Of a stretch of DNA of 64,000 bases, positions 1-64,000 are shown piece after piece (the first letter of the stretch is position 1; every line of letters starts with the position of its first letter). The translations under genes and the position numbers were made by a program. The stretch is taken from the NCBI RefSeq assembly GCF_000613885.1, contig NZ_BAJV01000003.1:124001-188000 (forward strand), given 5' to 3'. The notes beneath the pieces were generated by a model, which was given only the letters and a program-made list of their open reading frames with translations, made no database searches and was not told the DNA's origin. Source of the DNA: Asaia prunellae JCM 25354. GTDB lineage: Bacteria > Pseudomonadota > Alphaproteobacteria > Acetobacterales > Acetobacteraceae.

Positions 1-1
1 C

Positions 2-607
2 CTGTGGTCAGAGGATGAGGTCGGCACAAACGGGCTGGGGACCTGCCTTGTCGAAGGAAAGCCGGTTACGATCAGCGGGGGCGAACACTGGTGTTTTGAG
101 CTGCATCGCCTGACCTGTACTGCGATGCCTTTTTTTGACAGCGATGGCCGGGTTGCGGGAGCGCTGAATGTCAGTGCGGCTGGCACAGATCCGAAAATTT
201 CCGGCATCATGGAAGCGTTGCTGTTCAGTGCGGCGCGCAGCATTGAATACACCCTGTTTCACCGACGCTTCGGTATGTGGCGCATTCTGTCGCTTGATGA
301 GGGTGAAGGCCTTTCCCAGCCGCTTGTTGCCCTTGATGAGGCAGGGAGAATCCTCGGTGCTACCCGTGCTGTGAGGGATCGCCTGCGTCTGGAAGATCAG
401 GCTTTTGAATCCGAGGAACTGTCCTGGCCGGCTTTGTCAGGCCGTGATGACAGAACCAGACCCGATTTCAGAAGAGCTGAAGTGCACACGATTGAAGAGG
501 CTCTGGCACTGAGCCAGGGCAAGATTGCCCCGGCAGCGCGACTTCTGGGTATCAGCCGCTCGACATTGCATCGCAAGGTCAGGGGGCTGGGTATCGAGCG
601 AAGCTGA
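2..607 (+). CDS. GAF-domain / Fis-type HTH transcriptional regulator (AcoR-like), 5' partial
   Basis: The reading frame is open from the left edge, so the true start lies outside the window. About 200 residues are visible. The first part (EVGTNGLGTCLVEGKPVTI, then HLTC-like and MPFFDSDGRVAGALNVSA) is typical of the GAF sensor domain of AcoR-like regulators. The last 40 residues (EEALALSQGKIAPAARLLGISRSTLHRKV) form a Fis-type helix-turn-helix. No sigma-54 AAA+ domain and no GAFTGA motif lie between them, so this is a short AcoR-type protein that cannot be a classical sigma-54 activator. Such proteins commonly regulate alcohol or acetoin metabolism. The target cannot be told because the upstream genes are not visible. 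Confidence 0.8.
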   Translation: MWSEDEVGTNGLGTCLVEGKPVTISGGEHWCFELHRLTCTAMPFFDSDGRVAGALNVSAAGTDPKISGIMEALLFSAARSIEYTLFHRRFGMWRILSLDEGEGLSQPLVALDEAGRILGATRAVRDRLRLEDQAFESEELSWPALSGRDDRTRPDFRRAEVHTIEEALALSQGKIAPAARLLGISRSTLHRKVRGLGIERS

Positions 608-629
608 ACTGGCCTGTCTGTCGCGGGAG

Positions 630-1489
630 TCAGCCGTTGATGATTGTACCGCCATTGACATGCAGGGTCTGACCCGTGACGAAAGAGCCATCCTCGCTTG
701 CCAGATAGACATAGGCAGGACCAAGCTCCGCCGGTTCACCACAGCGGTTCATGGGAACAGAATTGGCGAGCTGGGAGACTTCGTTCGGGTCGACCGGTCC
801 CCAGCTTGCGGGCTGGAGTGGTGTCCAGACCGGACCCGGTGCCACCGCGTTCACGCGGATGGATCTGGGGGCGAGTTCAAGAGCGAGCGCACGCGTGAAT
901 CCCATTTCTGCGGCCTTGGTGGTCGAATAGGCAAGCAGGCCCGCACTGCATGATAGGCGTTGATCGAGGACGTGTTGATGATCGCGCTTCCCTGGCCCAG
1001 ATGGGCGAGCGCGGCACGGGTAAGAAAGAAGTAGCCGTTGATATTCGTGTCCATATGACGTTGCCACTCGTCATCGGTGATTGTCGCGCTGTCCTGATTG
1101 ACGACCTGCCAGCCCGCGTTGTTGACGAGAATATCGAGGCCGCCAAATGCTTTGACTGTCCGGGCTATGGCGTCGTTGCAGAACTGGCTCGAACGTATGT
1201 CACCAGCAATGGCGAGCGCCTTGCGTCCCTCTTTTTCGATAAGGCGTACCGTTTCCTGCGCGTCCTCGTGTTCTTCCAGATAGAGAATGGCAACATCGGC
1301 GCCTTCACGTGCGAAATGGAGAGCCGCTGCACGACCGATACCGCTATCGCCTCCGCTGATGAGTGCCTTGCGTCCGTCCAGTTTGCCGCTACCGCGATAG
1401 CTGTCTCGTATATGAATGGCAGCGGGACGCATCGGGGCCTCGATGCCTGGCTGATGGGATTGCGACTGGGGGGGGATATGTTCGGGCAT
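630..1489 (-). CDS. SDR-family oxidoreductase (general stress protein 39 / YdaD-like), frameshifted
   Basis: NAD(P)-dependent short-chain dehydrogenase of the long-N-terminus stress type. Visible are the cofactor motif (SGGDSGIGRAAALHFAREGA), NNAG, the active-site Tyr/Lys in AYSTTKAAE and the C-terminal PGPVWTPL...VTGQTLHVNGG. The N-terminal half and the C-terminal third lie in different frames. One base is missing near 946-949, between SSINAY and AGLLAYSTTK; restoring it gives a continuous protein of about 286 residues. The start at 1489 is chosen because AAAAGGAG lies about 6 bases upstream; an ORF extension to 1558 has no such site. The substrate is unknown; relatives act on sugars or polyols under stress. 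Confidence 0.8.
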
Positions 1490-1616
1490 GGAATGCTCCT
1501 TTTTTCTGCCTCGGACAGGCAAAACTTCACGAATATGTGAGAAAGTCTCCCCGGACATGAATGTTCCTGTTTTCCATTTTTCCTCAAGATTTTGTGATGT
1601 CAGACTATCTAGGCTG

Positions 1617-2879
1617 TCATTTCCGGAAGCGCCTTGCGCGTCTCTTGCGCTCCCAGATCAGAACTCCCGTAACCGAGAGGAGAGCAGTCACGATTCCGCT
1701 CAGGCAAACCAGAATGCGCCCGACCATTCCTGCAAGACGCCCGCTATGGAACGGATCCTGAAACTGCAGGATCAGATCACCCAGTTTTCCTTCCGGTGGA
1801 ATGGTTGTCTGTACGATCGCCCCTGTATCCAGTGCGATGGTAATAAGCGGGCTGCCAAAACCTGAAGGGATCTCTCCCGTATCGCTGAACAGATAGAAGA
1901 GCGCCCGTTCGGGGTTATGGGTCAGCATGACTGCGGCGGGGCGTGCGTCCCAGCCATGTTCACGGGCATGGGTTCTGACAAGCGCCTCGCTTTCTTCGAG
2001 ATCTGGTGCATGCGCGCCGCTGGGGCAGGGTATTTCAGGCATCATGGCTGCGACAGGAAAGAAGGTGCGGATGACTGGTTGGAACAGCTGCGGACCCAGG
2101 GCCAGTGCGACACCACTGATTGCCATGCCAAACAGAATGAGCCAGAGCCATAATCCGAAAGCGCGATGCAGATCGAAAAACAGGCGCAGCATGTTTCTGG
2201 GGTGGGCAATCTGCCAGGCTGGTTTCCAGCCGGTCCAGAACTTTCTTTTCCAGGGTGGCGTTACAGGGGGCAGGGTCAACAAGAACCCGTTGACGCAATC
2301 AAGGGCCCAGATGAGTGCCGTGACTCCGACAATCCAGAGGCCTGTCGAGCCAGCTGCCAGCGAATAATGAAGCCTGTAGATAAAAGGCATGAGGAGGCGC
2401 CGGTTCAGGCAGCATCCTTCTGCCACGCGCCCTCCCAGCTCATGGGCATCGCCAGGGTCGAGAAAGATCTCGTCAGGTTTCGGGAGGCCTGCAAGAGTGC
2501 GTGCCGGGGCAAGATAGGCATGAAGAGTGCCCCCGGGAGCCGGACGATACTCGATGGCCACCAGGGGCTGATCGGGATGGGTTCTGGCGATCGTCTCGAT
2601 AATGAAGGGAAGGGGTAATTGCCGATCGGCGTTGTGCGTGATCCAGAGATCGGGATTCAGCAGATGATCAAGTTCGGTGCGAAATACACTGATGCTGCCA
2701 GTAAGCCCGATTACAACCAGAAGTGGTGCCAGGATGAGTCCGACATACCGATGCATGGTCACCATGGCACGGCGCGACTGACGCAACGGCCAGAATGGAC
2801 TGCTTCCGTTCGGACCTGATTTCGGACGCGACGCTGCGCGGTTCGATCTGCTGAGGATGGGCGCACTCCATTGACGCAA
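1617..2879 (-). CDS. PepSY-associated transmembrane protein
   Basis: Inner-membrane protein of about 420 residues with the layout of PepSY_TM proteins: a first helix after HRYVGLILAPLLVVIGLTGS, a periplasmic PepSY-like segment, the LHYSLAAGSTGLWIVGV helix, a third helix (GLWLWLILFGMAISGVALAL), a second periplasmic segment and a C-terminal helix ending in a basic tail (ERKRRARRFRK). Relatives are often linked to iron-siderophore uptake or flavin-dependent reduction; nothing next to this gene confirms that. The longest frame starts with TTG at 2879, preceded by GGAG about 7 bases upstream. Internal ATG codons at 2765 and 2756 are alternatives but would shorten the cytoplasmic N-terminus. Confidence 0.75.
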   Translation of the reverse strand: MRQWSAPILSRSNRAASRPKSGPNGSSPFWPLRQSRRAMVTMHRYVGLILAPLLVVIGLTGSISVFRTELDHLLNPDLWITHNADRQLPLPFIIETIARTHPDQPLVAIEYRPAPGGTLHAYLAPARTLAGLPKPDEIFLDPGDAHELGGRVAEGCCLNRRLLMPFIYRLHYSLAAGSTGLWIVGVTALIWALDCVNGFLLTLPPVTPPWKRKFWTGWKPAWQIAHPRNMLRLFFDLHRAFGLWLWLILFGMAISGVALALGPQLFQPVIRTFFPVAAMMPEIPCPSGAHAPDLEESEALVRTHAREHGWDARPAAVMLTHNPERALFYLFSDTGEIPSGFGSPLITIALDTGAIVQTTIPPEGKLGDLILQFQDPFHSGRLAGMVGRILVCLSGIVTALLSVTGVLIWERKRRARRFRK

Positions 2880-3027
2880 GCCTGTGCTCCGACCCCATGG
2901 GATCGGCAGAGGCTCTAGAGACTGCGCAACTGAGAGTCAATCGCATTTATTGCCTCTTGTATGTCAGAAGAAGCATGTGTGTTTTGCCTGCTTCTTCTGA
3001 GGAGCTGAAATCCGGTCGACAGAGAAT

Positions 3028-3053
3028 AAAAAACCCCGCCGTGAAAGGCGGGG
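3028..3053 (-). terminator. Intrinsic terminator of the ribitol dehydrogenase gene
   Basis: The 7-bp arms CCCCGCC (3034-3040) and GGCGGGG (3047-3053) enclose a 6-base loop. On the minus strand the stem is followed by TTTTTT (3033-3028). It lies about 40 bases past the stop of the minus-strand SDR at 3096. Confidence 0.85.
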
Positions 3054-3095
3054 TCTTATTGTTGTTTCAGGGCAATATCCGGCTTGCAGAGGCGA

Positions 3096-3824
3096 TCAGA
3101 TATCAAAGCCTGTGGGCAGGAGGACCAGATCGCGCACGGTCGTACCACGGCGGCGTGTGAGCATGAAGATCAGTGCTTCTGCCACGTCAGAAGGCTGCAT
3201 CATGCCGCCGCCTTCGAGTGCAGCCTTGCGGCGCTCGGGGTCCCAGTCATCGATCAGGGGGGTGACGACCGGACCGGGCTGGATGGCGCCGACACGTACA
3301 CCATGAGGAGCGAGTTGACGACGGCAGGTATGGGTAAAAGCCTGAATGGCGTGTTTTGAGGCAGTATAGATTGGCTCAGCCACGACCGGTACGACGCCGG
3401 CAACCGAGCTAGTGATGATGATATCGCCACTGCCCTGTTTCATCATGGGTTTCATGGCGCAGCGCGCCGAGTGGAGCGCGGCATTGATGTTGAGGTTGAG
3501 CATGCGATCCCATGCATCCGGATCACCTTCCCACGCATCGCCACCAACATAGGCGCCGGCATTGGCGAACATGATATCGAGGCGGCCCTGACTGGAAAGG
3601 ATCTTGTCTACAGCCTGCTGGATACTGGCATGACGGAACAGATCGACCTCAATACCGTGCAGCCTTTCGCCCAGCTCGGCATGGGCCTTGTCCATCCCGG
3701 CTTTGTCACGGTCGAGAATATAGACGATAGCGCCACTGGCGATGAGATGACGGACGCATTCCAGACCGATGCCGGAAGCGCCACCTGTTACGGCAGCGAT
3801 CTTGTCCTGAAGCGGAAGCGACAT
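3096..3824 (-). CDS. rbtD: Ribitol 2-dehydrogenase (SDR)
   Basis: Cytoplasmic NAD-dependent SDR of 242 residues oxidising ribitol to D-ribulose. Its sequence follows the known Klebsiella-type ribitol dehydrogenase closely: VTGGASGIGLECVRHL (cofactor site), DIMFANAGAYVGG, EGDPDAWDRMLNLNINAA, TSSVAGVVPVVAEPIYTASK (active-site Tyr-x3-Lys), VRVGAIQPGPVVTPLIDDW and a C-terminus in VRDLVLLP. The frame extends upstream to 3887, but homology begins at MSLPLQDK, so the start is placed at 3824. It stands alone, with its own terminator. A pentitol-type permease and transketolase lie about 20 kb away, and the product ribulose could feed the pentose phosphate pathway. Confidence 0.88.
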   Translation of the reverse strand: MSLPLQDKIAAVTGGASGIGLECVRHLIASGAIVYILDRDKAGMDKAHAELGERLHGIEVDLFRHASIQQAVDKILSSQGRLDIMFANAGAYVGGDAWEGDPDAWDRMLNLNINAALHSARCAMKPMMKQGSGDIIITSSVAGVVPVVAEPIYTASKHAIQAFTHTCRRQLAPHGVRVGAIQPGPVVTPLIDDWDPERRKAALEGGGMMQPSDVAEALIFMLTRRRGTTVRDLVLLPTGFDI

Positions 3825-3935
3825 GCTTGCATACCTATCTTGTACATGAGCGTCCCTCCGAGAGGGAGGCCGGAGGCCCGGTATCAATGACCGGGCCTCA
3901 CCATGAGCTTATGATGGCATGTGATTTAGCCTGTG

Positions 3936-4762
3936 CTAAATAACGATATTGTCAATCAGACGCACAGATCCGAGAAAAGCCGCAGCCAGCAGACGCAGGG
4001 GGGCAGAGCCCGGTCTGGCAGGTTCCAGCGTTTCTGCGTGGCAGCATTCCAGATAATCGACCGGTCCAAACCCGGCATGAGCAAATGCTTCCTTTCCTGC
4101 AGCGAGTGCCGCGTCTGTCTCCATACCTGTCCGGATTGCCAGAGCCGTATCCTGCATGATGGTATGTAACTTCGGGGCGATTTCTCGCGCCGAATGCGAA
4201 AGACGACGGTTACGTGATGAAAGGGCCAGACCGTCAGGTTCACGAAGAGTCGGGCAGGCGACAATGTCGACAGGCAGATTCAGATCCTGCACGATGCGAC
4301 GCACAATCTGGAGTTGTTGCCAGTCCTTTTCGCCGAAAAAGGCCTGGTCGGGGCCAGTGATGGTCAGCAGCTTGGTCACCACTGTTGCCATGCCGTCGAA
4401 ATGGCCGGGGCGATGGGCGCCTTCCAGGCGTTCCGCCAGCCTCCTGTCTGTACGCTGGTGCAATAGCCCGAGGGATACATGGTTTCGACAGAGGGAATGA
4501 ACAGTGAGCATCGCCCGTCAAGCAGGGCGATATCATCTGCTTCTGTCCGTGGATAATGGGCCAGATCGGTCTGGCTGTTGAACTGGCGCGGGTTGACGAA
4601 GATCGAGACAATCACGTGCTGGCATGTTTTCTCGGCTTCCTGCACGAGACTTATATGGCCTTCATGCAAGGCACCCATGGTGGGTACCAGCCCGATCCGA
4701 TCCCCTTCGGCGCGTCTTGTGGCAATGGCGCGCCGCAATGTCTCGATAGAGCGATAGATCAC
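3936..4762 (-). CDS. panC: Pantothenate synthetase, frameshifted
   Basis: Condenses pantoate with beta-alanine using ATP, the last step of pantothenate synthesis. The N-terminal part carries [15 protein letters not shown] (the HxGH-type nucleotide site), [19 protein letters not shown] and MYPSGY. The C-terminal part continues with [40 protein letters not shown] and ALSSRNRRL. The two parts are in different frames; one base added near 4439-4442, after QTGG, joins them. The start (4762) overlaps the panB stop by 4 bases (ATGA), so the two are translationally coupled. The enzyme should be needed for coenzyme A synthesis, so a true inactivation seems unlikely. Confidence 0.88.
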
Positions 4763-5577
4763 GCATTGTCTCCAAAGCTGTGTTCCTGCCCGGGAAAGCT
4801 GCGCTCGCGTACTTCTTGGGCATAGGTTGCAAGGGCTGTCGCGGCATTATCGGCAAGCGAGGCATATCGCTTGACGAATTTCGGCTTGAATTCGGCAAAA
4901 AGGCCCAGCATGTCATCGATTACAAGAATCTGTCCGTCGCATTCCGGCCCGGCGCCGATACCGATCGTCGGGATCCCAAGGCGGGTTGTGATAGCAGAAC
5001 CGAGGTTTCGCGGCAGCTTCTCAAGCACGATAGAAAAGGCGCCTGCCTCTTCGACTGCATGTGCATCGTCCATCACGCGCTGGGCGTCTTCGTTACGCCC
5101 TTGCACCCTGTAGCCTCCCAGCACATTCACAGCCTGCGGGGTCAGCCCTATGTGACCCATTACCGGTACACCGCGCGCAACCAGAAAAGCGATGGTTTCC
5201 TTCATATGAACGCCACCTTCAAGCTTGACGGCCGCTGCACCCGTTTCCGCCAGAAGGCGTGAGGCATTGCGAAAAGCCTGGGCAGGGCTTTCCTCGTAAC
5301 TTCCGAATGGCATGTCCACCACGCAAAGCGCTCTGTCCATGCCGCGCATGACGGCCTTGCCATGCATGATCATCATATCCATCGTGACGCCCAGCGTCGA
5401 AGGCAGACCATGCAACACCATGCCAACACTGTCTCCTACCAGAACGATGTCACAGGTGGCATCGGCGAGGCGAGCAATAGGGGTAGTATAGGCCGTCAGG
5501 CAGACGAGAGGCGTCTTGCCCTTTTGTGCTCTTATGGCAAGAGGTGTGAGGGTCCGGATGGGGGTCGATGCGCTCAT
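4759..5577 (-). CDS. panB: 3-methyl-2-oxobutanoate hydroxymethyltransferase
   Basis: Ketopantoate hydroxymethyltransferase, which transfers a hydroxymethyl group from methylene-tetrahydrofolate to alpha-ketoisovalerate in pantothenate synthesis. The 272-residue length is normal. Family motifs are [47 protein letters not shown] and GHIGLTPQ, then [18 protein letters not shown]. It is the first gene of a panB-panC operon on the minus strand. The substrate also belongs to valine metabolism, and ilvE is divergent about 170 bases away. Confidence 0.95.
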
Positions 5578-5749
5578 GAAGGCCCTTTCAGATTTTGCTG
5601 GCCGTTTTGCGATTTCCGGATGAGGCGCTGCCGGTATGAAATCCCGGCATCACGATACGGTCAGGCACAGATCGCGTTCTTCTCTCTGCCTATCAAAGGG
5701 TGTCAAGATGCGGCGAACGGGATAGAGTGCCCCCATAATCGACCAGAAG

Positions 5750-6859
5750 ATGGAACAGACCATGGTTTCCGAAAGCGCAGCACCGCATTTCAATATAGAG
5801 CCAACGAGTAATCCGACACCTGCGGATCATCGTGCAGATCTTATTGCCAACCCCGCTTTCGGCCGTATTTTCACCGATCACATGGCCGTCGTGAAATACA
5901 GTGAAAGTCGTGGCTGGCATGATGCAAGGATTACAGCACGCAAACCGATTTCTCTCGATCCTGCTGCTTCTGTTCTGCATTATGCTCAGGAAATCTTCGA
6001 AGGCATGAAGGCCTATCGTACCGGAAACGGAAGCATTGTGACTTTTCGTCCGGAAGAGAATGCCAAACGCTTCCGTGCCTCTGCAGCTCGGATGGCCATG
6101 GCTGATCTGCCGCAGGAAATCTTCATCCAGGCCGTGGACGAGCTGGTGAAAATGGATCGTGACTGGGTGCCTGAAGGAGAAGGCAAGAGCCTCTATCTGC
6201 GCCCGTTCATGATTGCGACCGAGGCTTTCCTTGGCGTGAAACCCGCTTCTGAATATCTCTTTGTTGTTATCGCCTGTCCTGTAGGTGCCTATTTTGGTTC
6301 AGGCTGCGTATCGGTCTGGGTGTCCGAGGATTATACCCGCGCCGCGCCTGGTGGTACGGGTGCTGCCAAATGTGGCGGCAATTATGCTGCCAGCCTTGTG
6401 GCCCAGCGGGACTCCCAGAGTCATGGGTGTGATCAGGTTCTGTTTCTTGACAGTCGTGAACAGCGCTTCGTTGAAGAAATGGGCGGTATGAATGTCATGT
6501 TCCTGCGCGATGACAACACGCTTGTTACCCCGCCTCTGACCGGCACCATCCTGCCAGGAATTACGCGTGATGCCATTCTTCAGCTTGCCAAGGATCATGG
6601 TCTGAAAATCGAGCAGACGCCGATCGAGATCGATGAGGTCTTTGCCGGTGCCGCGTCAGGCCGCTACAGGGAAGCTTTTGCCTGTGGAACTGCTGCCGTT
6701 ATCACCCCGATCGGTTCGTTGCGCCGACGTCAGGGAGAAGCCGTTTTCGGCGATGGCAAGACACCTGGCGACGTCTCGCTTGGTCTCAAGAAAACACTTA
6801 CCGAGATCCAGTCGGGCAAGACGAACGATGTTCATGGATGGATTCATTCGATCGTCTGA
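5750..6859 (+). CDS. ilvE: Branched-chain amino acid aminotransferase
   Basis: PLP-dependent class IV transaminase making valine, leucine and isoleucine from their 2-oxo acids. The length (369 residues) fits the long IlvE type. Visible motifs are VLHYAQEIFEGMKAYR, FRPEENAKRFRASAARM, SLYLRPFMIAT, the PLP lysine in GTGAAKCGGNYAASL (Lys207), EEMGGMNVMF, LTGTILPGITRDAIL and EAFACGTAAVITPIG. The start at 5750 is the first ATG; a second ATG at 5762 is equally possible because neither has a strong ribosome site. It is divergent from panBC. Confidence 0.93.
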   Translation: MEQTMVSESAAPHFNIEPTSNPTPADHRADLIANPAFGRIFTDHMAVVKYSESRGWHDARITARKPISLDPAASVLHYAQEIFEGMKAYRTGNGSIVTFRPEENAKRFRASAARMAMADLPQEIFIQAVDELVKMDRDWVPEGEGKSLYLRPFMIATEAFLGVKPASEYLFVVIACPVGAYFGSGCVSVWVSEDYTRAAPGGTGAAKCGGNYAASLVAQRDSQSHGCDQVLFLDSREQRFVEEMGGMNVMFLRDDNTLVTPPLTGTILPGITRDAILQLAKDHGLKIEQTPIEIDEVFAGAASGRYREAFACGTAAVITPIGSLRRRQGEAVFGDGKTPGDVSLGLKKTLTEIQSGKTNDVHGWIHSIV

Positions 6860-6910
6860 CCAGCCCGGATGCAGGACCGCTCTGTACTGGACCGGTGACA
6901 GGCGAGCGGT

Positions 6911-7222
6911 TCAGTAGTTTTCGTCTATGGCTTCGGAGGGTGGGCTATGGCGCTCCGGGGTTATCGTACGGCTCATGGCCGCAATCTCCTCATCCTTTGA
7001 GGCGGGCTGTGGCGTGAAGCCGGGATGCTCACTGCGCCGTTCGAGCAGAACGCTCTCCAGAGCAGACGGATCAGCGGCTTCCGCCTGACGAAAAAGCTGT
7101 TCAGCCTTTTCCTGGTCCCCTTCTTCCTCGGCGCGCAAGGCAGCTTCTGCCAAGGCACGAGCACTTTGGTGCTTGTTGTCTTCACCGTCGAACAAGGGGG
7201 TGTCAAACTGGTCATTGGTCAT
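6911..7222 (-). CDS. Conserved hypothetical protein, acidic, helical
   Basis: 103-residue protein, strongly acidic. The alanine-rich helical middle (ARALAEAALRAEEEGDQEKAEQLFRQAEAADPSALE) looks like a single TPR-like helix pair. The C-terminus is proline-rich and low in complexity. There is no signal peptide or membrane segment. AAGGAG lies about 6 bases before the ATG at 7222, which supports real translation. It sits alone on the minus strand between ilvE and folP. I do not recognise a function. Confidence 0.65.
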   Translation of the reverse strand: MTNDQFDTPLFDGEDNKHQSARALAEAALRAEEEGDQEKAEQLFRQAEAADPSALESVLLERRSEHPGFTPQPASKDEEIAAMSRTITPERHSPPSEAIDENY

Positions 7223-7332
7223 GGGGCGTCTCCTTCTTCTTTCTAGAACAGCGTCAGCCGGAGACGGTTCGTTTTTCTGGACCTGTCTGCTCCCATACTT
7301 TATGAGCGTGATCTTTCCGGGTCCTGATATGA

Positions 7333-8238
7333 ATGGATGGTATGGTGGCGGCGGGTTCCGCGATGCAGAAGGCTCGATGGCAAGACAGGCGTGATGCGCT
7401 CGTTGCAGCGGTACGGGCCGCGCATGAGACCTATGGCCCGCTCATCATGGGTATCCTTAATACGACGCCCGATTCATTCTCCGATGGCGGACAGCACGAT
7501 GGCCCGGATCAGGCTGTGGCCCATGCGCGGCGCCTGGTGACAGACGGAGCCGCACTGATTGATATCGGTGGGGAATCAACGCGGCCCGGCGCAGATTTTG
7601 TCCCTGCATCCGAGGAGATTGCCCGAACGCGCCCGGTTATTCTGGCGTTACGCGATGAACCGCAATTTCTTTCCATAGATACTTACAAGGCCAGTGTCGC
7701 TCGCGAGGCCGTCCGTGCCGGGGCAGTCATGATCAACGATGTCTGGGGGATGCAGCGCGATCCTGCCATGGCCTCTGTCATGGCAGAAAGCGGTGCTGTT
7801 GCCGTGTTGATGCATAATCGTGAGACCATCGATCCGGGTCTTGATCTGCATGACGAATTCCGGCGCTATTTTGATGCGCTTTTGTCGCAGGCCATGCGTG
7901 CAGGTATCCGACGTGAGCATATCATGCTCGATCCGGGTGTAGGGTTTGGCAAGACTGACCCGCAAAATCTTGAAAGCATCCGGTTGATCAGCGCATTGCG
8001 TGAAGAGTATGGCATGCCCGTTCTGCTTGGGCTTTCACGCAAATCCCTTTTCGGCCGTTTACTTGGTCGTGCAGTGGATGAACGTCTTGCCGCGACACTG
8101 GCAGCCAATCTCTGCGGTATGGCTCGTGGTGCGTCCATTCTGCGCGTACATGATGTTGCGCCGCATGTTGATGCGGTGCGGATTGCCTCTCTGCTTGGAA
8201 GGCCGGGTGCCGAGAGCAGGAAGCCAGCAGTGTCATGA
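7333..8238 (+). CDS. folP: Dihydropteroate synthase
   Basis: Joins p-aminobenzoate to hydroxymethyl-dihydropterin pyrophosphate; this is the sulfonamide target. The TIM-barrel signatures are MGILNTTPDSFSDGG, DIGGESTRPGA, VMINDVWG, MLDPGVGFGKTDPQN and LLGLSRKSLFG. The C-terminal tail after LLGRPG is short. The start is uncertain: ATG at 7333 is the longest and ATG at 7363 (MQKARW) also fits; neither has a clear Shine-Dalgarno sequence. The stop overlaps the next start (ATGA at 8235-8238), beginning a coupled three-gene folate operon. Confidence 0.93.
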   Translation: MDGMVAAGSAMQKARWQDRRDALVAAVRAAHETYGPLIMGILNTTPDSFSDGGQHDGPDQAVAHARRLVTDGAALIDIGGESTRPGADFVPASEEIARTRPVILALRDEPQFLSIDTYKASVAREAVRAGAVMINDVWGMQRDPAMASVMAESGAVAVLMHNRETIDPGLDLHDEFRRYFDALLSQAMRAGIRREHIMLDPGVGFGKTDPQNLESIRLISALREEYGMPVLLGLSRKSLFGRLLGRAVDERLAATLAANLCGMARGASILRVHDVAPHVDAVRIASLLGRPGAESRKPAVS

Positions 8239-9113
8239 GTCAGTCAATCATCCGTCTCGATGGCCTCCAGGTTTTCGGGCGGCATGGCGTTCTGCCTGAA
8301 GAAACCCGGCTCGGTCAGAAATTCCTCATCGACCTTGTGGTCACTGTCGATACGGCGCGTGCAACGCGCGATGATGATTACCAGTTTGCCGTTTGCTACG
8401 CCTCACTCTGCGATCGGGTGATTGCGCTTGCTGCCGGTGAACCGGTGCGTCTGATCGAGACGCTCGCCGATCGTATTGCACAGGATCTTCTTGCGCATTT
8501 TCCGACCATTGCACGCCTGACAGTGCGCGTGAACAAGCCGGGCGCGCCGATTGCTCATCCTTTTGGCATGGTCAGCGTCGAGACGACGCAAGAGCGCTTT
8601 CTGCCGGTCGGGTTTTCGCTCGGCTGCAATATGGGCGATCGCAAAAGTGCACTTGAGCTTGCCGTGACCTGGCTTGGTCTGACGCCAGGACTTGAAATCG
8701 AAGCTGTATCCAGCCTCTATCGCACGGCCCCCTGGGGCGGGGTGGAACAGCCGGATTTCTACAATCTCTGCGTTACGGGCAGGACCAGTCTTGATGCCAT
8801 GGCGCTCTTGCGTGTGTGCAAGGAGATCGAAACCCGTCTTGGCCGTGTGCCTTCCGTACGGTGGGGACAGAGAGCGATGGATGTCGATCTGCTCTATCTG
8901 GGCGCGCAGGAGATCGAGAATCCTGTTCTTACCCTCCCGCATCAGGGCATCGCGCAGCGGGCCTTCGTACTTGTTCCCCTTGCCGAAATCGCATCAGCAC
9001 AGAAAATCAGTGGACTTTCCGTATCGGACATGTTGGACAGGCTCCCCCGCGAGGCTGATGACGTTGTCCCCTGCGCGGAAGATCCGTCTTGCATTGCCGA
9101 GGACCAGAAATGA
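8235..9113 (+). CDS. folB-folK: Dihydroneopterin aldolase - HPPK fusion
   Basis: A 292-residue bifunctional protein covering two consecutive folate steps. Residues 1 to about 118 are FolB ([29 protein letters not shown], then [14 protein letters not shown] and [10 protein letters not shown]). Residues about 125 to 270 are 6-hydroxymethyl-7,8-dihydropterin pyrophosphokinase ([72 protein letters not shown]). It overlaps folP by 4 bases upstream and folE by 4 bases downstream. The fusion and the order folP-folBK-folE point to coupled translation of a folate-pterin pathway. Confidence 0.93.
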
Positions 9114-9765
9114 CCAAACCGACTGCCGATCTCGTGGCGCTGGATGCCGCCCGCCACAAGGGGCAGGGTGGGGAACGCCCCATCGCACCGATCGCAAAAC
9201 CTGAAGATGCTGAAATGCGCATTGCCGGGGCGGTGCGTGAGATCCTTCAGGCTCTGGGTGAAGATCCTGATCGCGAAGGTCTGTTCGAGACGCCGGGCCG
9301 CGTGGCGCGCATGTATCTCGATGTGCTGGGCGGTCTGCATGAAGATCCGCGCGAGCATCTGCACAAGCAGTTTCTGGCCGATCAGCATGAAGGTGCCGTG
9401 ATTGTGCGCGATATCGGCTTTCACTCCATGTGCGAGCATCATCTGCTACCGTTCTTCGGCAAGGCGCATGTGCCTATCTTCCGGAAGGTGGTCGTCTGAC
9501 CGGGCTGAGCAAGATTGCGCGCACGGTTAATGTGCTGGCGCGCCGTCCACAGCTTCAGGAACGCCTGACGGATCAGATTGCTGCCTCCATCATCGAGGTG
9601 CTGGAACCCAAGGCTGTCATGGTTCTGGTCGAGGCCGAGCACATGTGCATGGCCATGCGCGGCATACGCAATGTGGGCAGCCGCACGGTAACGACCGTAG
9701 TGCGTGGCACCTGGCAGCGTGATGCTGCGTTACGTGCCGAGATCATGTCCTTACTCAAGGGCTGA
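9110..9765 (+). CDS. folE: GTP cyclohydrolase I, frameshifted
   Basis: Converts GTP to dihydroneopterin triphosphate, the entry to folate and, through QueD, queuosine synthesis. The first part holds [19 protein letters not shown] and the zinc/active-site [17 protein letters not shown]. The second part, in another frame, holds [41 protein letters not shown] and VVRGTWQRD. One missing base near 9471-9473 separates them; a G there gives [15 protein letters not shown], as expected for the family. The ATG at 9110 overlaps the folK stop (ATGA). Length after repair is about 218 residues, normal for bacteria. Confidence 0.92.
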
Positions 9766-9832
9766 GTTTCACGCCGCTGTGGTTTGACGCGAAGGCCCCC
9801 GATCTCTTTCATGATGGACAGGAAGAGGGAAT

Positions 9833-10992
9833 ATGAAAACGCGTCTTGCCTTGAATACACTGATGATGTCAGCGGCACTTGCCGTTTTCTGCCCCGCACT
9901 GTCCTGGGCACAGGGTGGTATGCCCGCTCCCATAGGGGGCGACAGCATTGACGAGGGTTATGCACCGTCAACCAATGTTGAGGTGATCGGCCGGTTTCAG
10001 GAGGCGCAACCCTCAGGTATCGCCATACTTCCCGATCATCGCCTTGTGCTTGGATTTCCGCGCAGTCTGCATGATCATCAGGGGCCGAGACTTGCCCTGT
10101 TTGATCATGGCACGATTACACCTTTTCCCGATGCTGACAGTCAGGCGAGGTTTGTCTCTCCCCTTGGCATGACTGTCGATGCCAATGGTCAGCTCTGGGT
10201 GCTCGATGAAGGTATTCTGGCCGATAAAGGCACGGTACCGGGTGCAGCGAGACTTATTCACATCGATCCGGGCTCAGCGCGTATCGTTGAGGAAATTCCT
10301 CTGTCGGCGCCTGCATTGCGTTCGGACAGTCATCCGAATGATCTGCGTATTGACCTGACTCACGGAGATCGCGGCACGGCGTTCATTACAGATTCCTCCT
10401 GACTGTGCATCCAGCGCTTATTGTGGTGGATATCGCGAACGGAACACAGCGGCGCATTCTGGCAGATACCATCCCTGTCATGCCACGTCGCGGTTTTCTG
10501 GCCGTGCTTGATGGCAGGGCCTCACGATATGATCCTGATCATCCGACAATGGCGCAGGCCGGGGCAAACGGGATCGGGCTGAGTGCCGACCAGCAGACCC
10601 TGTTTTGGCAGCCACTGACCAGCCGCGAACTCTATTCTGCGCCTACCACTGTCCTTGCCGACCCCAAGGCGACAGAAACCGAGATTGAGTTCAGCGTGAA
10701 GGATGAGGGGGAGGCCGGCATGGGTGACGGTATGGCCACCGCACCGGATGGACGCCTGTTTCTTACAGATATCGAGCGTCATGGCATTCTTGTCCGGGCA
10801 CCTGATGGCACAATCTCGGTTGTTGCCCATGATCCCCGTCTGATTGCGCCCGATGGCCTGGCCTATAGCAACAACACGCTCTATGCCACGATTGGCCAAT
10901 GGTCTCGTCAGCCCGCCTTTCATGGTGGGGTGAACAAGGAGCAGCGTCCCTGGCTCCTAGTCAGGATCGCTGTTCCACCACCGGCTCCCTGA
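9833..10992 (+). CDS. Secreted Yellow/major-royal-jelly-like beta-propeller protein, frameshifted
   Basis: A signal peptide (MKTRLALNTLMMSAALAVFCPALSWAQ) is followed by a chain of propeller-like blades: PSGIAILPDHRLVLGFPR, SPLGMTVDANGQLWVLDEG, HPNDLRIDL...GTAFITDSS, then in another frame PALIVVDIANG, GANGIGLSADQQTLFW, GDGMATAPDGRLFLTDIE and APDGLAYSNNTLYATIGQW. The pattern matches MRJP/Yellow and SMP-30-like families. One base is missing near 10399; CTCC-CTG instead of CTCC-TG restores one frame of about 386 residues. A periplasmic location is inferred from the leader. Substrate unknown; bacterial relatives include putative lactonases and tautomerases. Confidence 0.78.
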
Positions 10993-11007
10993 ATCCGGCT
11001 CTGGTTT

Positions 11008-11745
11008 TCAGGTATCAGCGTTGAGAGAGAGCGATGCAGCGACAACGCGACTATCGCTCATGAGAGTCGAAATGAGCGTTTCGAGTATAACAGGTCCATT
11101 TGAGGAGACCATGAGGCTGACATTGATGGCAGCCTGTTCTTCTTCCTCTTCACTCAGGGAGAGCTTGCCGATTGTGTAATCGGCCTCTTCGAGCTGTTCC
11201 TTGAGCAGGGCCGTCATTTCCTGGACAGACTGGCGGCAGGTCACGACGCGAAGCACATAACCGGCTTCCATCGATTTGGTCTGGAGAGGAATACGATCTA
11301 TGGCGCGCACAATAGGTCGGAGCAGGGTATTGCCCGCAATGATGAAAAAGGTCAGCAGAAACCCTTCTGCCAGCATATCGCTTCCCACACAGGCACCGAC
11401 AGCAGCCGAACACCAGAGTGTTGCCGCTGTATTCATGCCGCGCACGGTGGCGCCTTCCTTGATGATCGCTCCCGCTCCCAGAAACCCGATTCCCGAGACG
11501 ACATAGGCAATAACGCGCAGCGATTCGACATCGCCCGCAAGGCGCTGTGCCAGATCGACGAAGGCCGCCCCACCGAGGGCAACGAGTGCATTGGTGCGCA
11601 CTCCTGCCGTGCGTTGCCGGTATTGCCTTTCAGCGCCGATCAGTGTGCCAAAAACGAAGGCGCTGAGCAGGCTGATGCTCGAATCCGTGAAAGAATGGAT
11701 GTCGAATGTGTCGATGAAGCGCACGGCTGATCCAGTCTGATGCAA
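11008..11745 (-). CDS. mgtC: MgtC/SapB-family membrane protein
   Basis: Inner-membrane protein of about 245 residues. The N-terminal MgtC domain shows FGTLIGAERQYRQRTAGVRTNALVALGGAAFV, VSGIGFLGAGAIIKEG, VRGMNTAATLWCSAAVGACVG and LLRPIVRAID, with four or five helices. The cytoplasmic C-terminal part resembles an ACT-like domain (VLRVVTCRQSVQEMTALLKEQLEEA). MgtC proteins modulate ATP synthase and adaptation to low magnesium in pathogens; here the role is unknown. The longest frame begins with TTG at 11745 without a clear ribosome site; GTG at 11724 is an alternative. I see no magnesium riboswitch upstream. Confidence 0.85.
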   Translation of the reverse strand: MHQTGSAVRFIDTFDIHSFTDSSISLLSAFVFGTLIGAERQYRQRTAGVRTNALVALGGAAFVDLAQRLAGDVESLRVIAYVVSGIGFLGAGAIIKEGATVRGMNTAATLWCSAAVGACVGSDMLAEGFLLTFFIIAGNTLLRPIVRAIDRIPLQTKSMEAGYVLRVVTCRQSVQEMTALLKEQLEEADYTIGKLSLSEEEEEQAAINVSLMVSSNGPVILETLISTLMSDSRVVAASLSLNADT

Positions 11746-11903
11746 GTGGGCTGGCCCGGTCTGTCTAGTCGGTTTTGAGCCGTTCGCCCACCCGTTGCGC
11801 GCGTCAGGTCGAAAGATGAAAGGCGTGGTGGCAATATTAAGTCACGTGAATGTAAGCTGTTTCCCGGTTCGGTGCTGTCCCGTTAAGTTGGGCATGGGGG
11901 GCA

Positions 11904-12090
11904 ATGAAAGCATCATCTGTGAGCTACAAACGGCACCGATTTCCGCGTGAGTCGATCACTCATGCAATGTGGCTGGATTTCCGTTTTCGCTGAGCTTTCG
12001 TCTTACATAGGAGATGCTGCTCGAGCGGGCGTTGCGGTCTCGTATGAGACGATCTGTTGATGGAGCCAGATCTCGGCATAAACACAAGAC
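11904..12090 (+). pseudogene. Decayed IS6-family transposase fragment
   Basis: From ATG at 11904 the frame reads SYKRHRFPRESITHAMWLDFRFR, the well-conserved N-terminus of IS6/IS240-type DDE transposases (usually YKRHRFPPEIIxHAVWLYFRF). It then breaks at a stop. Neighbouring frames continue the family consensus in pieces: LSFR, EMLLERA, then GVAVSYETI and a degraded RRWCQ stretch (TGT-TGA-TGG-AGC-CAG). Several shifts and stops, and the absence of the catalytic DDE region, mark it as an old remnant. A GGTTCGGTGC stretch about 30 bases upstream (about 11868-11877) may be what is left of the terminal inverted repeat. The right boundary is approximate. Confidence 0.72.
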
Positions 12091-12131
12091 ACTCGACTGA
12101 AGTCGGTTAACGTAAAAACGGCGGCGATGGA

Positions 12132-12536
12132 TCACTCATTTTCCGGCAGCTTCTCATCACAGTAATCGTCTTCATCCGCTAATTTTCGAGCAAGAAAAAA
12201 TCTCTCCTCGCATTCGTTGAAATCATCCTCCGTGAACGGAGAAATGCTCTCATAAGTTCTCCATATGCCTATACCTCCAACACTTGTAATGTAGCAGTCT
12301 CTCAGGATAAGCCATTCGTCAATTGTAAGAGAAAGATTGTTTGTCTCTCGGCCGAGCGGATAAATAGCGCTATCGACTTTTGATATAACAGGCATAAGTT
12401 CTTTGAATGTGAAACCATTTATCGCCTCTACATCTCGAGCATCGTCGGGATCGAGAACGCTCGTCATAAGAATATACCTTATAATGAGAACGTCTTTCGG
12501 AATGAGAGTAAGTTTGATTGAACCGGATTTACTCAT
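12132..12536 (-). CDS. Hypothetical protein, possible immunity-like orphan
   Basis: 134-residue soluble acidic protein (SKSGSIKLTLIPKDVLIIRYILMTSVLDP..., ending DEDDYCDEKLPENE), with no signal peptide or membrane helix. Its base composition is clearly AT-richer than the neighbours and its codon use differs, which suggests acquisition. Its start overlaps the stop of the small upstream frame by four bases (12533-12536), as in toxin-immunity pairs. It lies beside the IS6 remnant. I do not recognise the family; the immunity role is inferred only from size, charge, overlap and composition. Confidence 0.5.
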   Translation of the reverse strand: MSKSGSIKLTLIPKDVLIIRYILMTSVLDPDDARDVEAINGFTFKELMPVISKVDSAIYPLGRETNNLSLTIDEWLILRDCYITSVGGIGIWRTYESISPFTEDDFNECEERFFLARKLADEDDYCDEKLPENE

Positions 12537-12763
12537 TTCTCATTGACCCTATCGATTAGCCACGGCCTCCTAGGTGCAGGACGTATTGTTGTTCCGAAGT
12601 TGCCATCTTTTAATCTGGGGTTGGGCTGAAAGAAAATTGCCTGTTGATTTTCTTTATCCCGGATACCCAGAGTGTCACGGGGTATATCGTCAAAAAATTC
12701 GTATCTTTTAGGATGACTCAAGGAATCTGTGAGCGCTTTCTTTTGAGGTCGGTTGACGTGACA
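12533..12763 (-). pseudogene. Possible C-terminal remnant of a toxin-like protein
   Basis: The frame is open on the minus strand from just after a stop at 12764-12766 down to 12533. It has no ATG or GTG; the only possible start is TTG at 12721, giving 62 residues. The text includes SHPKRYEFFDDIPRDTLG, AIFFQPNPRLKDGNFGTTI and RPAPRRPWLIDRVNEK. The missing start, the AT-rich composition and the four-base overlap with the next orphan ORF suggest the tail of a larger truncated gene. It could instead be a very small gene using TTG. Confidence 0.4.
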
Positions 12764-12860
12764 TCACCCGCTTGTCTCTTGCCCGGGAGGCAGCAAAATC
12801 TGGCATACGGGATGATATGTGACCTTTTCAGTTTTCTTCCCGCTGATGCGAAGAAAGAGA

Positions 12861-13481
12861 TCAGGAAAACAGCTGTTCCTGACGATGCAGGTCTCTCCCT
12901 GCACGTAGTGCAACACCGCGCCGGATATGTCGTGCCTGGGTAAGCCTCAGCAACTCCTCTGGTGAGGCCAGGGCAAGTTGGCGCTGAAGGATATGAGCCG
13001 TCACATAGGCATCGGGTCCTGCGCGATGGGCCGGGCTCGCCATATGACGGTCAAGGTCAAGCCTGAGCCAGTAGCGCAGGATCTGGTTTGTGTGACGAGG
13101 CGCGTCAGGCCATAGTTTCTGTCCGGCACGCAGGGTGCAGAGCCAAGGCAGGCCGCCAGTCATCTCATCCGTCAGGAAATGTCGCTCGAAAGCGATATGA
13201 TGTGCGGCCAGCATAGACGGGGCGGGGGCACGCTGGATGAGTGCGGAGAGTGTTTCTGGCGTTGCACAGGGCAGTTCCGTGTTGAAATCCTCTTCCATCA
13301 GGTGATGGACGGCCTGTGTTTCTGGTGTCAGCGGAGCCTGAGGGCAGAAGAGCTGCGTATGGGGTGGCTCTATCTGCCAGCCTGATTCATGCAGAACAAG
13401 ATCTACCGAGCCAAACTCGATGACTTCCGAAGAGGCGGGATGACTTCCCGAAGTCTCCAGATCAATAACACGCAGGCGCAT
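12861..13481 (-). CDS. DEDD-type 3'-5' exonuclease (RNase T / DnaQ-like)
   Basis: 206-residue single-domain exonuclease. Exo I motif is VIDLETSGSHPASSEVIEFG (Asp and Glu metal ligands), exo II is the AAHHIAFERHFL region and exo III is HRAGPDAYVTAHILQ (His and Asp). These are the four acidic residues and the histidine of DEDDh enzymes. It resembles exodeoxyribonuclease X-like proteins more than a polymerase subunit because it lacks polymerase-binding or other accessory domains. The ATG at 13481 is the natural start. It sits alone next to the accessory patch. Confidence 0.82.
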   Translation of the reverse strand: MRLRVIDLETSGSHPASSEVIEFGSVDLVLHESGWQIEPPHTQLFCPQAPLTPETQAVHHLMEEDFNTELPCATPETLSALIQRAPAPSMLAAHHIAFERHFLTDEMTGGLPWLCTLRAGQKLWPDAPRHTNQILRYWLRLDLDRHMASPAHRAGPDAYVTAHILQRQLALASPEELLRLTQARHIRRGVALRAGRDLHRQEQLFS

Positions 13482-13713
13482 CGAGTCGTATGGCTCCTTT
13501 TCTCAGGACAGATGAGGTCCTGATCTGCTCGTTTCCTTGCCGGGAGAGGATAATGAAGGAAAATAACGAGGAGTGGTCATTTATCTGTCGAACCTCGCGT
13601 ATAATTCGACGTTTCAATGGCAAGGAACGCGACAGTTGCCATGCACCCTTGCTGCATGAAGACCTTTAATGGCGCCATGTTCCTTCACTGTCTTATATTA
13701 AAGGAGAAGGGTC
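13482..13713. other. Intergenic stretch with a short inverted repeat
   Basis: No gene is supported here. It is the upstream region of the exonuclease (minus strand) and of the small plus-strand ORF at 13714. An inverted repeat ATGGCAA (about 13617-13623) / TTGCCAT (about 13636-13642) with a 12-base spacer is visible; it could be an operator or a hairpin. No promoter boxes are convincing. Confidence 0.35.
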
Positions 13714-13873
13714 ATGAGCGAAAACGCGACGCCCCCCCCGGAATAATGGTTTGACACCTGGCAAAGAGATCAAGGCGTCTTCCCAGACACTCCCGGACGT
13801 CAAGACAGATGATCATGGAGCCTTTCGTGTTCACGTCCAGCTGCTTGGTCAGGAATGGTCTCAGTCACACTGA
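13714..13873 (+). CDS. Small hypothetical ORF interrupted at an eight-C tract
   Basis: A strong ribosome site (AAAGGAGAAGGGTC, ATG at 13714) precedes MSENATPPP, which hits a stop at once. The tract of eight C (13732-13739) lies inside the proline codons. With seven C the frame continues as RNNGLTPGKEIKASS, QTLPDVKTDDHGAFRVHVQL and LGQEWSQSH to a stop at 13871-13873, giving about 52 residues of unknown family. Either the tract has one C too many (or two too few), or the gene switches by slippage. The good ribosome site and the coding-like second part support a real gene. Confidence 0.45.
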
Positions 13874-13911
13874 GCGTCTTGAATCCTGGTCTCAGTGTTC
13901 CGCCCTACGCG

Positions 13912-14459
13912 TCAGGATGTGCCGGCCAGATCTGAAAGAGACAAATCAGCGCGGTGCCACCAATACTTTTCGGGAGGGCCTGACGTTGATGGAAGATAGG
14001 CATCAGGAGAGCCTGTCAGCCTGACCGTATTCGTCGGAGTCTCTTCCAGCGTAAGGCTGGTACAGCAAAGTATGTCCCCGTCTTCATGCAGAAAAGCCTG
14101 CAGCTTGGCATAGAGCAGGGCCGCCATCAGCTCGGTAGTAGGATCGCCTGGCGTTACGACAAGTCTGTCAGTCCGGGCCGTTCATTCTCGATGAACCATG
14201 CCAGCAGGGGGTCAGAAGAAGAAATTTGAAAGGCGTGATCCAGACGCGTGTCGATAAAATCGTGCCAGCGTGTTTTCGCTTCGGCAAAAGGCACGACCAT
14301 ATTGCATTTGCCATCAAGCCTGGCCGGGGTGCATGCCTGAAGGGTGACTGTGACGAATTCGTTGTGGCCGTGAGGTACGGCACAACGCTCCGAGCTCCCT
14401 GCGATCAGACGATGCCCCATGCTGAAACGACGGGTAAAGCTCAGTTCAAGCGCTGACAT
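13912..14459 (-). CDS. queD: 6-carboxy-5,6,7,8-tetrahydropterin synthase, frameshifted
   Basis: Converts dihydroneopterin triphosphate (from FolE) to carboxytetrahydropterin for queuosine. The N-terminal part shows [16 protein letters not shown] and the zinc-site [15 protein letters not shown], then DTRLDHAF. Another frame carries [23 protein letters not shown] and [14 protein letters not shown], the conserved C-terminal half with the catalytic Glu. One base missing near 14157 (TTG-GTC-GTA restores [12 protein letters not shown]) explains the break. The start at 14459 overlaps the end of queC by 14 bases. The tail after ETPTNTV is longer than usual. Confidence 0.85.
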
Positions 14460-15147
14460 AGCTTGACCATCCCCTAGCACGCAGTTCGCAGGCAGGACAA
14501 GTGCCACACCCATATCCCCAGTCATGGTTATGGCTGCGATCGCCCATGTAGCAGCTATGGCTGTCACGATTGATCGTCGAAACCAGATCTTTGCCCCCCA
14601 GTTTCTCGGCAAGCTGCCAGGTTTCTGCCTTGTCGAGCCACATAAGCGGCGTGTGCAGAACGAAGCGTGTTTCCATACCGAGATTGAGTGCAACCTGTAA
14701 TGCCTTGATCGTATCATCCCGGCAGTCCGGATAACCGGAATAGTCGGTTTCGCAGACGCCTGTGACAATATGCCGTGCGTTGCGTCTTACGGCCAGCGTG
14801 GCGGCAAAGCTCAGAAAGAGCAGGTTTCGGCCTGGTACAAAGGTTGAAGGCAGGCCGTTCTCGTTCATTTCGATGGCAGCTTCGCGCGTAAGCGCTGTGT
14901 CGGAAATCTGACCCAGAACGGACAGATCAAGCGTATGATCGTCACCCAGCCTCTCACCCCATTCCGGCTTTGCCTGGATCATGGAGTCACGCAGTTGGTC
15001 CCGACATTCGAGTTCGATGGCGTGACGCTGCCCGTAGTCAAAGCCAAGTGTCTCGACATGGGTAAAGCGGTCGAGCGCCCAGGCAAGGCAGGTGGCAGAG
15101 TCCTGACCACCGGAAAACAGAACGATCGCCTTGTCGTTGGAGAGCAT
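14446..15147 (-). CDS. queC: 7-cyano-7-deazaguanine synthase
   Basis: ATP-dependent enzyme turning carboxy-deazaguanine into preQ0. Visible are the PP-loop [48 protein letters not shown] and the zinc-binding SCYMGDRSH...[16 protein letters not shown]. The frame runs upstream inside queE, but the ATG at 15147 ([14 protein letters not shown]) matches the family and overlaps the queE stop by 4 bases (ATGA). The result is 233 residues. It is the middle gene of queE-queC-queD. Confidence 0.94.
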
Positions 15148-15797
15148 CAGGGAATCCCGATCAGCTTGTGGGTTTGCAGCGACAGGCGCCAGCGCGGATT
15201 TTTCAGGCAATAGGCCACAGCTTTTTGCGTATTTGCCACTCGCTCCGGACCGTCCATGGGCTGGAGCCAGAAATGGGTAAAGTCCCAGCTTTCGAACAGT
15301 TCCGGCGGCAGGCTTTCCTGTGGGAAGACAAGTTTCAGCTCCTGTCCCGAACATTGCACGAGGGTGCTGGCCGGTTTGGGGCTGATGCAAATCCAGTCTA
15401 TGCCTTCCGGGGCCCGGATCGTGCCGTTACTTTCGATGGCAATCTCGAACCCGGCCTTGTGCACGGCTGAAACGAGGGCTGCATCGATCTGCAGAAGCGG
15501 CTCACCTCCGGTAAAGACAACATAACGCCGTTCAGAATCGGCAGAAGCTGCTTCCCAGCATGTGACAAGAGCCCGGGCAAGGTCCTCTGCATTGGCGAAA
15601 CGACCGCCGCCTTCGCCGTCTGTGCCGATGAAATCGGTGTCGCAGAACTGGCAGGCGGCCTTGTGACGGTCTTCTTCACGGCCCGACCAGAGATTGCATC
15701 CGGCAAAGCGACAGAATACGGAGGCACGCCCGGTATGGGCACCTTCCCCCTGAAGTGTCGCGAAGAGTTCCTTTACGGCGTATGGCATGCACCGCAT
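15147..15797 (-). CDS. queE: 7-carboxy-7-deazaguanine synthase (radical SAM)
   Basis: Radical SAM enzyme rearranging carboxytetrahydropterin to 7-carboxy-7-deazaguanine. The N-terminus [32 protein letters not shown] is typical. The cluster cysteines follow the CX14CX2C pattern (C in FAGCNLW, then CQFC), the unusual spacing known from the Burkholderia multivorans enzyme rather than CX3CX2[19 protein letters not shown] and ISPKP follow. ATG at 15797 or 15788 may be the start. It is the first gene of the minus-strand que operon. Confidence 0.93.
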
Positions 15798-15825
15798 GTC
15801 GCGAGCCGGGCGCCTGATGCAAGTG

Positions 15826-15858
15826 AAAAATGGTGCTTTCTGCTGTGCAGCACCATTT
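15826..15858 (-). terminator. Intrinsic terminator of the retropepsin gene
   Basis: The arms AAATGGTGCT (15828-15837) and AGCACCATTT (15849-15858) are perfect complements with an 11-base loop. On the minus strand the stem runs into TTTTTC. It lies between the retropepsin stop and queE, so the two are separate transcripts. Confidence 0.75.
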
Positions 15859-15874
15859 GGTGTCTGTCTCTGGC

Positions 15875-16864
15875 CTAGCGGGCAGAAGGTTGATCCGTGT
15901 TGCCTGGCGGAATTTCAGAGACATGCTGTACGTACATGACTTGGCCGGTTGTGATCCATACACGGTGCTGGCGGAGAAAATCCGCACCGAACAGGGCATA
16001 ATCGAGTATATCATTATCGTTGATGAGAATTTCCGGATCGGAGATTGTAAAATCGCCAAGGGTCATGGTCTTGAAATGATGACGATAAACGGTGGTTTTA
16101 TCATCGCCAATGGCGCTGAAATTGGTGGTAGAGGGATCTTTTTTCAACATTTCATCGGTGACACCAAGTCTGTGGGCAATTCTGACCGGCAGAACAGTGT
16201 GTGAGGCTCCTGTATCAAACACGGCGCGTATCGGTGCGCCGCCATCAAGTGTGAAATGAAGGTGAAGTTTCATATCATCGAGGTTACGATCGATCGGTAT
16301 GATATGCATCGTCCCCTTCCATAGCGGAGCCGGATATGGACATTGCCTCATGTCGAGCAGCTGCATGTTGTGATGGGGCATATCGATCACGAGATCACTG
16401 GCCAGCAGGATTTCTGCACCAAGCAGACCGACCAGAGGGGGCAAGGGTGGTCTGGTAGGCTCGAATTGCAGTGACGTCAGGGTGAAAGCATGGTTCGTGT
16501 TTGTCGCTCCGCCAAGGCCAATGTCATCTACCTGGACAACGTGCTGGAATTCTGACCCTTTGGCACCGACCGTTCTGACCATGCTGGAAGCGTAGGTGAC
16601 GTCGAACTTTCTGGCGTACTGCTCGCTCAGGACGCTGTTGAACGCACCAGTATCGACTTCAAAAAGTACCGGCTGTTTATTGATTGTTGCTTTTACAACC
16701 GGTGAATGATGCGATGTGTAGAGGGGTAACACCCCTAGGGTACTGATTGTACAGGAACCGTCTTTTTGTGGCGTATCACAACCGCTCAGTGCGGTGATGC
16801 ACAGCACGAAAAACGGGCTGATAAAGGATATAATTCTTCTGTAAAAAGGAAGATACCTCACCAT
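15875..16864 (-). CDS. Lipoprotein with two retropepsin-like aspartic protease domains
   Basis: 329 residues. The leader MVRYLPFYRRIISFISPFFVLCITALSGC ends in a lipobox (LSGC, Cys29), so a membrane-anchored periplasmic protein is expected. Two homologous halves each carry a DTGA motif. The first is LFEVDTGAFNSVLSEQYARKF with GLLGAEILLASDLVIDMPH; the second is RAVFDTGASHTVLPVRIAHRL with LFGADFLRQHRVWI. Retropepsins work as dimers of single-DTG domains, so one chain with two DTGA sites could form an internal dimer like pepsin. The composition is AT-richer than the flanks. Substrate unknown. Confidence 0.75.
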   Translation of the reverse strand: MVRYLPFYRRIISFISPFFVLCITALSGCDTPQKDGSCTISTLGVLPLYTSHHSPVVKATINKQPVLFEVDTGAFNSVLSEQYARKFDVTYASSMVRTVGAKGSEFQHVVQVDDIGLGGATNTNHAFTLTSLQFEPTRPPLPPLVGLLGAEILLASDLVIDMPHHNMQLLDMRQCPYPAPLWKGTMHIIPIDRNLDDMKLHLHFTLDGGAPIRAVFDTGASHTVLPVRIAHRLGVTDEMLKKDPSTTNFSAIGDDKTTVYRHHFKTMTLGDFTISDPEILINDNDILDYALFGADFLRQHRVWITTGQVMYVQHVSEIPPGNTDQPSAR

Positions 16865-17076
16865 TGCTCCATATTATTTTTACTTTAAGTGCGAATAATT
16901 TTTTGTGATTGTTCTGTATTATTTATGATATCTTGGCAATATGTTCTGTTTTTCCTTCTCATGAGTGTCAATCCGGGTTGCTTCTGTCTGAAGCCTTCTG
17001 TTCTTGCCTGAAACGAATGATGCCTATAGCTGGAAAGGGATAACCTCTTTGGCAGAGGGAGCAGGAAAAAAAATAT

Positions 17077-18077
17077 ATGCGCAGCATGCTCAGACAAATC
17101 GTTCTCTTTTTTAGTCTGGCTATCCTTGTTATGTTTTCTGCCGCAAATGCGTTGGCGAGAGGTTTCGAGATAACGGTCCTTGGTGCGCATGGCGGTCTCG
17201 AAGATGGCAATCTGAGTGCCTACCTGCTGCGCGAGCAAGGTGCGGATGTAGGGGTGCTTCTTGATGCCGGCACAGTCATGAACGGAATCATGAAGGCTGA
17301 TGAAGCACATGATTTCGATCGTATCGCTCTGCCCTATGATCCGGCATCCTCACGTGTCGGAGCGCTGATCCATCATGTCATCCAGAGCTATCTGTTGAGC
17401 CATGCCCATCTTGATCATGTCGCGGGGTTGATGGCGATCTCTCCGGACGATCCGGGAAAGCCGATCTACGCGCTCCCCTCGGTGTTGTCTGTCATGCAGG
17501 ATCATCTGTTCAATCATCGCGTCTGGCCCAATCTGGCCGATCGTGGCGTAAAGCAACATTAGGATTGTTTCACTATCATGAGCTGATGCCAGGGCACAGC
17601 GTGACCCTGGCAGGAACGGGGTTAAGTGCGGTGGCCTATCCGTTAAGTCATGGCGGTGTGGAATCGACCGCGTTTCTGGTGCGTTCAGGCTCCGATGCGA
17701 TGCTTTATCTTGGTGATACGGGGCCGGATACAGTCGAGCATAGTCATGATCTGGAGGCGCTGTGGAAAGAGGTTGCGCCGCTGATCCGGGCCCATGAACT
17801 CCATGGGATCATCATCGAATGCTCTTATGATAACAGTAGGTCTGATAAGCAGCTCTATGGCCATATGACCCCTGCCTGGCTGTTGCGTGAGCTGACATCA
17901 CTCAGAATGACTGCGGGTGTTCCCATGAAGGATTTCCCTGTTCTGGTGTCTCATATCAAGCCATCGCTTACGGCAGGTCTCCCCGCAGAGGCCCGTATCA
18001 AGGCGCAACTCGACGCCGGTAATGCTGACGGTTTTCGCTTCATCATCGCCAGGCAGGGAATGAATGTCGTTTTTTGA
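17077..18077 (+). CDS. cpdP: Periplasmic 3',5'-cyclic-nucleotide phosphodiesterase (class II), frameshifted
   Basis: A signal peptide (MRSMLRQIVLFFSLAILVMFSAANALA) leads into a metallo-beta-lactamase-fold enzyme of the PDEase_II family: FEITVLGAHGG, DAGTVMNGI, the metal site SYLLSHAHLDHVAGLMA, then in another frame YPLSHGGVESTAFLV, MLYLGDTGPD, IIIECSYDN and LYGHMTPAWLLREL. One base missing between about 17546 and 17553 divides the parts; repair gives about 334 residues, normal for this family. Expected role: hydrolysis of cAMP or cGMP in the periplasm. It is divergent from the retropepsin lipoprotein. Confidence 0.85.
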
Positions 18078-18114
18078 TGATTTTCTTCTCCTTTCTGAGA
18101 AAGAAAGCGTGTTT

Positions 18115-18240
18115 CTAGTCATCGGATGAATCGAATATATCTGACTTGTTGATCCGGCGGACGAGCAGTCCAGCCAGAAGCGGACCGATTGCGTAGCCCA
18201 CAAAAACGAAGCAGATCATGAAGTAATCGGCACCGGTCAT
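18115..18240 (-). CDS. Putative 41-residue membrane protein
   Basis: ATG at 18240 to TAG at 18115. The peptide has one hydrophobic helix (YFMICFVFVGYAIGPLLAGL) followed by a basic turn (VRRINK) and an acidic tail (SDIFDSSDD), a layout expected for a small inner-membrane protein with its C-terminus in the cytoplasm. Its start overlaps the stop of the upstream small frame (ATGA). It is convergent with the phosphodiesterase. I do not recognise a family. Confidence 0.45.
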   Translation of the reverse strand: MTGADYFMICFVFVGYAIGPLLAGLLVRRINKSDIFDSSDD

Positions 18241-18407
18241 ATCCGTTGGAGAACCTCGCGCGTTGAACCAGGATCATAGACGAAGCCATTAAGAGGATCC
18301 AACTCCCGGGTGGCAGGTGAAGATGCCCGGTGTACGAAAGGCGATTGTTCAGAAAGCTGGCTCTTGGAGGGATGCGCCTGAAAGGCTAGAGCTTCAGCTC
18401 CGGTCAA
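18237..18407 (-). CDS. Putative small secreted peptide, start unclear
   Basis: The minus-strand frame is open from 18422 to TGA at 18237, ending four bases into the 41-residue ORF. It reads LTGAEALAFQAHPSKSQLSE, QSPFVHRASSPATRELDP and LNGFVYDPGSTREVLQRI. ASCLTGAEALAFQA at the top looks like the end of a secretion signal, so the true N-terminus may lie upstream across another frame break, overlapping the wzm start. TTG at 18407 is the only start seen. The overlap with the next ORF and the coding-like text are the only support. Confidence 0.3.
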   Translation of the reverse strand: MTGAEALAFQAHPSKSQLSEQSPFVHRASSPATRELDPLNGFVYDPGSTREVLQRI

Positions 18408-18424
18408 GCATGAGGCACTAAACT
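18241..18424. promoter_or_regulatory. Upstream region of wzm
   Basis: Apart from the possible minus-strand small peptide (18237-18407) nothing is coded on the plus strand. It must hold the wzm promoter; no clear boxes or ribosome site (only GAGGCAC 10 bases before ATG) are seen. Confidence 0.35.
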
Positions 18425-19276
18425 ATGGACATGACGCAGCCAAGGGCGGGCGACAGGGAGACGGTACTTGATCTGTTTCCTGCTTCAGGATGGACGCGCT
18501 TCAAGGCGGCATTCGAGGATATGCGTCAGGGGTTTCGTCTTCTACCGCTGGCTGTGACCCTTGGCTGGCTCGATATCAAAATGCGGTATCGTGGTTCTAT
18601 GCTCGGGCCTTTTTGGCTGACGATCACGACCGGGGTCATGGTAGCAGCACTGGGCTTTCTTTATGCCGAGCTCTTCGGGATGGTCCTGAAGGATTATCTT
18701 CCGTTTCTGGCAATGTCTCTCGTTCTCTGGGGGTATATTTCTACCCTGCTTGCGGAGAGTACGACCGTCTTTTCGCAATCATCCCGGCTGATCCAGTCGG
18801 CGCGTACACCGTTCAGTGTCTTTGCCCTTCAGGCAATTGTAAGAAACCTGCTGGTACTGGCGCATAATGCCGTTGTGGTGCTAGTTGTGTTTCTGATCTT
18901 TCATGTTGTTCCCTGCAGGGGCTGGCTTGTTCTGCCCGCGTTGGTTCTGTGGAGTATCGACAGCTTCGCCGTCATGTTGTCTCTTGGGCTTCTCGGCGCG
19001 CGCTTCCGTGATATTCCACCGATCGTCATTTCGCTGCTTCAGGTTTTTTTCTTTGTTACGCCGGTGATCTGGAGGCCCGAGCTGGTAGGAACACTGGCAG
19101 GCTGGCTGTTGCTTAATCCGTTCTATCCTTTGCTCGCCATCATCCGTGCACCGTTGCTGGGTGAGTCTTTGCCTTTGCTTATCTGGGAGGCGGCTCTTGC
19201 TCACAGTGCCGTGTTGGTGGTGGCAGCTATTTTCTTTTTTGCCCGCTTTCGCGCCCGTATTGCTTATTGGGTTTGA
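18425..19276 (+). CDS. wzm: Polysaccharide ABC exporter, permease
   Basis: ABC-2-type permease of 283 residues, the membrane half of a Wzm/Wzt (KpsM/RfbA-type) exporter moving lipid-linked glycans across the inner membrane. Six helices are visible; the family pattern includes LGWLDIKMRYRGSMLGPFWLTI, YLPFLAMSLVLWGYIS, GARFRDIPPIVISLLQVFFFVTPVIW and LNPFYPLLAIIRAPLLG. The ATPase follows after 2 bases. Galactofuranose precursor genes (galE, glf) lie downstream, suggesting export of a galactan-like O-polysaccharide. Confidence 0.88.
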   Translation: MDMTQPRAGDRETVLDLFPASGWTRFKAAFEDMRQGFRLLPLAVTLGWLDIKMRYRGSMLGPFWLTITTGVMVAALGFLYAELFGMVLKDYLPFLAMSLVLWGYISTLLAESTTVFSQSSRLIQSARTPFSVFALQAIVRNLLVLAHNAVVVLVVFLIFHVVPCRGWLVLPALVLWSIDSFAVMLSLGLLGARFRDIPPIVISLLQVFFFVTPVIWRPELVGTLAGWLLLNPFYPLLAIIRAPLLGESLPLLIWEAALAHSAVLVVAAIFFFARFRARIAYWV

Positions 19277-19278
19277 TC

Positions 19279-20042
19279 ATGACCAGAATTCTTGTTGACC
19301 GACTGAGCCTTCAATTCCCGGTCTATCATTCCGAAAACCGGACGCTGAAACGCTCAATGGCTCATGCAGTCGCTAACCGTACCGGCCAGCGTGCCGGCAG
19401 CGCTCTGGTGGAAGATGCCCGTCATCGCGTGACAGTCGATGTGTTGAGGGAAATCAGCTTTGTTCTCGGAAAGGGCGAGCGCCTTGGTCTCATCGGTGGC
19501 AATGGTGCAGGAAAAACGACATTGCTGCGTGCGCTTGCAGGGATTTACGAGCCCGTCTCGGGGCGTGTGCGGGTATGCGGGTCGATCGGCACTTTGCTCG
19601 ACACTCAGCTTGGCATGAACATGGAGCTGACGGGTATGGAAAATATTCGTCTGCGTTGTCTGTCTCATGGTTTCGGCAAGGCTCAGACAGGCTGATTGTG
19701 CGAGATGTGTCAGAATTTGCCGAGCTTGGTGATTTTCTGGCTTTGCCGGTCAAGACCTATAGCAGTGGTATGCTGGTGCGTCTTGCATTCGGGTTGGCAA
19801 CGTCCATTACGCCAGACGTGTTGCTTATGGATGAGTGGTTTATGGCCGGTGACATCACATTTCTCGAAAAGGCAAAAAAGCGTATCGAAAATCTGGTGCA
19901 GGATGCCGATACACTTGTCATGTCCTCGCATCAGCCTGAAATCATCCGCCGCTGGTGTACGCGTCTGATCTGGCTTGATAAGGGCCGCATTCGCATGGAT
20001 GGTGAAACCAATGAGGTTCTGGATGCGTATCTGGCTACCTGA
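19279..20042 (+). CDS. wzt: Polysaccharide ABC exporter, ATPase, frameshifted
   Basis: Nucleotide-binding subunit partner of the permease just upstream. Walker A is LIGGNGAGKTTLLRALAG; the tail of the first frame is MENIRLRCLSHGFGKA. The second frame has FAELGDFLALPVKTYSSGMLVRLAFGLA (signature), PDVLLMDEWFMAGD (Walker B region) and VMSSHQPEIIRRWCTRLIWLDKGRI. One base missing near 19681-19683 (after GFGKA) separates them. The start is ATG at 19279 rather than the in-frame TTG at 19267. No C-terminal carbohydrate-binding extension is present, so chain-length control of the Wzt-C type is not expected. Confidence 0.88.
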
Positions 20043-20148
20043 ATGCATCAGCCGGAAAATACGACATTTCCAGTTCCTCTATTCATCAAGTTGAGGAAGA
20101 GACTTTACCCCAAAGAACAGAGCACTTTTTCTGGATTTGCATGAGAAA

Positions 20149-20225
<77 letters not shown>

Positions 20226-20418
20226 ATGAAGCTTTTCAGCTTCAGCACCGGTTTCGGAGGAGGTCGTTGACGTCCTCGTCTTCGGTGAACGGGGAACTAC
20301 CAGTCCTGATTTCTTTTGGCAACAGGGGAGGGCGGATTTTTTTCATTTTTCTTGTCTTGTTTCTGCCCAGGCAAGGAGGCCGGGCTTTTGAAGAAGAGGC
20401 AGCCCCGAATGGCTCGGA
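20226..20418. other. Gap between galE and tRNA-Asp
   Basis: About 190 bases, lying downstream of galE and upstream of the tRNA. The short hairpin GAAGCT (20227-20232) / AGCTTC (20238-20243) lies just upstream of the tRNA 5' end. No gene and no T-run terminator are evident. Confidence 0.3.
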
Positions 20419-21405
20419 TCAGATGCCATAACCGGTTGGGTGTTTCTCACGCCAGATCAGGGCTGTTTCCACAATGCGATCCAGAGTGTCGAAATGCGGC
20501 GTCCACCCTGTTTCTTTCCTCAAAGTCGAGGAATCAGCTACGAGTGTTGCTGGATCGCCAGCCCGACGCGGTGCAGCCTCCCATGGCACCTTGCGACCAC
20601 TGATTCGCTCGACACTCTGTATGACTTCCAGAGTGGAGTATCCCTGTCCGTTGCCTATGTTATAGGTTACGGATCGGTCATCGATTTGCCCCAATGCCCG
20701 AATATGCGCATCTGCCAGATCGGTGACATGAATATAATCCCGGATGCAGGAGCCATCGCGTGTGGGATAATCCGTGCCGAACACTTTCAGAGCCGGTCGA
20801 CGACCAAGCATGGCATCGATAGTCAATGGAATGAGGTGCGTCTCAGGGCGATGATCCTCTCCTGCACGTCCACAGGGGTCGGACCCGGCTGCATTGAAAT
20901 ATCGCAGGCAGGCGCTTCTCAGCCCATAGACGGCATCCGCCCAGAACAGAACACGCTCAATCATGAATTTGCTCTCGCCATAAGGCGATTCCGGCTGGAT
21001 GGGAGCTGTTGCAGGAACGGGATCAGAGCGCTCAGGTCCTCCAAACAGGGCAGCTGTTGATGAAAAGACCAATTTCCGGACTTTGTGCTCAACGCAGCTT
21101 TGCACGAGATTGAGAGCGGTCAGATAGTTCTGACGCAGATAGTGAAACGGATCACGCATACTATCTCCTACCAAGGAGAGCGCTGCAAAATGGAGAACGC
21201 CATCCCATGGCCCTTGGGCAACAATTGCAGAAGTCGCAGCTGCGTCGAGAAGATCAACCTCATATAGTTTCACACCTGAAGGGACTGCCTGACGATGGCC
21301 GGTGCTCAGATTATCCAGAACAACGACGTCATGACCGGCGTCCAGCAAGGCAAGCACTATATGGCTCCCTGCGAATCCGGCTCCACCTGTCACAAGATAA
21401 CGCAT
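20419..21405 (-). CDS. galE: UDP-glucose 4-epimerase
   Basis: NAD-dependent extended SDR interconverting UDP-glucose and UDP-galactose. 328 residues with MRYLVTGGAGFAGSHIVLAL (cofactor site), VVLDNLSTGHRQAV, FSSTAALFGGP, SPYGESKFMIERVL (catalytic YxxxK), LRYFNAAGSDP, RDGSCIRDYIHVTDLADAH and YNIGNGQGYSTLEVI. Together with glf it would supply UDP-galactofuranose to a surface glycan exported by Wzm/Wzt. It is separated from the exporter by tRNA-Asp and faces the opposite direction. Confidence 0.94.
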   Translation of the reverse strand: MRYLVTGGAGFAGSHIVLALLDAGHDVVVLDNLSTGHRQAVPSGVKLYEVDLLDAAATSAIVAQGPWDGVLHFAALSLVGDSMRDPFHYLRQNYLTALNLVQSCVEHKVRKLVFSSTAALFGGPERSDPVPATAPIQPESPYGESKFMIERVLFWADAVYGLRSACLRYFNAAGSDPCGRAGEDHRPETHLIPLTIDAMLGRRPALKVFGTDYPTRDGSCIRDYIHVTDLADAHIRALGQIDDRSVTYNIGNGQGYSTLEVIQSVERISGRKVPWEAAPRRAGDPATLVADSSTLRKETGWTPHFDTLDRIVETALIWREKHPTGYGI

Positions 21406-21754
21406 CTTTCCCTGTCTTTATGCTGGTGGTGATCGCTCGTGGCTTGGCTGCTAAGGAGTTCATGCAGGGTATCAGGTTTGTCTGTCGCCCCAATCGCTCT
21501 TTGCAGCAAGAATTAATTTCTTGCCCCGGTATGCGAGGGGAAAATATATCTTGCCTTTTCATGAAGGGGACAGGTTTCAGACAAAGGGGGGCTGTCATGA
21601 TGGTGGGGCGTATAAACTTTTTCATGCCTCATGCTTCACTCTATGGATCAATCGGGCGCCATCCTGTTTAATACGACGCCAGAACGGATAATCAGTGTAC
21701 TGATCATCAGCGGCCTTCTTTGCTCAATAATCCAGAGATGTTCAGGACCTGAAA
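21406..21754. other. AT-rich divergent intergenic region between galE and glf
   Basis: About 350 bases. No coding frame with a believable ribosome site or family resemblance is present. It must contain the promoters of galE (minus) and glf (plus). I see no clear operator or terminator. Confidence 0.4.
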
Positions 21755-22897
21755 ATGAGATTTTGCGTTGTCGGTGCCGGGTTCAGTGGCGCAATCATCG
21801 CACGCCACCTGTCTGAGAAGGGATACAGGGTTCTTCTGATCGATGAACGGTCGCATCTCGCGGGAAATTGCCATACCGAGCGCGACGCGAAAACGGGTAT
21901 AATGCTCCATCGTTACGGGCCACATATTTTCCATACGTCCAATCTGAGGGCTTGGAAATATGTCAATCGTTTCGGTGATTTCGAGCCCTATGTTAATCGC
22001 GTCAAAGCCGTATCCGGAGGGCGTGTCTACACGCTTCCAATCAATCTGCTGACGATCAATCAGTTTTTCGGCAAGACATTTTCACCGCGGGAAGCCTATG
22101 ATTTCATCCGTACAAAAGCGGACCAGAAAATCTTTGACCCTGACAATTTCGAAGATCAGGCTCTGTCGATGATCGGACCAGAGCTCTATCATGCTTTTTT
22201 TTACGGTTATACACGCAAGCAATGGGGTATGGACCCGCGTGAATTGCCAGCATCCATTCTCAAGAGATTACCCTTGCGGTTCAATTACGATGATAACTAT
22301 TTCAGTCATACCTATCAGGGTATGCCTAAAGATGGTTATACATCGATAATAGAGCGTATTCTTGAAATACCCAATGTAGAAATTCGAATTGGCACCAGAT
22401 TTGAAGACGTGGAAGAGAAATTTATTCACGTTTTTTATACTGGACCTCTTGACCGATATTTTGGTTTCAAATTCGGCCGACTGGGATACAGAACGCTGGA
22501 TTTTGAGCGTATCGAGGGAGAGGGTGATTATCAGGGGGCAGCGGTCATCAATTATTGTGATGAGCAGATCCCTTATACACGTATCTCAGAGCATAAACAT
22601 TTCGCACCCTGGGAAGCAGATCAGTTTAGTAAAACAGTTTGCTTTAGAGAATATAGTCGCCTGTGCGGCGAAGAGGATATTCCTTATTATCCTATTCGTC
22701 TGGCGAAGGAGACTGAACTCTTGGAATGCTATGTTGCGCACGCCCGTAACGTTCGGGGTGTATCGTTTCTCGGCAGGCTTGGTACTTACCGTTATCTGGA
22801 TATGGATGTCACCATTGCAGAAGCACTGTCTGCCTGCGATCGTATTGATGAAATCTTCTCGGCAGGCGGAACTCTTCCGGCTTTTTTTATCAAATAG
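21755..22897 (+). CDS. glf: UDP-galactopyranose mutase
   Basis: FAD-dependent ring-contracting mutase making UDP-galactofuranose from UDP-galactopyranose. 380 residues: MRFCVVGAGFSGAIIARHL (FAD site), RSHLAGNCHTERD, MLHRYGPHIFHTSN, LYHAFFYGYTRKQWGMDPREL, FYTGPLDRYFGFKFGRLGYRTLDFE, YPIRLAKETELLECYVAHA and FLGRLGTYRYLDMDVTIAEAL. The length and the motifs are complete. The gene is AT-richer than its neighbours, common for surface-polysaccharide genes passed between strains. Confidence 0.95.
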   Translation: MRFCVVGAGFSGAIIARHLSEKGYRVLLIDERSHLAGNCHTERDAKTGIMLHRYGPHIFHTSNLRAWKYVNRFGDFEPYVNRVKAVSGGRVYTLPINLLTINQFFGKTFSPREAYDFIRTKADQKIFDPDNFEDQALSMIGPELYHAFFYGYTRKQWGMDPRELPASILKRLPLRFNYDDNYFSHTYQGMPKDGYTSIIERILEIPNVEIRIGTRFEDVEEKFIHVFYTGPLDRYFGFKFGRLGYRTLDFERIEGEGDYQGAAVINYCDEQIPYTRISEHKHFAPWEADQFSKTVCFREYSRLCGEEDIPYYPIRLAKETELLECYVAHARNVRGVSFLGRLGTYRYLDMDVTIAEALSACDRIDEIFSAGGTLPAFFIK

Positions 22898-23042
22898 CCT
22901 GAAGGTCAGAGCGTCGTTTGATGAACGCTGGCAGTAGATTCCTGTCGCCGGGATTTTGGCAAGGAGGCTGTTATATTTCTACACTTACGGGTAGAAAAGC
23001 TTGCGCTTCTCTGCCGCAAGCGGGATGGATTTCCGGACGAAA

Positions 23043-23826
23043 TCACCAGCAGCAGAAGCCGCCATCAACGAGCAGATCAACACCCGTGCAGAATGAAGCA
23101 GCACGCGATGAAAGAAAAATGGCTGGTCCAACCATTTCGCGTGGAGCAGCAATACGGTTCATGGGGGTGTCGTTCTCGAATACCTTTGTGCGCTCAGCAT
23201 TCGGGACGTGTATTCATGGGGGTGGCGGTGTAGCCGGGGCTGATTGTGTTGACACGCACGCCGCGGGTTGCCCATTCCATGGCAAGGCTCTTGCTGAGAT
23301 GAATGACCGCCGCCTTTGAGGCATTGTAATGCGCCTGCATCAGCCCGCGATTGACGATTACGCCAGACATCGAAGCAATATTAACGATTGATCCGCGTCC
23401 ATTGGCAAGCATCGCCCGGCCTTCAGCCTGCGACGAAAGAAATACACCGGTTGTATTGATATCAATGACGCGCTGCCATTGCTCACGGCCCATCTCTTCT
23501 GCGGGGGCTGCATTGGCAATCCCTGCTGCGTTGACGGCAACAGACAGCAGGCCGAGTTCTGTCTGTGTCGCTGCGATAGCGTCTGCAAGGCTCGTTTCAT
23601 CCGTGGCATCGCCGGTGCAGACAAGAGCGGAACGCTTGAGGTCACGAATGCGGTCAGCAGTTTCGTCCAGTCCCTTGCGTGAGCCGGGCAGGTCGAAACA
23701 GGCAACCGAGGCGCCTGCTTCGGCAAGGCCGATGGCGATCTGCTGTCCGATACCGCTGCCCGCGCCGGTTACGAAGGCGATGTCGCCGGAGAGATCAAAT
23801 AGATCCATGAGAAAATCCAGTATCAT
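23043..23826 (-). CDS. SDR-family polyol dehydrogenase-like protein, frameshifted
   Basis: MDLFDLSGDIAFVTGAGSGIGQQIAIGLAEAGAS (cofactor site), SVAVNAAGIANAAPAEEM, SIVNIASMSGVIVNRG, the catalytic AHYNASKAAVIHLSKSLA and NTISPGYTATPMNTRPE are in one frame. Another continues AERTKVFENDTPMNRIAAPREMVGPAIFLSS and FCTGVDLLVDGGFCCW to a stop at 23043. The break near 23196-23201 fits the loss of two bases (GAA-ATG-GCT giving RPEMAERTK). Relatives oxidise pentitols or tetritols. It lies directly downstream of transketolase on the same strand, 46 bases after its stop, so both may share a transcript. Confidence 0.8.
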
Positions 23827-23872
23827 TGTGGCGTACCTGGTTCGGGCACGCCACGAAGGATGAAAAAAGGCG

Positions 23873-25894
23873 TCAGGAGGTCTTGCGGTTCTTGAGACGG
23901 GTCAGCACGGCTTCGGCATGGGCCACCACATTCTCGACGGTGAAGCCGAAATGACGGAACAGATCCTGTGCAGGGCCGGATTCACCGAACCCTGTCATTC
24001 CGACTACATCGCCATCCAGGCCGACATAACGTGCCCAGTAGAGTGTGCTGGCCGCTTCTATGGCGAGACGTGCCCGCACGGAATCGGGCAGAACACGCTC
24101 GCGATAGGCAGCATCCTGAGCGTCAAATGTTTCGGGTGAGGGGAGCGAGACCACACGCACGGCAAGTTTCTTCGCGCGCAGAGCGTCGGCAGCGTCGATT
24201 GCAAGTGTCATTTCCGAGCCTGTTGCGATCAGGATCAGATCAGGTGTCCCTTCACATTCTGAAAGCACATAGCCACCGCGCCATGCATCACGCAGCTGGG
24301 CGTCAGTGCGATCATGTTGCTTGAGGGGAAGGCGTGACAGAGAGAAGGCCGTTGGCCCATCAAGGCGTTCGAGCGCGCTGACCCAAGCGATTGCCGCCTC
24401 GACCTGATCGCAGGGACGCCAGGTGACCATATTGGGTGTCTGACGCAGACTGGCTATCTGTTCGACCGGCTGATGGGTCGGGCCATCTTCGCCAAGACCG
24501 ATGGAATCGTGTGTATAGACCAGAATCTGACGCTGCTTCATCAGTGCGGCCATACGCACGGCATTGCGTGCATATTCCATGAACATCAGGAACGTGGCGG
24601 TATAGGGTATGAGGCCGCCATGTAGCGCAATGCCATTTGCCATGGCGACCATGCCGAATTCGCGCACGCCGTAATCGACGTAATTTCCTGCTGCGTCAAA
24701 ACAGACGGATGAGGAGCCTGACCAGCGTGTCAGACAGCTTGGCGTGATATCGGCACAGCCGCCGAACATCTCCGGCAGATGCGGCGCGAAGGCCTCGATG
24801 GCATTTTGCGAGGCCTTGCGGGACGGAATGTCTCTTGGTGCTTTCTGCAGGCCATTCACGAACTCGCGCGACAGGTTCTGCCAGTTTTCGGGAAAGCCCT
24901 TGTTCTGGCGGCGTGTGAATTCCGCAGCGAGCTCGGGATGAGCATCCCTGTAGCGTGCAAACAGGGTATTCCAGGCTGCCTCGGCTTCGCGTCCTGCAGG
25001 ACGATGATCCCAGTCGCGATAGATCGCTTCCGGAATTTCGAAAGCCGGATGTGCCCAGTTCAGGCGCTCACGGATTTTCGCAATTTCATCGGCAGGCAAG
25101 ACGCCACCATGGACCTTGTGCGTGCCCGCATAGCCTTCGGAACAGCCCTGACCGATAGTGGTGCGACAGATGATCATGGTCGGGCGTGCCGTCTCGGCGC
25201 GGGCCTGGTTGAGGGCTGCCAGAACGGCTACCGGGTCGTGGCCGTCGATCTCACCAATCACCTGCCAGTTATAGGCTTCGAACCGCTTGCGTGTATCGTC
25301 CGTATAAACGCCGTCGATGGGCCCGTCATTGGTGACCATGTTGCGGTCGTAGATCGTGATCAGCTTGCCGAGACCGAGCGTGCCCGCGAGAGCGCAGGCT
25401 TCGTGTGAAATGCCTTCCATCAGGCACCCTTCGCCGACATAGGCATAGGTATGATGATCAACGATCGGCAGGCCGGGGCGGTTGAATTGCGCCGCCAGGG
25501 TCTTCTCGGCAAGGGCCATACCGACGGCATTGGCGATTCCCTGCCCGAGCGGGCCTGTCGTTGTCTCAATTCCCGGTGCATAGCCGAATTCCGGATGGCC
25601 CGGGGTTCTGGAATGGAGCTGACGGAATTGCCTGATATCGTCGATCGTGAGCGCGAAACCGGAGAGATGCAGCAGGGCGTAAAGCAGCATCGAGCCGTGC
25701 CCGTTGGAGTAGACAAAGCGGTCTCGATTGCACCAGTCCGGATTATCCGGATTGTAGCGCATGATGTCACGCCACAGGACTTCTGAGATATCCGCCATGC
25801 CCATCGGTGTGCCCGGATGGCCGGACTGAGCCTTGAAAATGGCATCGATTGCGAGAATGCGTATGGCATTGGCGCGCTGGCTACGTGTGGTCAT
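23873..25894 (-). CDS. tkt: Transketolase
   Basis: Thiamine-diphosphate enzyme of the pentose phosphate pathway, 673 residues. [106 protein letters not shown] (TDP motif), then [27 protein letters not shown] and [15 protein letters not shown] stand-alone transketolase beside a pentitol-type SDR and a pentitol permease suggests a role in pentitol use as well as general metabolism. It is divergent from the MFS permease. Confidence 0.95.
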
Positions 25895-26425
25895 CGGAAG
25901 ACCCTTGTTTGGTCCCGGAGTGAACGGGATTGGAGTGTTACAATTTCAGCTGAAATGATATGTATTAAACTCTATTCATGAGCAGGATGTGACAAAGAGA
26001 AACCTGTCATTCTTGCAGAAATTAGGAATGAAAAGTTCTTTGTCGTCATCATGGCTATCTATCGAATATGACGATCGTTCAAAGGTGAAAAATCATATAA
26101 GTGTGAGTAAATATGCCGGAACATAAGCCTGTAAACAGATTTGTATCTTTTTGCGTCTATTAATCGGAAAATGAAAACTGCTACTAAACGAAAATATTGA
26201 CCCATGTCGCACAAACGGAATTTCGGTATATACATTTTATAATCGAAATAACTTCTTCTGATATGATCTCAATCAAATCGTAGAAAATATCCCATAAAAA
26301 CACATTGTATGATATATATAACTCTTTTTTGTGATTTGCCGGACTTACCCAACCCGCGCAAAGGAGGACAGGCCAGACACACAGCAGGCAGTCAGATGCC
26401 TGTCATGAGACTCAGGAGAAACAGA
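25895..26425. promoter_or_regulatory. Long AT-rich divergent regulatory region, tkt / MFS permease
   Basis: About 530 bases, markedly AT-rich, without a supported gene. It must hold the promoters of tkt (minus) and the MFS gene (plus). A perfect 8-bp palindrome ACGATCGT lies at 26071-26078, inside ATGACGATCGTTCA, and could be a regulator site. No other strong symmetry stands out. Confidence 0.4.
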
Positions 26426-27769
26426 ATGGCAGGCGGAACATTCGTTGGAGGGGCGCGGTCTGCAACCGGCACTCTGCAAGATGTCGAACCGAAAACGGTT
26501 TTTGAACGGTTCGTGTCATGGGCCGGTATTCCCCCGGTCATGATCTGGGGATTTGTCGGCACGCTGATCTTCATGATCGGTGACGGTGTGGAAAGTGGTT
26601 ACCTTTCACCTTATCTCGTCTCCCTGGGGTTTCATGAGCACGATGTTGCTGGTCTTTTCACCATTTATGGCCTGACCGCAGCCATTTCTGCCTGGGCATC
26701 CGGTGCACTTTCCGAGATGTGGGGCAGCCGTACGGTCATGTTGATCGGGCTGAGTATCTGGATTGCTTTTCAGATCGGCTTTCTTGGTTTTGCCCTTCCG
26801 TCAAAATCCTGGACACTGATTACCCTGTTTTACGGGTTGCGTGGCTTTGGCTATCCGCTTTTTGCTTTTGGCTTTCTTGTCTGGGTCGTGAGTACAGCCC
26901 CGGTACAGAAACTTGGTTCGGCAGTTGGCTGGTTCTGGTTCTGCTTCACAGCAGGTCTGCCAACGATGGGCACGACTATCGCCGGTATTCTTCTTCCCAT
27001 CATTGGTGGCTATGCGACGCTTTGGGTGGCACTCAGCTTTGTGGTTTTTGGTGGTTGCCTTGCTCTGCTCGGAATGAAGCGCGTGCCTCGTGTCCAGGTT
27101 GGCAACCAGGGCGCGATGAAAACCCTGTTCATGTCGCTCGCTATTGGCTGGCAGCGCCCGAAAGTCGGTATCGGTTGTATCGTTCGTGCAATCAATACCT
27201 CTGCTGAATTCGGCTTTCTGGTGTTCATGCCGCTTTATTTCACGCATACGCTGCATTTCAGCATGGGGCAGTGGCTGGCTGTTCTTCAGGCTATTTTCAT
27301 CAGCAATATCTTTTTCAACCTTTTTCTCGGTATTATCAGCGACCGGTTGAGCTGGCGTTACACCACCATGATCATGGGCGGTATCGGTTCGACTCTCAGC
27401 ACCATGGCTCTGTATTTTGCACCGACCCTTCTTGGACCGGATCATCTTTTCATTGTCATGATCGCCGGTGCTTTCTATGGCATGACGCTGGCTGGTTATG
27501 TGCCTCTTTCCGCTCTGATGCCCTATCTCGCTCCTGAGAACAAAGCAGCTGCCATGTCGTTGCTGAATCTGGGAGCTGGTGCGAGCGTCTGGATTGGTCC
27601 GGCTATCGTCTATATCTTCGAACCTTCCTTCGGCGTACTGGGTGTGATGATCGTCTACTCGATTATCTACTTCATCAGTGCAATTCTTACTTTCTTCCTG
27701 AAGCTTGATCCGGAAGTGGAAGCCCATCTTCATGCGACACGGGCTTCAGCAAAGGGGCAGTTGCACTAG
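26426..27769 (+). CDS. MFS polyol permease (ribitol/D-arabitol transporter type)
   Basis: Twelve-helix major facilitator of 447 residues. The N-terminal helix (PVMIWGFVGTLIFMIGDGVESGYLSPYLVSLGF) and the following FTIYGLTAAISAWASGALSEMWG are close to the RbtT/DalT group of pentitol transporters; helix 5-6 and GYVPLSALMPYLAPENKAAAMSLLNLG also fit. The start at 26426 is chosen for AGGAG upstream; the frame reaches back to 26309 without a ribosome site. Neighbouring transketolase and SDR, and ribitol dehydrogenase further off, suggest pentitol uptake. A strong terminator follows. Confidence 0.82.
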   Translation: MAGGTFVGGARSATGTLQDVEPKTVFERFVSWAGIPPVMIWGFVGTLIFMIGDGVESGYLSPYLVSLGFHEHDVAGLFTIYGLTAAISAWASGALSEMWGSRTVMLIGLSIWIAFQIGFLGFALPSKSWTLITLFYGLRGFGYPLFAFGFLVWVVSTAPVQKLGSAVGWFWFCFTAGLPTMGTTIAGILLPIIGGYATLWVALSFVVFGGCLALLGMKRVPRVQVGNQGAMKTLFMSLAIGWQRPKVGIGCIVRAINTSAEFGFLVFMPLYFTHTLHFSMGQWLAVLQAIFISNIFFNLFLGIISDRLSWRYTTMIMGGIGSTLSTMALYFAPTLLGPDHLFIVMIAGAFYGMTLAGYVPLSALMPYLAPENKAAAMSLLNLGAGASVWIGPAIVYIFEPSFGVLGVMIVYSIIYFISAILTFFLKLDPEVEAHLHATRASAKGQLH

Positions 27770-27798
27770 ATCTTTCGCTGGAAGCAGGGAAGAGCTGA

Positions 27799-27828
27799 AA
27801 AGCGGGGCGTCAGGCCCCGCTTTTTTTG
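27799..27828 (+). terminator. Intrinsic terminator after the MFS permease
   Basis: AGCGGGGC (27801-27808) and GCCCCGCT (27814-27821) pair perfectly over a 5-base loop and are followed by a run of T. Confidence 0.92.
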
Positions 27829-28143
27829 ATTGGGGCATGACTGAATTCATTAACGCCTACCTCTCCCCTAAATTACAGATCTGAATAGTAATTTCTGATC
27901 CGAAACGGTATATGACGGCGCGTAATATATGCCGATATCTTCAGAAAATACGATAAAGCATTGATAAGAAGCTGTTTTTTCGTAGGAAATGATAGGCGGG
28001 CAGTGTGGCATTGTTGCACTATCGTAGTCAAAATATGTAATAATTATGTAACCTGACTTGTGGGAATTAACGGATCGCCGTTACGAAATAGGAATGTTGT
28101 GACGATCTTTGTCGCAAAACAACCAATCTTGACGGAACATCCC
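27829..28143. promoter_or_regulatory. Upstream region of the TonB-dependent receptor
   Basis: About 315 AT-rich bases after the MFS terminator. No gene is supported; an in-frame start at 28060 lacks a ribosome site. It must hold the receptor promoter. No Fur-type sequence is seen, which argues mildly against iron control. Confidence 0.4.
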
Positions 28144-31100
28144 ATGACGCCGCTCAATCGAGAGACGAAAGAAGCTGCAGGATATTGCAGCATGGTTGCC
28201 CCGTCACACCGACGGAAACGAGGACTTGCTGCCGGATTGATGGGAGCGACGGCATGTGTCGCCCTGTTGCATTTCGCAGGTGAGGCACAGGCACAAACTG
28301 TTTCAGCGCCTGAAACATCCACGATTCCTGCCAATGCGGCCAAGAGCCCGGCGAAGTCCAAGCTCACAGTGCCCGCGACCAGCAGTGCCACGCGCGCGAA
28401 GGCGGTGTCGGCTCGGGTCTCCAATGCTGCTGCACCTTCAGCAGGTGCTGAAACGATCATGGTGACGGGTTCGCTGTTCCGCGATCCCAACACGACCAGC
28501 GCCTCGCCCATCACGCATATCACCATGAAGGATATGCAGCAGCGCGGCATCAAGACTGTCACCGATGCGCTGCAGCTTCTGTCTTCCAATGGTGCGGGCA
28601 ATCTGACCAATGCCTGGTCGGCAGGGGGTGGTTTTGCTGCTGGTGCTTCCGCACCATCGCTCCGCGGTCTCAGCACGGATTCGACGCTCGTCCTGATGGA
28701 TGGTCAGCGTCTGTCCTATTACCCGCTGGCCGATGACGGCGAACGTAACTTCGTCGATACCAACTGGATGCCGCAATCCATCATGCAGGGCGTCGATGTG
28801 CTGCTGGATGGCGGTTCGGCCACCTATGGTGCCGATGCCGTTGCTGGCGTGGTCAATATGATGACCCGCAAAGAAATCAAGGGTTTCGAAGGCAATGCCG
28901 AGGGCGGTCTGACCCAGCGCGGTGATGCAGGCCATCAGCGTCTCTACGCCACCTGGGGTCATGGTGATCTGCATAAGGACGGCTACAACTTTTACATCAA
29001 CTCGGAATATCAGCAGGACGACCCGCTCTATTATCGTCAGCTGAACGCGCCCTATAATAACGGCGACCTTACCGGCATTGGTGGCAGCAACGGCAATGGC
29101 AATATCGTTTCTGGAGGCGCAATCACCAATTTCTCGCCTTCCACAACGGCTATTGTTCGCCCGGTGACGGGCACGGGCACAAATGCAGGTCCCTGGCAGC
29201 TTCTGAACCAGCAGGCGGGATGCCGCACCGGCACCGACGGTCTGGTAACCGGCACTGTTTCCGGCACGACAGGTACGAGCCAGGCCTGCTCGTGGAATAC
29301 ACAGAAATATGCCCAGCTGGCGCCCGACCTGCGTCGCGTCAGCGCGACGGCGCATTTCACGGCCAATGTCACAGAACGTTCGCAGCTGACGGCCATGTTC
29401 ACCTGGTCGCAGGCGCGTTCGATCAGCACCGGTACACCGGCTTCCACCTATGGTGGTTCGTCCTACAGTCAGGCCAAGCTGGCCACGGCGCAGAACACCT
29501 ATCTGCCGGTTTATCTGGCTGACGGCTCGCTCAACCCGAACAACCCGTATGCAGCGCTTGGCGAGCAGGCCCAGGTCAATTACCGTTTTGGCGATCTGCT
29601 GCCCACCACGACCGAGACCAGCCAGAATTTCCGTGGCTCGGTGCGTTATAACGGCTGGCATCCCTCGCGCTGGGGTTCTGACTGGAGTTACGACGTCAAT
29701 TTCGTCGGGATGAACACGCTTCTGAACCAGACCATCACAGGTGTGCCCACGATTGCCGGTATCCAGAATGCGATTACGAGCGGGAGCTACAATTTTGTCG
29801 ATCCGTCGCTCAATTCGCAGTCTGTGCTCAATTCGATTGCACCGCGTAATGTAATCAATGCGCGCACCCAGGAATATTCGGGCGAAGCGACTCTCAGCAA
29901 GGGCCTGTTCCGTCTGCCGGGTGGCATGGCCAAGCTCGCAATCGGCGGCAATATCCGTTACGAGGCATTGAATGACCCCAATGCCAACCCGCTCGACACG
30001 CTGAATCCGGCCAATCAGTATACCGGCATCATCAACCGGTGAACGCTCAGGGCAGTCGATGGGTCGAGTCAGGTTTCTTCCAGGCAGATGCACCAATCGT
30101 GAAGATGCTGGATGCCGAAGCGTCGGGCCGTTACGATCATTATTCCGAAGGCTTCAGCCATTTCTCGCCGAAATTCGGTCTGCAGTTCAAGCCGACTGAA
30201 AAGCTGACCCTGCGTGGCACGTTCCAGAAGGCTTCCGCGTTCCGAGCTTTGCTGAAACGGGCGGGTCCAATGTAGGTTACACCGCTTACGCACCGACCAA
30301 CGCCACTTTCATCAGCCAGCATCTGAATGCCAATGGCACGCCCAATAATTATGCCCAGAATTACAATATCGGTTCCAATACAGCCGGTAATCCAAACTTG
30401 CGTCCTGAAACATCGACCAATTTCTCAGGCGGTCCGATGTTCCGTCCAACGCGCTGGCTGACGTTAAGTGCCGATTACTATTATATCCGCAAGAACCACT
30501 ACATCGCGCCGAATCCTGTCGGGACGATCAATGTAGCCAATGCCTATCTTGCTGGCGAGGCGCTCCCCACGGGTGTGACAGTTACGCCGGATGTTGCCGA
30601 TCCGCAGAACCCCAGTGGCCAGCTTCGCCCAGGCATCATCAATCTGGGCTATGTCAACACGAACAAGCTTGTGACTGATGGTTTCGATCTGACCTTTGAA
30701 GCCAATACGCAGCTTCCCGGCGTGTTGCGTGAAGTTCACTGGTACAGCAAGGGTACGGCGACCTTCGTCCGTCGCATGAACCTGACCAATCCGGATGGAT
30801 CGGTTTATCGCTACGCAGGAACGCTTGGTCCGTACGGTGCTGTTTCTGGTTCGGGTACTCCGCGCTGGCGTGCCAACTGGTCCAACACGCTGTCATGGCG
30901 CAAGCTGGCTGTCACGCCGACGGTTTATTACACCAGCGGCTATCGCACGACGGCAGAAGACCAGACGGGTTCGAACACGGCAGGCAATTGCGCCGATGCG
31001 CTTACCTCGAGCAGCTTCGTTCCGAGCGGGCAGTGCAAGGTCAAGGCTTTCTGGGATGTCGATCTGACGGTGAACTACCAGTTCAATCGCCGCTGGAGTG

Positions 31101-31243
31101 CCTATGCCAACGTCTATAACCTGCTTGGCTTCAAGTCGCCTTACGACTTTGGAACCTATGGTGGTTACCTTTACAACTCGTCCTGGTCGCAGAACGGTGT
31201 CGTCCTTCGTTCCTTCCAGTTCGGTGTGAAGGTGGTTCTCTAG
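28144..31243 (+). CDS. TonB-dependent outer-membrane receptor, two frame breaks
   Basis: About 1030 residues after repair. Leader AGLMGATACVALLHFAGEAQA, an alanine-rich linker, then the plug (MVTGSLFRDPNTTSASPITHIT, DALQLLSSNG, APSLRGLSTDSTLVLMDGQR, DVLLDGGSATYGADAVAGVVNM) and a beta-barrel ending AYANVYNLLGFKSPYDFG...FQFGVKVVL. Frames break near 30038 (CGG-GTG restores INRVNAQGS) and 30230 (AAG-GGC restores KGFRVPSFAETGGSN); both fit a GGG run read as GG. The start may be 28144, where a GGA precedes ATG. The substrate is not clear; the place after a sugar permease fits a sugar or siderophore receptor. Confidence 0.88.
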
Positions 31244-31270
31244 GCTTTTCATGCCGATGTAAAAGGCAGA

Positions 31271-31296
31271 TCCCTCCGGGCATTGTCACCCGGAGG
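31271..31296 (+). terminator. Hairpin after the TonB-dependent receptor
   Basis: CCCTCCGGG (31271-31279) and CCCGGAGGG (31288-31296) form a 9-bp stem with an 8-base loop, 28 bases past the stop. There is no T run, so it may stabilise the mRNA end or act as a Rho-assisted terminator. Confidence 0.55.
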
Positions 31297-31443
31297 GTAC
31301 AAGGCGGGAAAGCGATCCAGCAGCAGTAAGAATGTAGCCATTCCTGAGTGGAAGGTGTTGATCACCAACACGGTTTGTATTTGAGGCGCTGCCCGATAGA
31401 ATAGCTCTGCAAGACAGTATCAATGCTGGAATAAGGGTTGTTC

Positions 31444-32172
31444 ATGCGTCGTGTTGTTATCAATCGTTCCGTTGATACTGACCGTCTCGATCGTTTCAGA
31501 CGCGCCAATCATCACGTTGGAATGATCGAACGAAGTGAGGCGGTGGAGGGATCGCAGATCTCTCTTGCCGAGCTGGCAGCACGTGGCGTGGCCGATCCCG
31601 GCTTGTGCTATACGCAAGGTGCGCTGGGTGCTGCCCTGTCTCATCTGGGCCTGTGGAGTCAGGCTGCACAGCAGAACATTCCCCTGACTATTTTCGAAGA
31701 CGACGCCCTTCTATGTCGCAATTTCACTATGGAAAGTGACCGGTTGATCGCCGGTCTGCCTGATGGCTGGGACGTCGCATTGCTGGGGTATAATTTCAAC
31801 GCGCCGATAACCATTGACGCTTTACCTGGTGTGACACGGGGAACTGTCGAGCTCGATGAGAAACAGATGCAGAAAAATGCGTCGTCATTTGCCTCTCAGG
31901 ATGTCAACGCATCATTTTTTCGGTTGCTTCAGGCGTTTGGCCTTTGCGCCTATGCCGTCTCACCCAAGGGCGCGCGTGCGCTTCTGGAATGCTGTCTTCC
32001 CCTGCGTGCGCAGGAATATCAGCAACTCGGTCTGAACAGGATGGTCCGTAACGTCGGAATCGATGTTGTAACATCCTATTATTATGCACGACTTGAAGCC
32101 TATGGTGCTTTCCCACCTCTGGCGATTTCTCCAAACGACAAGACCATTTCGACAATCAAGAGGACGGGCTGA
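31444..32172 (+). CDS. Glycosyltransferase family 25 protein
   Basis: 242-residue GT25 (LPS beta-galactosyltransferase-like) enzyme. The N-terminus RRVVINRSVDTDRLDRF is the usual donor-binding strand. The central ALGAALSHLGLWSQAAQ and LTIFEDDALL (DxD-like metal site) are the family hallmarks. FGLCAYAVSPKGARALLECCLP follows. The frame also allows TTG at 31438; ATG at 31444 is preferred. It could decorate surface glycans. It stands alone between the receptor and the inositol repressor. Confidence 0.8.
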   Translation: MRRVVINRSVDTDRLDRFRRANHHVGMIERSEAVEGSQISLAELAARGVADPGLCYTQGALGAALSHLGLWSQAAQQNIPLTIFEDDALLCRNFTMESDRLIAGLPDGWDVALLGYNFNAPITIDALPGVTRGTVELDEKQMQKNASSFASQDVNASFFRLLQAFGLCAYAVSPKGARALLECCLPLRAQEYQQLGLNRMVRNVGIDVVTSYYYARLEAYGAFPPLAISPNDKTISTIKRTG

Positions 32173-32278
32173 GTACACGGGGCGCAGCGTTGCTGGATCC
32201 TCTGTCAGAAAATATATTCCGCCAGGCAAACAGGATTGTTTTCTGTGAGGCAAGATGGCGGTAAAATATGGCTATTCC

Positions 32279-33153
32279 TCAACCCCGGCGTTCTGCGACC
32301 GCTGCCGCCAGAGTTGAGACAAGGACCATTGAGGCGGCGTTCGAGCGAAAACCCTGAAAATCCGCCTCATGCACTTCAAGCCAGTGCCCCGACTGCGGAA
32401 TTACGGGGCTGGCAGCACTGTCGGTCATGGAAATGACAGGAACCTGACGTGCTTCCAGAGCCTTGAATAATTCGATCGTGCGTGGTGCGTAGACCTTGTA
32501 GCTCAGGACCAGCGCCGCATCTCCCGGCCCCGCATGAGCGAAGCTTTCTTCTTCCATTCCCGTCTCAAGGCCGATGATCTGATGACGGATATCGAGCTTG
32601 GCCAGGAGATAGGACAGATAGCGGATAACCGGCATCGACCGTCTCAACCCGAGAAGATACAGGCACTCAGCCTGTGAGAGCGTCGTGACTGCGGCTTCGA
32701 GCCGGTCTGGCAGGAGCTGGTTCTGAAGGGCACGTAATGAGTCCTGCGCCGCTTCATAAAACCCGTTGAAGATGACAGAGGCCTCGACAGCCTTGCCATC
32801 GACACGGTGCAAGGCATTGACCCGATCACGGTAGGCTACATTGCGTACGCGCAGCCGGTCCCGAAAGACAGCCTGCATATCCGAAAATCCGGAGAACCCG
32901 AGAGTACGGGCAAAACGCACAACGGTTGAGGGTTGTACACCAGCCTGACTGGCCAGGGAGCTGACAGTGCCAAGGGCGACCTCGTCAGGAGCGTTGCTGA
33001 CGAAATCAGCCAGTTGCACCAGTCTTTTGGGCAATTCCTCATAGCACAGGCGCAGCGTTGATGAAAAGCCTCGAAATCGGATTGGGAGAGTGAGGGATCT
33101 TCGAAAAACTCGGTCAAGGCAGCACAATCCGGATCAGGGAATAAAAATTCCAT
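32279..33153 (-). CDS. iolR: RpiR/MurR-type repressor of the inositol locus, frameshifted
   Basis: An N-terminal HTH_6 domain (ELPKRLVQLADFVSNAPDEVALGTVSSLASQAGVQPSTVVRFARTLGF) and a C-terminal SIS sugar-phosphate domain (ECLYLLGLRRSMPVIRYLSYLLAKL, AHAGPGDAALVLSY, VPVISMTDSAASPV). The first 30 residues (MEFLFPDPDCAALTEFFEDP...SDFEAFHQR) are in another frame, joined by one base near 33055 (CGC-CTG restores HQRLRLCYEELPK). It is divergent from iolC, and alphaproteobacterial inositol operons are commonly controlled by such a protein, so repression released by an inositol-pathway intermediate is inferred. Confidence 0.83.
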
Positions 33154-33247
33154 AGCATTTCATGGTCGGAACGCGAAGCGTCGAAAGCCACGATCCGGGC
33201 GACGGGAGGAGTTAATCACATACGCGTGCGGAGTTAAAGAAAATTAG

Positions 33248-33292
33248 GGAATGTACGTTCTATGACGTGACCAAGAACGGAATGTATGTTCT
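33248..33292 (+). promoter_or_regulatory. Twin operator repeats in the iolR/iolC divergent promoter
   Basis: Two near-identical 14-base sites, GGAATGTACGTTCT (33248-33261) and GGAATGTATGTTCT (33279-33292), each with a GGAA-N6-TTC dyad. Their spacing is 31 bases, three helical turns. From memory, GGAA-N6-TTCC is the motif reported for alphaproteobacterial IolR. The second site lies 36 bases before the iolC start. Confidence 0.75.
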
Positions 33293-33328
33293 TATCATGT
33301 GCAACGTAACATGCTGCAGGAGTCGGGG

Positions 33329-35254
33329 ATGAGCGGACAGGATCTCGATATCGTCGCAATAGGGCGTTCTTCAGTTGATCTTTACGGCCAGCAGATTGGT
33401 GGCCGGCTGGAAGATATGGCCAGCTTCAGCAAGGCGGTGGGTGGATGTCCCGCCAATATTGCTATCGGTACGTCGCGGCTGGGCCTGAAATCGGCGATCA
33501 TCACGCGCGTCGGTCAGGAGCATTTCGGGCGTTTCATTACCGAACAGCTGCAACGTGAAGGAGTCTGCACGGATGGTGTGCGGATAGACCCTGATCGCTT
33601 CACGGCGCTGGCCATTCTCGGGGTGCGTGACCGCGAGAACTTCCCGCTTCTGTTTTATCGTACTGATTGCGCTGATGCGGCGCTTGATGAAGGTGATATT
33701 GATCCGGCGCTTATTGCCCGCACTAAAGCTGTTGTCGTGACCGGCACGCATTTCTCGCGTCCGGCCTCGGCCAAGGCCCAGCGCAAGGCGATGGATCTGG
33801 TACACCAGCATGGCGGCAAGGTCGTATTTGATGTCGATTATCGTCCCAATCTCTGGGGGCTGGCCGGGATTGGCGACGGGGAGTCGCGCTATGTCAAATC
33901 CGATAACGTCACGGCGCATCTCAAGGAAATCCTGCCGCATTGCGATCTGATCGTCGGGACGGAAGAGGAGCTGCACATCGCGGGTGGCAGCGAGGATACG
34001 CTCGAAGCCATTCGCGCCATCAGAGCTGTCTCGAAGGGGACAATTGTCTGCAAGCGCGGGCCGATGGGCTGCGTCGTGTTCGAGGGGGCCATTCCTCCGT
34101 CGCTTGAAGACGGTATTTCGGGGCCCGGTTTTCCTGTTGAGGTGTATAATACGCTTGGCGCCGGTGATGCCTTCATGTCGGGCTTCCTGCGCGGATGGGT
34201 AAGGGGCGAGAAAATCGCCGAATGCTGCCGCTTCGCCAATGCCTGTGGTGCCTTTGCGGTCTCTCGCCTGCTTTGCTCGTCCGAAATTCCGACATGGGAG
34301 GAGCTCAGCTATTTCCTCAAGAATGGCAGCAGCCAGCGCGCGCTGCGCCGCGACGATGCCATCAATCATCTGCACTGGGTCACGACACGGCGTCAGCAGA
34401 CCACCCCGATCATGGCGCTTGCCTGCGATCATCGCCTGCAACTGGAAGAAATTGCGACAGCAGTCGGTGCTTCCTTCGACCGCCTGCCGAAATTCAAGAG
34501 ACTGGCTGTCCAGGCGGCAAAGCAGGTGGCACAGGGGCGTCCGGGATTTGGCGTTTTCATGGATGGTCGCTACGGGCAGGATGCCCTGTTCGATGCTTCC
34601 CATGCCGGGCTCTGGACGGCACGTCCCATCGAAAAAACGGGCTCTCGCCCGCTGGACTTCGAATGTGGTGGCTCGCTCGGTGCCCATCTGGTGGAATGGC
34701 CGAGTGCGCAGATCATCAAATGCCTGTGTTTCTACCATCCTGATGACAGCGAGGAGCTGAAGCAGCGCCAGGAGCGCGAACTGATCCGCGCCCAGGATGC
34801 GTGCCGCAAGCTGGGCAAGGAGATCCTGATCGAGATCATCGCGGGCAAGAATGGTACGCTCACCAGTGATACCGTCTCATCCATCCTGTCGCGTCTTTAT
34901 GACGTCGGACTGCGCCCGGACTGGTGGAAGCTCGAAGGGCAGCGTGACCCGGAGGCATGGCAAAAAATCGGTGCCGTGATCGAGACGCGTGATCCGCATT
35001 GCCGTGGCGTGGTCATTCTTGGCCTCGATGCCCCGGCAGAAGAGCTTATGGAAGCGTTCAAGGCCTCGGCCGCAACGCCCTGGGTCAAGGGTTTCGCGAT
35101 AGGGCGTACTATTTTTGCCCAGCCAGCCCGTGACTGGCTGGCGAACAAGACCACCGATGAGCAGGCCGTTGCTGAAATGGCGCGTCGTTTCAGCGCCTTT
35201 GTCGAGGCCTGGACATCGCGCGATCAGGCAGCGTTGTCTGGCGCAAGTGCCTGA
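33329..35254 (+). CDS. iolC: 5-dehydro-2-deoxygluconokinase fused to DUF2090 aldolase-like domain
   Basis: About 641 residues. Residues 1 to about 325 are a PfkB kinase: DIVAIGRSSVDLYGQQIGGRL, VGGCPANIAIGTSRLGLKSA, VVFDVDYRPNLWG and VYNTLGAGDAFMSGFLRGW (anion hole and catalytic Asp). From about residue 345 a DUF2090 domain follows: PIMALACDHRLQLEEIA, FGVFMDGRYGQDAL, CLCFYHPDD and GVVILGLDAPAEEL. The DUF2090 part is thought to take the place of the IolJ aldolase that cleaves the phosphorylated product. The start at 33329 has AGGAG 7 bases upstream; the GTG at 33299 falls close to the operator. First gene of the iol operon. Confidence 0.93.
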   Translation: MSGQDLDIVAIGRSSVDLYGQQIGGRLEDMASFSKAVGGCPANIAIGTSRLGLKSAIITRVGQEHFGRFITEQLQREGVCTDGVRIDPDRFTALAILGVRDRENFPLLFYRTDCADAALDEGDIDPALIARTKAVVVTGTHFSRPASAKAQRKAMDLVHQHGGKVVFDVDYRPNLWGLAGIGDGESRYVKSDNVTAHLKEILPHCDLIVGTEEELHIAGGSEDTLEAIRAIRAVSKGTIVCKRGPMGCVVFEGAIPPSLEDGISGPGFPVEVYNTLGAGDAFMSGFLRGWVRGEKIAECCRFANACGAFAVSRLLCSSEIPTWEELSYFLKNGSSQRALRRDDAINHLHWVTTRRQQTTPIMALACDHRLQLEEIATAVGASFDRLPKFKRLAVQAAKQVAQGRPGFGVFMDGRYGQDALFDASHAGLWTARPIEKTGSRPLDFECGGSLGAHLVEWPSAQIIKCLCFYHPDDSEELKQRQERELIRAQDACRKLGKEILIEIIAGKNGTLTSDTVSSILSRLYDVGLRPDWWKLEGQRDPEAWQKIGAVIETRDPHCRGVVILGLDAPAEELMEAFKASAATPWVKGFAIGRTIFAQPARDWLANKTTDEQAVAEMARRFSAFVEAWTSRDQAALSGASA

Positions 35255-35271
35255 AGTCAGGGAGCAGGGGA

Positions 35272-37128
35272 ATGAAGACAATCCGTTTGACCATGAGCCA
35301 GGCCCTTGTGCGGGCCATGATGGCGCAGAAGACCGAAATCGACGGACGCATCGAGCCGTTCTTTGCCGGTGTCTGGGCTATTTTCGGCCATGGGAATGTA
35401 GCCGGCATTGGTGAGGCACTGCACGAGCATCGTGACACGTTGCCGACCCTGCGCGGTCACAACGAGCAGGGCATGGTTCATGCCGCTACCGCTTTTGCGA
35501 AAGCTTCCCGTCGTCGCAAGGCGATGGCCTGTACCAGCTCCATCGGGCCGGGCGCTCTCAACATGGTTACAGGGGCCGCGGTTGCCCATGTAAACCGTCT
35601 GCCGGTTCTGCTTCTGCCTGGTGATGTATTTGCCAACCGCATTCCTGATCCGGTCCTGCAACAGGTAGAGGACTTCGGTGACGGTACGGTAAGTGCGAGC
35701 GATGCGTTTCGTTCTGTCTCGCGTTATTTCGACCGGATTACCCGTCCTGAGCAGATTATTCCCGCGTTCACTCGTGCGATGGCTGTTCTGACCGATCCTG
35801 CGGAATGTGGTCCGGTAACGCTTTCTCTGTGTCAGGACGTTCAGGCGGAAGCCTTCGATTATCCGGAGAGCTTCTTTGCCGAGCGTATTCATCGCATTCG
35901 GCGCCCGCATGCTGATGAGGTCGAGCTTGAGGAGGCAATTGCGCTGATCAGCAAATCGCGCAAGCCTCTGGTAATTGCTGGCGGCGGAGTCCTTTATGCC
36001 GGTATCGAAAAACAGCTTTCTGCCTTCTGTGCCGAAAAAGGGATTCCGGTAGGCGAGACACAGGCAGGGCGTTCCTCCCTGCCAACATCAAACAGCCTGA
36101 ACATGGGTGGTATTGGTGTCAGTGGCAGTTCTGCTGCCAATGCCATGGCGTCAGAAACCGATCTCGTGATCGCGGTTGGCACACGCCTGGCCGATTTCAC
36201 CACGGGATCATGGGGACTGTTCTCCAATCCTGACATGAAAATCGTGTCGCTCAATATCCAGCCTTTTGATGCTGCCAAACATCAGGCTCTGGCGGTTGTG
36301 GGCGATGCCGGCAAGTCGCTCAAGGCTCTTGAAGCCGGTCTGAAGAGCTGGAAGGCTGCCCCTGAATGGACGGGCAAGGCCGAGCGCGAATACCGGAACT
36401 GGATGGAGATTTCAGCACGTTATCAGGCTCTGCCCGATGCCAGCCAGAAAACCCTGCCGACTGATGCGCAGGTGATCGGTGCCGTGCAGCGCACCGGGCG
36501 CCCGACCGATACGGTGGTCTGCGCTGCGGGTGGTCTGCCTGCTGAACTGCAGAAACACTGGCAGGCCGAACAGCCCGGTGGATACCATATGGAATATGGT
36601 TTTTCCTGCATGGGATATGAGCTGGCCGGAGCGCTTGGCGTCAAGATGGCATGCCCGGATCGCGAGGTGATCGTGATGCTGGGCGACGGTTCTTGGCTGA
36701 TGCTGAATACAGAGATCGCGACGTCGGTTCTGCTCGATCAGAAGCTCATTGTCGTCCTGCTCGACAACCATGGCTATGGCTGCATCAATCGTTTGCAGCA
36801 GGAATGCGGCGGTGCGCCGTTCAATAATCTCTGGGAAGATTGCCGTCAGGTCAGGCCGTTCAAGATCGATTTCGTACAGCTGGCCCATGGTCTTGGTGCC
36901 CATGCCGAAAAGGTATCCGGTCTCCCTGCACTGACGGAAGCGGTTGAGCGGGCACGTTCGGCCGACCGGACCACGGTTCTGGTGATCGATACCGATCCGG
37001 CACCAACGACAACCGATGGCGGAGCTTGGTGGGACGTGGCCGTACCGGAAGTGTCGACGAGACCTCAGGTGGAAAAGGCGCGTGAGGGCTACGAACGCAA
37101 GCGCGGAACACAGCGCATCGGTAACTGA
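35272..37128 (+). CDS. iolD: 3D-(3,5/4)-trihydroxycyclohexane-1,2-dione hydrolase
   Basis: Thiamine-diphosphate enzyme opening the ring of diketo-inositol to 5-deoxy-glucuronate. 618 residues, full length. The N-terminal domain shows GIGEALHEHRDTLPTLRGHNEQGMVHAATAFAKA, with the TDP Glu, and TSSIGPGALNMVTGAA. The middle has PLVIAGGGVLYAG. The C-terminal TDP motif is MLGDGSWLMLNTEIATSV...VVLLDNHGYGCINRLQ. The ATG at 35272 has GGAG and GGGG just upstream and lies 17 bases after iolC. Confidence 0.95.
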   Translation: MKTIRLTMSQALVRAMMAQKTEIDGRIEPFFAGVWAIFGHGNVAGIGEALHEHRDTLPTLRGHNEQGMVHAATAFAKASRRRKAMACTSSIGPGALNMVTGAAVAHVNRLPVLLLPGDVFANRIPDPVLQQVEDFGDGTVSASDAFRSVSRYFDRITRPEQIIPAFTRAMAVLTDPAECGPVTLSLCQDVQAEAFDYPESFFAERIHRIRRPHADEVELEEAIALISKSRKPLVIAGGGVLYAGIEKQLSAFCAEKGIPVGETQAGRSSLPTSNSLNMGGIGVSGSSAANAMASETDLVIAVGTRLADFTTGSWGLFSNPDMKIVSLNIQPFDAAKHQALAVVGDAGKSLKALEAGLKSWKAAPEWTGKAEREYRNWMEISARYQALPDASQKTLPTDAQVIGAVQRTGRPTDTVVCAAGGLPAELQKHWQAEQPGGYHMEYGFSCMGYELAGALGVKMACPDREVIVMLGDGSWLMLNTEIATSVLLDQKLIVVLLDNHGYGCINRLQQECGGAPFNNLWEDCRQVRPFKIDFVQLAHGLGAHAEKVSGLPALTEAVERARSADRTTVLVIDTDPAPTTTDGGAWWDVAVPEVSTRPQVEKAREGYERKRGTQRIGN

Positions 37129-37180
37129 GACAGAGCAATTTCTCCCCGTCCATATGAAGCAACGGGGCAAGGAGATGAGT

Positions 37181-38080
37181 ATGACGATCAAGATCGGCGC
37201 CAATCCTATCATCTGGTCCAATGATGACATGCAGTCGGTTGGTGCCTCCACGACACTTGAAATGTGTCTGGCACAGGCCAAGAAGGCCGGAATCCAGGGT
37301 ATGGAGCTGGGGCATAAATTCCCCCAGACCGTTTCCGGGATGAAAGCGGCACTCGATCCGTTCGGACTTGAATTCATTTCCGGCTGGTGGTCGACTGAAT
37401 TGCTGACCCGTACGGCAGAGGAAGAAATTGCAGCCCTCAGACCACGCCTTGAACTGCTCAAGGGCATGGGATGCAAAGTCTGCATCGCCGCAGAAACCTC
37501 GAATGCCATTCACGGCCAGATCGACACGCCGCTTTCTGCACGTCCTTATCTGGCTGCAGGTGAGTGGCAGGAATTTGCCCGCCGAATGACGGTCGTGGCT
37601 GATTTTCTGGCCGATCACGGTATTGATCTTGTTTATCATCATCACATGGGCACGGTCGTTCAGTCGCGCGAGGATATCGGACGCTTCATGGATCTGACCG
37701 GTCCTTCGGTAAAATTGCTGCTCGATACGGGACATGCACTCTGGGGTGGGTCTGATCCGGCTGAGCTGGCTCGTTCCTACCGGGATCGCATCCGCCATGT
37801 GCATGGCAAGGATATCCGTCCGTTCAAGCGCGCCCAGGCCGATGTGTATGACTGGAGCTTCCTGCGCAGTGTCCTGTCTGGCGTCTTTACCGTGCCGGGC
37901 GACGGATGCATTGATTATGCCCGCGTGATGCGTGAACTGCCTGATTATTCCGGCTGGATTGTGCTTGAGGCCGAACAGGATCCGGAAATTGCCAATCCGC
38001 TTGTGTATGCGCGCATGGGGCGCAATTATCTTGTCGATACGTTGATCGCAACGGGCCATATCACGGGAGCTTCATCATGA
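37181..38080 (+). CDS. iolE: Myo-inosose-2 dehydratase
   Basis: TIM-barrel enzyme removing water from 2-keto-myo-inositol to give diketo-deoxyinositol, the second step. 299 residues: IGANPIIWSNDDMQSVGAS, GIQGMELGHKFP, SGWWSTELL, LVYHHHMGTVVQ, LLLDTGHALWGG, RIRHVHGKDIRPF, GVFTVPGDGCIDYARVM and WIVLEAEQDP. ATG at 37181 is preferred because AAGGAG lies 6 bases before it, whereas it abuts the ATG at 37175. A much longer open frame runs back into iolD and is not used. Confidence 0.94.
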   Translation: MTIKIGANPIIWSNDDMQSVGASTTLEMCLAQAKKAGIQGMELGHKFPQTVSGMKAALDPFGLEFISGWWSTELLTRTAEEEIAALRPRLELLKGMGCKVCIAAETSNAIHGQIDTPLSARPYLAAGEWQEFARRMTVVADFLADHGIDLVYHHHMGTVVQSREDIGRFMDLTGPSVKLLLDTGHALWGGSDPAELARSYRDRIRHVHGKDIRPFKRAQADVYDWSFLRSVLSGVFTVPGDGCIDYARVMRELPDYSGWIVLEAEQDPEIANPLVYARMGRNYLVDTLIATGHITGASS

Positions 38081-38877
38081 GCTCCAAACTTCTGGTGCAT
38101 TCACACAAGCCGGACGAGAAAAAATGTACCGTCTCTGTTACGCCGCAATCGGCGGGATGGGGCTATATTGATTTCAATGTCAGATCTCTTGCGGCGGGCG
38201 AGCAGATTGCTGATCGTACGGGACCGAACGAAACCTGTCTCGTACTTGTGAGCGGCAAGGCGCGTATCATCGGTGCCGGCCAGGATTTCGGGGTGCTGGG
38301 TGAACGTATGGACCCGTTCAGTGGCGCGCCCTGGTCAGTCTATCTTCCTTCAGGTGCCGAATGGCGCGTAGAGGCTGAAACTGCCGTAGAGCTGGCCGTT
38401 TGCGGATCGCCTGCCAAAGGGAAATATCCCGCCCGCGTCATTCCGCCTCAGGATGTTGGCGAACTGACACGCGGCACAGGCACCAATCAGCGCTTCGTTC
38501 GCAATATCCTGCCGGATACGGCAGAGGCGGAAACCCTGCTTGTGGTGGAGGTCATCACGCCGGGTGGTCACTGGTCCAGCTATCCACCGCACAAGCACGA
38601 TACGGATGATTTTCCCAACGAGACCTATCTCGAGGAAACCTATTACCACCGCCTGAAGCGGGGCAGCGGTTTTGCACTGCAACGTGTCTACACGAAAGAC
38701 GGCTCTCTGGACGAAGCTATGGCCGTTGCGGATCGTGACGTTGTGCTGGTGCCCAAGGGCTATCACCCGGTCGGCGCGCCGCATGGTTTTGACCTCTATT
38801 ATCTCAATGTGATGGCAGGGCCGCGCCGGGTGTGGAAATTCACCATGGATCCTGACCAGGCCTTTCTTCCCTACTGA
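38077..38877 (+). CDS. iolB: 5-deoxy-glucuronate isomerase
   Basis: Cupin-fold isomerase producing 2-deoxy-5-keto-gluconate. 266 residues; GWGYIDFNVRSLAAGEQ, VLVSGKARIIGAG, the metal-binding WSSYPPHKHDTDDFPNETYLEETYYHRL and GYHPVGAPHGFDLYYLNVMAGPRRVWKF are characteristic. Its ATG overlaps the iolE stop (ATGA), so translation is probably coupled. Confidence 0.95.
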   Translation: MSSKLLVHSHKPDEKKCTVSVTPQSAGWGYIDFNVRSLAAGEQIADRTGPNETCLVLVSGKARIIGAGQDFGVLGERMDPFSGAPWSVYLPSGAEWRVEAETAVELAVCGSPAKGKYPARVIPPQDVGELTRGTGTNQRFVRNILPDTAEAETLLVVEVITPGGHWSSYPPHKHDTDDFPNETYLEETYYHRLKRGSGFALQRVYTKDGSLDEAMAVADRDVVLVPKGYHPVGAPHGFDLYYLNVMAGPRRVWKFTMDPDQAFLPY

Positions 38878-38901
38878 TCCGGAAAAGCGGAGTTCAGAGA
38901 C

Positions 38902-39915
38902 ATGACTCTCAAGATTGGTGTTATCGGCACGGGTGCCATTGGTGAAGACCATATCCGGCGCTGCATGCAGGCACTCTCGGGTGCCGAGATCGTTGCCGTG
39001 ACAGATGTAAATCTAGACCGGGCGCGTGAAGTGGCTGAAAAATATGCTCCGCGCGCCAAGGTGCCGGCTGACGGTGAAGCCCTGATTGCATTGCCGGAAG
39101 TCGAGGCTGTGATTGTGACCTCATGGGGTGGTACCCATGCGCGTTACGTGCTCGAGGCTATCCGGCACAGGAAATATGTCTTCTGTGAGAAGCCTCTGGC
39201 GACCACGGCTGAAGACTGCCTGAAAATTGTCGAGGCGGAAGCGGCTCATGGCAAGCGCCTGGTACAGGTCGGATTCATGCGCCCCTATGATTCAGGTTAT
39301 CGCGCGCTCAAGGCTCTGATCGACAAGGGCGAGATTGGCGAAGTGCTGATGATTCATGCAGCACATCGCAATCAGCGCGTCGGAGCCAATTACAAGACTG
39401 ATATGGGCATCACCGACACGCTCGTCCATGAGCTGGATGTGTTCCGCTGGATGCTGGGCGATGACTATGTGAGCGCTCAGGTCATTTTCCCGCGGCGTAG
39501 CGGCAAGGCCATGGAGCATATGCGTGACCCGCAGATCGTTCTGCTGGAAACGAAAAAGGGAATCCGTATCGATGTCGAAATATTTGTAAACTGCCAGTAT
39601 GGCTATGACATCAAATGTGCGGTTGTCGGTGAGCTGGGTGAAGCCAGTCTGCCTATGCCCCCGGCTGTCGAGTTGCGTAAATCGGCAGCTCTTTCGACTG
39701 AGATCATGACCGACTGGAAAGAGCGATTTATTGCTGCCTATGACGTCGAGGTTCAGGATTTCATCAATGGCGTCAAGGCTGGTGCGCTGAACGGCGCTAC
39801 TTCCTGGGATGGATATTGCGCTTCCGTCGCTGCCGATGCCTGTGTCAGGGCCCAGGAAACTGGCCAGATCGAGAAAATCGAGATGACGCCCCGTCCTGCA
39901 CTTTATGGGGGCTGA
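38902..39915 (+). CDS. iolG: Inositol 2-dehydrogenase
   Basis: Gfo/Idh/MocA-family enzyme oxidising myo-inositol to 2-inosose with NAD, the first pathway step. 337 residues: [17 protein letters not shown] (cofactor site), [33 protein letters not shown] (the EKP lysine), [35 protein letters not shown] (catalytic Asp and His) and a C-terminal [11 protein letters not shown]. It lies 24 bases after iolB. A hairpin lies between it and iolT. Confidence 0.93.
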
Positions 39916-40051
39916 GTTTCACAAAGCGGGAAGGAGAAGCCGCTACAGAGAGAGCCGTAAGGATCTGCCATGCTATCGGGACGGGGATGATGGCAGCGTG
40001 GAGCGTACCGGATCCGTAACGGCTGTCTGAATCTATTTAATGAAGGTCTCG

Positions 40052-40071
40052 CCCGGCGATGAAGCGCCGGG
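40052..40071 (+). other. Intercistronic hairpin before iolT
   Basis: CCCGGCG (40052-40058) and CGCCGGG (40065-40071) form a 7-bp perfect stem with loop ATGAAG, ending just before the AAAGGAG ribosome site of iolT. It may block exonucleases or modulate iolT translation. Confidence 0.6.
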
Positions 40072-40086
40072 AAAGGAGAATATTCC

Positions 40087-41553
40087 ATGAGAAAAGTAAA
40101 AGACGTCGTCATGGTGCAATCAGAACGCCATGATGTGGGCTATGTGCTTCGCATCTGTGCAATTGCGGCTCTGGGCGGAATCCTTTTTGGTTATGACACT
40201 TCGGTAATTTCCGGTGCGATTTCGCCCCTGCAGGAATATTTCCATCTTTCTCCGGCCCAGACGGGCTGGGCTGTCTCGAACGTGGTGATCGGCTGCATGG
40301 TCGGTGCCATGATTTCCGGCACCATGGCAGATCGTCTTGGCCGGCGTATGACTTTGTTCATTTGTGCGGTTCTGTTCAGTGTCCAGTCGATCGGTACGGC
40401 TCTTGCAACCGATTTTACCTGGTTTGTCATTTATCGCATGCTTGGCGGTATTGCTGTCGGTGTCGCCTCTGCCGTGTCGCCCATGTATATGTCTGAGGTC
40501 TCGCCCAAGGACATGCGTGGTCGTGCGCTCAGCATGGAGCAATTTGCGATCGTCTTCGGTCAGGTCGTCGTGTTCATCGTGAACTATCTGATTGCACGTT
40601 CGGCCACGCCGGAATGGCTGCTTGATATGGGCTGGCGCTGGATGTTCGGCTCTGAAATCGTGCCATGTATCCTCTTCTGCGCTACGATTTTCTTCATTCC
40701 CGAATCTCCGCGCTGGCATGTGCTCAAGGGGCGTCATGATGAGGCGCTGAAGACGCTGACGCGTATTTCCAACGAGAATCATGCGCGTAATCTGCACGCG
40801 GAAATCAGGGAGTCTCTTGGTGCAGTGGCAGAGACATCGCTGGGCTTTACAAAGGTGCTTGGCGATGCACGTGCACGCTGGATCATCTTCGTTGGAGCCA
40901 GCATTGCGGCTCTTCAGCAGGTCACCGGCATCAATGTGATGATGTATTATGCGCCGATGGTGCTGAAATCGACCAGCGGCAGCCTTCAGGCTGCACTGTT
41001 CCAGACAATCTGGATCGGTTTTGCCCTTCTTCTTGGCTGCATCATCGGTGCCTGGATTGTTGATCGTCACGGGCGCAAGCCGCTAATGCTCTGGGGGTCG
41101 ATTGGTATGATTCTGGGCCTTCTAGTCGTGTCCTGGGGGCTTTACACCCAATCCACCGGGCTGATGGCACTGTCTGGCATGCTTGTCTTCATGCTCATGT
41201 TCGGTCTGTCCTGGGGCCCGGTCTGCTGGATCCTGATTTCAGAGATTTTCCCGAACCGTTTCCGTGCCGTTGGCATCAGCCTTGCCGTGACATCACAATG
41301 GGGCATGAACTTTGTTGTCAGCCAGTTCTTCCCGATGCTGAGCGAAAACAAATATCTGTCCGAGCAGTTCCACGGTGCCTTCTCGATGTGGCTCTTTGCT
41401 ATTCTCGGACTGTTTGCGCTGTGGTTCGTGATGAAGTTCGTGCCTGAAACCAAAGGAATTTCGCTCGAGAAAATCGAAGATACGATGATCAATCATCGTA
41501 CGGCTTCTGCCTCGGCCTCATCGGTTGCGGCCAACTCAACACGACATGTCTAA
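40087..41553 (+). CDS. iolT: Inositol/sugar MFS symporter
   Basis: Sugar-porter family transporter of 488 residues with twelve helices. Motifs: GGILFGYDTSVISGAI (helix 1), GTMADRLGRRMTLFICAVLF, RMLGGIAVGVASAVSPMYMSEVSPKDMRG, PESPRWHVLKGR, QQVTGINVMMYYAP and VDRHGRKPLMLWG, then VPETKGISLEKIE. The place inside the iol operon makes inositol the likely substrate. AAAGGAG precedes ATG by 8 bases. Charged ends and a Thr/Ser-rich tail are ordinary. Confidence 0.88.
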   Translation: MRKVKDVVMVQSERHDVGYVLRICAIAALGGILFGYDTSVISGAISPLQEYFHLSPAQTGWAVSNVVIGCMVGAMISGTMADRLGRRMTLFICAVLFSVQSIGTALATDFTWFVIYRMLGGIAVGVASAVSPMYMSEVSPKDMRGRALSMEQFAIVFGQVVVFIVNYLIARSATPEWLLDMGWRWMFGSEIVPCILFCATIFFIPESPRWHVLKGRHDEALKTLTRISNENHARNLHAEIRESLGAVAETSLGFTKVLGDARARWIIFVGASIAALQQVTGINVMMYYAPMVLKSTSGSLQAALFQTIWIGFALLLGCIIGAWIVDRHGRKPLMLWGSIGMILGLLVVSWGLYTQSTGLMALSGMLVFMLMFGLSWGPVCWILISEIFPNRFRAVGISLAVTSQWGMNFVVSQFFPMLSENKYLSEQFHGAFSMWLFAILGLFALWFVMKFVPETKGISLEKIEDTMINHRTASASASSVAANSTRHV

Positions 41554-41569
41554 GACAGGAGCTGACTCC

Positions 41570-42691
41570 ATGAGAAAAACAATCCGTATCGGCCTGATCG
41601 GCACCGGGTTCATGGGCAAGGCTCATGCGCTCTCCTACCAGGCAGCAGGAAGCGTATTTGACGATATTGCACGTCCTGTACTCCATGCCGTGGCAGATAT
41701 CGATGGCGCCCGTGCCGAAATGTTCAAACACCAGTTCGGTTTTGCGAAGGCACTGACCGACTGGCGGAAACTGGTCGAAGACCCTGAGATCGATGTGGTC
41801 TCAATTACAACGCCAACGGTGTTTCACAAGGAAATGGCGCTTGCCGCCATTGCCGCCGGCAAACATGTTCATTGCGAAAAACCTCTGGCTATCAGCGCTG
41901 CTGATGCGCTTGAGATGACGATTGCGGCTGAGAAAGCAGGCGTACGCACTGCGAGCGGGTTCAATTACATCAAGAACCCTCTTCTGAAATATGCGCGTGA
42001 GATGATCGCTGCTGGTGAACTGGGAGAGATCACTGATTTCAACGGGATTCATGCCGAAGGATTTATGGCTGACCCCGAAACCCCCTGGTCATGGCGCTGC
42101 GATCCTGCAGGGGGGCAGGGCGCCATTGCCGATGTGGGAAGTCACATCATTGCCATTGCGCGTTTCCTGCTTGGTCCGGTCACGCAGGTTTTTGCCCAGC
42201 TGGATACGCCGATCAAGACGCGCCCGGTCAAACCGGGTAGCAGCGAGCGCAAGGAAGTTGGTGTTGACGATATTGCACGCATGATCGTCGGTTTCGAGCG
42301 CGGATGCTCTGGCACGCTTCAGGCAAACTGGCTGGCAACCGGGCGTAACATGCAGCTCGGGTTTCAGGTCTCGGGCAGTAAAGGGACGTTGGTCTTTTCC
42401 CAAGAGCGCATGAACGAGCTGCATTATTTCAAGGCCGGTGAAGATCCGCGCAGCAATGGTTTTCGTGTCATCGAGTCCGGCCCCCAGCATCAGCCTTACG
42501 GAGCGTTCTGTGTGGCGGGTGGGCACCATCTTGGCTTCAATGATCTCAAGACGATCGAAATGGCAGAGTTCATACGCGCCATTGATCAGGGTGTGGCGGC
42601 AAGTCCCGATTTCCGTGAGGCATGGGAGGTGCAGCGTCTGATTGATGCTGCCGTCATGTCGCACAAGGACCGAAGCTGGCTCTCTCTCTGA
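41570..42691 (+). CDS. Gfo/Idh/MocA oxidoreductase, inositol locus
   Basis: 373 residues. RIGLIGTGFMGKAHALSY (NAD site), ITTPTVFHKEMALAAIAAGKHVHCEKPLAISAADALEM, FNYIKNPLLKYAREMI, GQGAIADVGSHIIAIARFLLG and a C-terminal DFREAWEVQRLIDAAV. AGGAG lies about 9 bases before ATG 41570, 17 bases after iolT, so it is cotranscribed. It is clearly related to the oxidoreductase at 57616 and probably acts on another inositol isomer (scyllo- or chiro-inositol) or a keto-derivative. That substrate is an inference. Confidence 0.85.
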   Translation: MRKTIRIGLIGTGFMGKAHALSYQAAGSVFDDIARPVLHAVADIDGARAEMFKHQFGFAKALTDWRKLVEDPEIDVVSITTPTVFHKEMALAAIAAGKHVHCEKPLAISAADALEMTIAAEKAGVRTASGFNYIKNPLLKYAREMIAAGELGEITDFNGIHAEGFMADPETPWSWRCDPAGGQGAIADVGSHIIAIARFLLGPVTQVFAQLDTPIKTRPVKPGSSERKEVGVDDIARMIVGFERGCSGTLQANWLATGRNMQLGFQVSGSKGTLVFSQERMNELHYFKAGEDPRSNGFRVIESGPQHQPYGAFCVAGGHHLGFNDLKTIEMAEFIRAIDQGVAASPDFREAWEVQRLIDAAVMSHKDRSWLSL

Positions 42692-42701
42692 ACTCCATCC
42701 C

Positions 42702-42725
42702 TGCCTCGGCCGTATGGCCGGGGCA
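42702..42725 (+). other. Intercistronic hairpin before the tautomerase
   Basis: TGCCTCGGCC (42702-42711) and GGCCGGGGCA (42716-42725) form a 10-bp stem with one G-T pair and loop GTAT. There is no T run; it lies about 10 bases before AAGGA of the next gene. Confidence 0.6.
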
Positions 42726-42748
42726 AGGCCTGACACTAAGGAAAAACC

Positions 42749-43138
42749 ATGCCGCTATTGCATTTTCATGTTGTCGAAGGGCGAAGCGAGGCTGAAATCA
42801 AAGCGATGCTCGATGCTGCGCATGAAGCCATGCTCGAAGTATTCGAAGTACCCCGTGGTGACCGCTATCAGATCGTCTCGGAGCACAAGAAGACTCACCT
42901 GATTGTCGAGGATACAGGTCTCGATATTCCGAGAACAGACAAGGTTCTTGTGCTGCAGATGTTCAGCAGGCCAAGAGGCGAAGCCAAGAATGCAGCCTTT
43001 TATCAACGCCTGACCGAGCGGCTGCAGAAAGAGTGCGGTATTGCGCCTTCGGATGTCATGGTCTCTGTCGTCGAGAATGAGGATGCGCATTGGTCCTTTG
43101 GCCATGGTCGTGCCCAGTTCCTGACTGGAGAGCTGTAG
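42749..43138 (+). CDS. Tautomerase-family protein (MSAD-like)
   Basis: 129 residues. After processing, the N-terminal proline (MPLLHFHVVEGRSEAEIKAMLDAAHEAM) would be the catalytic base. VFEVPRGDRYQIVSEHKK, the LVLQMFSRPRG segment and VSVVENEDAHWSFGHGRAQF match malonate-semialdehyde-decarboxylase-like tautomerases. Malonate semialdehyde is the product of the DKGP aldolase step in inositol breakdown, so such an enzyme fits the locus: it could turn it into acetaldehyde in place of IolA, which is absent here. That is an inference. Confidence 0.82.
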   Translation: MPLLHFHVVEGRSEAEIKAMLDAAHEAMLEVFEVPRGDRYQIVSEHKKTHLIVEDTGLDIPRTDKVLVLQMFSRPRGEAKNAAFYQRLTERLQKECGIAPSDVMVSVVENEDAHWSFGHGRAQFLTGEL

Positions 43139-43240
43139 AGCATGCCCGATCATTCATGCGTTGTGCTTATCGGAGCGGCTGCGTGTCTCCCCTGAAAGGC
43201 ATGTGGTCATCCTCCCTTATCTGCCTCTGAAGAGAGCGTC

Positions 43241-44077
43241 ATGAAGCGTGATAAAATTTCTGTCTGTCCGCCAGCATCGTTTCCGCTCGCTGTCTGCGCT
43301 GAAATGATCCTGCGCGACCTGCCTTTTCTCGATCGGGTGCGCTATCTGGCAGATAAGGGCTTTCTGGTCGAAATCTGGGACTGGACCCAACATGATATCG
43401 GTAAGCTGGCTGCGACGGGTGCACAGTTCTCGTCCATGACAGGATATGTCAGCGGTACGCTGGCTGATGAGTGCGGGGCGCAGGAGATGCTGCGTACGGC
43501 AGCTTTGTCGATTCCGGTCGCGAAGGAGCTCGGCATTCCCCGGCTCAATCTACATGGCACGGGTCTGGGGGAGGGCGGTCTGCCGGTTTTATCCTGCCCG
43601 GCGGGTCCCGATGGCGGTATGTGGATGAAAGCACGTGACACGCTCTGCCGCCTTGCCGATCTCGGCGCAGCGCATGATGTCACCTTCGTTCTGGAAAATC
43701 TCAATGCTGCCGTAGACCATCCTGGTGTGCCATTCGGTCGCGCTGAGGCATGTCTGGCGTTGGTTCAGGCCGTCGATCACCCTGCTTTGCGCCTGATGCT
43801 TGATCTGTACCATGCGCAAATTGGCGAGGGAAATCTGATCGCCCTGCTCAAGAAAGCAATGCCTTTTATTGGTGAGATACAGGTGGCGGATGTACCAGGG
43901 CGCTGTGAGCCCGGGACAGGCGAAATCAATTATCCTGCAATTGCACGGGCACTGGACCGGTTTGGCTATACTGGTGTGATCGGTCTTGAGGCATGGGCCG
44001 AAGAGGGTGACAGTACGCGTGCGTTGCAGCGTTTTGTCGCCGCCTTTACCCTTGAAAAGGTTCAGACAGAGCACTGA
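43241..44077 (+). CDS. TIM-barrel isomerase (hydroxypyruvate-isomerase-like)
   Basis: 278 residues, AP-endonuclease-2-type barrel. FLVEIWDWTQHDI, PRLNLHGTG, FVLENLNAAVDHPGVPFGRAEACLALV (metal Glu and Asp region), LRLMLDLYHAQIGEGNLIALL, IGEIQVADVPGRCEPGTGEINYPAIARAL and GVIGLEAWAEEGDS are close to hydroxypyruvate isomerase and IolI-like enzymes. Its place suggests it isomerises an inosose or a C3 acid. The start follows GAGAG by 4 bases. It is the last gene of the run. Confidence 0.8.
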   Translation: MKRDKISVCPPASFPLAVCAEMILRDLPFLDRVRYLADKGFLVEIWDWTQHDIGKLAATGAQFSSMTGYVSGTLADECGAQEMLRTAALSIPVAKELGIPRLNLHGTGLGEGGLPVLSCPAGPDGGMWMKARDTLCRLADLGAAHDVTFVLENLNAAVDHPGVPFGRAEACLALVQAVDHPALRLMLDLYHAQIGEGNLIALLKKAMPFIGEIQVADVPGRCEPGTGEINYPAIARALDRFGYTGVIGLEAWAEEGDSTRALQRFVAAFTLEKVQTEH

Positions 44078-44367
44078 CTGAACCATCTGGGTTTGAAAGA
44101 CGGTCTATCGTTTTTGCGAATCTGTCTCAATCCGGAAGGCTTGGCCGTTCTTCTGCTCGAAAAGACAGTTAGATGTTGATTGTCTATTCAACTTTTCGTT
44201 ATGCCCCGTCATAATGTCGGCCAGTTCACGTGGCGGCGACGTATCAGCTGCGGGATGCGGCGTCTTGGCTCAAGATGAGTGCGAGATAAAGCATCCGCCA
44301 TATGCAGGTGAAAATGACGATTTCGGTTTTGACGACAGCGGCAACGCAGAACGCAGGAAACTTCTGA
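44078..44367. other. Gap between the inositol locus and the sigma gene
   Basis: About 290 bases. An ORF from 44214 overlaps the sigma start without a ribosome site and shows no family features. The possible ECF promoter is the only signal. Confidence 0.35.
44188..44212 (+). promoter_or_regulatory. Possible ECF-type promoter upstream of the sigma gene
   Basis: CAAC (44189-44192) and CGTC (44207-44210), 14 bases apart, resemble the AAC / CGTC elements of ECF promoters. It lies about 155 bases before the sigma ORF and could be an autoregulatory promoter. The match is short. Confidence 0.3.
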
Positions 44368-44952
44368 ATGAGCAGGCAGGCAGAGTGCTATGCCGCAGCA
44401 TCAGATGAAGAGCTGATGGAATGGTCGGGCCAGGGAGATCAGAATGCGTTCAGCCACATCGTGTCGCGTCACGGCAAATACGTTGTCAGAGTAGCCGCAC
44501 GTATCGTAGGCAATGTCGAGTCTGCAGAAGAAATCTCACAAGAGCTCTTCATTAAAATCTGGAAAAACGCTGAGTCCTATATAAGTTCACGTTCAAAATT
44601 CTCTACGTGGCTATATCGTATATTGCTCAACACCTGCATAGATTTTGTACGAAAAAGAAAATGTGAGGCTTTGCCTGATGCGTTCGATTTCATTGATGAG
44701 GCTGAAAACCCTGAAGAGCAGGTATCTCGTAAGGAGTGGGAAGCCATGTTAGCCGTAGCCGTTGACCGGATTCCTCTGCAACAGAGAGAGGCAATCGCAC
44801 TTGTCTATGGCGAGGAAAAAACAGGAACTGAAGCCGCCCGGCTGATGGGGCTCTCCAGAAAAAAGGTCGAGCGTCTGCTCACATCGGGACGTTCACGCCT
44901 CAGAAAAGAAATGTTGGGAATGAGGTCGAAATGGAATCGCAGGTCTTCATGA
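44368..44952 (+). CDS. ECF RNA polymerase sigma factor
   Basis: 194 residues. Region 2 reads QNAFSHIVSRHGKYVVRVAARIVGNVESAEEISQELFIKIWK...FSTWLYRILLNTCIDFVRKRK and region 4 reads MLAVAVDRIPLQQREAIALVYGEEKTGTEAARLMGLSRKKVERLLTSGRSRLRKEM. No region 3, as in ECF factors. The stop overlaps the start of the next ORF by 22 bases. AT-richer than the flanks. It should respond to a signal sensed by the two following membrane proteins. Confidence 0.88.
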   Translation: MSRQAECYAAASDEELMEWSGQGDQNAFSHIVSRHGKYVVRVAARIVGNVESAEEISQELFIKIWKNAESYISSRSKFSTWLYRILLNTCIDFVRKRKCEALPDAFDFIDEAENPEEQVSRKEWEAMLAVAVDRIPLQQREAIALVYGEEKTGTEAARLMGLSRKKVERLLTSGRSRLRKEMLGMRSKWNRRSS

Positions 44953-45428
44953 TGGATATTCAGCGCTTCACCTCTCTGGCCGAAGCCTATGGCGGCGATT
45001 TCGAGCGCTGGCCCGAACGCGACAGGGCAGCGGCGCAGGCTTTGTACGCAACAAGTATCAAGGCTCAGGAGGTCATAGCCAGCGAACTCAGTCTTGATCG
45101 CGATATAGCTTCTGTTCTCAAGATTCGCGACGATGAGGCTGCTTTGACGGGAGCTGCAGAAAGACTCACCCATTCCGTTATGACAACTATCAGACAGATG
45201 GAACTGCAACAAAATGCTTCTGGCAACAGACGCACGCGCTTATGGCGACGTCTTAACGCTACGTATGGGCGCATCGCCGAACGTTTTGACTGGCGTTTTG
45301 CCACGGCGGGTCTGTGTATGCTCTCTGGTGCGGGAGGAATCTGGCTGGGATTCGATACCCCTGACCATCTACTCGATCCTACGACAGCTACCTTGCTGAC
45401 TGTGGCGCTCAATGGAGGCGGTTTGTGA
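44931..45428 (+). CDS. Putative anti-sigma factor
   Basis: 165 residues. A cytoplasmic N-terminal segment (SLAEAYGGDFERWPERDRAAAQALY) has the acidic and tryptophan-containing look of Acetobacteraceae anti-sigma partners. One membrane helix lies near residues 124-144 (FATAGLCMLSGAGGIWLGF), then a short periplasmic tail. It overlaps the sigma gene upstream and the sensor downstream (GTGA). The role is inferred from order and topology; I do not recognise a named domain. Confidence 0.6.
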   Translation: MESQVFMMDIQRFTSLAEAYGGDFERWPERDRAAAQALYATSIKAQEVIASELSLDRDIASVLKIRDDEAALTGAAERLTHSVMTTIRQMELQQNASGNRRTRLWRRLNATYGRIAERFDWRFATAGLCMLSGAGGIWLGFDTPDHLLDPTTATLLTVALNGGGL

Positions 45429-45877
45429 GTTCTCCGTTCCGAGTGAAAAGGCCTATGCGTGGGATCGTTCTCGTCTCTGTCATGCTCAACGTATTTTTCA
45501 TTTCTTTCCTGGGCATACGATATCTTCAAAACCGGTCCCCGGTCTGTATCGATCGCAGGATTACGATAAATGGTCTCATCGCGAGCCTACCTCGCGCCGA
45601 TCGGTCGAAATTCACCAATGTACTGAAACAGGATACTCCCAGATATCGGGCACAACTTCAGAACGTTGGAATGAAACGGGAAGCTCTTGATCGAGCTGTG
45701 CTTTCGCCTTCTTTCTCTATCGACTCTGTCCAGAAGAGTTTTGACGAGTGGAAAACCGCCTGGGATGATTTCATATCTGTATTCGGTAGGACGTTTATCA
45801 CTGCTTCCGAACAGATTTCTCCTGAAGGACGCCGTGCCCTCGTGAACGCATTTCCTAACAAGCCACGGTGCCATTGA
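45425..45877 (+). CDS. Periplasmic sensor-like membrane protein (heavy-metal-sensor type)
   Basis: 150 residues with an N-terminal anchor (MRGIVLVSVMLNVFFISFLGI) and a helical periplasmic part (LPRADRSKFTNVLKQDTPRYRAQLQNVGMKREALDRAVL...FDEWKTAWDDFISVFGRTFITASEQISPEGRRALVNAF). This is the pattern of CnrX/Spy-like periplasmic sensors (four-helix hooks, LTPEGR-like motif). GTG at 45425 overlaps the previous stop. With the sigma and anti-sigma genes it forms a CnrYXH-like module; the ligand is unknown, since no His/Met metal cluster is evident. Confidence 0.65.
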   Translation: MSSPFRVKRPMRGIVLVSVMLNVFFISFLGIRYLQNRSPVCIDRRITINGLIASLPRADRSKFTNVLKQDTPRYRAQLQNVGMKREALDRAVLSPSFSIDSVQKSFDEWKTAWDDFISVFGRTFITASEQISPEGRRALVNAFPNKPRCH

Positions 45878-46496
45878 GAATCTTTCGTGGTCCTGAAAGA
45901 GCGATGTGACTGAGCAGGTGATCCGCTCATAAACCTCCAGAAAGGAGGCAAGACTCTTGCTGGAGCGGGCATGTGCTCCAGTAAGGCTGGGAAAAGGTCT
46001 TTTGTGTCTCATGACTGCGTCAATGCAGCTGTTACGCTGATGAACTGAGTATAGAATATTTCTGTTATGGCGCTTTCTGAAATGTGCATAACGGAACCGC
46101 ACCGAGCTATATTAATTATCGCCATCTTTAATCGTCCATATCAGGATTCTTTATTCTGATACGAAGCAGTTTTTATCTCTGGACAGAAAGAAGCGGCTTT
46201 CTGTGTTCACATAAATGAGAGCCTGTTTCTGGGTGTTTCCATTTTTTCTTTGCTTCATGGAAATGAGCGCAGCGCAGCGCTTTATTGGAACGTCCGCGCA
46301 GAATGAGCGTTGGTTAATTTGCGTTCATAAGTACATCATATGGATAATTAACAATCAAAAATGATTATCATTCGCAATTGCTAATAGGTTTTGTTTCCGT
46401 TTCTTTGGCTTCCGCAATATCTCTCGATAAAGCTCTTCGGGAACCGATGAAGACGTGCGCTCTTATAGTGTCACGCATCTTTATCGGAGAGCTCTG
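45878..46496. promoter_or_regulatory. Long intergenic region upstream of catalase
   Basis: About 620 bases without a supported gene. Near its start is a hairpin CTGGAGC (45960-45966) / GCTCCAG (45975-45981), perhaps ending the sigma operon. The second half is AT-rich and contains a Fur-type site. No small gene with a ribosome site is evident. Confidence 0.45.
46360..46384 (+). promoter_or_regulatory. Fur-box-like sequence upstream of catalase
   Basis: AATGATTATCATTCGCAATT matches the NATWAT-type repeats of Fur-family sites, with the core TGATTATCATT. It lies about 115-135 bases before the catalase ATG. Fur, Irr or PerR-like control of catalase by iron or peroxide is possible. Confidence 0.5.
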
Positions 46497-47955
46497 ATGT
46501 CTGACGAACGTCTCAAAACTGCCACCACCGACGCTGGCGCCCCCGTCGCCAGCACCGACTATTCGCTGAGCGTCGGGCTGATGGCCCGATCCTGCTTCAT
46601 GATCACTATCTAATCGAGCAGATGGCGACCTTCAATCGTGAGATGATCCCCGATCGTCAGCCTCATGCAAAGGGTGGCGGTGCGTTTGGCCATTTCGAGG
46701 TTACGCATGATCTGAGTCGCTATACCAAAGCCAAGTTTCTGCAAAAGGGCGCGAAGACCGAAACCGTTGTGCGCTTCTCGACTGTGGCCGGTGAGTCGGG
46801 CAGCCCCGATACCTGGCGTGATCCGCGCGGGTTCTCGGTAAAGTTCTATACCGAAGAAGGCAATTTTGACATGGTGGGCAATAATACGCCCGTCTTCTTC
46901 GTGCGTGACCCGATGAAGTTCCAGCACTTCATTCACTCGCAGAAGCGTCGTGCGGATAACGGTTTGCGCGATAATGACATGCAGTGGGATTTCTGGACTC
47001 TAAGCCCGGAAACGGCTCACCAGGTTACCTGGCTCATGGGCGATCGCGGTATTCCGGCCAGCTGGCGTCACATGGACGGTTTCTCGAGCCATACCTATAT
47101 GTGGGTCAATGAGGAAGGCGAACGGTTCTGGGTGAAATATCACTTCAAGACCGATCAGGGCATCAAGTGCCTGACGCAGGATCAGGCTGACAAGCTGGCT
47201 GGCAGCGACGCCGATTACCATCGTCGTGACCTGTATGAGGCGATCAAGCGCGGTGAGCACCCGAGCTGGACACTCAAGATGCAGATCATGCCCTACGAAG
47301 ATGCCAAAACCTATCACATCAATCCGTTCGATCTGACCAAGGTCTGGCCGCAGAGCGAATACCCGTTGATCGAGGTTGGCAAGCTTGTGCTTGACCGGAA
47401 TCCGACCGATTTCTTCGCCCAGATCGAGCAGGTTGCCTTCGAGCCGAACAACCACGTACCGGGTACGGGCCTTTCTCCCGACAAGATGTTGCTGGCACGT
47501 GCCTTTGCCTATGCTGATGCACATCGTGCCCGCCTTGGCGTGAACTACAAGCAGATTCCGGTCAATGCGCCGAAATGTCCGGTTCATTCCTATTCCAAGG
47601 GCGGTACCATGCGGTCGCATAATGCGTCCGATCCGGTCTATGTGCCGAACTCGAAGGGTGGCCCGGTAGCTGACGCCCAGCGTTTCCGGAAAATGCGGTC
47701 TGGGCTGCTGATGGCGAGTTTGTACGTGCAGCTTATACGTTGCGCCCGGACGACAATGATTTCAGCCAGGCCAATGATCTGGTCAATCGTGTGATGGACG
47801 AAGCGGCACGTGAGCGTCTAGTGCAGAATGCGGCCGGTCATATTGCAGGTGGTGTCGAAGAGCCGGTTCTGTCGCGCGTGTTTGAATACTGGTCCAATGT
47901 GGACGAAAAGATCGGTCAGCGCATTCGTGATGCGGTTCTCGCCCAGAAAGGCTGA
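46497..47955 (+). CDS. katA: Catalase (clade 3 type), two frame breaks
   Basis: Haem catalase splitting hydrogen peroxide, about 486 residues after repair. After [14 protein letters not shown] the frame shifts near 46578 (GGG-CCT restores [18 protein letters not shown]). The body carries [20 protein letters not shown] (catalytic His), [37 protein letters not shown] and [15 protein letters not shown] (haem Tyr). A second break near 47686 (TTC-CCG restores [15 protein letters not shown]) leads to AHVQNAAG-like [12 protein letters not shown] and the end at 47955. GGAGAG stands 6 bases before ATG 46497. Two breaks in one intact-looking gene support sequence error. Confidence 0.93.
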
Positions 47956-47987
47956 GACCAATCTTTCTCTGCAGGGTAACGGGAAGA

Positions 47988-48014
47988 GGGAGAGCCACAA
48001 GGCTCTCCCTTTTT
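47988..48014 (+). terminator. Intrinsic terminator of catalase
   Basis: GGGAGAGCC (47988-47996), loop ACAA, GGCTCTCCC (48001-48009), then TTTTT. Confidence 0.93.
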
Positions 48015-48063
48015 CGTTGACTGTTTCCGGCTGACTGTCTTTTCACCCAGCGGTTTTCTGCAG

Positions 48064-49145
48064 TCAGTCCAGATAAAGACTGCGTAACGTTGCCAGCTGC
48101 TGAGGCCCCATGCCGAGTTTTTTTGTCAGATAGATATCGACCGAGCCATACTGTTTTCTGATAGCGTCGAACGCAGCCTTCAGATAGGCCGGATCAGATT
48201 CCAGAAGAGCGCGCATTGATGGCGAAGCGCCATGGCACCGCCATTCTGGTGATCGGACATCGCGGCTTTGAAGCTTGGCGTCATATGAGCGCGTAGCAAA
48301 TCGCCACTCATGGCGTAATCCCTGAGGATTGTCTGCTCAGGCACACCAAGTGCGTAGAGAACAAGAGCCGAAGCGAAGCCTGTTCGATCCTTTCCGGCGG
48401 TGCAATGTGTCAGTGTCGGCGTCTGATGGGCAAGAAGGCGTGCGAAGAGCGCTTTGAGTTCTGGGGCATAGTAGTCAGGCATTTTTGCATAGAAAGTCTC
48501 CATGAGCTCCCTGGCCTGAATATCGCTCATGGTCGCGAGACGCTTCCGGTCTGTCATATCCGAGGGCAGACTCGGTTTTTCAGACGGAAAGAAAGCAGGC
48601 GCAGTACCCTGCCATTGTGTAGGCTGCTTTTTCTGTTCAGCCTGCGTACGCAGATCAGTCACGCTCTTGATGCCAAGTGTATCGATAAAGGCATAATCAT
48701 CCTGGGTCAGGCCGCTCGGGGCGGCCGAGCGGTAGAATTCGCCCCAGCGTACGTGATGGTGGTCGATCGTCTCATAGCCGCCCATATCGCGGAAGTTGGC
48801 AACGCCTTCAGTGGGGAGTACCCGATTTGATACCCATAGTCCCGGCGTCCCGTTTTCAGGCTTGATGAAAAAATAGACCCGTCCTTTGCCAGGTAATGGA
48901 GAAACCAGCGTGATGGCGTTGTCGCTGATATCTTTTCTGATCAGGGTCATCTGAGCCTGATCAGGTACGGAAGCTGCAAAAAGATCGACTTTTCCGAGGG
49001 TTTTGGGCCAGCTCAGCGAATATTCCGGTGCCATGGTCAGCTCTGCCTGTACACTGTCAGACGAGGCAGTCTCGGCCCGACAGGGGCTGAGAGAGGTGAT
49101 GGCTGTAATCGAGGTGAGAGCCAGAAGCGTTTTTCTCAGAAGCAT
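48064..49145 (-). CDS. Secreted tyrosine-protein phosphatase-like protein, frameshifted
   Basis: Leader MLLRKTLLALTSITAITSLSPCRA, an N-terminal domain of about 90 residues, then a Y_phosphatase3-type domain: NFRDMGGYETIDHHHVRWGEFYRSAAPSGL, LGIKSVTDLRTQAEQ and the CX5R active site THCTAGKDRTGFASALVLYALG. After MALR the frame breaks near 48221; one base (CGG-CCA or CGC-CCA) gives MRALLESDPAYLKAAFDAI, GSVDIYLTKKLGM and a stop at 48064. The open frame extends upstream to 49508 but only the ATG at 49145 gives a signal peptide. A periplasmic phosphatase is inferred; substrate unknown. Confidence 0.83.
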
Positions 49146-49451
49146 GATGTGTTTTCTTTCTGCCCTGCATTGCAGGGGCTGCCGGATAGTGAAGGCCCGG
49201 ACCTGGCAGGTAAAAGTTGCTCTGCCAGACAGTCGGCCCTGAAAAGCTGTTTCAGTCAGAAACGGTAATACAGACAGGTCAGGGAGAAAATGGCTGACAG
49301 ACAGGCTGAAATATCGGGTAAAAGTACCGGGACCGGAGAATTGCTGCACAATCACGTCATGGATAGTGAAAGTTTTCTTGCAGGATCCGGGCATGTCTTT
49401 CGGATAAGACTGATTTCGTTTTCTGTCACGTCTCATCGTCTGGAATAATTC
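49146..49451. other. Divergent gap between the phosphatase and the WYL regulator
   Basis: About 306 bases. The phosphatase reading frame stays open through it, but it has no resemblance to a protein and no leader. Promoters of both genes must lie here; no symmetry stands out. Confidence 0.35.
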
Positions 49452-50159
49452 ATGTCCCGCTCCACACGGTTGCTTGATCTGCTTCAGTGTCTGCGCGGGT
49501 ATCGCCACCCGGTCAGCGCGAGAAAACTTGCAGAGACATTTGGCGTCAGTCAGCGCACACTCTATCGTGATATTGCCTCGCTTATGGCGATGGGTGCCCC
49601 GATACAGGGTGAGGCCGGGCTTGGTTATGTCCTCGAACCGGGTTTTCTGTTACCGCCTCTGATGTTCACCTGCGAGGAGATCGAAGCTCTGGTTCTGGGG
49701 GCGGATTATGTCGCTTCGCGTACGGATCATGCGCTGAGTCAGGCGGCGCAGAGTGCTCTGACACGTATCGCAGCGATTCTGCCTGAAGAGCTGCGTCGCG
49801 GAGTGGAATGTGGTGCGCTCATGACGGGACCTCCCGCGTCACGTCCATCTTCGCTTGTCGATCCGTCAGCTCTGCGTCAGGCCATCCGCGACCAGACGGT
49901 GATTATCCTAGAGTACAGGGATGCCCGAGGCCAGACCACCCAGCGCGAAATCTGGCCATTTGCCATGGCCTATTTTGAAACTGTCCAGATTCTTGTGGCC
50001 TGGTGCTGCATGCGCGCGGAGTACCGCCATTTCCGTCTCGATCGGATCGGGGCCGTGACGCTTACGACCAGACGCTATACCCGTCGCAAGGAGATACTCA
50101 TGAAAGAATGGCATGAGGTCCGTCTTGCAGAAGCGACGCGCGATACTGACAGAAACTGA
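49452..50159 (+). CDS. YafY-type HTH/WYL-domain transcriptional regulator
   Basis: 235 residues. The N-terminal HTH_11 is SRSTRLLDLLQCLRGYRHPVSARKLAETFGVSQRTLYRDIASLMAMGAPIQGE. The WYL-type C-terminal part contains LRQAIRDQTVIILEYRDARGQTTQREIWPFAMAYFETVQILVAWCCMRAEYRHFRLDRIG. Such proteins sense small ligands and often control the adjacent gene, here the VOC protein 54 bases downstream on the same strand. Confidence 0.88.
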   Translation: MSRSTRLLDLLQCLRGYRHPVSARKLAETFGVSQRTLYRDIASLMAMGAPIQGEAGLGYVLEPGFLLPPLMFTCEEIEALVLGADYVASRTDHALSQAAQSALTRIAAILPEELRRGVECGALMTGPPASRPSSLVDPSALRQAIRDQTVIILEYRDARGQTTQREIWPFAMAYFETVQILVAWCCMRAEYRHFRLDRIGAVTLTTRRYTRRKEILMKEWHEVRLAEATRDTDRN

Positions 50160-50213
50160 CGCAAGATCCGTTTATTCAGGCGATGCCTCCAATCAGGGAG
50201 GGGAGAAAACATC

Positions 50214-50582
50214 ATGCATGATCAGATACTTATGGTACTCTATGTCCACGACGTCGCAGAGAGCGCCCGGTTTTACAGTGCCTTGCTCGATGGCAAGCCG
50301 AGCCATCTTTCCGAAAATTATGCACAGTTTGAGCTGCGCCCTGGCGTTGGTCTGAGTCTTTGGCGTACAGGCGATGTGGTTCCTGCCTGCGAGGGCACAG
50401 GGTGTCGCACAGAGCTGGACTTTGTGGTGGAGGATGCCCAACAGGTCGAGAGGCACTATCAGCGTCTCAGGACTCTGGACGTGACGATTCTGCAAGAACC
50501 GACCCAGCTTGATTTCGGTTCTTCCCTGCTTGCCTGCGATCCTGATGGTCATCGTCTGCGTATTATCGCGCCACCGGGTTGA
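50214..50582 (+). CDS. VOC-superfamily protein (glyoxalase/bleomycin-resistance fold)
   Basis: 122 residues, one VOC domain: ILMVLYVHDVAESARFYSALLDGKPSH, FELRPGVGLSLW, ELDFVVEDAQQVERHY and LLACDPDGHRLRIIAPP, with the usual metal-site Glu/His partly retained. GGGGAG precedes the ATG. Relatives bind or detoxify small molecules. It probably works under the WYL regulator upstream. Its stop is close to that of the convergent LacI gene. Confidence 0.8.
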   Translation: MHDQILMVLYVHDVAESARFYSALLDGKPSHLSENYAQFELRPGVGLSLWRTGDVVPACEGTGCRTELDFVVEDAQQVERHYQRLRTLDVTILQEPTQLDFGSSLLACDPDGHRLRIIAPPG

Positions 50583-50592
50583 TCGAGCATGA

Positions 50593-51633
50593 TCAGCTGA
50601 GGTTTTCCGGCGTAACAAGGCGAAATTTCGGGGCTTCAAATCCTATAAGGGAGGGGATGATTCCGAGTTTCTGCAAACAGAGATGAAGGGACAGCCCTGC
50701 CTGGGTTTCCGGGTTCTGGTCGATTGCATAGGCCATGGTGCCTTCTGTCAGGCAGAGACGTGTGACAGGATTGACCTCGTGGCCCACCCAGCAGAGCTGA
50801 CGTGTTGTGTGGCGACGCAGAACATCGCCAATACGCAGATTATCGCCACCTGCAGTATAGACGCCTACGAGATCGGGATGATCGATAATGGCCTGATGAA
50901 GGAGTCTGGCAGCTTCTTCCGGGTCATCATGATCGAACAGAACCTCGCGAAGGACATGAATGGGTTCTGATCTGGTGGCGAGGTATTCTGAAAATCCGTC
51001 AATACGCTCGCGATGATTGGCGTATGCCATGGAATGGCACAGGGCGATCAGTGCACCAGGGCGCTGTACCAGAGTGCGCGTTATGCAAAGGGCCGCCGTA
51101 CGTCCCGCTGCGTGGTTATCGATACCGACATAGGGGAGATCAGGCAGATTGCGGGTAATCAGCTGGATGATCGGAAGCTCTTTTGCTGCCATGTCGCGCA
51201 AGGCGTCCAGAATAGCGGGATGAGCAGGGCAGGCGAGGATCAATGCGGCTCTGCGATGCGGCGCATGGCGTATGCGGGAGACGAAATCAGCGATATCGTT
51301 TTCCCTGACGAAGCTGCGATGAATGACAATATCCTTGCCCAGTGAGGCGGCGAGCCGCTCGAAAGCTGTGCTGAGCCGTGTGTAGAAAAGGGTTTCGGGG
51401 CGTACCAGCAGCACATCAATACGCAAAACACCCTGATGGAGTGATGGCAGACTCGGAAAATAATCAAGATCGCGGGCCACACTCAATATACGGCGGCAGG
51501 TCTCGGGTCGGACGTTCCCGCGGTTATTCAAAGCGCGCTCAACAGTCGCTGTACCTACCCCTGCCAGAGCTGCAATGTCGCGGAGTGTTGCCCGTTTTCG
51601 GCGCGGTGTTTCCCCGGTCTGTATTTCGCTCAT
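50593..51633 (-). CDS. LacI-family transcriptional regulator 1
   Basis: About 346 residues. The HTH is ATLRDIAALAGVGTATVERALNNRGNVRPETCRRIL, followed by a periplasmic-binding-like effector domain (RIDVLLVRPETLFYTRLSTAFERLA, ALILACPAHPAILDAL, YVGIDNHAAGRTAALCITRTL, LVGVYTAGGDNLRIGDVL). The VERAL variant of VSRVL is also seen in regulators of sugar and cyclitol genes. It is divergent from the three-subunit dehydrogenase at 51834 and probably controls it. ATG at 51633 or 51648 may be the start. Confidence 0.85.
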   Translation of the reverse strand: MSEIQTGETPRRKRATLRDIAALAGVGTATVERALNNRGNVRPETCRRILSVARDLDYFPSLPSLHQGVLRIDVLLVRPETLFYTRLSTAFERLAASLGKDIVIHRSFVRENDIADFVSRIRHAPHRRAALILACPAHPAILDALRDMAAKELPIIQLITRNLPDLPYVGIDNHAAGRTAALCITRTLVQRPGALIALCHSMAYANHRERIDGFSEYLATRSEPIHVLREVLFDHDDPEEAARLLHQAIIDHPDLVGVYTAGGDNLRIGDVLRRHTTRQLCWVGHEVNPVTRLCLTEGTMAYAIDQNPETQAGLSLHLCLQKLGIIPSLIGFEAPKFRLVTPENLS

Positions 51634-51725
51634 GATCAGCGTCCTCATCTCCCGTGATGAGATCAGATCATTACGGTGATCGTCCGTGCCTCATCCTCTC
51701 CTGTAGAGTAGCGCCTAATGCAGCG

Positions 51726-51747
51726 AACGCCTGATCAAACAGGTGTT
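51726..51747 (+). promoter_or_regulatory. Inverted repeat in the LacI-1 / dehydrogenase promoter region
   Basis: AACGCCTG (51726-51733) and CAGGTGTT (51740-51747) pair over a 6-base spacer with one mismatch. It lies about 90 bases before the small-subunit start and may be an operator or an mRNA hairpin. Confidence 0.4.
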
Positions 51748-51833
51748 ACGGCTCAGGCAATACTGTTTCTGATCTGTCTTTGCGTCATATCAGGGATCGA
51801 AAAAAGCATGAAGAAGTCGTGCAGAGGCAAGTA

Positions 51834-52367
51834 ATGATGAGAACAACCAGACGGCGTTTGCTTGGCTATGGCGTAGCTTTCGTTCCTTTGTGTCTGATGG
51901 GTGGTGTATCAGGCCCGTCCTGGGCACTCACGGAAAAAGAGAAAGGTTGCCCACCGGATTTTCTGGCTATCTCAGCCATATTAACCGCATCGCCCGAGCT
52001 GAATCCAATAATGGCACCGCGTGTCTGGCACGCGCTCATCACCAAAGATGACGCGTTTATGGCCCGCTACCGCAGATTATCTGATGAAATGGCGGCGCAC
52101 CGAATCAGGAGCTGGCCTGATTATGAGGCGTCCGGTCTGTCAGCGCAGAAGGAAATCCATAGCATTGCTGTCGCTGTGGTTGGTGCCTGGTATCTGGGGC
52201 GGGTTGGGGAGGTTCTTCCCCGGTCCGAGATCAATACGCCTGCTTTCATTACCTATGAAGGCGCTCTGATGTGGCGTTCCACGCGCGATGTCACAGTCAT
52301 TCCGACCTATGCGCGTGGTGGCCCGGGTTTCTGGGCCGAAGCCCCATCTTCAGTAAAAACGGACTGA
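51834..52367 (+). CDS. Membrane-bound sugar/polyol dehydrogenase, small subunit (Tat)
   Basis: About 177 residues. A Tat leader (MMRTTRRRLLGYGVAFVPLCLMGGVSGPSWA) marks export in folded form. The mature part (FLAISAILTASPELNPIMAPRVWHALI...IHSIAVAVVGAWYLGRVGEV, ALMWRSTRDVTVIPTYARGGPGFWAEAP) matches small subunits of fructose, sorbitol and related FAD dehydrogenases of acetic acid bacteria. It is the chaperone-like partner that carries the large subunit across the membrane. AGAGG precedes ATG 51834. Start of a three-gene operon. Confidence 0.88.
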   Translation: MMRTTRRRLLGYGVAFVPLCLMGGVSGPSWALTEKEKGCPPDFLAISAILTASPELNPIMAPRVWHALITKDDAFMARYRRLSDEMAAHRIRSWPDYEASGLSAQKEIHSIAVAVVGAWYLGRVGEVLPRSEINTPAFITYEGALMWRSTRDVTVIPTYARGGPGFWAEAPSSVKTD

Positions 52368-52374
52368 CCGTATC

Positions 52375-53985
52375 ATGACCCAAACTGACTATGATGCCGA
52401 TGTGATTGTTGTCGGCTCCGGTGTGATCGGCAGTCTCGCTGCACATCATCTGGCGAAGAACGGCAAATCGGTCATTATCCTTGAGGCAGGTACGCGCGTG
52501 CCGCGCTGGAAGATCGTCGAGAGTTTTCGCGAATGCGGCAATGTGAGCACCGATGCTGGCAATCGCAATCAGCCTTATCCGAATGAACCCTGGGCACCAA
52601 GTTCGTTTGTGCCGGATTATATCACCAATCACGGGCCGATCGACTATATACCGGGCATGCTGCGGATGGTGGGTGGTACCACATGGCATTGGGGTGGCGC
52701 CTGCTGGCGTCTTCTCCCCAATGATTTTCACCTGAAATCGCTTTATGGTGTGGGGCGCGACTGGCCGATTTCCTATGACGATCTCGAGCCGTTCTATCAT
52801 CAGGTCGAAATCGAGATGGGCGTTTCAGGTGATGATACCGCCGATTATTCCGGACAGAATGGCGGGGCTTTTCCACCACGTCAGGCGCCTTACCCTGTCA
52901 GACCACAGGCGCTTGGCTATTTCAGTCAGCGCTTCCGTGATCGTGTCGCCGTGGGTGGTTATTCTTTTACCTATCAGCCTAATGGAAGGGCGACAGATCC
53001 TTACGAGGAGCGTCCTGCTTGTGTCGGCAATAATAACTGCTCGCCTGTTTGCCCGATTGGTGCGCAATACAGCGGTGACCGTCATGCGACAAAGGCAGAG
53101 CGTGCAGGCGCAAAACTGATCAGTGATGCCACGGTCTATCGGCTTGAGAAAACACCTGATGGCAAGCGTATTGCTGCAGTACACTATTACACGCCCGATA
53201 AGCGTTCTGTTCGTCTGACCGCGCGCAAGGTACTGGTTGCGGCCCATGCGCTCGAAACGCCGCGTCTTATGCTGTTGTCAGATGTCGGTAATTCATCCGG
53301 TATGGTCGGGCGAAATCTCATGGATCATAATGCCTTTTCCCTGGCCATGATTGCCGATGAGCCGATGTGGTCAGGGCGCGGGCCGGTACAGCAGGGCGAT
53401 GTGCTCAAATGGCGCGATGGCAGTTTCAGGCAAAAGCACGGTTGCATACGTCATGAAGTCGGTAATTTTGTCGGCAATGTGCAAATTACAGAGCGGCTTC
53501 TGTCCCAGGGCGTGATTGGCCCCGAACTGGACGAAAAAATACGGCATATGGCAGCGCGATGGGTCTTTATGGACTCTAATATTGAAATGCTGCCCGAGCC
53601 GACAAACCGCATGAGCCTGAGTGCCAGCAAGCGTGATTTCTACGGTCTTCCGCTTATGGATATCTATTATGATGTCAATGATTACGCGCGTGCAGCTGGC
53701 AACGTGATCAGAGAGGATTATGCGAATTTTCTGAAGCTGCTCGGTGGCGAAATCTTTGATCAGAATCTCAGCCTCTGGGAGAATCGTGATCACCCCATGG
53801 GTACGGTTATCATGGGCAACGATCCGCGTGATTCCGTTGTCAATCACGAAGGGCGCAGCCACGATCACGATAACCTCTTCATTGCGACGACCGGCATCAT
53901 GCCCGCAGCCTCAGTGGTCAATCCGACTCTGACCGGATGTGCACTGTCGCTGCGTTCCGCCTCGATCATGCTGAAGGAGATCTGA
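52375..53985 (+). CDS. Membrane-bound sugar/polyol dehydrogenase, FAD (GMC) large subunit
   Basis: 536 residues, GMC family. FAD site DADVIVVGSGVIGSLAAHHLAKNG and HWGGACWRLLPNDF; an iron-sulfur-type cysteine group CVGNNNCSPVCP, as in fructose and sorbitol dehydrogenase large subunits; DHNAFS and near the end DHPMGTVIMGNDPRDSVVNHEGRSHDHDNLFIATTGIMPAASVVNPTLT (active-site His/Asn region). It has no leader of its own and rides the small subunit. Substrate cannot be read from sequence; the neighbours suggest a sugar, polyol or cyclitol. Confidence 0.93.
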   Translation: MTQTDYDADVIVVGSGVIGSLAAHHLAKNGKSVIILEAGTRVPRWKIVESFRECGNVSTDAGNRNQPYPNEPWAPSSFVPDYITNHGPIDYIPGMLRMVGGTTWHWGGACWRLLPNDFHLKSLYGVGRDWPISYDDLEPFYHQVEIEMGVSGDDTADYSGQNGGAFPPRQAPYPVRPQALGYFSQRFRDRVAVGGYSFTYQPNGRATDPYEERPACVGNNNCSPVCPIGAQYSGDRHATKAERAGAKLISDATVYRLEKTPDGKRIAAVHYYTPDKRSVRLTARKVLVAAHALETPRLMLLSDVGNSSGMVGRNLMDHNAFSLAMIADEPMWSGRGPVQQGDVLKWRDGSFRQKHGCIRHEVGNFVGNVQITERLLSQGVIGPELDEKIRHMAARWVFMDSNIEMLPEPTNRMSLSASKRDFYGLPLMDIYYDVNDYARAAGNVIREDYANFLKLLGGEIFDQNLSLWENRDHPMGTVIMGNDPRDSVVNHEGRSHDHDNLFIATTGIMPAASVVNPTLTGCALSLRSASIMLKEI

Positions 53986-53988
53986 GCC

Positions 53989-55406
53989 ATGCATCGCTCT
54001 CTCCATCATGCCATGACATCAGGCATCACTCTGGCTGTTGTGCTGCTGTTTTCTCCCGCCGTGAAGGCAAACGGTCAGGCCCTGATACAGCGCGGTGCCT
54101 ATCTCGCCCGGGCCGCTGATTGCGTGGCCTGTCATACCAGACCCGGAGGTGCGGAATTTGCCGGAGGATACGGCATAAAATCGCCTCTGGGCGTGATCTA
54201 TTCCAGTAATATTACCCCGTCGCAGGCGCATGGTATAGGCGGATGGTCTGAAGCAGCTTTTGCCGCTGCCGTACGTGAAGGAAAATCAGCGGACGGACAT
54301 CGTCTCTATCCGGCCATGCCCTATGATTCCTATGCGGGTATGACCGACGACGATATCCACGCTCTCTATGTCTATGTGACGACGCAGATCACACCCGTCG
54401 ATCAAGCGGTGGGTCCGGTCACGGCGCTGCATTTCCCGTACAACATGCGTAGCCTGATGCGTGTGTGGAACTGGATGTATCTCGACAAGGGCCGGTTTGC
54501 GCCGCGTCCCGGTGAGACACCGCTTCAGTCACGTGGGCGCTATCTGGTCGAGACTGTCGCCCATTGTGGCACCTGCCATACGCCACGCAATTTCATGATG
54601 GCGACGAAATCCGGCCACAAGCTGGAGGGCGCATCCCTTGGCGGCTGGTACGCACCGGATATTGCAGCCGGTGAGAACGGGCCGCTTGCATCATGGCGTG
54701 ATAACGAAATCATGGCCTATCTGCGCGATGGGCATGCGCGCGACAGGGGAGTGGCGGCTGGCCCGATGGGAGAAGCTGTCGAGCATTCCCTGCGCTATCT
54801 GAGTGAGCCGGATCTTGCGGCGATTACCGCGTTTCTGCGGGAGCAGAAACGGCGTGTTCAGCCGCACCATCGGGTCGATACTGCCGTGTCTGTCTCGCGG
54901 ATCTATGACGTCGATTCAGAACAGGCTCGCGCAACGCGCGATCTGGCCCGTCAGCAACGTAATGCAGATCCACGCCCGTATGCTGACCGACGCAATTATC
55001 GCGACATTGAAGGAGGTGCGGCGCTTTACATGGCTGCCTGTGCTTCCTGTCATCAGCTTGATGGTTCTGGCACGGCAGATGATTTCTACCCTTCGCTCCG
55101 CAAGAGCGGGACGGTCAGGGCATCACGGTCGAGTAATCTTGTCATGACCATAGTGGCGGGTGTGCATCGTAACGGTGCCGATCACAAAGCTTCATGCCTG
55201 CCTTTCGGCATGATCTGACAGACCGGCAGATTTTGGCACTTGTCCAGTTCGTTACGCATCGCCTTGCGGGAAGTGAAACGACATTGACCGAGGCTGAGAT
55301 TACGAAATTACGTCATTTCGATACCGAGGATTTTCCGGCCCAGGCTCTCCCGGCAGGAAGCGCATCCCTGAACATGAAAAGCGAAAAACAGACGCAGACA
55401 CAATAA
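53989..55406 (+). CDS. Membrane-bound dehydrogenase, tri-haem cytochrome c subunit, frameshifted
   Basis: Leader HAMTSGITLAVVLLFSPAVKA, then three haem c sites: CVACH (Cys45), CGTCH (Cys193) and CASCH (Cys351), about 472 residues in all. It passes electrons from the FAD subunit to ubiquinone. Near the end the frame breaks at about 55189; AAA-GGC instead of AAA-GC gives HKGFMPAFRHDLTDRQILALVQFVTHRLAG and a stop at 55406, the normal C-terminus including the last Met ligand region. Follows the large subunit by 3 bases. Confidence 0.93.
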
Positions 55407-55422
55407 GCGAGCTTTATCCTGC

Positions 55423-56435
55423 CTAGACTGTTTCGCGTGTATGCACGCTTAGCGGGATGAGGGGGCCATCCAGAGGCGCAGGTGCGCGTCCCAGATGATG
55501 ACTGAGTGTCGAAAGCGCCGTTCTTGCTTCCAGCATGGGGTTCTGGTCCAGAACCAGATCGATTACACCTGATTTGAGCAGCTCCGCGCGATGCGGGGTC
55601 AGCTCATGGGTGATGAAGATCAGTCTGTCCGAGAGACCGAGTTTCTCAAGAAGGCGGGCAATCGCATCGGCGCCTGTAGAGAAATGATAGATGCCGACAA
55701 TATCGCGATGCTCCTGCAACAGGGCATGAACAGCATCTGCTGCGCGGTCTTCGTTCTCGAGGCATTCCTGAGCAGGCGTCGCATAAAGTGCAGCATAGCG
55801 TTCATCAAGCGCCTGCATGAAACCGGCATAGCGCTGCTGGTGGCCGATATAATGCATTGTGCCAGCAATCAAGGCGACCCTGCCGTACGCGGGCCGAGCA
55901 GGCGCCCCATCATGTCAGCGGCAATACGCCCGGCGCGATGATTGTCAGAGCCGATATAGGCCATGCGATTGGGAGAGGTGATGTCCGAGGCAATCGTGAC
56001 GATTGGCAGTTTCTGCCCGGCATCGGTAACGGCCTGACGGATTGCAGGATGGTCGGGCAGGCAGAGAATGAGCCCGTCATAATCGCGTGCGAGCTGACGG
56101 ATCAGCGTTGCGGAACGCTCCGGATGAGCAATGGGTGAATGATGCTCGAAGCAGGCGATATTCTGCTCCCGATAAGCGGGTATGATTCTTCTGAAGGCTT
56201 CCTGCAGTGCCGCATGAAACGGATTGCCGGGAGGTTGTGTCACGACGGCGATCCGGGCCAGTCGTGCGTGCAGCGCGACGAGTCTGCGCCCATCGCCAAG
56301 CGCGCGTGCCGCTTCGAGCACGACCCGTTCCTTTGCCAGACGAACACCGCCACGGCCGTTGATGACGCGATCAACCGTTGCAGTCGAAACCCCGGAATGG
56401 CGGGCTATTTCCAGTATCGTGGCGCGTTGAGACAT
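55423..56435 (-). CDS. LacI-family transcriptional regulator 2, frameshifted
   Basis: HTH ATILEIARHSGVSTATVDRVINGRGGVRLAKERVVLEAARAL, then RIAVVTQPPGNPFHAALQEAFRRI, LILCLPDHPAIRQAV and YIGSDNHRAGRIAADMMGRLLGPR. The frame breaks near 55882; one base (ACG-GCC or ACG-GGC, then AGG) gives GPRTGRVALIAGTMHYIGHQQRYAGFM and continues to LIFITHELTPHRAELLKSGVIDLVLDQNPMLEARTAL. About 337 residues. The same VDR variant in the hinge helix suggests close relation to LacI-1. It is divergent from the iolE-like gene at 56571 and convergent with the cytochrome. Confidence 0.85.
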
Positions 56436-56486
56436 GAAAGATCCAACGGTTATGTGATGTTATCCATGTGATCTATCTCAATAATC

Positions 56487-56530
56487 TGATGCGAACACAT
56501 CAATTATGCGCGTGTCGGACAGGGTGTCCG
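56487..56530 (+). promoter_or_regulatory. Dyads in the LacI-2 / iolE-like divergent promoter
   Basis: TGATG (56487-56491) and CATCA (56498-56502) form a dyad TGATG-N6-CATCA. A second, CGGACA (56516-56521) / TGTCCG (56525-56530), lies 14 bases beyond. One may be the operator of LacI-2. Confidence 0.4.
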
Positions 56531-56570
56531 GACCTAGCCTGAGGGCATCGACAGAATGCAGGAGCAGGCT

Positions 56571-57497
56571 ATGAACCATAAGGGCAAGATGCCGTACGGG
56601 GTGAGGCTGGGGTGCAGTCCACTCTCCTGGACAAATGATGTTCTTGAAGATCTTGGTGATGAAACACCGCTCGCCCAGTGTCTGGGTGAAATGGCAAAAG
56701 CAGGGTATGCCGGTACTGAACTCGGGCGGAAATACCCGCGTACAGCGCAGGCCCTTGCACCAATCTTGCAGGAACATGGCTTGGCTCTGGCTTCCGGCTG
56801 GTATTCCGGCCAGCTGGCTGATCGCTCTGTTGACGAGGAATGGAGTGAGGTGGTCAGCCATGCCCAGCTTCTTCGGGCTCTTGGGTGCAATACCATGGTC
56901 TATGGCGAGTGCGGTGCCATGACTCCCTCGGCCTCGCCCCTGGACGAGAAAATGTCCCGCCGGCTTATCCTTTCCAGTGACGCGATGACGTCCTACGCAA
57001 CCCGTCTGGCAGCATTCGATGCACGTCTGCGTAACGAATATGGCATCAGACTGGCTTATCACCATCACCTCATGATGGTCGCGGAAACCTTTCAGGAAAT
57101 CAGTCAGCTTTTTGATGCGCTTTCTGCTGACGTGGGTCTGCTGCTGGATACGGGTCATGCCATGGCCGCAGGTTTTGATTATCGTCGCCTGATCGACCGT
57201 TACAGCGCGCGTATCTGCCATATCCATCTCAAGGATGTTCGTCCTGCCGTTCTGGAACAGGTGCGTGCCCAGGATATGAGTTTTAATGCGGCCGTGCGTG
57301 CTGGCATGTTCACCGTTCCGGGTGATGGTTGTGTCGATTTCAGGCCGCTCGCCGAATTTGTGGTTCAGAGCGGCTATCAGGGCTGGATGGTGGTCGAGGC
57401 CGAGCAGGATCCAGCCAAGGCACCGCCTTTTGCGGCTGTGACCCGTGCCCGTCAGGTGGTCGAATCCTGTTTTGCCAATGCCATGACAGCGGTCTGA
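56571..57497 (+). CDS. IolE-like TIM-barrel dehydratase/isomerase
   Basis: 308 residues, paralogue of IolE: GVRLGCSPLSWTNDVLEDL, AGTELGRKYPRT, ASGWYSGQLADRSV, IRLAYHHHLMMVAETFQEI, GLLLDTGHAMAAGF, RICHIHLKDVRP, GMFTVPGDGCVDFRPLAEFV and MVVEAEQDPAKA. The metal ligands and the HHH motif are kept, so it should be an active inosose-dehydratase-like enzyme. AGGAG lies 7 bases before ATG 56571. It opens the second cyclitol-type cluster. Confidence 0.85.
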   Translation: MNHKGKMPYGVRLGCSPLSWTNDVLEDLGDETPLAQCLGEMAKAGYAGTELGRKYPRTAQALAPILQEHGLALASGWYSGQLADRSVDEEWSEVVSHAQLLRALGCNTMVYGECGAMTPSASPLDEKMSRRLILSSDAMTSYATRLAAFDARLRNEYGIRLAYHHHLMMVAETFQEISQLFDALSADVGLLLDTGHAMAAGFDYRRLIDRYSARICHIHLKDVRPAVLEQVRAQDMSFNAAVRAGMFTVPGDGCVDFRPLAEFVVQSGYQGWMVVEAEQDPAKAPPFAAVTRARQVVESCFANAMTAV

Positions 57498-57615
57498 GAG
57501 ACCTGTCTGTCAGGGTGAATTCTTTGACCGGATATCGGGAAGTGTCCCGATTACAGAAAATGCAATGCGTGGCCCGGTTGGAGGAGATCGGGTCCCACAT
57601 TCCAGGATGATCACG

Positions 57616-58791
57616 ATGAAGAAGAAGCAGCTCAATATTGGTCTGATCGGATCAGGTTTCATGGGGCAGGCGCATGCCGACGCCTATCGTCGTGCTGCCA
57701 TGCTGTACCGCAATCTCCCGGCAGTGCCGCATCTTGCTATGCTGGCCGATGCCACGCCGGAACTGGCTGAAAATGCCGCTCGTCGCTTTGGCTTTGAGCG
57801 TTCGACGGGTGACTGGCGCGCATTGGTCAATGACCCTGATATCGATGTGGTCGATATTACTTCGCCCAACCTGTTTCATAAGGAAATGGCGCTGGAGGCG
57901 ATTGCGGCTGGCAAACATGTCTATTGCGAAAAGCCGCTTGCCCTGAGCGCCGAGGACGCTTCTGAAATGACCCGTGCCGCCCGGAAAGCAGGCGTAAAAA
58001 CCATGGTGGCATTCAACAACGTCAAGACACCGGCAGCGCTCTATGCCAGACAGATTATCGAGCGTGGAGATATCGGGCGTCCTACACGGTTCCGGGCCTG
58101 GTTCGATCAGGGATTTTACAATGATCCGAATCTGCCTTTTTCCTGGCGTCTGAGGCGGAGCGAGGCCGGTTCCGGCGCGCTGGGTGATCTCGGTTCTCAC
58201 GTGATTGCGGTTGGACAGTTCCTGATGGGAGATATCACTGCCACGATCGCACAAAGCCAGACGATGTTTCGACAGAGACCCGTGCCCGAGAGCGGATCCG
58301 GCTATGGCGCAACGATCGGTAAAAACGCAGCCCTAGCCGATGTCGAAAATGAAGACCAGATTCAGGCGCTGGTACAGTTTGCTTCAGGGGCCGGAGGGAC
58401 GATCGAGGCCTCCCGTATCGCGGCGGGCAAGATTTTCGGTGTATATTGGGAAGTCTCGGGCACAGAGGGGACTCTCATCATGGACGGAGAGCGGTTCAAC
58501 GAACTCAAGCTCTATCGTTTTGGTGACGAAAAATCCGATCGCGGCTTTCGTACTTTGCTCGTTGGCAGTCAGGTACCGCAATTCTCTGCATTTTTTGGCT
58601 TTGATTTTGGTGGCGGCGGTCTCGGATATTTTGATGTGAAAGTCATCGAAGTGCATGACCTCATTACCGGAATCATGTCCGATGCGGATTGTTTTCCGGC
58701 TTTTGATTTTGGTCTGCGTAATCAGCAAATCATGGATGCCATGGAGGCTTCTCTCCAGAGCCGGAGCTGGCAGTCTCTTCCATCCGTATAA
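57616..58791 (+). CDS. Gfo/Idh/MocA oxidoreductase A
   Basis: About 391 residues. NIGLIGSGFMGQAHADAYRR, DITSPNLFHKEMALEAIAAGKHVYCEKPLALSAEDASEM, FNNVKTPAALYARQIIE, GSGALGDLGSHVIAVGQFLMG and VSGTEGTLIMDGERFNELKLYRFGD. It resembles the oxidoreductase at 41570 over its length, so the two loci share a duplicated enzyme. ATG at 57616 or 57607; AGG lies 9 bases before the former. It probably oxidises a sugar or cyclitol C-OH with NAD. Confidence 0.86.
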   Translation: MKKKQLNIGLIGSGFMGQAHADAYRRAAMLYRNLPAVPHLAMLADATPELAENAARRFGFERSTGDWRALVNDPDIDVVDITSPNLFHKEMALEAIAAGKHVYCEKPLALSAEDASEMTRAARKAGVKTMVAFNNVKTPAALYARQIIERGDIGRPTRFRAWFDQGFYNDPNLPFSWRLRRSEAGSGALGDLGSHVIAVGQFLMGDITATIAQSQTMFRQRPVPESGSGYGATIGKNAALADVENEDQIQALVQFASGAGGTIEASRIAAGKIFGVYWEVSGTEGTLIMDGERFNELKLYRFGDEKSDRGFRTLLVGSQVPQFSAFFGFDFGGGGLGYFDVKVIEVHDLITGIMSDADCFPAFDFGLRNQQIMDAMEASLQSRSWQSLPSV

Positions 58792-58842
58792 ATTCTGTTC
58801 TGGATATCCGGCACCATATCATCCTGAGAGGGAGTGAGAAAA

Positions 58843-59858
58843 ATGCCTTTTCCTTCTGCTTTACCTGAACCGGATCGTCTCGATCCTGCCAGTATTCCCT
58901 CCCTCAGATGGGGGGTGATTGGTCCGGGCTGGATCGCCGAGCGTTTTGTAATGGCGGTACAGCGTTTTACCCGCCAGAAGATTATGGGGGTTGAGTCTCG
59001 TGATGCTGCGCGCGCGTCGGAATTTGCGCGTCGGTTCGCGATCCCTCACGCGTTCGATGGAGGGATGAGCGATCATTCTGAAATTGATGCGGTTTATATA
59101 GCGACGCCTCATCCCTTTCACTTTGACATGGCCAGGCGTGCCCTTGAATCGGGCAAACCCGTTCTGGTTGAAAAACCGATCTGTGTTTCGGCAGTGGAAC
59201 TGGAAGCTCTTATTGTACTGGCCAGAAAACACGATGTGTTTCTGATGGAGGCTACTGGACAGATTTTCTGCCCAAATTCTCGGTCCTGCGAAAGTTATTG
59301 CGGGATCGAGCAATCGGTGAAGTGACCAGTATCCTTGCCGATCATGGTGAATTTTTCCCACCCGATCACCGTATCATGCGCGCTGATCTGGGAGGGGGGC
59401 CTATGCTGGATCTCGGGACCTATGTGGTGGGACTGGCGACCGGCATTCTGGGGCGTCCTGATCATGTCATGGCTCAGACCATTCCCGCGCAAACCGGGGT
59501 GGATGGTCAGACGGGCATGATACTGCACTACCGTAAAGGCGCGCAGGCAGTTCTGCATACGACGCTTTTGTCCCACACGCCCTGTCAGGCGGTTATCACC
59601 GGAAGGGAGGGTATGATCACGATAGCGGGTAAATTCTTCACGCCCGGCCCTTTCGTGGTGCGAGCGAACGACCTTTCTACTCATCTTGTTTTCGACGAGC
59701 CATGCTCTTCCTATGACGGCCTTCATTATCAGGTCGAGCATATGGCCTGGTGTATCGGACAGGGGCTGAAACAATCTCCTGTCCGATCCCTTCCGGCGTC
59801 GTTGCTGGCGCTGGAAACGATGGATCGTGCACGCGAAGCCGGGCGTCTGTTCCGGTAA
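58843..59858 (+). CDS. Gfo/Idh/MocA oxidoreductase B, frameshifted
   Basis: RWGVIGPGWIAERFVMAVQRF (cofactor site), AVYIATPHPFHFDMARRALESGKPVLVEKPICVSAVELEALI, then a break near 59254. One C (GCT-ACC-TGG) restores EATWTDFLPKFSVLRKLLRD and the frame goes on with AIGEVTSILADHGEFFPPDHRIM, GGGPMLDLGTYVVGLATGILG and the C-terminus at 59858. About 338 residues. This group (AAAERF-like start, ATPHPFH) resembles dihydrodiol/xylose-dehydrogenase-like members. GGAG stands 8 bases before ATG 58843. Cotranscribed with its neighbours. Confidence 0.83.
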
Positions 59859-59886
59859 TTATGACCTCTCACGGGAGAGTGACGAA

Positions 59887-60888
59887 GTGACAAAACTAGC
59901 CTTGTTCGGTGCTGGCCGTATCGGCCAGGTCCATGCGCGAAACCTGATGGCCATGCAGGATATGAAACTGGTCGCAATTGCTGATCCTGTTCCGTCGCCT
60001 GGTCGTGAAGATCTGCTGGCTCGCAGTCAGGCACGACTGAGTGACGCAGAGGCTGTTTTCGCTGATCCTGAAATTGATGCCTATCTGATTGCGAGTCCGA
60101 CCGACACGCATGAATGGCTGCTGCGTCAGGCTGCGCGTACCGGCAAACCTGTGTTCTGTGAAAAGCCCGTAAGCCTTGATTTCCGGAAGGTGATTGATAT
60201 TGCCCGTGAAATCGGGTCTGCGGGTAATGCTGTCATGCTCGGCTTTCAGCGTCGTTACGATCCGGATTTCCTGCATGTAAAGGAGGAAATTGCCTCTGGT
60301 CGCTCAGGGAAAGTGCAGCATATCGTGATGCATACACGCGACCCATCCCCTCCGCCTGTCAGTTATGTGAAATCCTCAGGTGGTCTGTTTCGCGATCAGG
60401 CCATTCATGATTTTGACATGACGCGCTATCTGCTCGGCGAGGAGATCGTGTCGGTTTCTGCGACCGGGGCCTGCCTGATTGATCCTGCCATAGGCGAGGC
60501 GGGTGATATCGACACCGCCATGATCACGCTGCGCTCGGAAAGTGGCCGTCTGGTTCAGATGATCAACGCCCGACATGCCGCTTTTGGTTATGATCAGAGG
60601 CTTGAGGCTGTCTGTGAAAAGCGGGTTTTTTATGTTGCCAATCAACCGGCCACGAATTTCATAAGTGCGGATATTCAGGGTTTCACGTCATCCCGGCCCA
60701 TGAGTGATTTCATTGCCCGGTTTGCGGAAGCTTATCGTGCTGAAATGGACGCTTTTCGTGCCCTGATCCAGCAGGGAAAGCCACCGCTTGCCACAATGCG
60801 TGATGGAGTAGAGGCGCAAAGACTGGCCGAGGCGGCGACCTTATCCCTGGAGTTGTCCAGACCTGTTGCTGTTTCGATGGTCGATTAA
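59887..60888 (+). CDS. Inositol-2-dehydrogenase-like oxidoreductase C
   Basis: 333 residues from GTG at 59887, preceded by GGGAGAG. TKLALFGAGRIGQVHARNLM, YLIASPTDTHEWLLRQAARTGKPVFCEKPVSLD, LGFQRRYDPDFLHVKEEI, GGLFRDQAIHDFDMTRYLLGEEI (Asp/His pair) and a C-terminal GVEAQRLAEAATLSLELSRPV. It is nearer to classical IolG proteins than to oxidoreductases A and B. Last gene of the run before the convergent AraC gene. Confidence 0.85.
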   Translation: MTKLALFGAGRIGQVHARNLMAMQDMKLVAIADPVPSPGREDLLARSQARLSDAEAVFADPEIDAYLIASPTDTHEWLLRQAARTGKPVFCEKPVSLDFRKVIDIAREIGSAGNAVMLGFQRRYDPDFLHVKEEIASGRSGKVQHIVMHTRDPSPPPVSYVKSSGGLFRDQAIHDFDMTRYLLGEEIVSVSATGACLIDPAIGEAGDIDTAMITLRSESGRLVQMINARHAAFGYDQRLEAVCEKRVFYVANQPATNFISADIQGFTSSRPMSDFIARFAEAYRAEMDAFRALIQQGKPPLATMRDGVEAQRLAEAATLSLELSRPVAVSMVD

Positions 60889-61056
60889 TGCCATTGTCCC
60901 GGCATAAGGAAGAGCGGTATCAGCAGCGGTACGCTGTTGAGTCTTTGATTTTGTCAGGCGGTCGGTCTGCGCAGACAAATAGCGTTATTGTTTGCCTAGC
61001 AGGAGCCTCCTGTCTTTCGGGCACAAGCTGATCCGGTAACTGAGCCGGTATATATT

Positions 61057-61926
61057 CTAGAAAAACAGGGTGCTGTGGCGCTTGCGGAATGCTGAAGGTG
61101 TTTCTCCATGCAAGCGCCGAAAGTGCCGGTTGAAGAGAGCCAGGTTTGAATAGCCAGCCTCTCCGGCCACAATGGTGATGGAGGTCACGCCGCCGATCAG
61201 GCGTGTGCAGGCATAACCGATACGGAGTCGTATCAGATAACTGCTGATTGTCGATCTCATATGGCATTTGAACAGACGCTGCAGCGCCGATACACTCATG
61301 CAGGCAAGTCCAGCCAGCGTCTCCATCCGTATGGGTTCCCGATAGGCGCTATGCAGATGTGCGAGAACGCGACCCAGTCGTTTGTCCTGCTCAAGACTGA
61401 GAACGGGTGCGGTAGATTCTGGCAGGATAGGACGCCATTCTTCGCTTTGGCTCAGCAGCGCCAGAAGGTCCAGCATGAGGGCCAGGCGATGAGCAGGAGA
61501 GGCATCCTGCATCTGCATCATCAGGTTCCGCGCCCCGTGTCTGATAGACGTTCCGAATTCTATGCCCTGTCCTGCATGCGCAAGAAGATTATGGAGCTTG
61601 CCGAATTCCGGAAAGAGACTGATCAGGGATTTTACCCAATCAAGCGTAAAATGACAGACGAGCGCTCGATGAGAGCCTGGCGAAAGTGGGGAGCCTTCCG
61701 ACGCCCAGCTATGCAACAGATTGGGTCCGATGAGAGCGAGGTCGCCGTCATCATAAGGGTCGACTGCTTCGCCGATATAGCGATGGCCTGCACTGTTCAG
61801 GGTAAGTGTCAGCTCGTATTCGGGGTGGTAATGCCATTCGAAAGGTATGCCATGAGGCAGCTGGCGATCGAGAAATGCCCAGGATGTTTCCAGATGGGGG
61901 ATGATTGTCTCGAAAAACGGCTTCAT
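61057..61926 (-). CDS. AraC-family transcriptional regulator
   Basis: 289 residues. An N-terminal cupin (LPHGIPFEWHYHPEYELTLTL, DDGDLALIGPNLLHSW) senses a ligand. The C-terminal double HTH is LAHLHSAYREPIRMETLAGLACMSVSALQRLFKCHM...ITIVAGEAGYSNLALFNRHFRRLHGETPSAFRKRH. It is divergent from the PhyH-like gene and probably controls it. Tandem half-sites lie between. Confidence 0.88.
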   Translation of the reverse strand: MKPFFETIIPHLETSWAFLDRQLPHGIPFEWHYHPEYELTLTLNSAGHRYIGEAVDPYDDGDLALIGPNLLHSWASEGSPLSPGSHRALVCHFTLDWVKSLISLFPEFGKLHNLLAHAGQGIEFGTSIRHGARNLMMQMQDASPAHRLALMLDLLALLSQSEEWRPILPESTAPVLSLEQDKRLGRVLAHLHSAYREPIRMETLAGLACMSVSALQRLFKCHMRSTISSYLIRLRIGYACTRLIGGVTSITIVAGEAGYSNLALFNRHFRRLHGETPSAFRKRHSTLFF

Positions 61927-62007
61927 GTCACGCCTGTTCTTTCAACGCCGCAATAGTATCAATCTAAGCCTTTTTCGATACAGATCCCCAAGATCAGGTT
62001 AATGTAA

Positions 62008-62037
62008 AGTGATAATCACTCAATTTGGAGTGATATT
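62008..62037 (+). promoter_or_regulatory. Tandem AraC-type half-sites before the PhyH-like gene
   Basis: AGTGATAAT (62008-62016) and AGTGATATT (62029-62037) are direct repeats exactly 21 bases apart, as for AraC-family sites. The first is also half of a perfect 13-base palindrome AGTGATAATCACT (62008-62020). The sites abut the ATG at 62042. Confidence 0.65.
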
Positions 62038-62041
62038 GGTT

Positions 62042-63016
62042 ATGAAAAATGATATTATGATGCGGGAAGAGGGACTCTATGGCGGCCATGGAGACCATCC
62101 CGGTGTGCGCGGCAATACGACACAGCTGAAAGATATCAGGAAAAAGCTTCCCCTGCGTGTTCTGAGTCAGGCAGACTGGGAACACTGGGTGACCAAAGGC
62201 TTCGTTATTATCCGCAACGCGGCCCCGCCTGAAAAGGTCGAACCCGTTGTAAGCATGCTCTGGGAGTTCCAGGAGATGGATCCCGGTCGGCCGGAGACCT
62301 GGCATATCAGGGATCGTCGACCGCATCGCATGACCGAGTTGAACGGTGCAGGGATGGTCGAGGTCTATAATCATCAAAGTCTCTGGGATATTCGCCAGTT
62401 ACCCAGGATCTACGACGTCTTCGTTGATATCTGGGACAGAGAGGATCTATGGGTTGCGCTGGATCGGGCGAATTTGAGTCCACCCAATGCGGAGGCTCGC
62501 AGAGCTAACAGAACAAAGGGATTTATTCATTTTGATATCGATCCATCTCAGCGACCGCTACCTGTCTCTGTGCAGGGCATTCTGTCCCTGAAAAAGCAGG
62601 GAGGAAAAATCGGTGGTTTCCAGTGTGTGCCAGGGGTTTTTGCCGAGATCGAGACGTGGTGGGACAAACAGCCTCCCGGTTCCAACCCGTTCAAACCTGA
62701 TGTCACCGGCTATGATATTGTCAATTGTGACATGGAACCTGGGGATCTGCTTCTTTTCAACAGTCTTCTTGCTCACGGTGTGAGGCCGAATATCAGCGAA
62801 CACGACGTGCGTATGGCGCAATATGTATCGATGTTTCCGGCTGATTACGAGAACGAGCGTCTCAGAGACGACCGGATTCGTGTCTGGAGGGAGCAGGGGA
62901 CCCCGGCAGGGGACGGTTTTCCCGGCGATCCCCGTAATTACGAGGCAACGCATTATCCTGTTGCCACTCTTGATTCTCTGGGCCGGAAGCTGCTTGGACT
63001 TGATCCTTGGAAATGA
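62042..63016 (+). CDS. Phytanoyl-CoA dioxygenase (PhyH)-like protein
   Basis: About 324 residues. A non-haem Fe(II)/2-oxoglutarate oxygenase fold: WEHWVTKGFVIIRNAAPPEKVEPVV, the metal HxD in KGFIHFDIDPSQRPLPVSVQGILSL, GGFQCVPGVFAEIETWW and the distal His with MEPGDLLLFNSLLAHGVRPN, then RMAQYVSMFPAD. The family hydroxylates or demethylates small molecules. The start is uncertain: ATG at 62042 adjoins the regulator sites; ATG at 62057 is an alternative. In a cyclitol cluster it might act on an O-methylated inositol; this is only an inference. Confidence 0.82.
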   Translation: MKNDIMMREEGLYGGHGDHPGVRGNTTQLKDIRKKLPLRVLSQADWEHWVTKGFVIIRNAAPPEKVEPVVSMLWEFQEMDPGRPETWHIRDRRPHRMTELNGAGMVEVYNHQSLWDIRQLPRIYDVFVDIWDREDLWVALDRANLSPPNAEARRANRTKGFIHFDIDPSQRPLPVSVQGILSLKKQGGKIGGFQCVPGVFAEIETWWDKQPPGSNPFKPDVTGYDIVNCDMEPGDLLLFNSLLAHGVRPNISEHDVRMAQYVSMFPADYENERLRDDRIRVWREQGTPAGDGFPGDPRNYEATHYPVATLDSLGRKLLGLDPWK

Positions 63017-63066
63017 TGGATCCTGTCTTTCGTGCTTGCCTGTCTTTTTAACTGTTTCATGAATGG

Positions 63067-63105
63067 AGCGCATTAGATCATGCTGAATTCATGACCTAAT
63101 GCGCT
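63067..63105 (+). other. Large intercistronic dyad
   Basis: AGCGCATTAG (63067-63076) pairs with CTAATGCGCT (63096-63105), and inside it TCATG (63078-63082) pairs with CATGA (63090-63094), with one A-C mismatch and loop CTGAATT. No T run follows. Function unknown. Confidence 0.75.
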
Positions 63106-63163
63106 GTCTGATGTGAGGTTAGGCTCTCTCAAGCCGTATGAAACGGATATGGAGGGTCACATC

Positions 63164-63493
63164 ATGTCTGGGAAAGCTCATACTGCCCAGAGGGCTTTTG
63201 GCGATATGGCGCCAGATCTGGCGCGTTATACGGATCAGATCCTGTTCGACGAGGTCTGGGAGCGGCCCGGTCTGACGCCACGTAAGCGGTGTATGGTGAC
63301 CATCACCTGTCTGATTGCGCTTTATCGCGGCAATGAGCTGGGTTTTCATCTGCGCAAAGCACTGAACACCGGTGTGACGAAAGATGAGATCATCGAGATC
63401 ATTACCCATCTGGCTTTCTACTCAGGCTGGCCCACAGCCTCTTCTGCGCTCGCCATTGCGAGGCAGGTTTTCGCAGACGAAAAGGAATCCTGA
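63164..63493 (+). CDS. Carboxymuconolactone-decarboxylase-family protein
   Basis: 109 residues: [91 protein letters not shown]. The pattern of Glu and His ([10 protein letters not shown]) without a CxxC motif marks the gamma-carboxymuconolactone-decarboxylase type rather than the AhpD peroxidase type. GGAGGG lies 8 bases before ATG 63164; an upstream start at 63113 has none. Relatives decarboxylate lactones or fuse to hydrolases. It is followed after 2 bases by the SDR. Confidence 0.85.
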
Positions 63494-63495
63494 TC

Positions 63496-64000
63496 ATGAC
63501 ACAGAATATTGCCGGAAAAGTTGTTGTCATTACCGGCGCGAGCAGCGGCCTTGGTGAGGCCGTGGCGCGCCGTCTGGTGGCAGAAGGTGCAAGGATTGTG
63601 ATTGGTGCACGGCGCATGGATCGACTTGAAGCACTGGCGGACTCGCTGGGCCTCGAACGTTCGGCGATCGTGAAGACCGATGTCAGCCAGGTGGATCAGG
63701 TCCAGGCGCTCGTTGACCGGGCCATCACTCTGTATGATCGTGTGGACGTGCTGATCAACAATGCCGGTCTTATGCCATCCTCACCGCTTGAAAAGCGGGA
63801 TATTGCTGCCTGGGACGCAATGATCGACATCAACCTCAAAGGTACTCTTTATGGTATTGCCGCCGTGCTACCGCAGATGCAGCGTCAGAAGAGCGGACAT
63901 ATCATCAATGTGGCCTCTGTTGCCGGTCACAAGGTCGGGCCGGGTGGCGCGGTTTATTCCGCTACCAAAACTGCTGTACGCGTCCTTTCAGAAGGACTTC
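63496..64000 (+). CDS. SDR-family oxidoreductase, 3' partial
   Basis: 168 residues visible, cut by the window end. [33 protein letters not shown] (NADP-type Rossmann site), [50 protein letters not shown] (active-site Ser, Tyr, Lys). It begins 2 bases after the CMD-family gene and is surely cotranscribed. Confidence 0.9.

What the first reader, a model, noticed from the sequence alone, without database searches (positions are those of the whole stretch)
51834..64000. Candidate undescribed cyclitol or sugar pathway joining a periplasmic dehydrogenase to IolE-like and PhyH-like enzymes
In 12 kb there are a three-subunit FAD/cytochrome dehydrogenase, a paralogue of inosose dehydratase, three Gfo/Idh/MocA oxidoreductases, a PhyH-like oxygenase, a CMD-family protein and an SDR, with two LacI and one AraC regulators. 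The IolE-like protein keeps the HHH and GDGC motifs of IolE, but there is no IolB, IolC or IolD here, so the route must differ from inositol breakdown or feed into it. One model is outer oxidation of a cyclitol or sugar by the dehydrogenase, then uptake and dehydration; another is use of O-methyl-inositols with PhyH removing the methyl group.
Basis: partly seen in the sequence, partly recalled or inferred. Interest (0 to 1): 0.8.

Follow-up and report, generated by a model that had tools for sequence, protein, structure and literature searches.

The report
Accessory inositol cassette plus unrelated neighbours
The stretch is not one new pathway but four separate gene cassettes side by side, one of which looks like an add-on set for breaking down a further inositol-type sugar alcohol into the ordinary inositol pathway encoded nearby; it is mostly ordinary, with one open question about a membrane enzyme that may oxidise inositols outside the cell.

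Summary
The genes are there, but they do not form one pathway. The genus is Asaia. Nine Asaia genomes split the stretch into four units. (1) lacI1-sldS-gmcL-cytC, a FAD/triheme-cytochrome dehydrogenase: 6 of 9; published in A. bogorensis, by similarity only, as sorbitol dehydrogenase. (2) lacI2-iolE2-gfoC-gfoD-gfoE: iolE2 in 7 of 9, the Gfo genes in 5. All five have relatives in lacI-iolG-iolE-Gfo-Gfo cassettes on Rhizobium, Agrobacterium and Thioclava plasmids, four of five such loci beside core iol genes. (3) araC-phyH: this genome alone; elsewhere mostly a stand-alone pair. (4) cmd-sdr-lysR: shared backbone. An iol operon with all four core genes lies 18-23 kb upstream of iolE2. Best reading: unit 2 is an accessory module that oxidises and dehydrates another inositol isomer or derivative for IolD/B/C. 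PhyH probably has no part in it. Whether unit 1 supplies the keto-inositol is open. For: orthologues sit at iol clusters in two other genera, and every Asaia iolE2 comes with unit 1 or the Gfo genes. Against: the closest foreign relative (70%) stands alone with its own LacI. Three genes carry one-base gaps, probably sequencing errors.

The parts
50593..51648 (-). lacI1: LacI-family regulator, divergent from unit 1
   Evidence: PF00356 49 bits, PF13407 82 bits; travels with sldS-gmcL-cytC in 6 of 9 Asaia loci
51655..51682 (.). conserved operator-like motif TGATGARATCAGATCATNANNRTGATCG between lacI1 and sldS
   Evidence: fits all 6 Asaia genomes with unit 1; G008 departs at several positions
51780..52367 (+). 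sldS: small subunit of FAD/cytochrome c dehydrogenase, Tat-like signal
   Evidence: PF12318 FAD-SLDH 125 bits; RRR-L motif read from the sequence
52375..53985 (+). gmcL: FAD (GMC) large subunit
   Evidence: PF05199/PF00732; PDB fructose dehydrogenase 461 bits, glucose dehydrogenase 445 bits; tree
53989..55218 (+). cytC: triheme cytochrome c subunit; 3' end off-frame, one base short near 55190
   Evidence: PF00034; frame against relatives
55423..56435 (-). lacI2: LacI-family regulator of unit 2, split by a one-base gap near 55880
   Evidence: N part PF00356/PF13407; to LacIs of the Agrobacterium, Rhizobium and Thioclava cassettes 41-45% (N part) and 35-39% (C part) identical; one frame in relatives
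56487..56502 (.). operator-like site TGATGCGAACACATCA between lacI2 and iolE2
   Evidence: identical in 7 of 7 Asaia genomes with iolE2, altered in G192; the only site in the own genome at up to 2 mismatches
56556..57497 (+). iolE2: second inosose-dehydratase-family protein
   Evidence: TIGR04379 333.7 bits, cut-off 290; all 5 motifs checked are present; in a 15-row group with 100/100 support
57565..58791 (+). gfoC: Gfo/Idh/MocA dehydrogenase of the 4GQA / scyllo-inositol dehydrogenase / levoglucosan dehydrogenase branch
   Evidence: 4gqa 598.5 bits, 6a3f 318.6, 5ya8 307.7; 72% to the A. larrymoorei cassette gene
58834..59858 (+). gfoD: Gfo/Idh/MocA protein, split by a one-base gap near 59252
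   Evidence: PF01408 and PF22725; frame against relatives
59827..60888 (+). gfoE: IolG-type inositol 2-dehydrogenase
   Evidence: TIGR04380 356.1 bits, cut-off 355; 54% to IolG of the A. larrymoorei cassette
33299..44077 (+). iol operon upstream: iolC (kinase/aldolase), iolD, iolE1, iolB, gfoA, MFS, gfoB, tautomerase, TIM-barrel protein
   Evidence: NCBIfam scores above cut-off for iolC, D, E, B; gfoA 520.1 against 540, just below, for the myo/chiro-inositol dehydrogenase model; Pfam for the last two
61057..63016 (.). araC-phyH pair (araC 61057-61926 minus, phyH 62009-63016 plus); judged not part of the pathway
   Evidence: only in this genome among 9 Asaia loci; contexts elsewhere
63113..64000 (+). 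cmd-sdr (sdr continues past the window): backbone, judged not part of the pathway
   Evidence: kept with lysR in Asaia genomes that lack the module

Best explanation
The interval is four independent cassettes in a row. The one that matters, lacI2-iolE2-gfoC-gfoD-gfoE, is an accessory cyclitol module. Its NAD(H)-dependent Gfo/Idh/MocA enzymes (an IolG type, a scyllo-inositol/levoglucosan-dehydrogenase type and a third) oxidise or re-reduce a ring carbon of an inositol isomer or derivative. IolE2 then removes water (or another beta leaving group) from the keto-inositol, giving an intermediate that IolD, IolB and IolC of the upstream iol operon finish. LacI2 controls it from the 56487-56502 site. 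The adjoining lacI1-SLC set is a periplasm-facing FAD/cytochrome c polyol or cyclitol dehydrogenase with its own regulator. araC-phyH is an insertion seen in this genome only, and cmd-sdr a neighbour shared by the genus. Shown here: family assignments, modular presence and absence, the match to rhizobial cassettes, operator conservation. Inferred: substrates, cofactor, reaction order, regulator targets.
For: IolE2 and gfoE pass curated IolE and IolG cut-offs. Each of the five genes has a relative in the A. larrymoorei cassette: iolE2 60%, gfoC 72%, gfoE 54%, gfoD parts 39-41%, lacI2 parts 38-41%. That cassette lies beside rpiR, iolB, a second iolE, iolD and iolC in A. larrymoorei, A. fabrum Kin001 and A. 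pusense; in Thioclava GXIMD2076 it follows iolC-iolD-iolE. These four loci keep both IolE types within a few kb, and the IolE of the cassette falls, with 100/100 support, in a group apart from the core IolE of the same organisms, so IolE2 is unlikely to be a mere spare copy. Presence and absence in 9 Asaia loci separates the units. The 56487-56502 site is identical in 7 of 7 genomes with iolE2. The phyH context argues against its inclusion.
Against: No activity or expression data exist. gfoE passes the IolG cut-off by about one bit, and gfoC is far below the levoglucosan dehydrogenase cut-off (364.9 against 650). Two of the seven Asaia genomes with iolE2 (G149, G228) lack gfoC-D-E at the locus, and the IolG-model search shows no further gfoE- or gfoC-grade match in them (gfoD was not sought genome-wide), so the module is not an obligate set. 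Gene order differs: iolG leads in the rhizobial cassettes and is last here. The R. sullae cassette shows no iolB, C or D within 9 kb. In A. fabrum L-11 an IolE of this group is the only iolE shown beside iolC-D-B, so this type can serve as core IolE; and seven other IolE rows that stand apart from iolD fall outside the group, so an accessory position is not unique to it. The site at 51655-51670 is only 3 mismatches from the lacI2 site, so units 1 and 2 may share regulation after all.
Confidence: 0.68

Rival explanations
1. Units 1 and 2 form one two-compartment route: the FAD/cytochrome c dehydrogenase oxidises an inositol at the outer face of the membrane, the keto-inositol is taken up (perhaps by the iol MFS carrier) and IolE2 dehydrates it. 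The cytoplasmic Gfo enzymes are an alternative to the dehydrogenase.
For: In Asaia every genome with iolE2 (7 of 9) has the dehydrogenase (6) or gfoC-E (5) or both; G149 and G228 have only the dehydrogenase, G250 only the Gfo genes. In two other genera orthologues (55-62%) sit between an IolT-like MFS gene and rpiR-iolC (G079, G117). G079 carries iolC-D-E-B but no IolG-grade match; its one weak match is a 76% orthologue of an unlinked gene that A. bogorensis also has. A conserved site before sldS resembles the lacI2 site.
Against: The dehydrogenase has its own LacI. The closest relative in the plasmid collection (Neorhizobium, 70%) is a stand-alone lacI-S-L-C set. G008 has the dehydrogenase without iolE2. 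The G079/G117 proteins lie in another supported group (97/98), not with the Asaia proteins, and G079 is the only genome held for its genus. G079 also has three membrane PQQ dehydrogenase matches, two over the cut-off, one of these on the same contig. G117 has no good iolD match and its cluster is cut by a contig end. In its genus only 2 of 49 genomes have a match of this kind at E<=1e-140; the other, G256, shows no iol core genes in the 11 kb upstream held, and its contig ends right after the gene. Across 249 family genomes 8 of 12 with such a dehydrogenase (540 bits or more) have an IolE match against 84 of 237 others (p 0.036, not corrected for relatedness, 4 of the 12 being Asaia). The palindromic core before sldS is a loose pattern: 33 matches at up to 3 mismatches in the window.
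Confidence: 0.28
2. Unit 1 is a D-sorbitol (polyol) dehydrogenase of the usual acetic acid bacterium type with no tie to inositol.
For: Published for A. bogorensis as SLDH (Asbog_00352-00354) from subunit structure and sequence (PMC4596401, passages); G149 has exactly the published chromosome length and only one such gene at E<=1e-60. PF12318 is the FAD-SLDH family. Stand-alone sets with a LacI occur in Neorhizobium and Ketogulonicigenium.
Against: No sorbitol dehydrogenase reference sequence was available to test orthology; the published label rests on similarity; iol-linked orthologues in two genera.
Confidence: 0.4
3. Unit 2 uses O-methyl-inositols: Gfo enzymes oxidise a carbon from which the methyl ether is a beta leaving group and IolE2 eliminates methanol, as LgdB1 eliminates from 3-keto-levoglucosan; no PhyH is needed.
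For: gfoC is of the levoglucosan/scyllo-inositol dehydrogenase branch. IolE2 coexists with a core IolE in four plasmid loci and in 7 Asaia genomes. Oxidation-elimination-hydration-reduction is published for levoglucosan (PMC7676230: search listing; PMC10066097: passages).
Against: No direct evidence for a methylated substrate; IolE2 keeps the same five motifs as IolE1.
Confidence: 0.18
4. The first reader's single pathway, including PhyH as a demethylase together with CMD and SDR.
For: Physical closeness. Among the 80 phyH relatives five loci hold a distant Gfo/Idh relative (24-37% identity), in one of them (L018) next to araC, and one (L081, Flavobacterium) also a distant GMC relative.
Against: phyH-araC in 1 of 9 Asaia loci, phyH in 1 of 150 family genomes; 0 of 80 relatives have an iolE hit at E<=1e-8 in the DNA held, which reaches 10 kb each side at most; cmd-sdr kept where the module is absent.
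Confidence: 0.05
5. The module is a decaying remnant in this strain, as lacI2, gfoD and cytC are frame-shifted.
For: One-base gaps against all aligned relatives; partial losses in G149, G228 and G192 show that the region decays in the genus.
Against: Frame breaks occur elsewhere in this genome: of three PQQ dehydrogenase genes two are in two pieces and the third matches only from model position 199, while G149 has each in one piece. iolE2, gfoC, gfoE and gmcL are open, and the operator is intact. Sequencing error is the likelier cause.
Confidence: 0.12

Closest known systems
lacI-iolG-iolE-Gfo-Gfo cassettes on Rhizobium/Agrobacterium/Thioclava plasmids
   Same: same five gene families, relatives gene by gene, beside core iol genes in four of the five loci
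   Different: iolG is first there and last here; here iolC-D-E-B lie 18-23 kb away with unrelated genes between; no description of the cassette was found in searches
Klebsiella/Pantoea iolE-Gfo sets with LacI
   Same: iolE2 and gfoC relatives in tandem, further Gfo gene(s) and a LacI close by
   Different: no iol operon annotated within the 9 kb shown on each side (gene tables incomplete); gfoE relatives only 36-37% identical
Corynebacterium glutamicum iol2 dehydrogenase cluster oxiC-cg3390-oxiD-oxiE (PMC9603128, passages)
   Same: extra inositol dehydrogenases that widen use to scyllo- and D-chiro-inositol
   Different: not aligned here; that cg3390 is a TIM-barrel isomerase is recalled, not from a call
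Flavoprotein-cytochrome c dehydrogenases of acetic acid bacteria (FDH, SLDH, GADH, 2-KGDH; PMC9171043, passages)
   Same: three subunits, FAD plus triheme cytochrome c, PF12318 small subunit
   Different: large subunit lies outside the FDH/GDH group; the inositol dehydrogenase listed in that review's table is PQQ-dependent
Levoglucosan pathway LgdA-LgdB1-LgdB2-LgdC (PMC10066097, passages)
   Same: Gfo/Idh/MocA dehydrogenases with PF01261 TIM-barrel proteins
   Different: gfoC is far below the LgdA-type cut-off; IolE2 is an IolE by model; LgdB proteins were not compared

Membership tests
myo-inosose-2 dehydratase (IolE, TIGR04379) | score at or above curated cut-off 290 | tested here: met
   333.7 bits
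myo-inosose-2 dehydratase (IolE, TIGR04379) | YHHH, LDTGH, H(I/V)HxK(D/N), TVPGDG, EAEQDP motifs shared with IolE1 (list chosen here by eye) | tested here: met
   all five in iolE2 and iolE1 of the window; 6 of 8 rows checked have all five, the A. larrymoorei core IolE has three and the Klebsiella row two, so the list is not diagnostic
myo-inosose-2 dehydratase (IolE, TIGR04379) | dehydration of scyllo-inosose | not testable with these tools
   needs an assay
core iol operon member | encoded with iolB, iolC and iolD | tested here: not met
   iolE2 stands 18-23 kb from iolC-D-B; away from them in 7 of 7 Asaia loci with iolE2
inositol 2-dehydrogenase IolG (TIGR04380) | score at or above 355 | tested here: met
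   gfoE 356.1, marginal; 363.5 in G085, 363.9 in G250, 359.9 in G252
levoglucosan dehydrogenase (NF052479) | score at or above 650 | tested here: not met
   gfoC 364.9
Pl-scyllo-IDH-like subfamily of Gfo/Idh/MocA | catalytic Lys-Asp-His aligned with K106/D191/H195 of 5YA8 | tested here: met
   EKP and GDLGxH aligned in gfoC (residues from PMC5969746, passages)
Pl-scyllo-IDH-like subfamily of Gfo/Idh/MocA | loop His318 reaching the neighbouring active site | tested here: inconclusive
   a GGGH stretch of 5YA8 aligns with GGGG in gfoC, but which letter is H318 was not checked; 4GQA also lacks the swapped loop
rhizobial lacI-iolG-iolE-Gfo-Gfo cassette | relatives of all five genes | tested here: met
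   38-72% identity to the A. larrymoorei genes
rhizobial lacI-iolG-iolE-Gfo-Gfo cassette | gene order with iolG first | tested here: not met
   iolG-type gfoE is last here and first in L225, L226, L227, L231
flavoprotein-cytochrome c membrane dehydrogenase | PF12318 small subunit, GMC subunit and cytochrome c subunit in one operon | tested here: met
   gene order
fructose dehydrogenase (FDH) | large subunit groups with G. japonicus FDH | tested here: not met
   tree: FDH groups with another gene of Asaia G085
D-sorbitol dehydrogenase (SLDH) | orthology to characterised SldL, or sorbitol oxidation | not tested
   no SldL reference sequence at hand; assigned so in PMC4596401
Fe(II)/2-oxoglutarate dioxygenase (PhyH) | HxD...H iron ligands | tested here: met

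The most novel reading that the evidence does not exclude
The sldS-gmcL-cytC complex is a periplasm-facing FAD/cytochrome c inositol dehydrogenase, a type not in the table of acetic acid bacterial membrane dehydrogenases seen in PMC9171043, that feeds keto-inositol to IolE2 or IolE1 and in some genera (G079) stands in for the cytoplasmic NAD-dependent IolG. Inositol catabolism would then have a respiratory, two-compartment entry interchangeable with the cytoplasmic one.
Probability: 0.27. Interest if true: 0.6.

Novelty: new member of a known kind. Interest (0 to 1): 0.36.

Why it matters
It corrects an over-joined pathway and gives a testable role to a widespread accessory inositol cassette, for which our searches found no description, that coexists with a core iol operon and carries its own IolE; what its substrate is becomes a sharp question. 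If the neighbouring dehydrogenase acts on inositols, acetic acid bacteria would have a second, flavin-based way to oxidise inositol outside the cytoplasm beside the known PQQ enzyme, of use for making rare inositols and inososes.

Tried and rejected
Rejected: one pathway joined by PhyH. Rejected: glucoside 3-dehydrogenase / 3-keto-glycoside route as the main reading; my recollection is that those dehydrogenases use another small-subunit family, whereas this one is PF12318, and gfoC and gfoE score far below the glycoside and disaccharide 3-dehydrogenase models. Rejected: FDH orthology. Weak: family-wide co-occurrence of the dehydrogenase with IolE (p 0.036, uncorrected). Weak: G117 as support, as its iol cluster is cut by a contig end and iolD is not found. 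The structure search placed PhyH near DUF1479/YbiU and gave no substrate. Rhizopine MocC was considered as a relative of IolE (recalled); one search gave papers but no test was run. The VIA-align list is a second look at Foldseek hits, so families absent from it are not excluded. Not tested: LgdB or SldL reference sequences, gfoD genome-wide, iolA.

Rows dropped before counts: the IolE tree used 44 of 48 proteins, four over 560 aa left out; its rows are from hand-chosen loci, the root is a midpoint, and the program warned of long branches. The phyH alignment used 26 of the 30 rows first asked for; L025, L029, L045 and L081 were left out. phyH relatives: the best 80 of 347. AraC count: 57 of 77 loci, 3 of 80 too short to judge. 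GMC tree: 38 rows chosen by hand from the fetched loci, 37 of them by script. Annotated neighbourhoods were read for 19 plasmid hits chosen by hand (two of them, carry no annotation, and one is a second hit type of the same kind of locus).


Full report
WHAT IS THERE. The window is part of contig C36 of a 3.18 Mb genome. One genome of the same genus (G149) is a single contig of 3,198,265 bases, exactly the published chromosome length of Asaia bogorensis NBRC 16594 (PMC4596401, passages), so the genus is taken to be Asaia. Three genes of the interval are each one base shorter than in the Asaia relatives aligned: lacI2 (6 rows), gfoD (3 rows) and cytC (5 rows) (output partly cut). The same genome breaks other genes: of three PQQ dehydrogenase genes two are in two pieces and one matches only in part, while G149 has each in one piece. 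Sequencing error is therefore the likelier cause. An iol operon lies at 33299-44077: iolC, iolD, iolE1 and iolB over their cut-offs, gfoA just under its best model's (520.1 against 540), MFS, gfoB, a tautomerase and a TIM-barrel protein. Its iolC-D-E-B genes are 18-23 kb, and its 3' end 12.5 kb, from iolE2.

FOUR UNITS, NOT ONE. Nine Asaia genomes were compared over this locus by tblastn. lacI1-sldS-gmcL-cytC is present in 6 of 9 (G000, G085, G149, G228, G251, G252). iolE2 is present in 7 of 9 (those six and G250). gfoC-D-E accompanies it in 5 of 7 (G000, G085, G250, G251, and G252, whose contig ends in gfoD with an IolG-grade match on another contig). G149 and G228 have iolE2 without gfoC-E at the locus, and the IolG-model search shows no further gfoE- or gfoC-grade match in them (gfoD was not sought genome-wide). 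G192 keeps only lacI2; G249 has neither unit at the locus. cmd, sdr and lysR are seen in all eight loci whose stretch reaches that far (G252 ends before it); akr in seven of them, G249's stretch ending after lysR. araC-phyH is in the own genome only. G251 is broken by many frame shifts, so its genes were counted from pieces.

THE IOLE2 MODULE. IolE2 scores 333.7 bits against the IolE model (cut-off 290), gfoE 356.1 against IolG (cut-off 355), and gfoC 364.9 against levoglucosan dehydrogenase (cut-off 650). The best solved relatives of gfoC are 4GQA (598.5 bits), 6A3F (318.6) and scyllo-inositol/L-glucose dehydrogenase 5YA8 (307.7) (that 6A3F is levoglucosan dehydrogenase is recalled, its listed name being 'Putative dehydrogenase'). 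The catalytic Lys, Asp and His named in PMC5969746 (passages) align in gfoC. On plasmids the nearest relatives are cassettes of Rhizobium and Agrobacterium (about 25 best rows listed in each). Five lacI-iolG-iolE-Gfo-Gfo cassettes were read. In A. larrymoorei, A. fabrum Kin001 and A. pusense the cassette lies beside rpiR, iolB, a second iolE, iolD and iolC; in Thioclava GXIMD2076 it follows iolC-iolD-iolE; in R. sullae an rpiR follows but no iolB, C or D is annotated in the stretch. Pantoea and Klebsiella hold iolE-Gfo sets with a LacI. Pairwise identities to the A. larrymoorei genes are 60% (iolE2), 72% (gfoC), 54% (gfoE), 39-41% (gfoD parts) and 38-41% (lacI2 parts). In the IolE tree the cassette type falls in a 15-row group with 100/100 support, apart from the core type of the same organisms. 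Two of the 15 carry the label 'core' because iolD is near (Thioclava, A. fabrum L-11), and A. fabrum L-11 shows it as the only iolE beside iolC-D-B. Seven further rows without iolD nearby lie outside the group. So the type can serve as core IolE in one plasmid, but in four plasmid loci and seven Asaia genomes it stands beside a core IolE, which argues for a different substrate.

REGULATION. TGATGCGAACACATCA (56487-56502) between lacI2 and iolE2 is identical in all seven Asaia genomes with iolE2 and altered in G192, which lacks iolE2. It is the only such site in the own genome at up to two mismatches. The lacI1-sldS gap has its own motif (51655-51682), fitting six Asaia genomes, with departures in G008; its palindromic core is a loose pattern, with 33 matches at up to three mismatches in the window. 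The first 16 bases of the motif are three mismatches from the lacI2 site on both strands, and the two recognition helices read TATVERALN and TATVDRVIN (read; that this stretch is the recognition helix is recalled). Related operators and cross-talk are thus possible.

THE DEHYDROGENASE. It is a flavoprotein-cytochrome c complex by family. A. bogorensis Asbog_00352-00354 is called SLDH in print on sequence and subunit grounds; the same table lists a PQQ inositol dehydrogenase (PMC4596401, passages). G149 has one such large subunit at E<=1e-60, at 383 kb, which fits that gene number; the identity of the two is inferred. In the tree the Asaia proteins group with Neorhizobium pNCHU2750b (100/100), apart from FDH, whose nearest kin include another gene of Asaia G085. 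The Neorhizobium set is lacI-S-L-C without iol genes in 15 kb each side. In G079 and G117, of two other genera, orthologues lie between an IolT-like MFS gene and rpiR-iolC, but they fall in another supported group (97/98). G079 has iolC-D-E-B but no IolG-grade match; it is the only genome held of its genus, and it has three membrane PQQ dehydrogenase matches, one of the two over the cut-off on the same contig. G117 lacks a good iolD match. In the genus of G117 2 of 49 genomes have such a gene at E<=1e-140; the other, G256, shows no iol core genes in the upstream DNA held, and its contig ends just after the gene. Over 249 family genomes, 8 of 12 with a 540-bit or better match have an IolE match against 84 of 237 others (p 0.036, not corrected for relatedness). 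The link to inositol is suggestive, not shown.

MECHANISM. Most likely (0.68): accessory cyclitol module feeding IolD/B/C, with the dehydrogenase a separately regulated polyol or cyclitol oxidase. Shown: gene families, modularity, cassette relatives, operator conservation. Inferred: substrates, cofactor, order of steps, regulator targets.

KNOWN OR NEW. Extra inositol dehydrogenases that widen the isomer range are known (C. glutamicum, PMC9603128, passages). A survey of iol clusters (PMC9430895, passages) has no hit for the word beginnings 'paralog', 'copies', 'periplasm' or 'acetobacter' in its main text, but says that many functions are encoded twice in one very large cluster. For the cassette, searches of the open library, and for a flavin-type membrane inositol dehydrogenase, searches, gave no paper that describes it, as far as the listings and the passages read in six papers show (PMC9171043, PMC4596401, PMC9430895, PMC9603128, PMC5969746, PMC10066097). 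No paper was read whole, and most subscription journals are not held. I rate it a new member of a known kind.

CHECK.

Noticed in passing
window 61057-63016; L004-L083: araC-phyH is a compact two-gene unit seen in Proteobacteria, Acidobacteria and Bacteroidota in differing neighbourhoods; the PhyH-like protein is very conserved (65% mean column identity over 26 rows) and of unknown substrate.
   Followed up: partly
L197/L198 (G079): iolC-D-E-B cluster in a genome without an IolG-grade match, headed by MFS and the FAD/cytochrome c dehydrogenase.
   Followed up: partly
L146 (G192) around 15992-17002: lacI2 left as an orphan with an altered operator where iolE2-gfoCDE and the dehydrogenase are absent.
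   Followed up: partly
window 46622-47794: Catalase reading frame matches relatives over only 355 of 390 aa and ends differently, probably another frame error in this assembly.
   Followed up: no
G000:C21:50956-53447, G000:C29:77496-79441: PQQ membrane dehydrogenase genes are split in two in this genome but in one piece in A. bogorensis, a sign of indel errors across the assembly.
   Followed up: partly
L229 15395-19020 (Thioclava GXIMD2076): An FDH-like GMC/cytochrome c/small-subunit set lies about 4 kb from an iolCDE plus accessory iolE-Gfo block; it is not of the Asaia group.
   Followed up: partly
L252 1190-1576 (G256): A relative (63%) of the iol-operon tautomerase lies about 10 kb from the dehydrogenase, on the opposite strand, with no iol core genes in the stretch held.
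   Followed up: no
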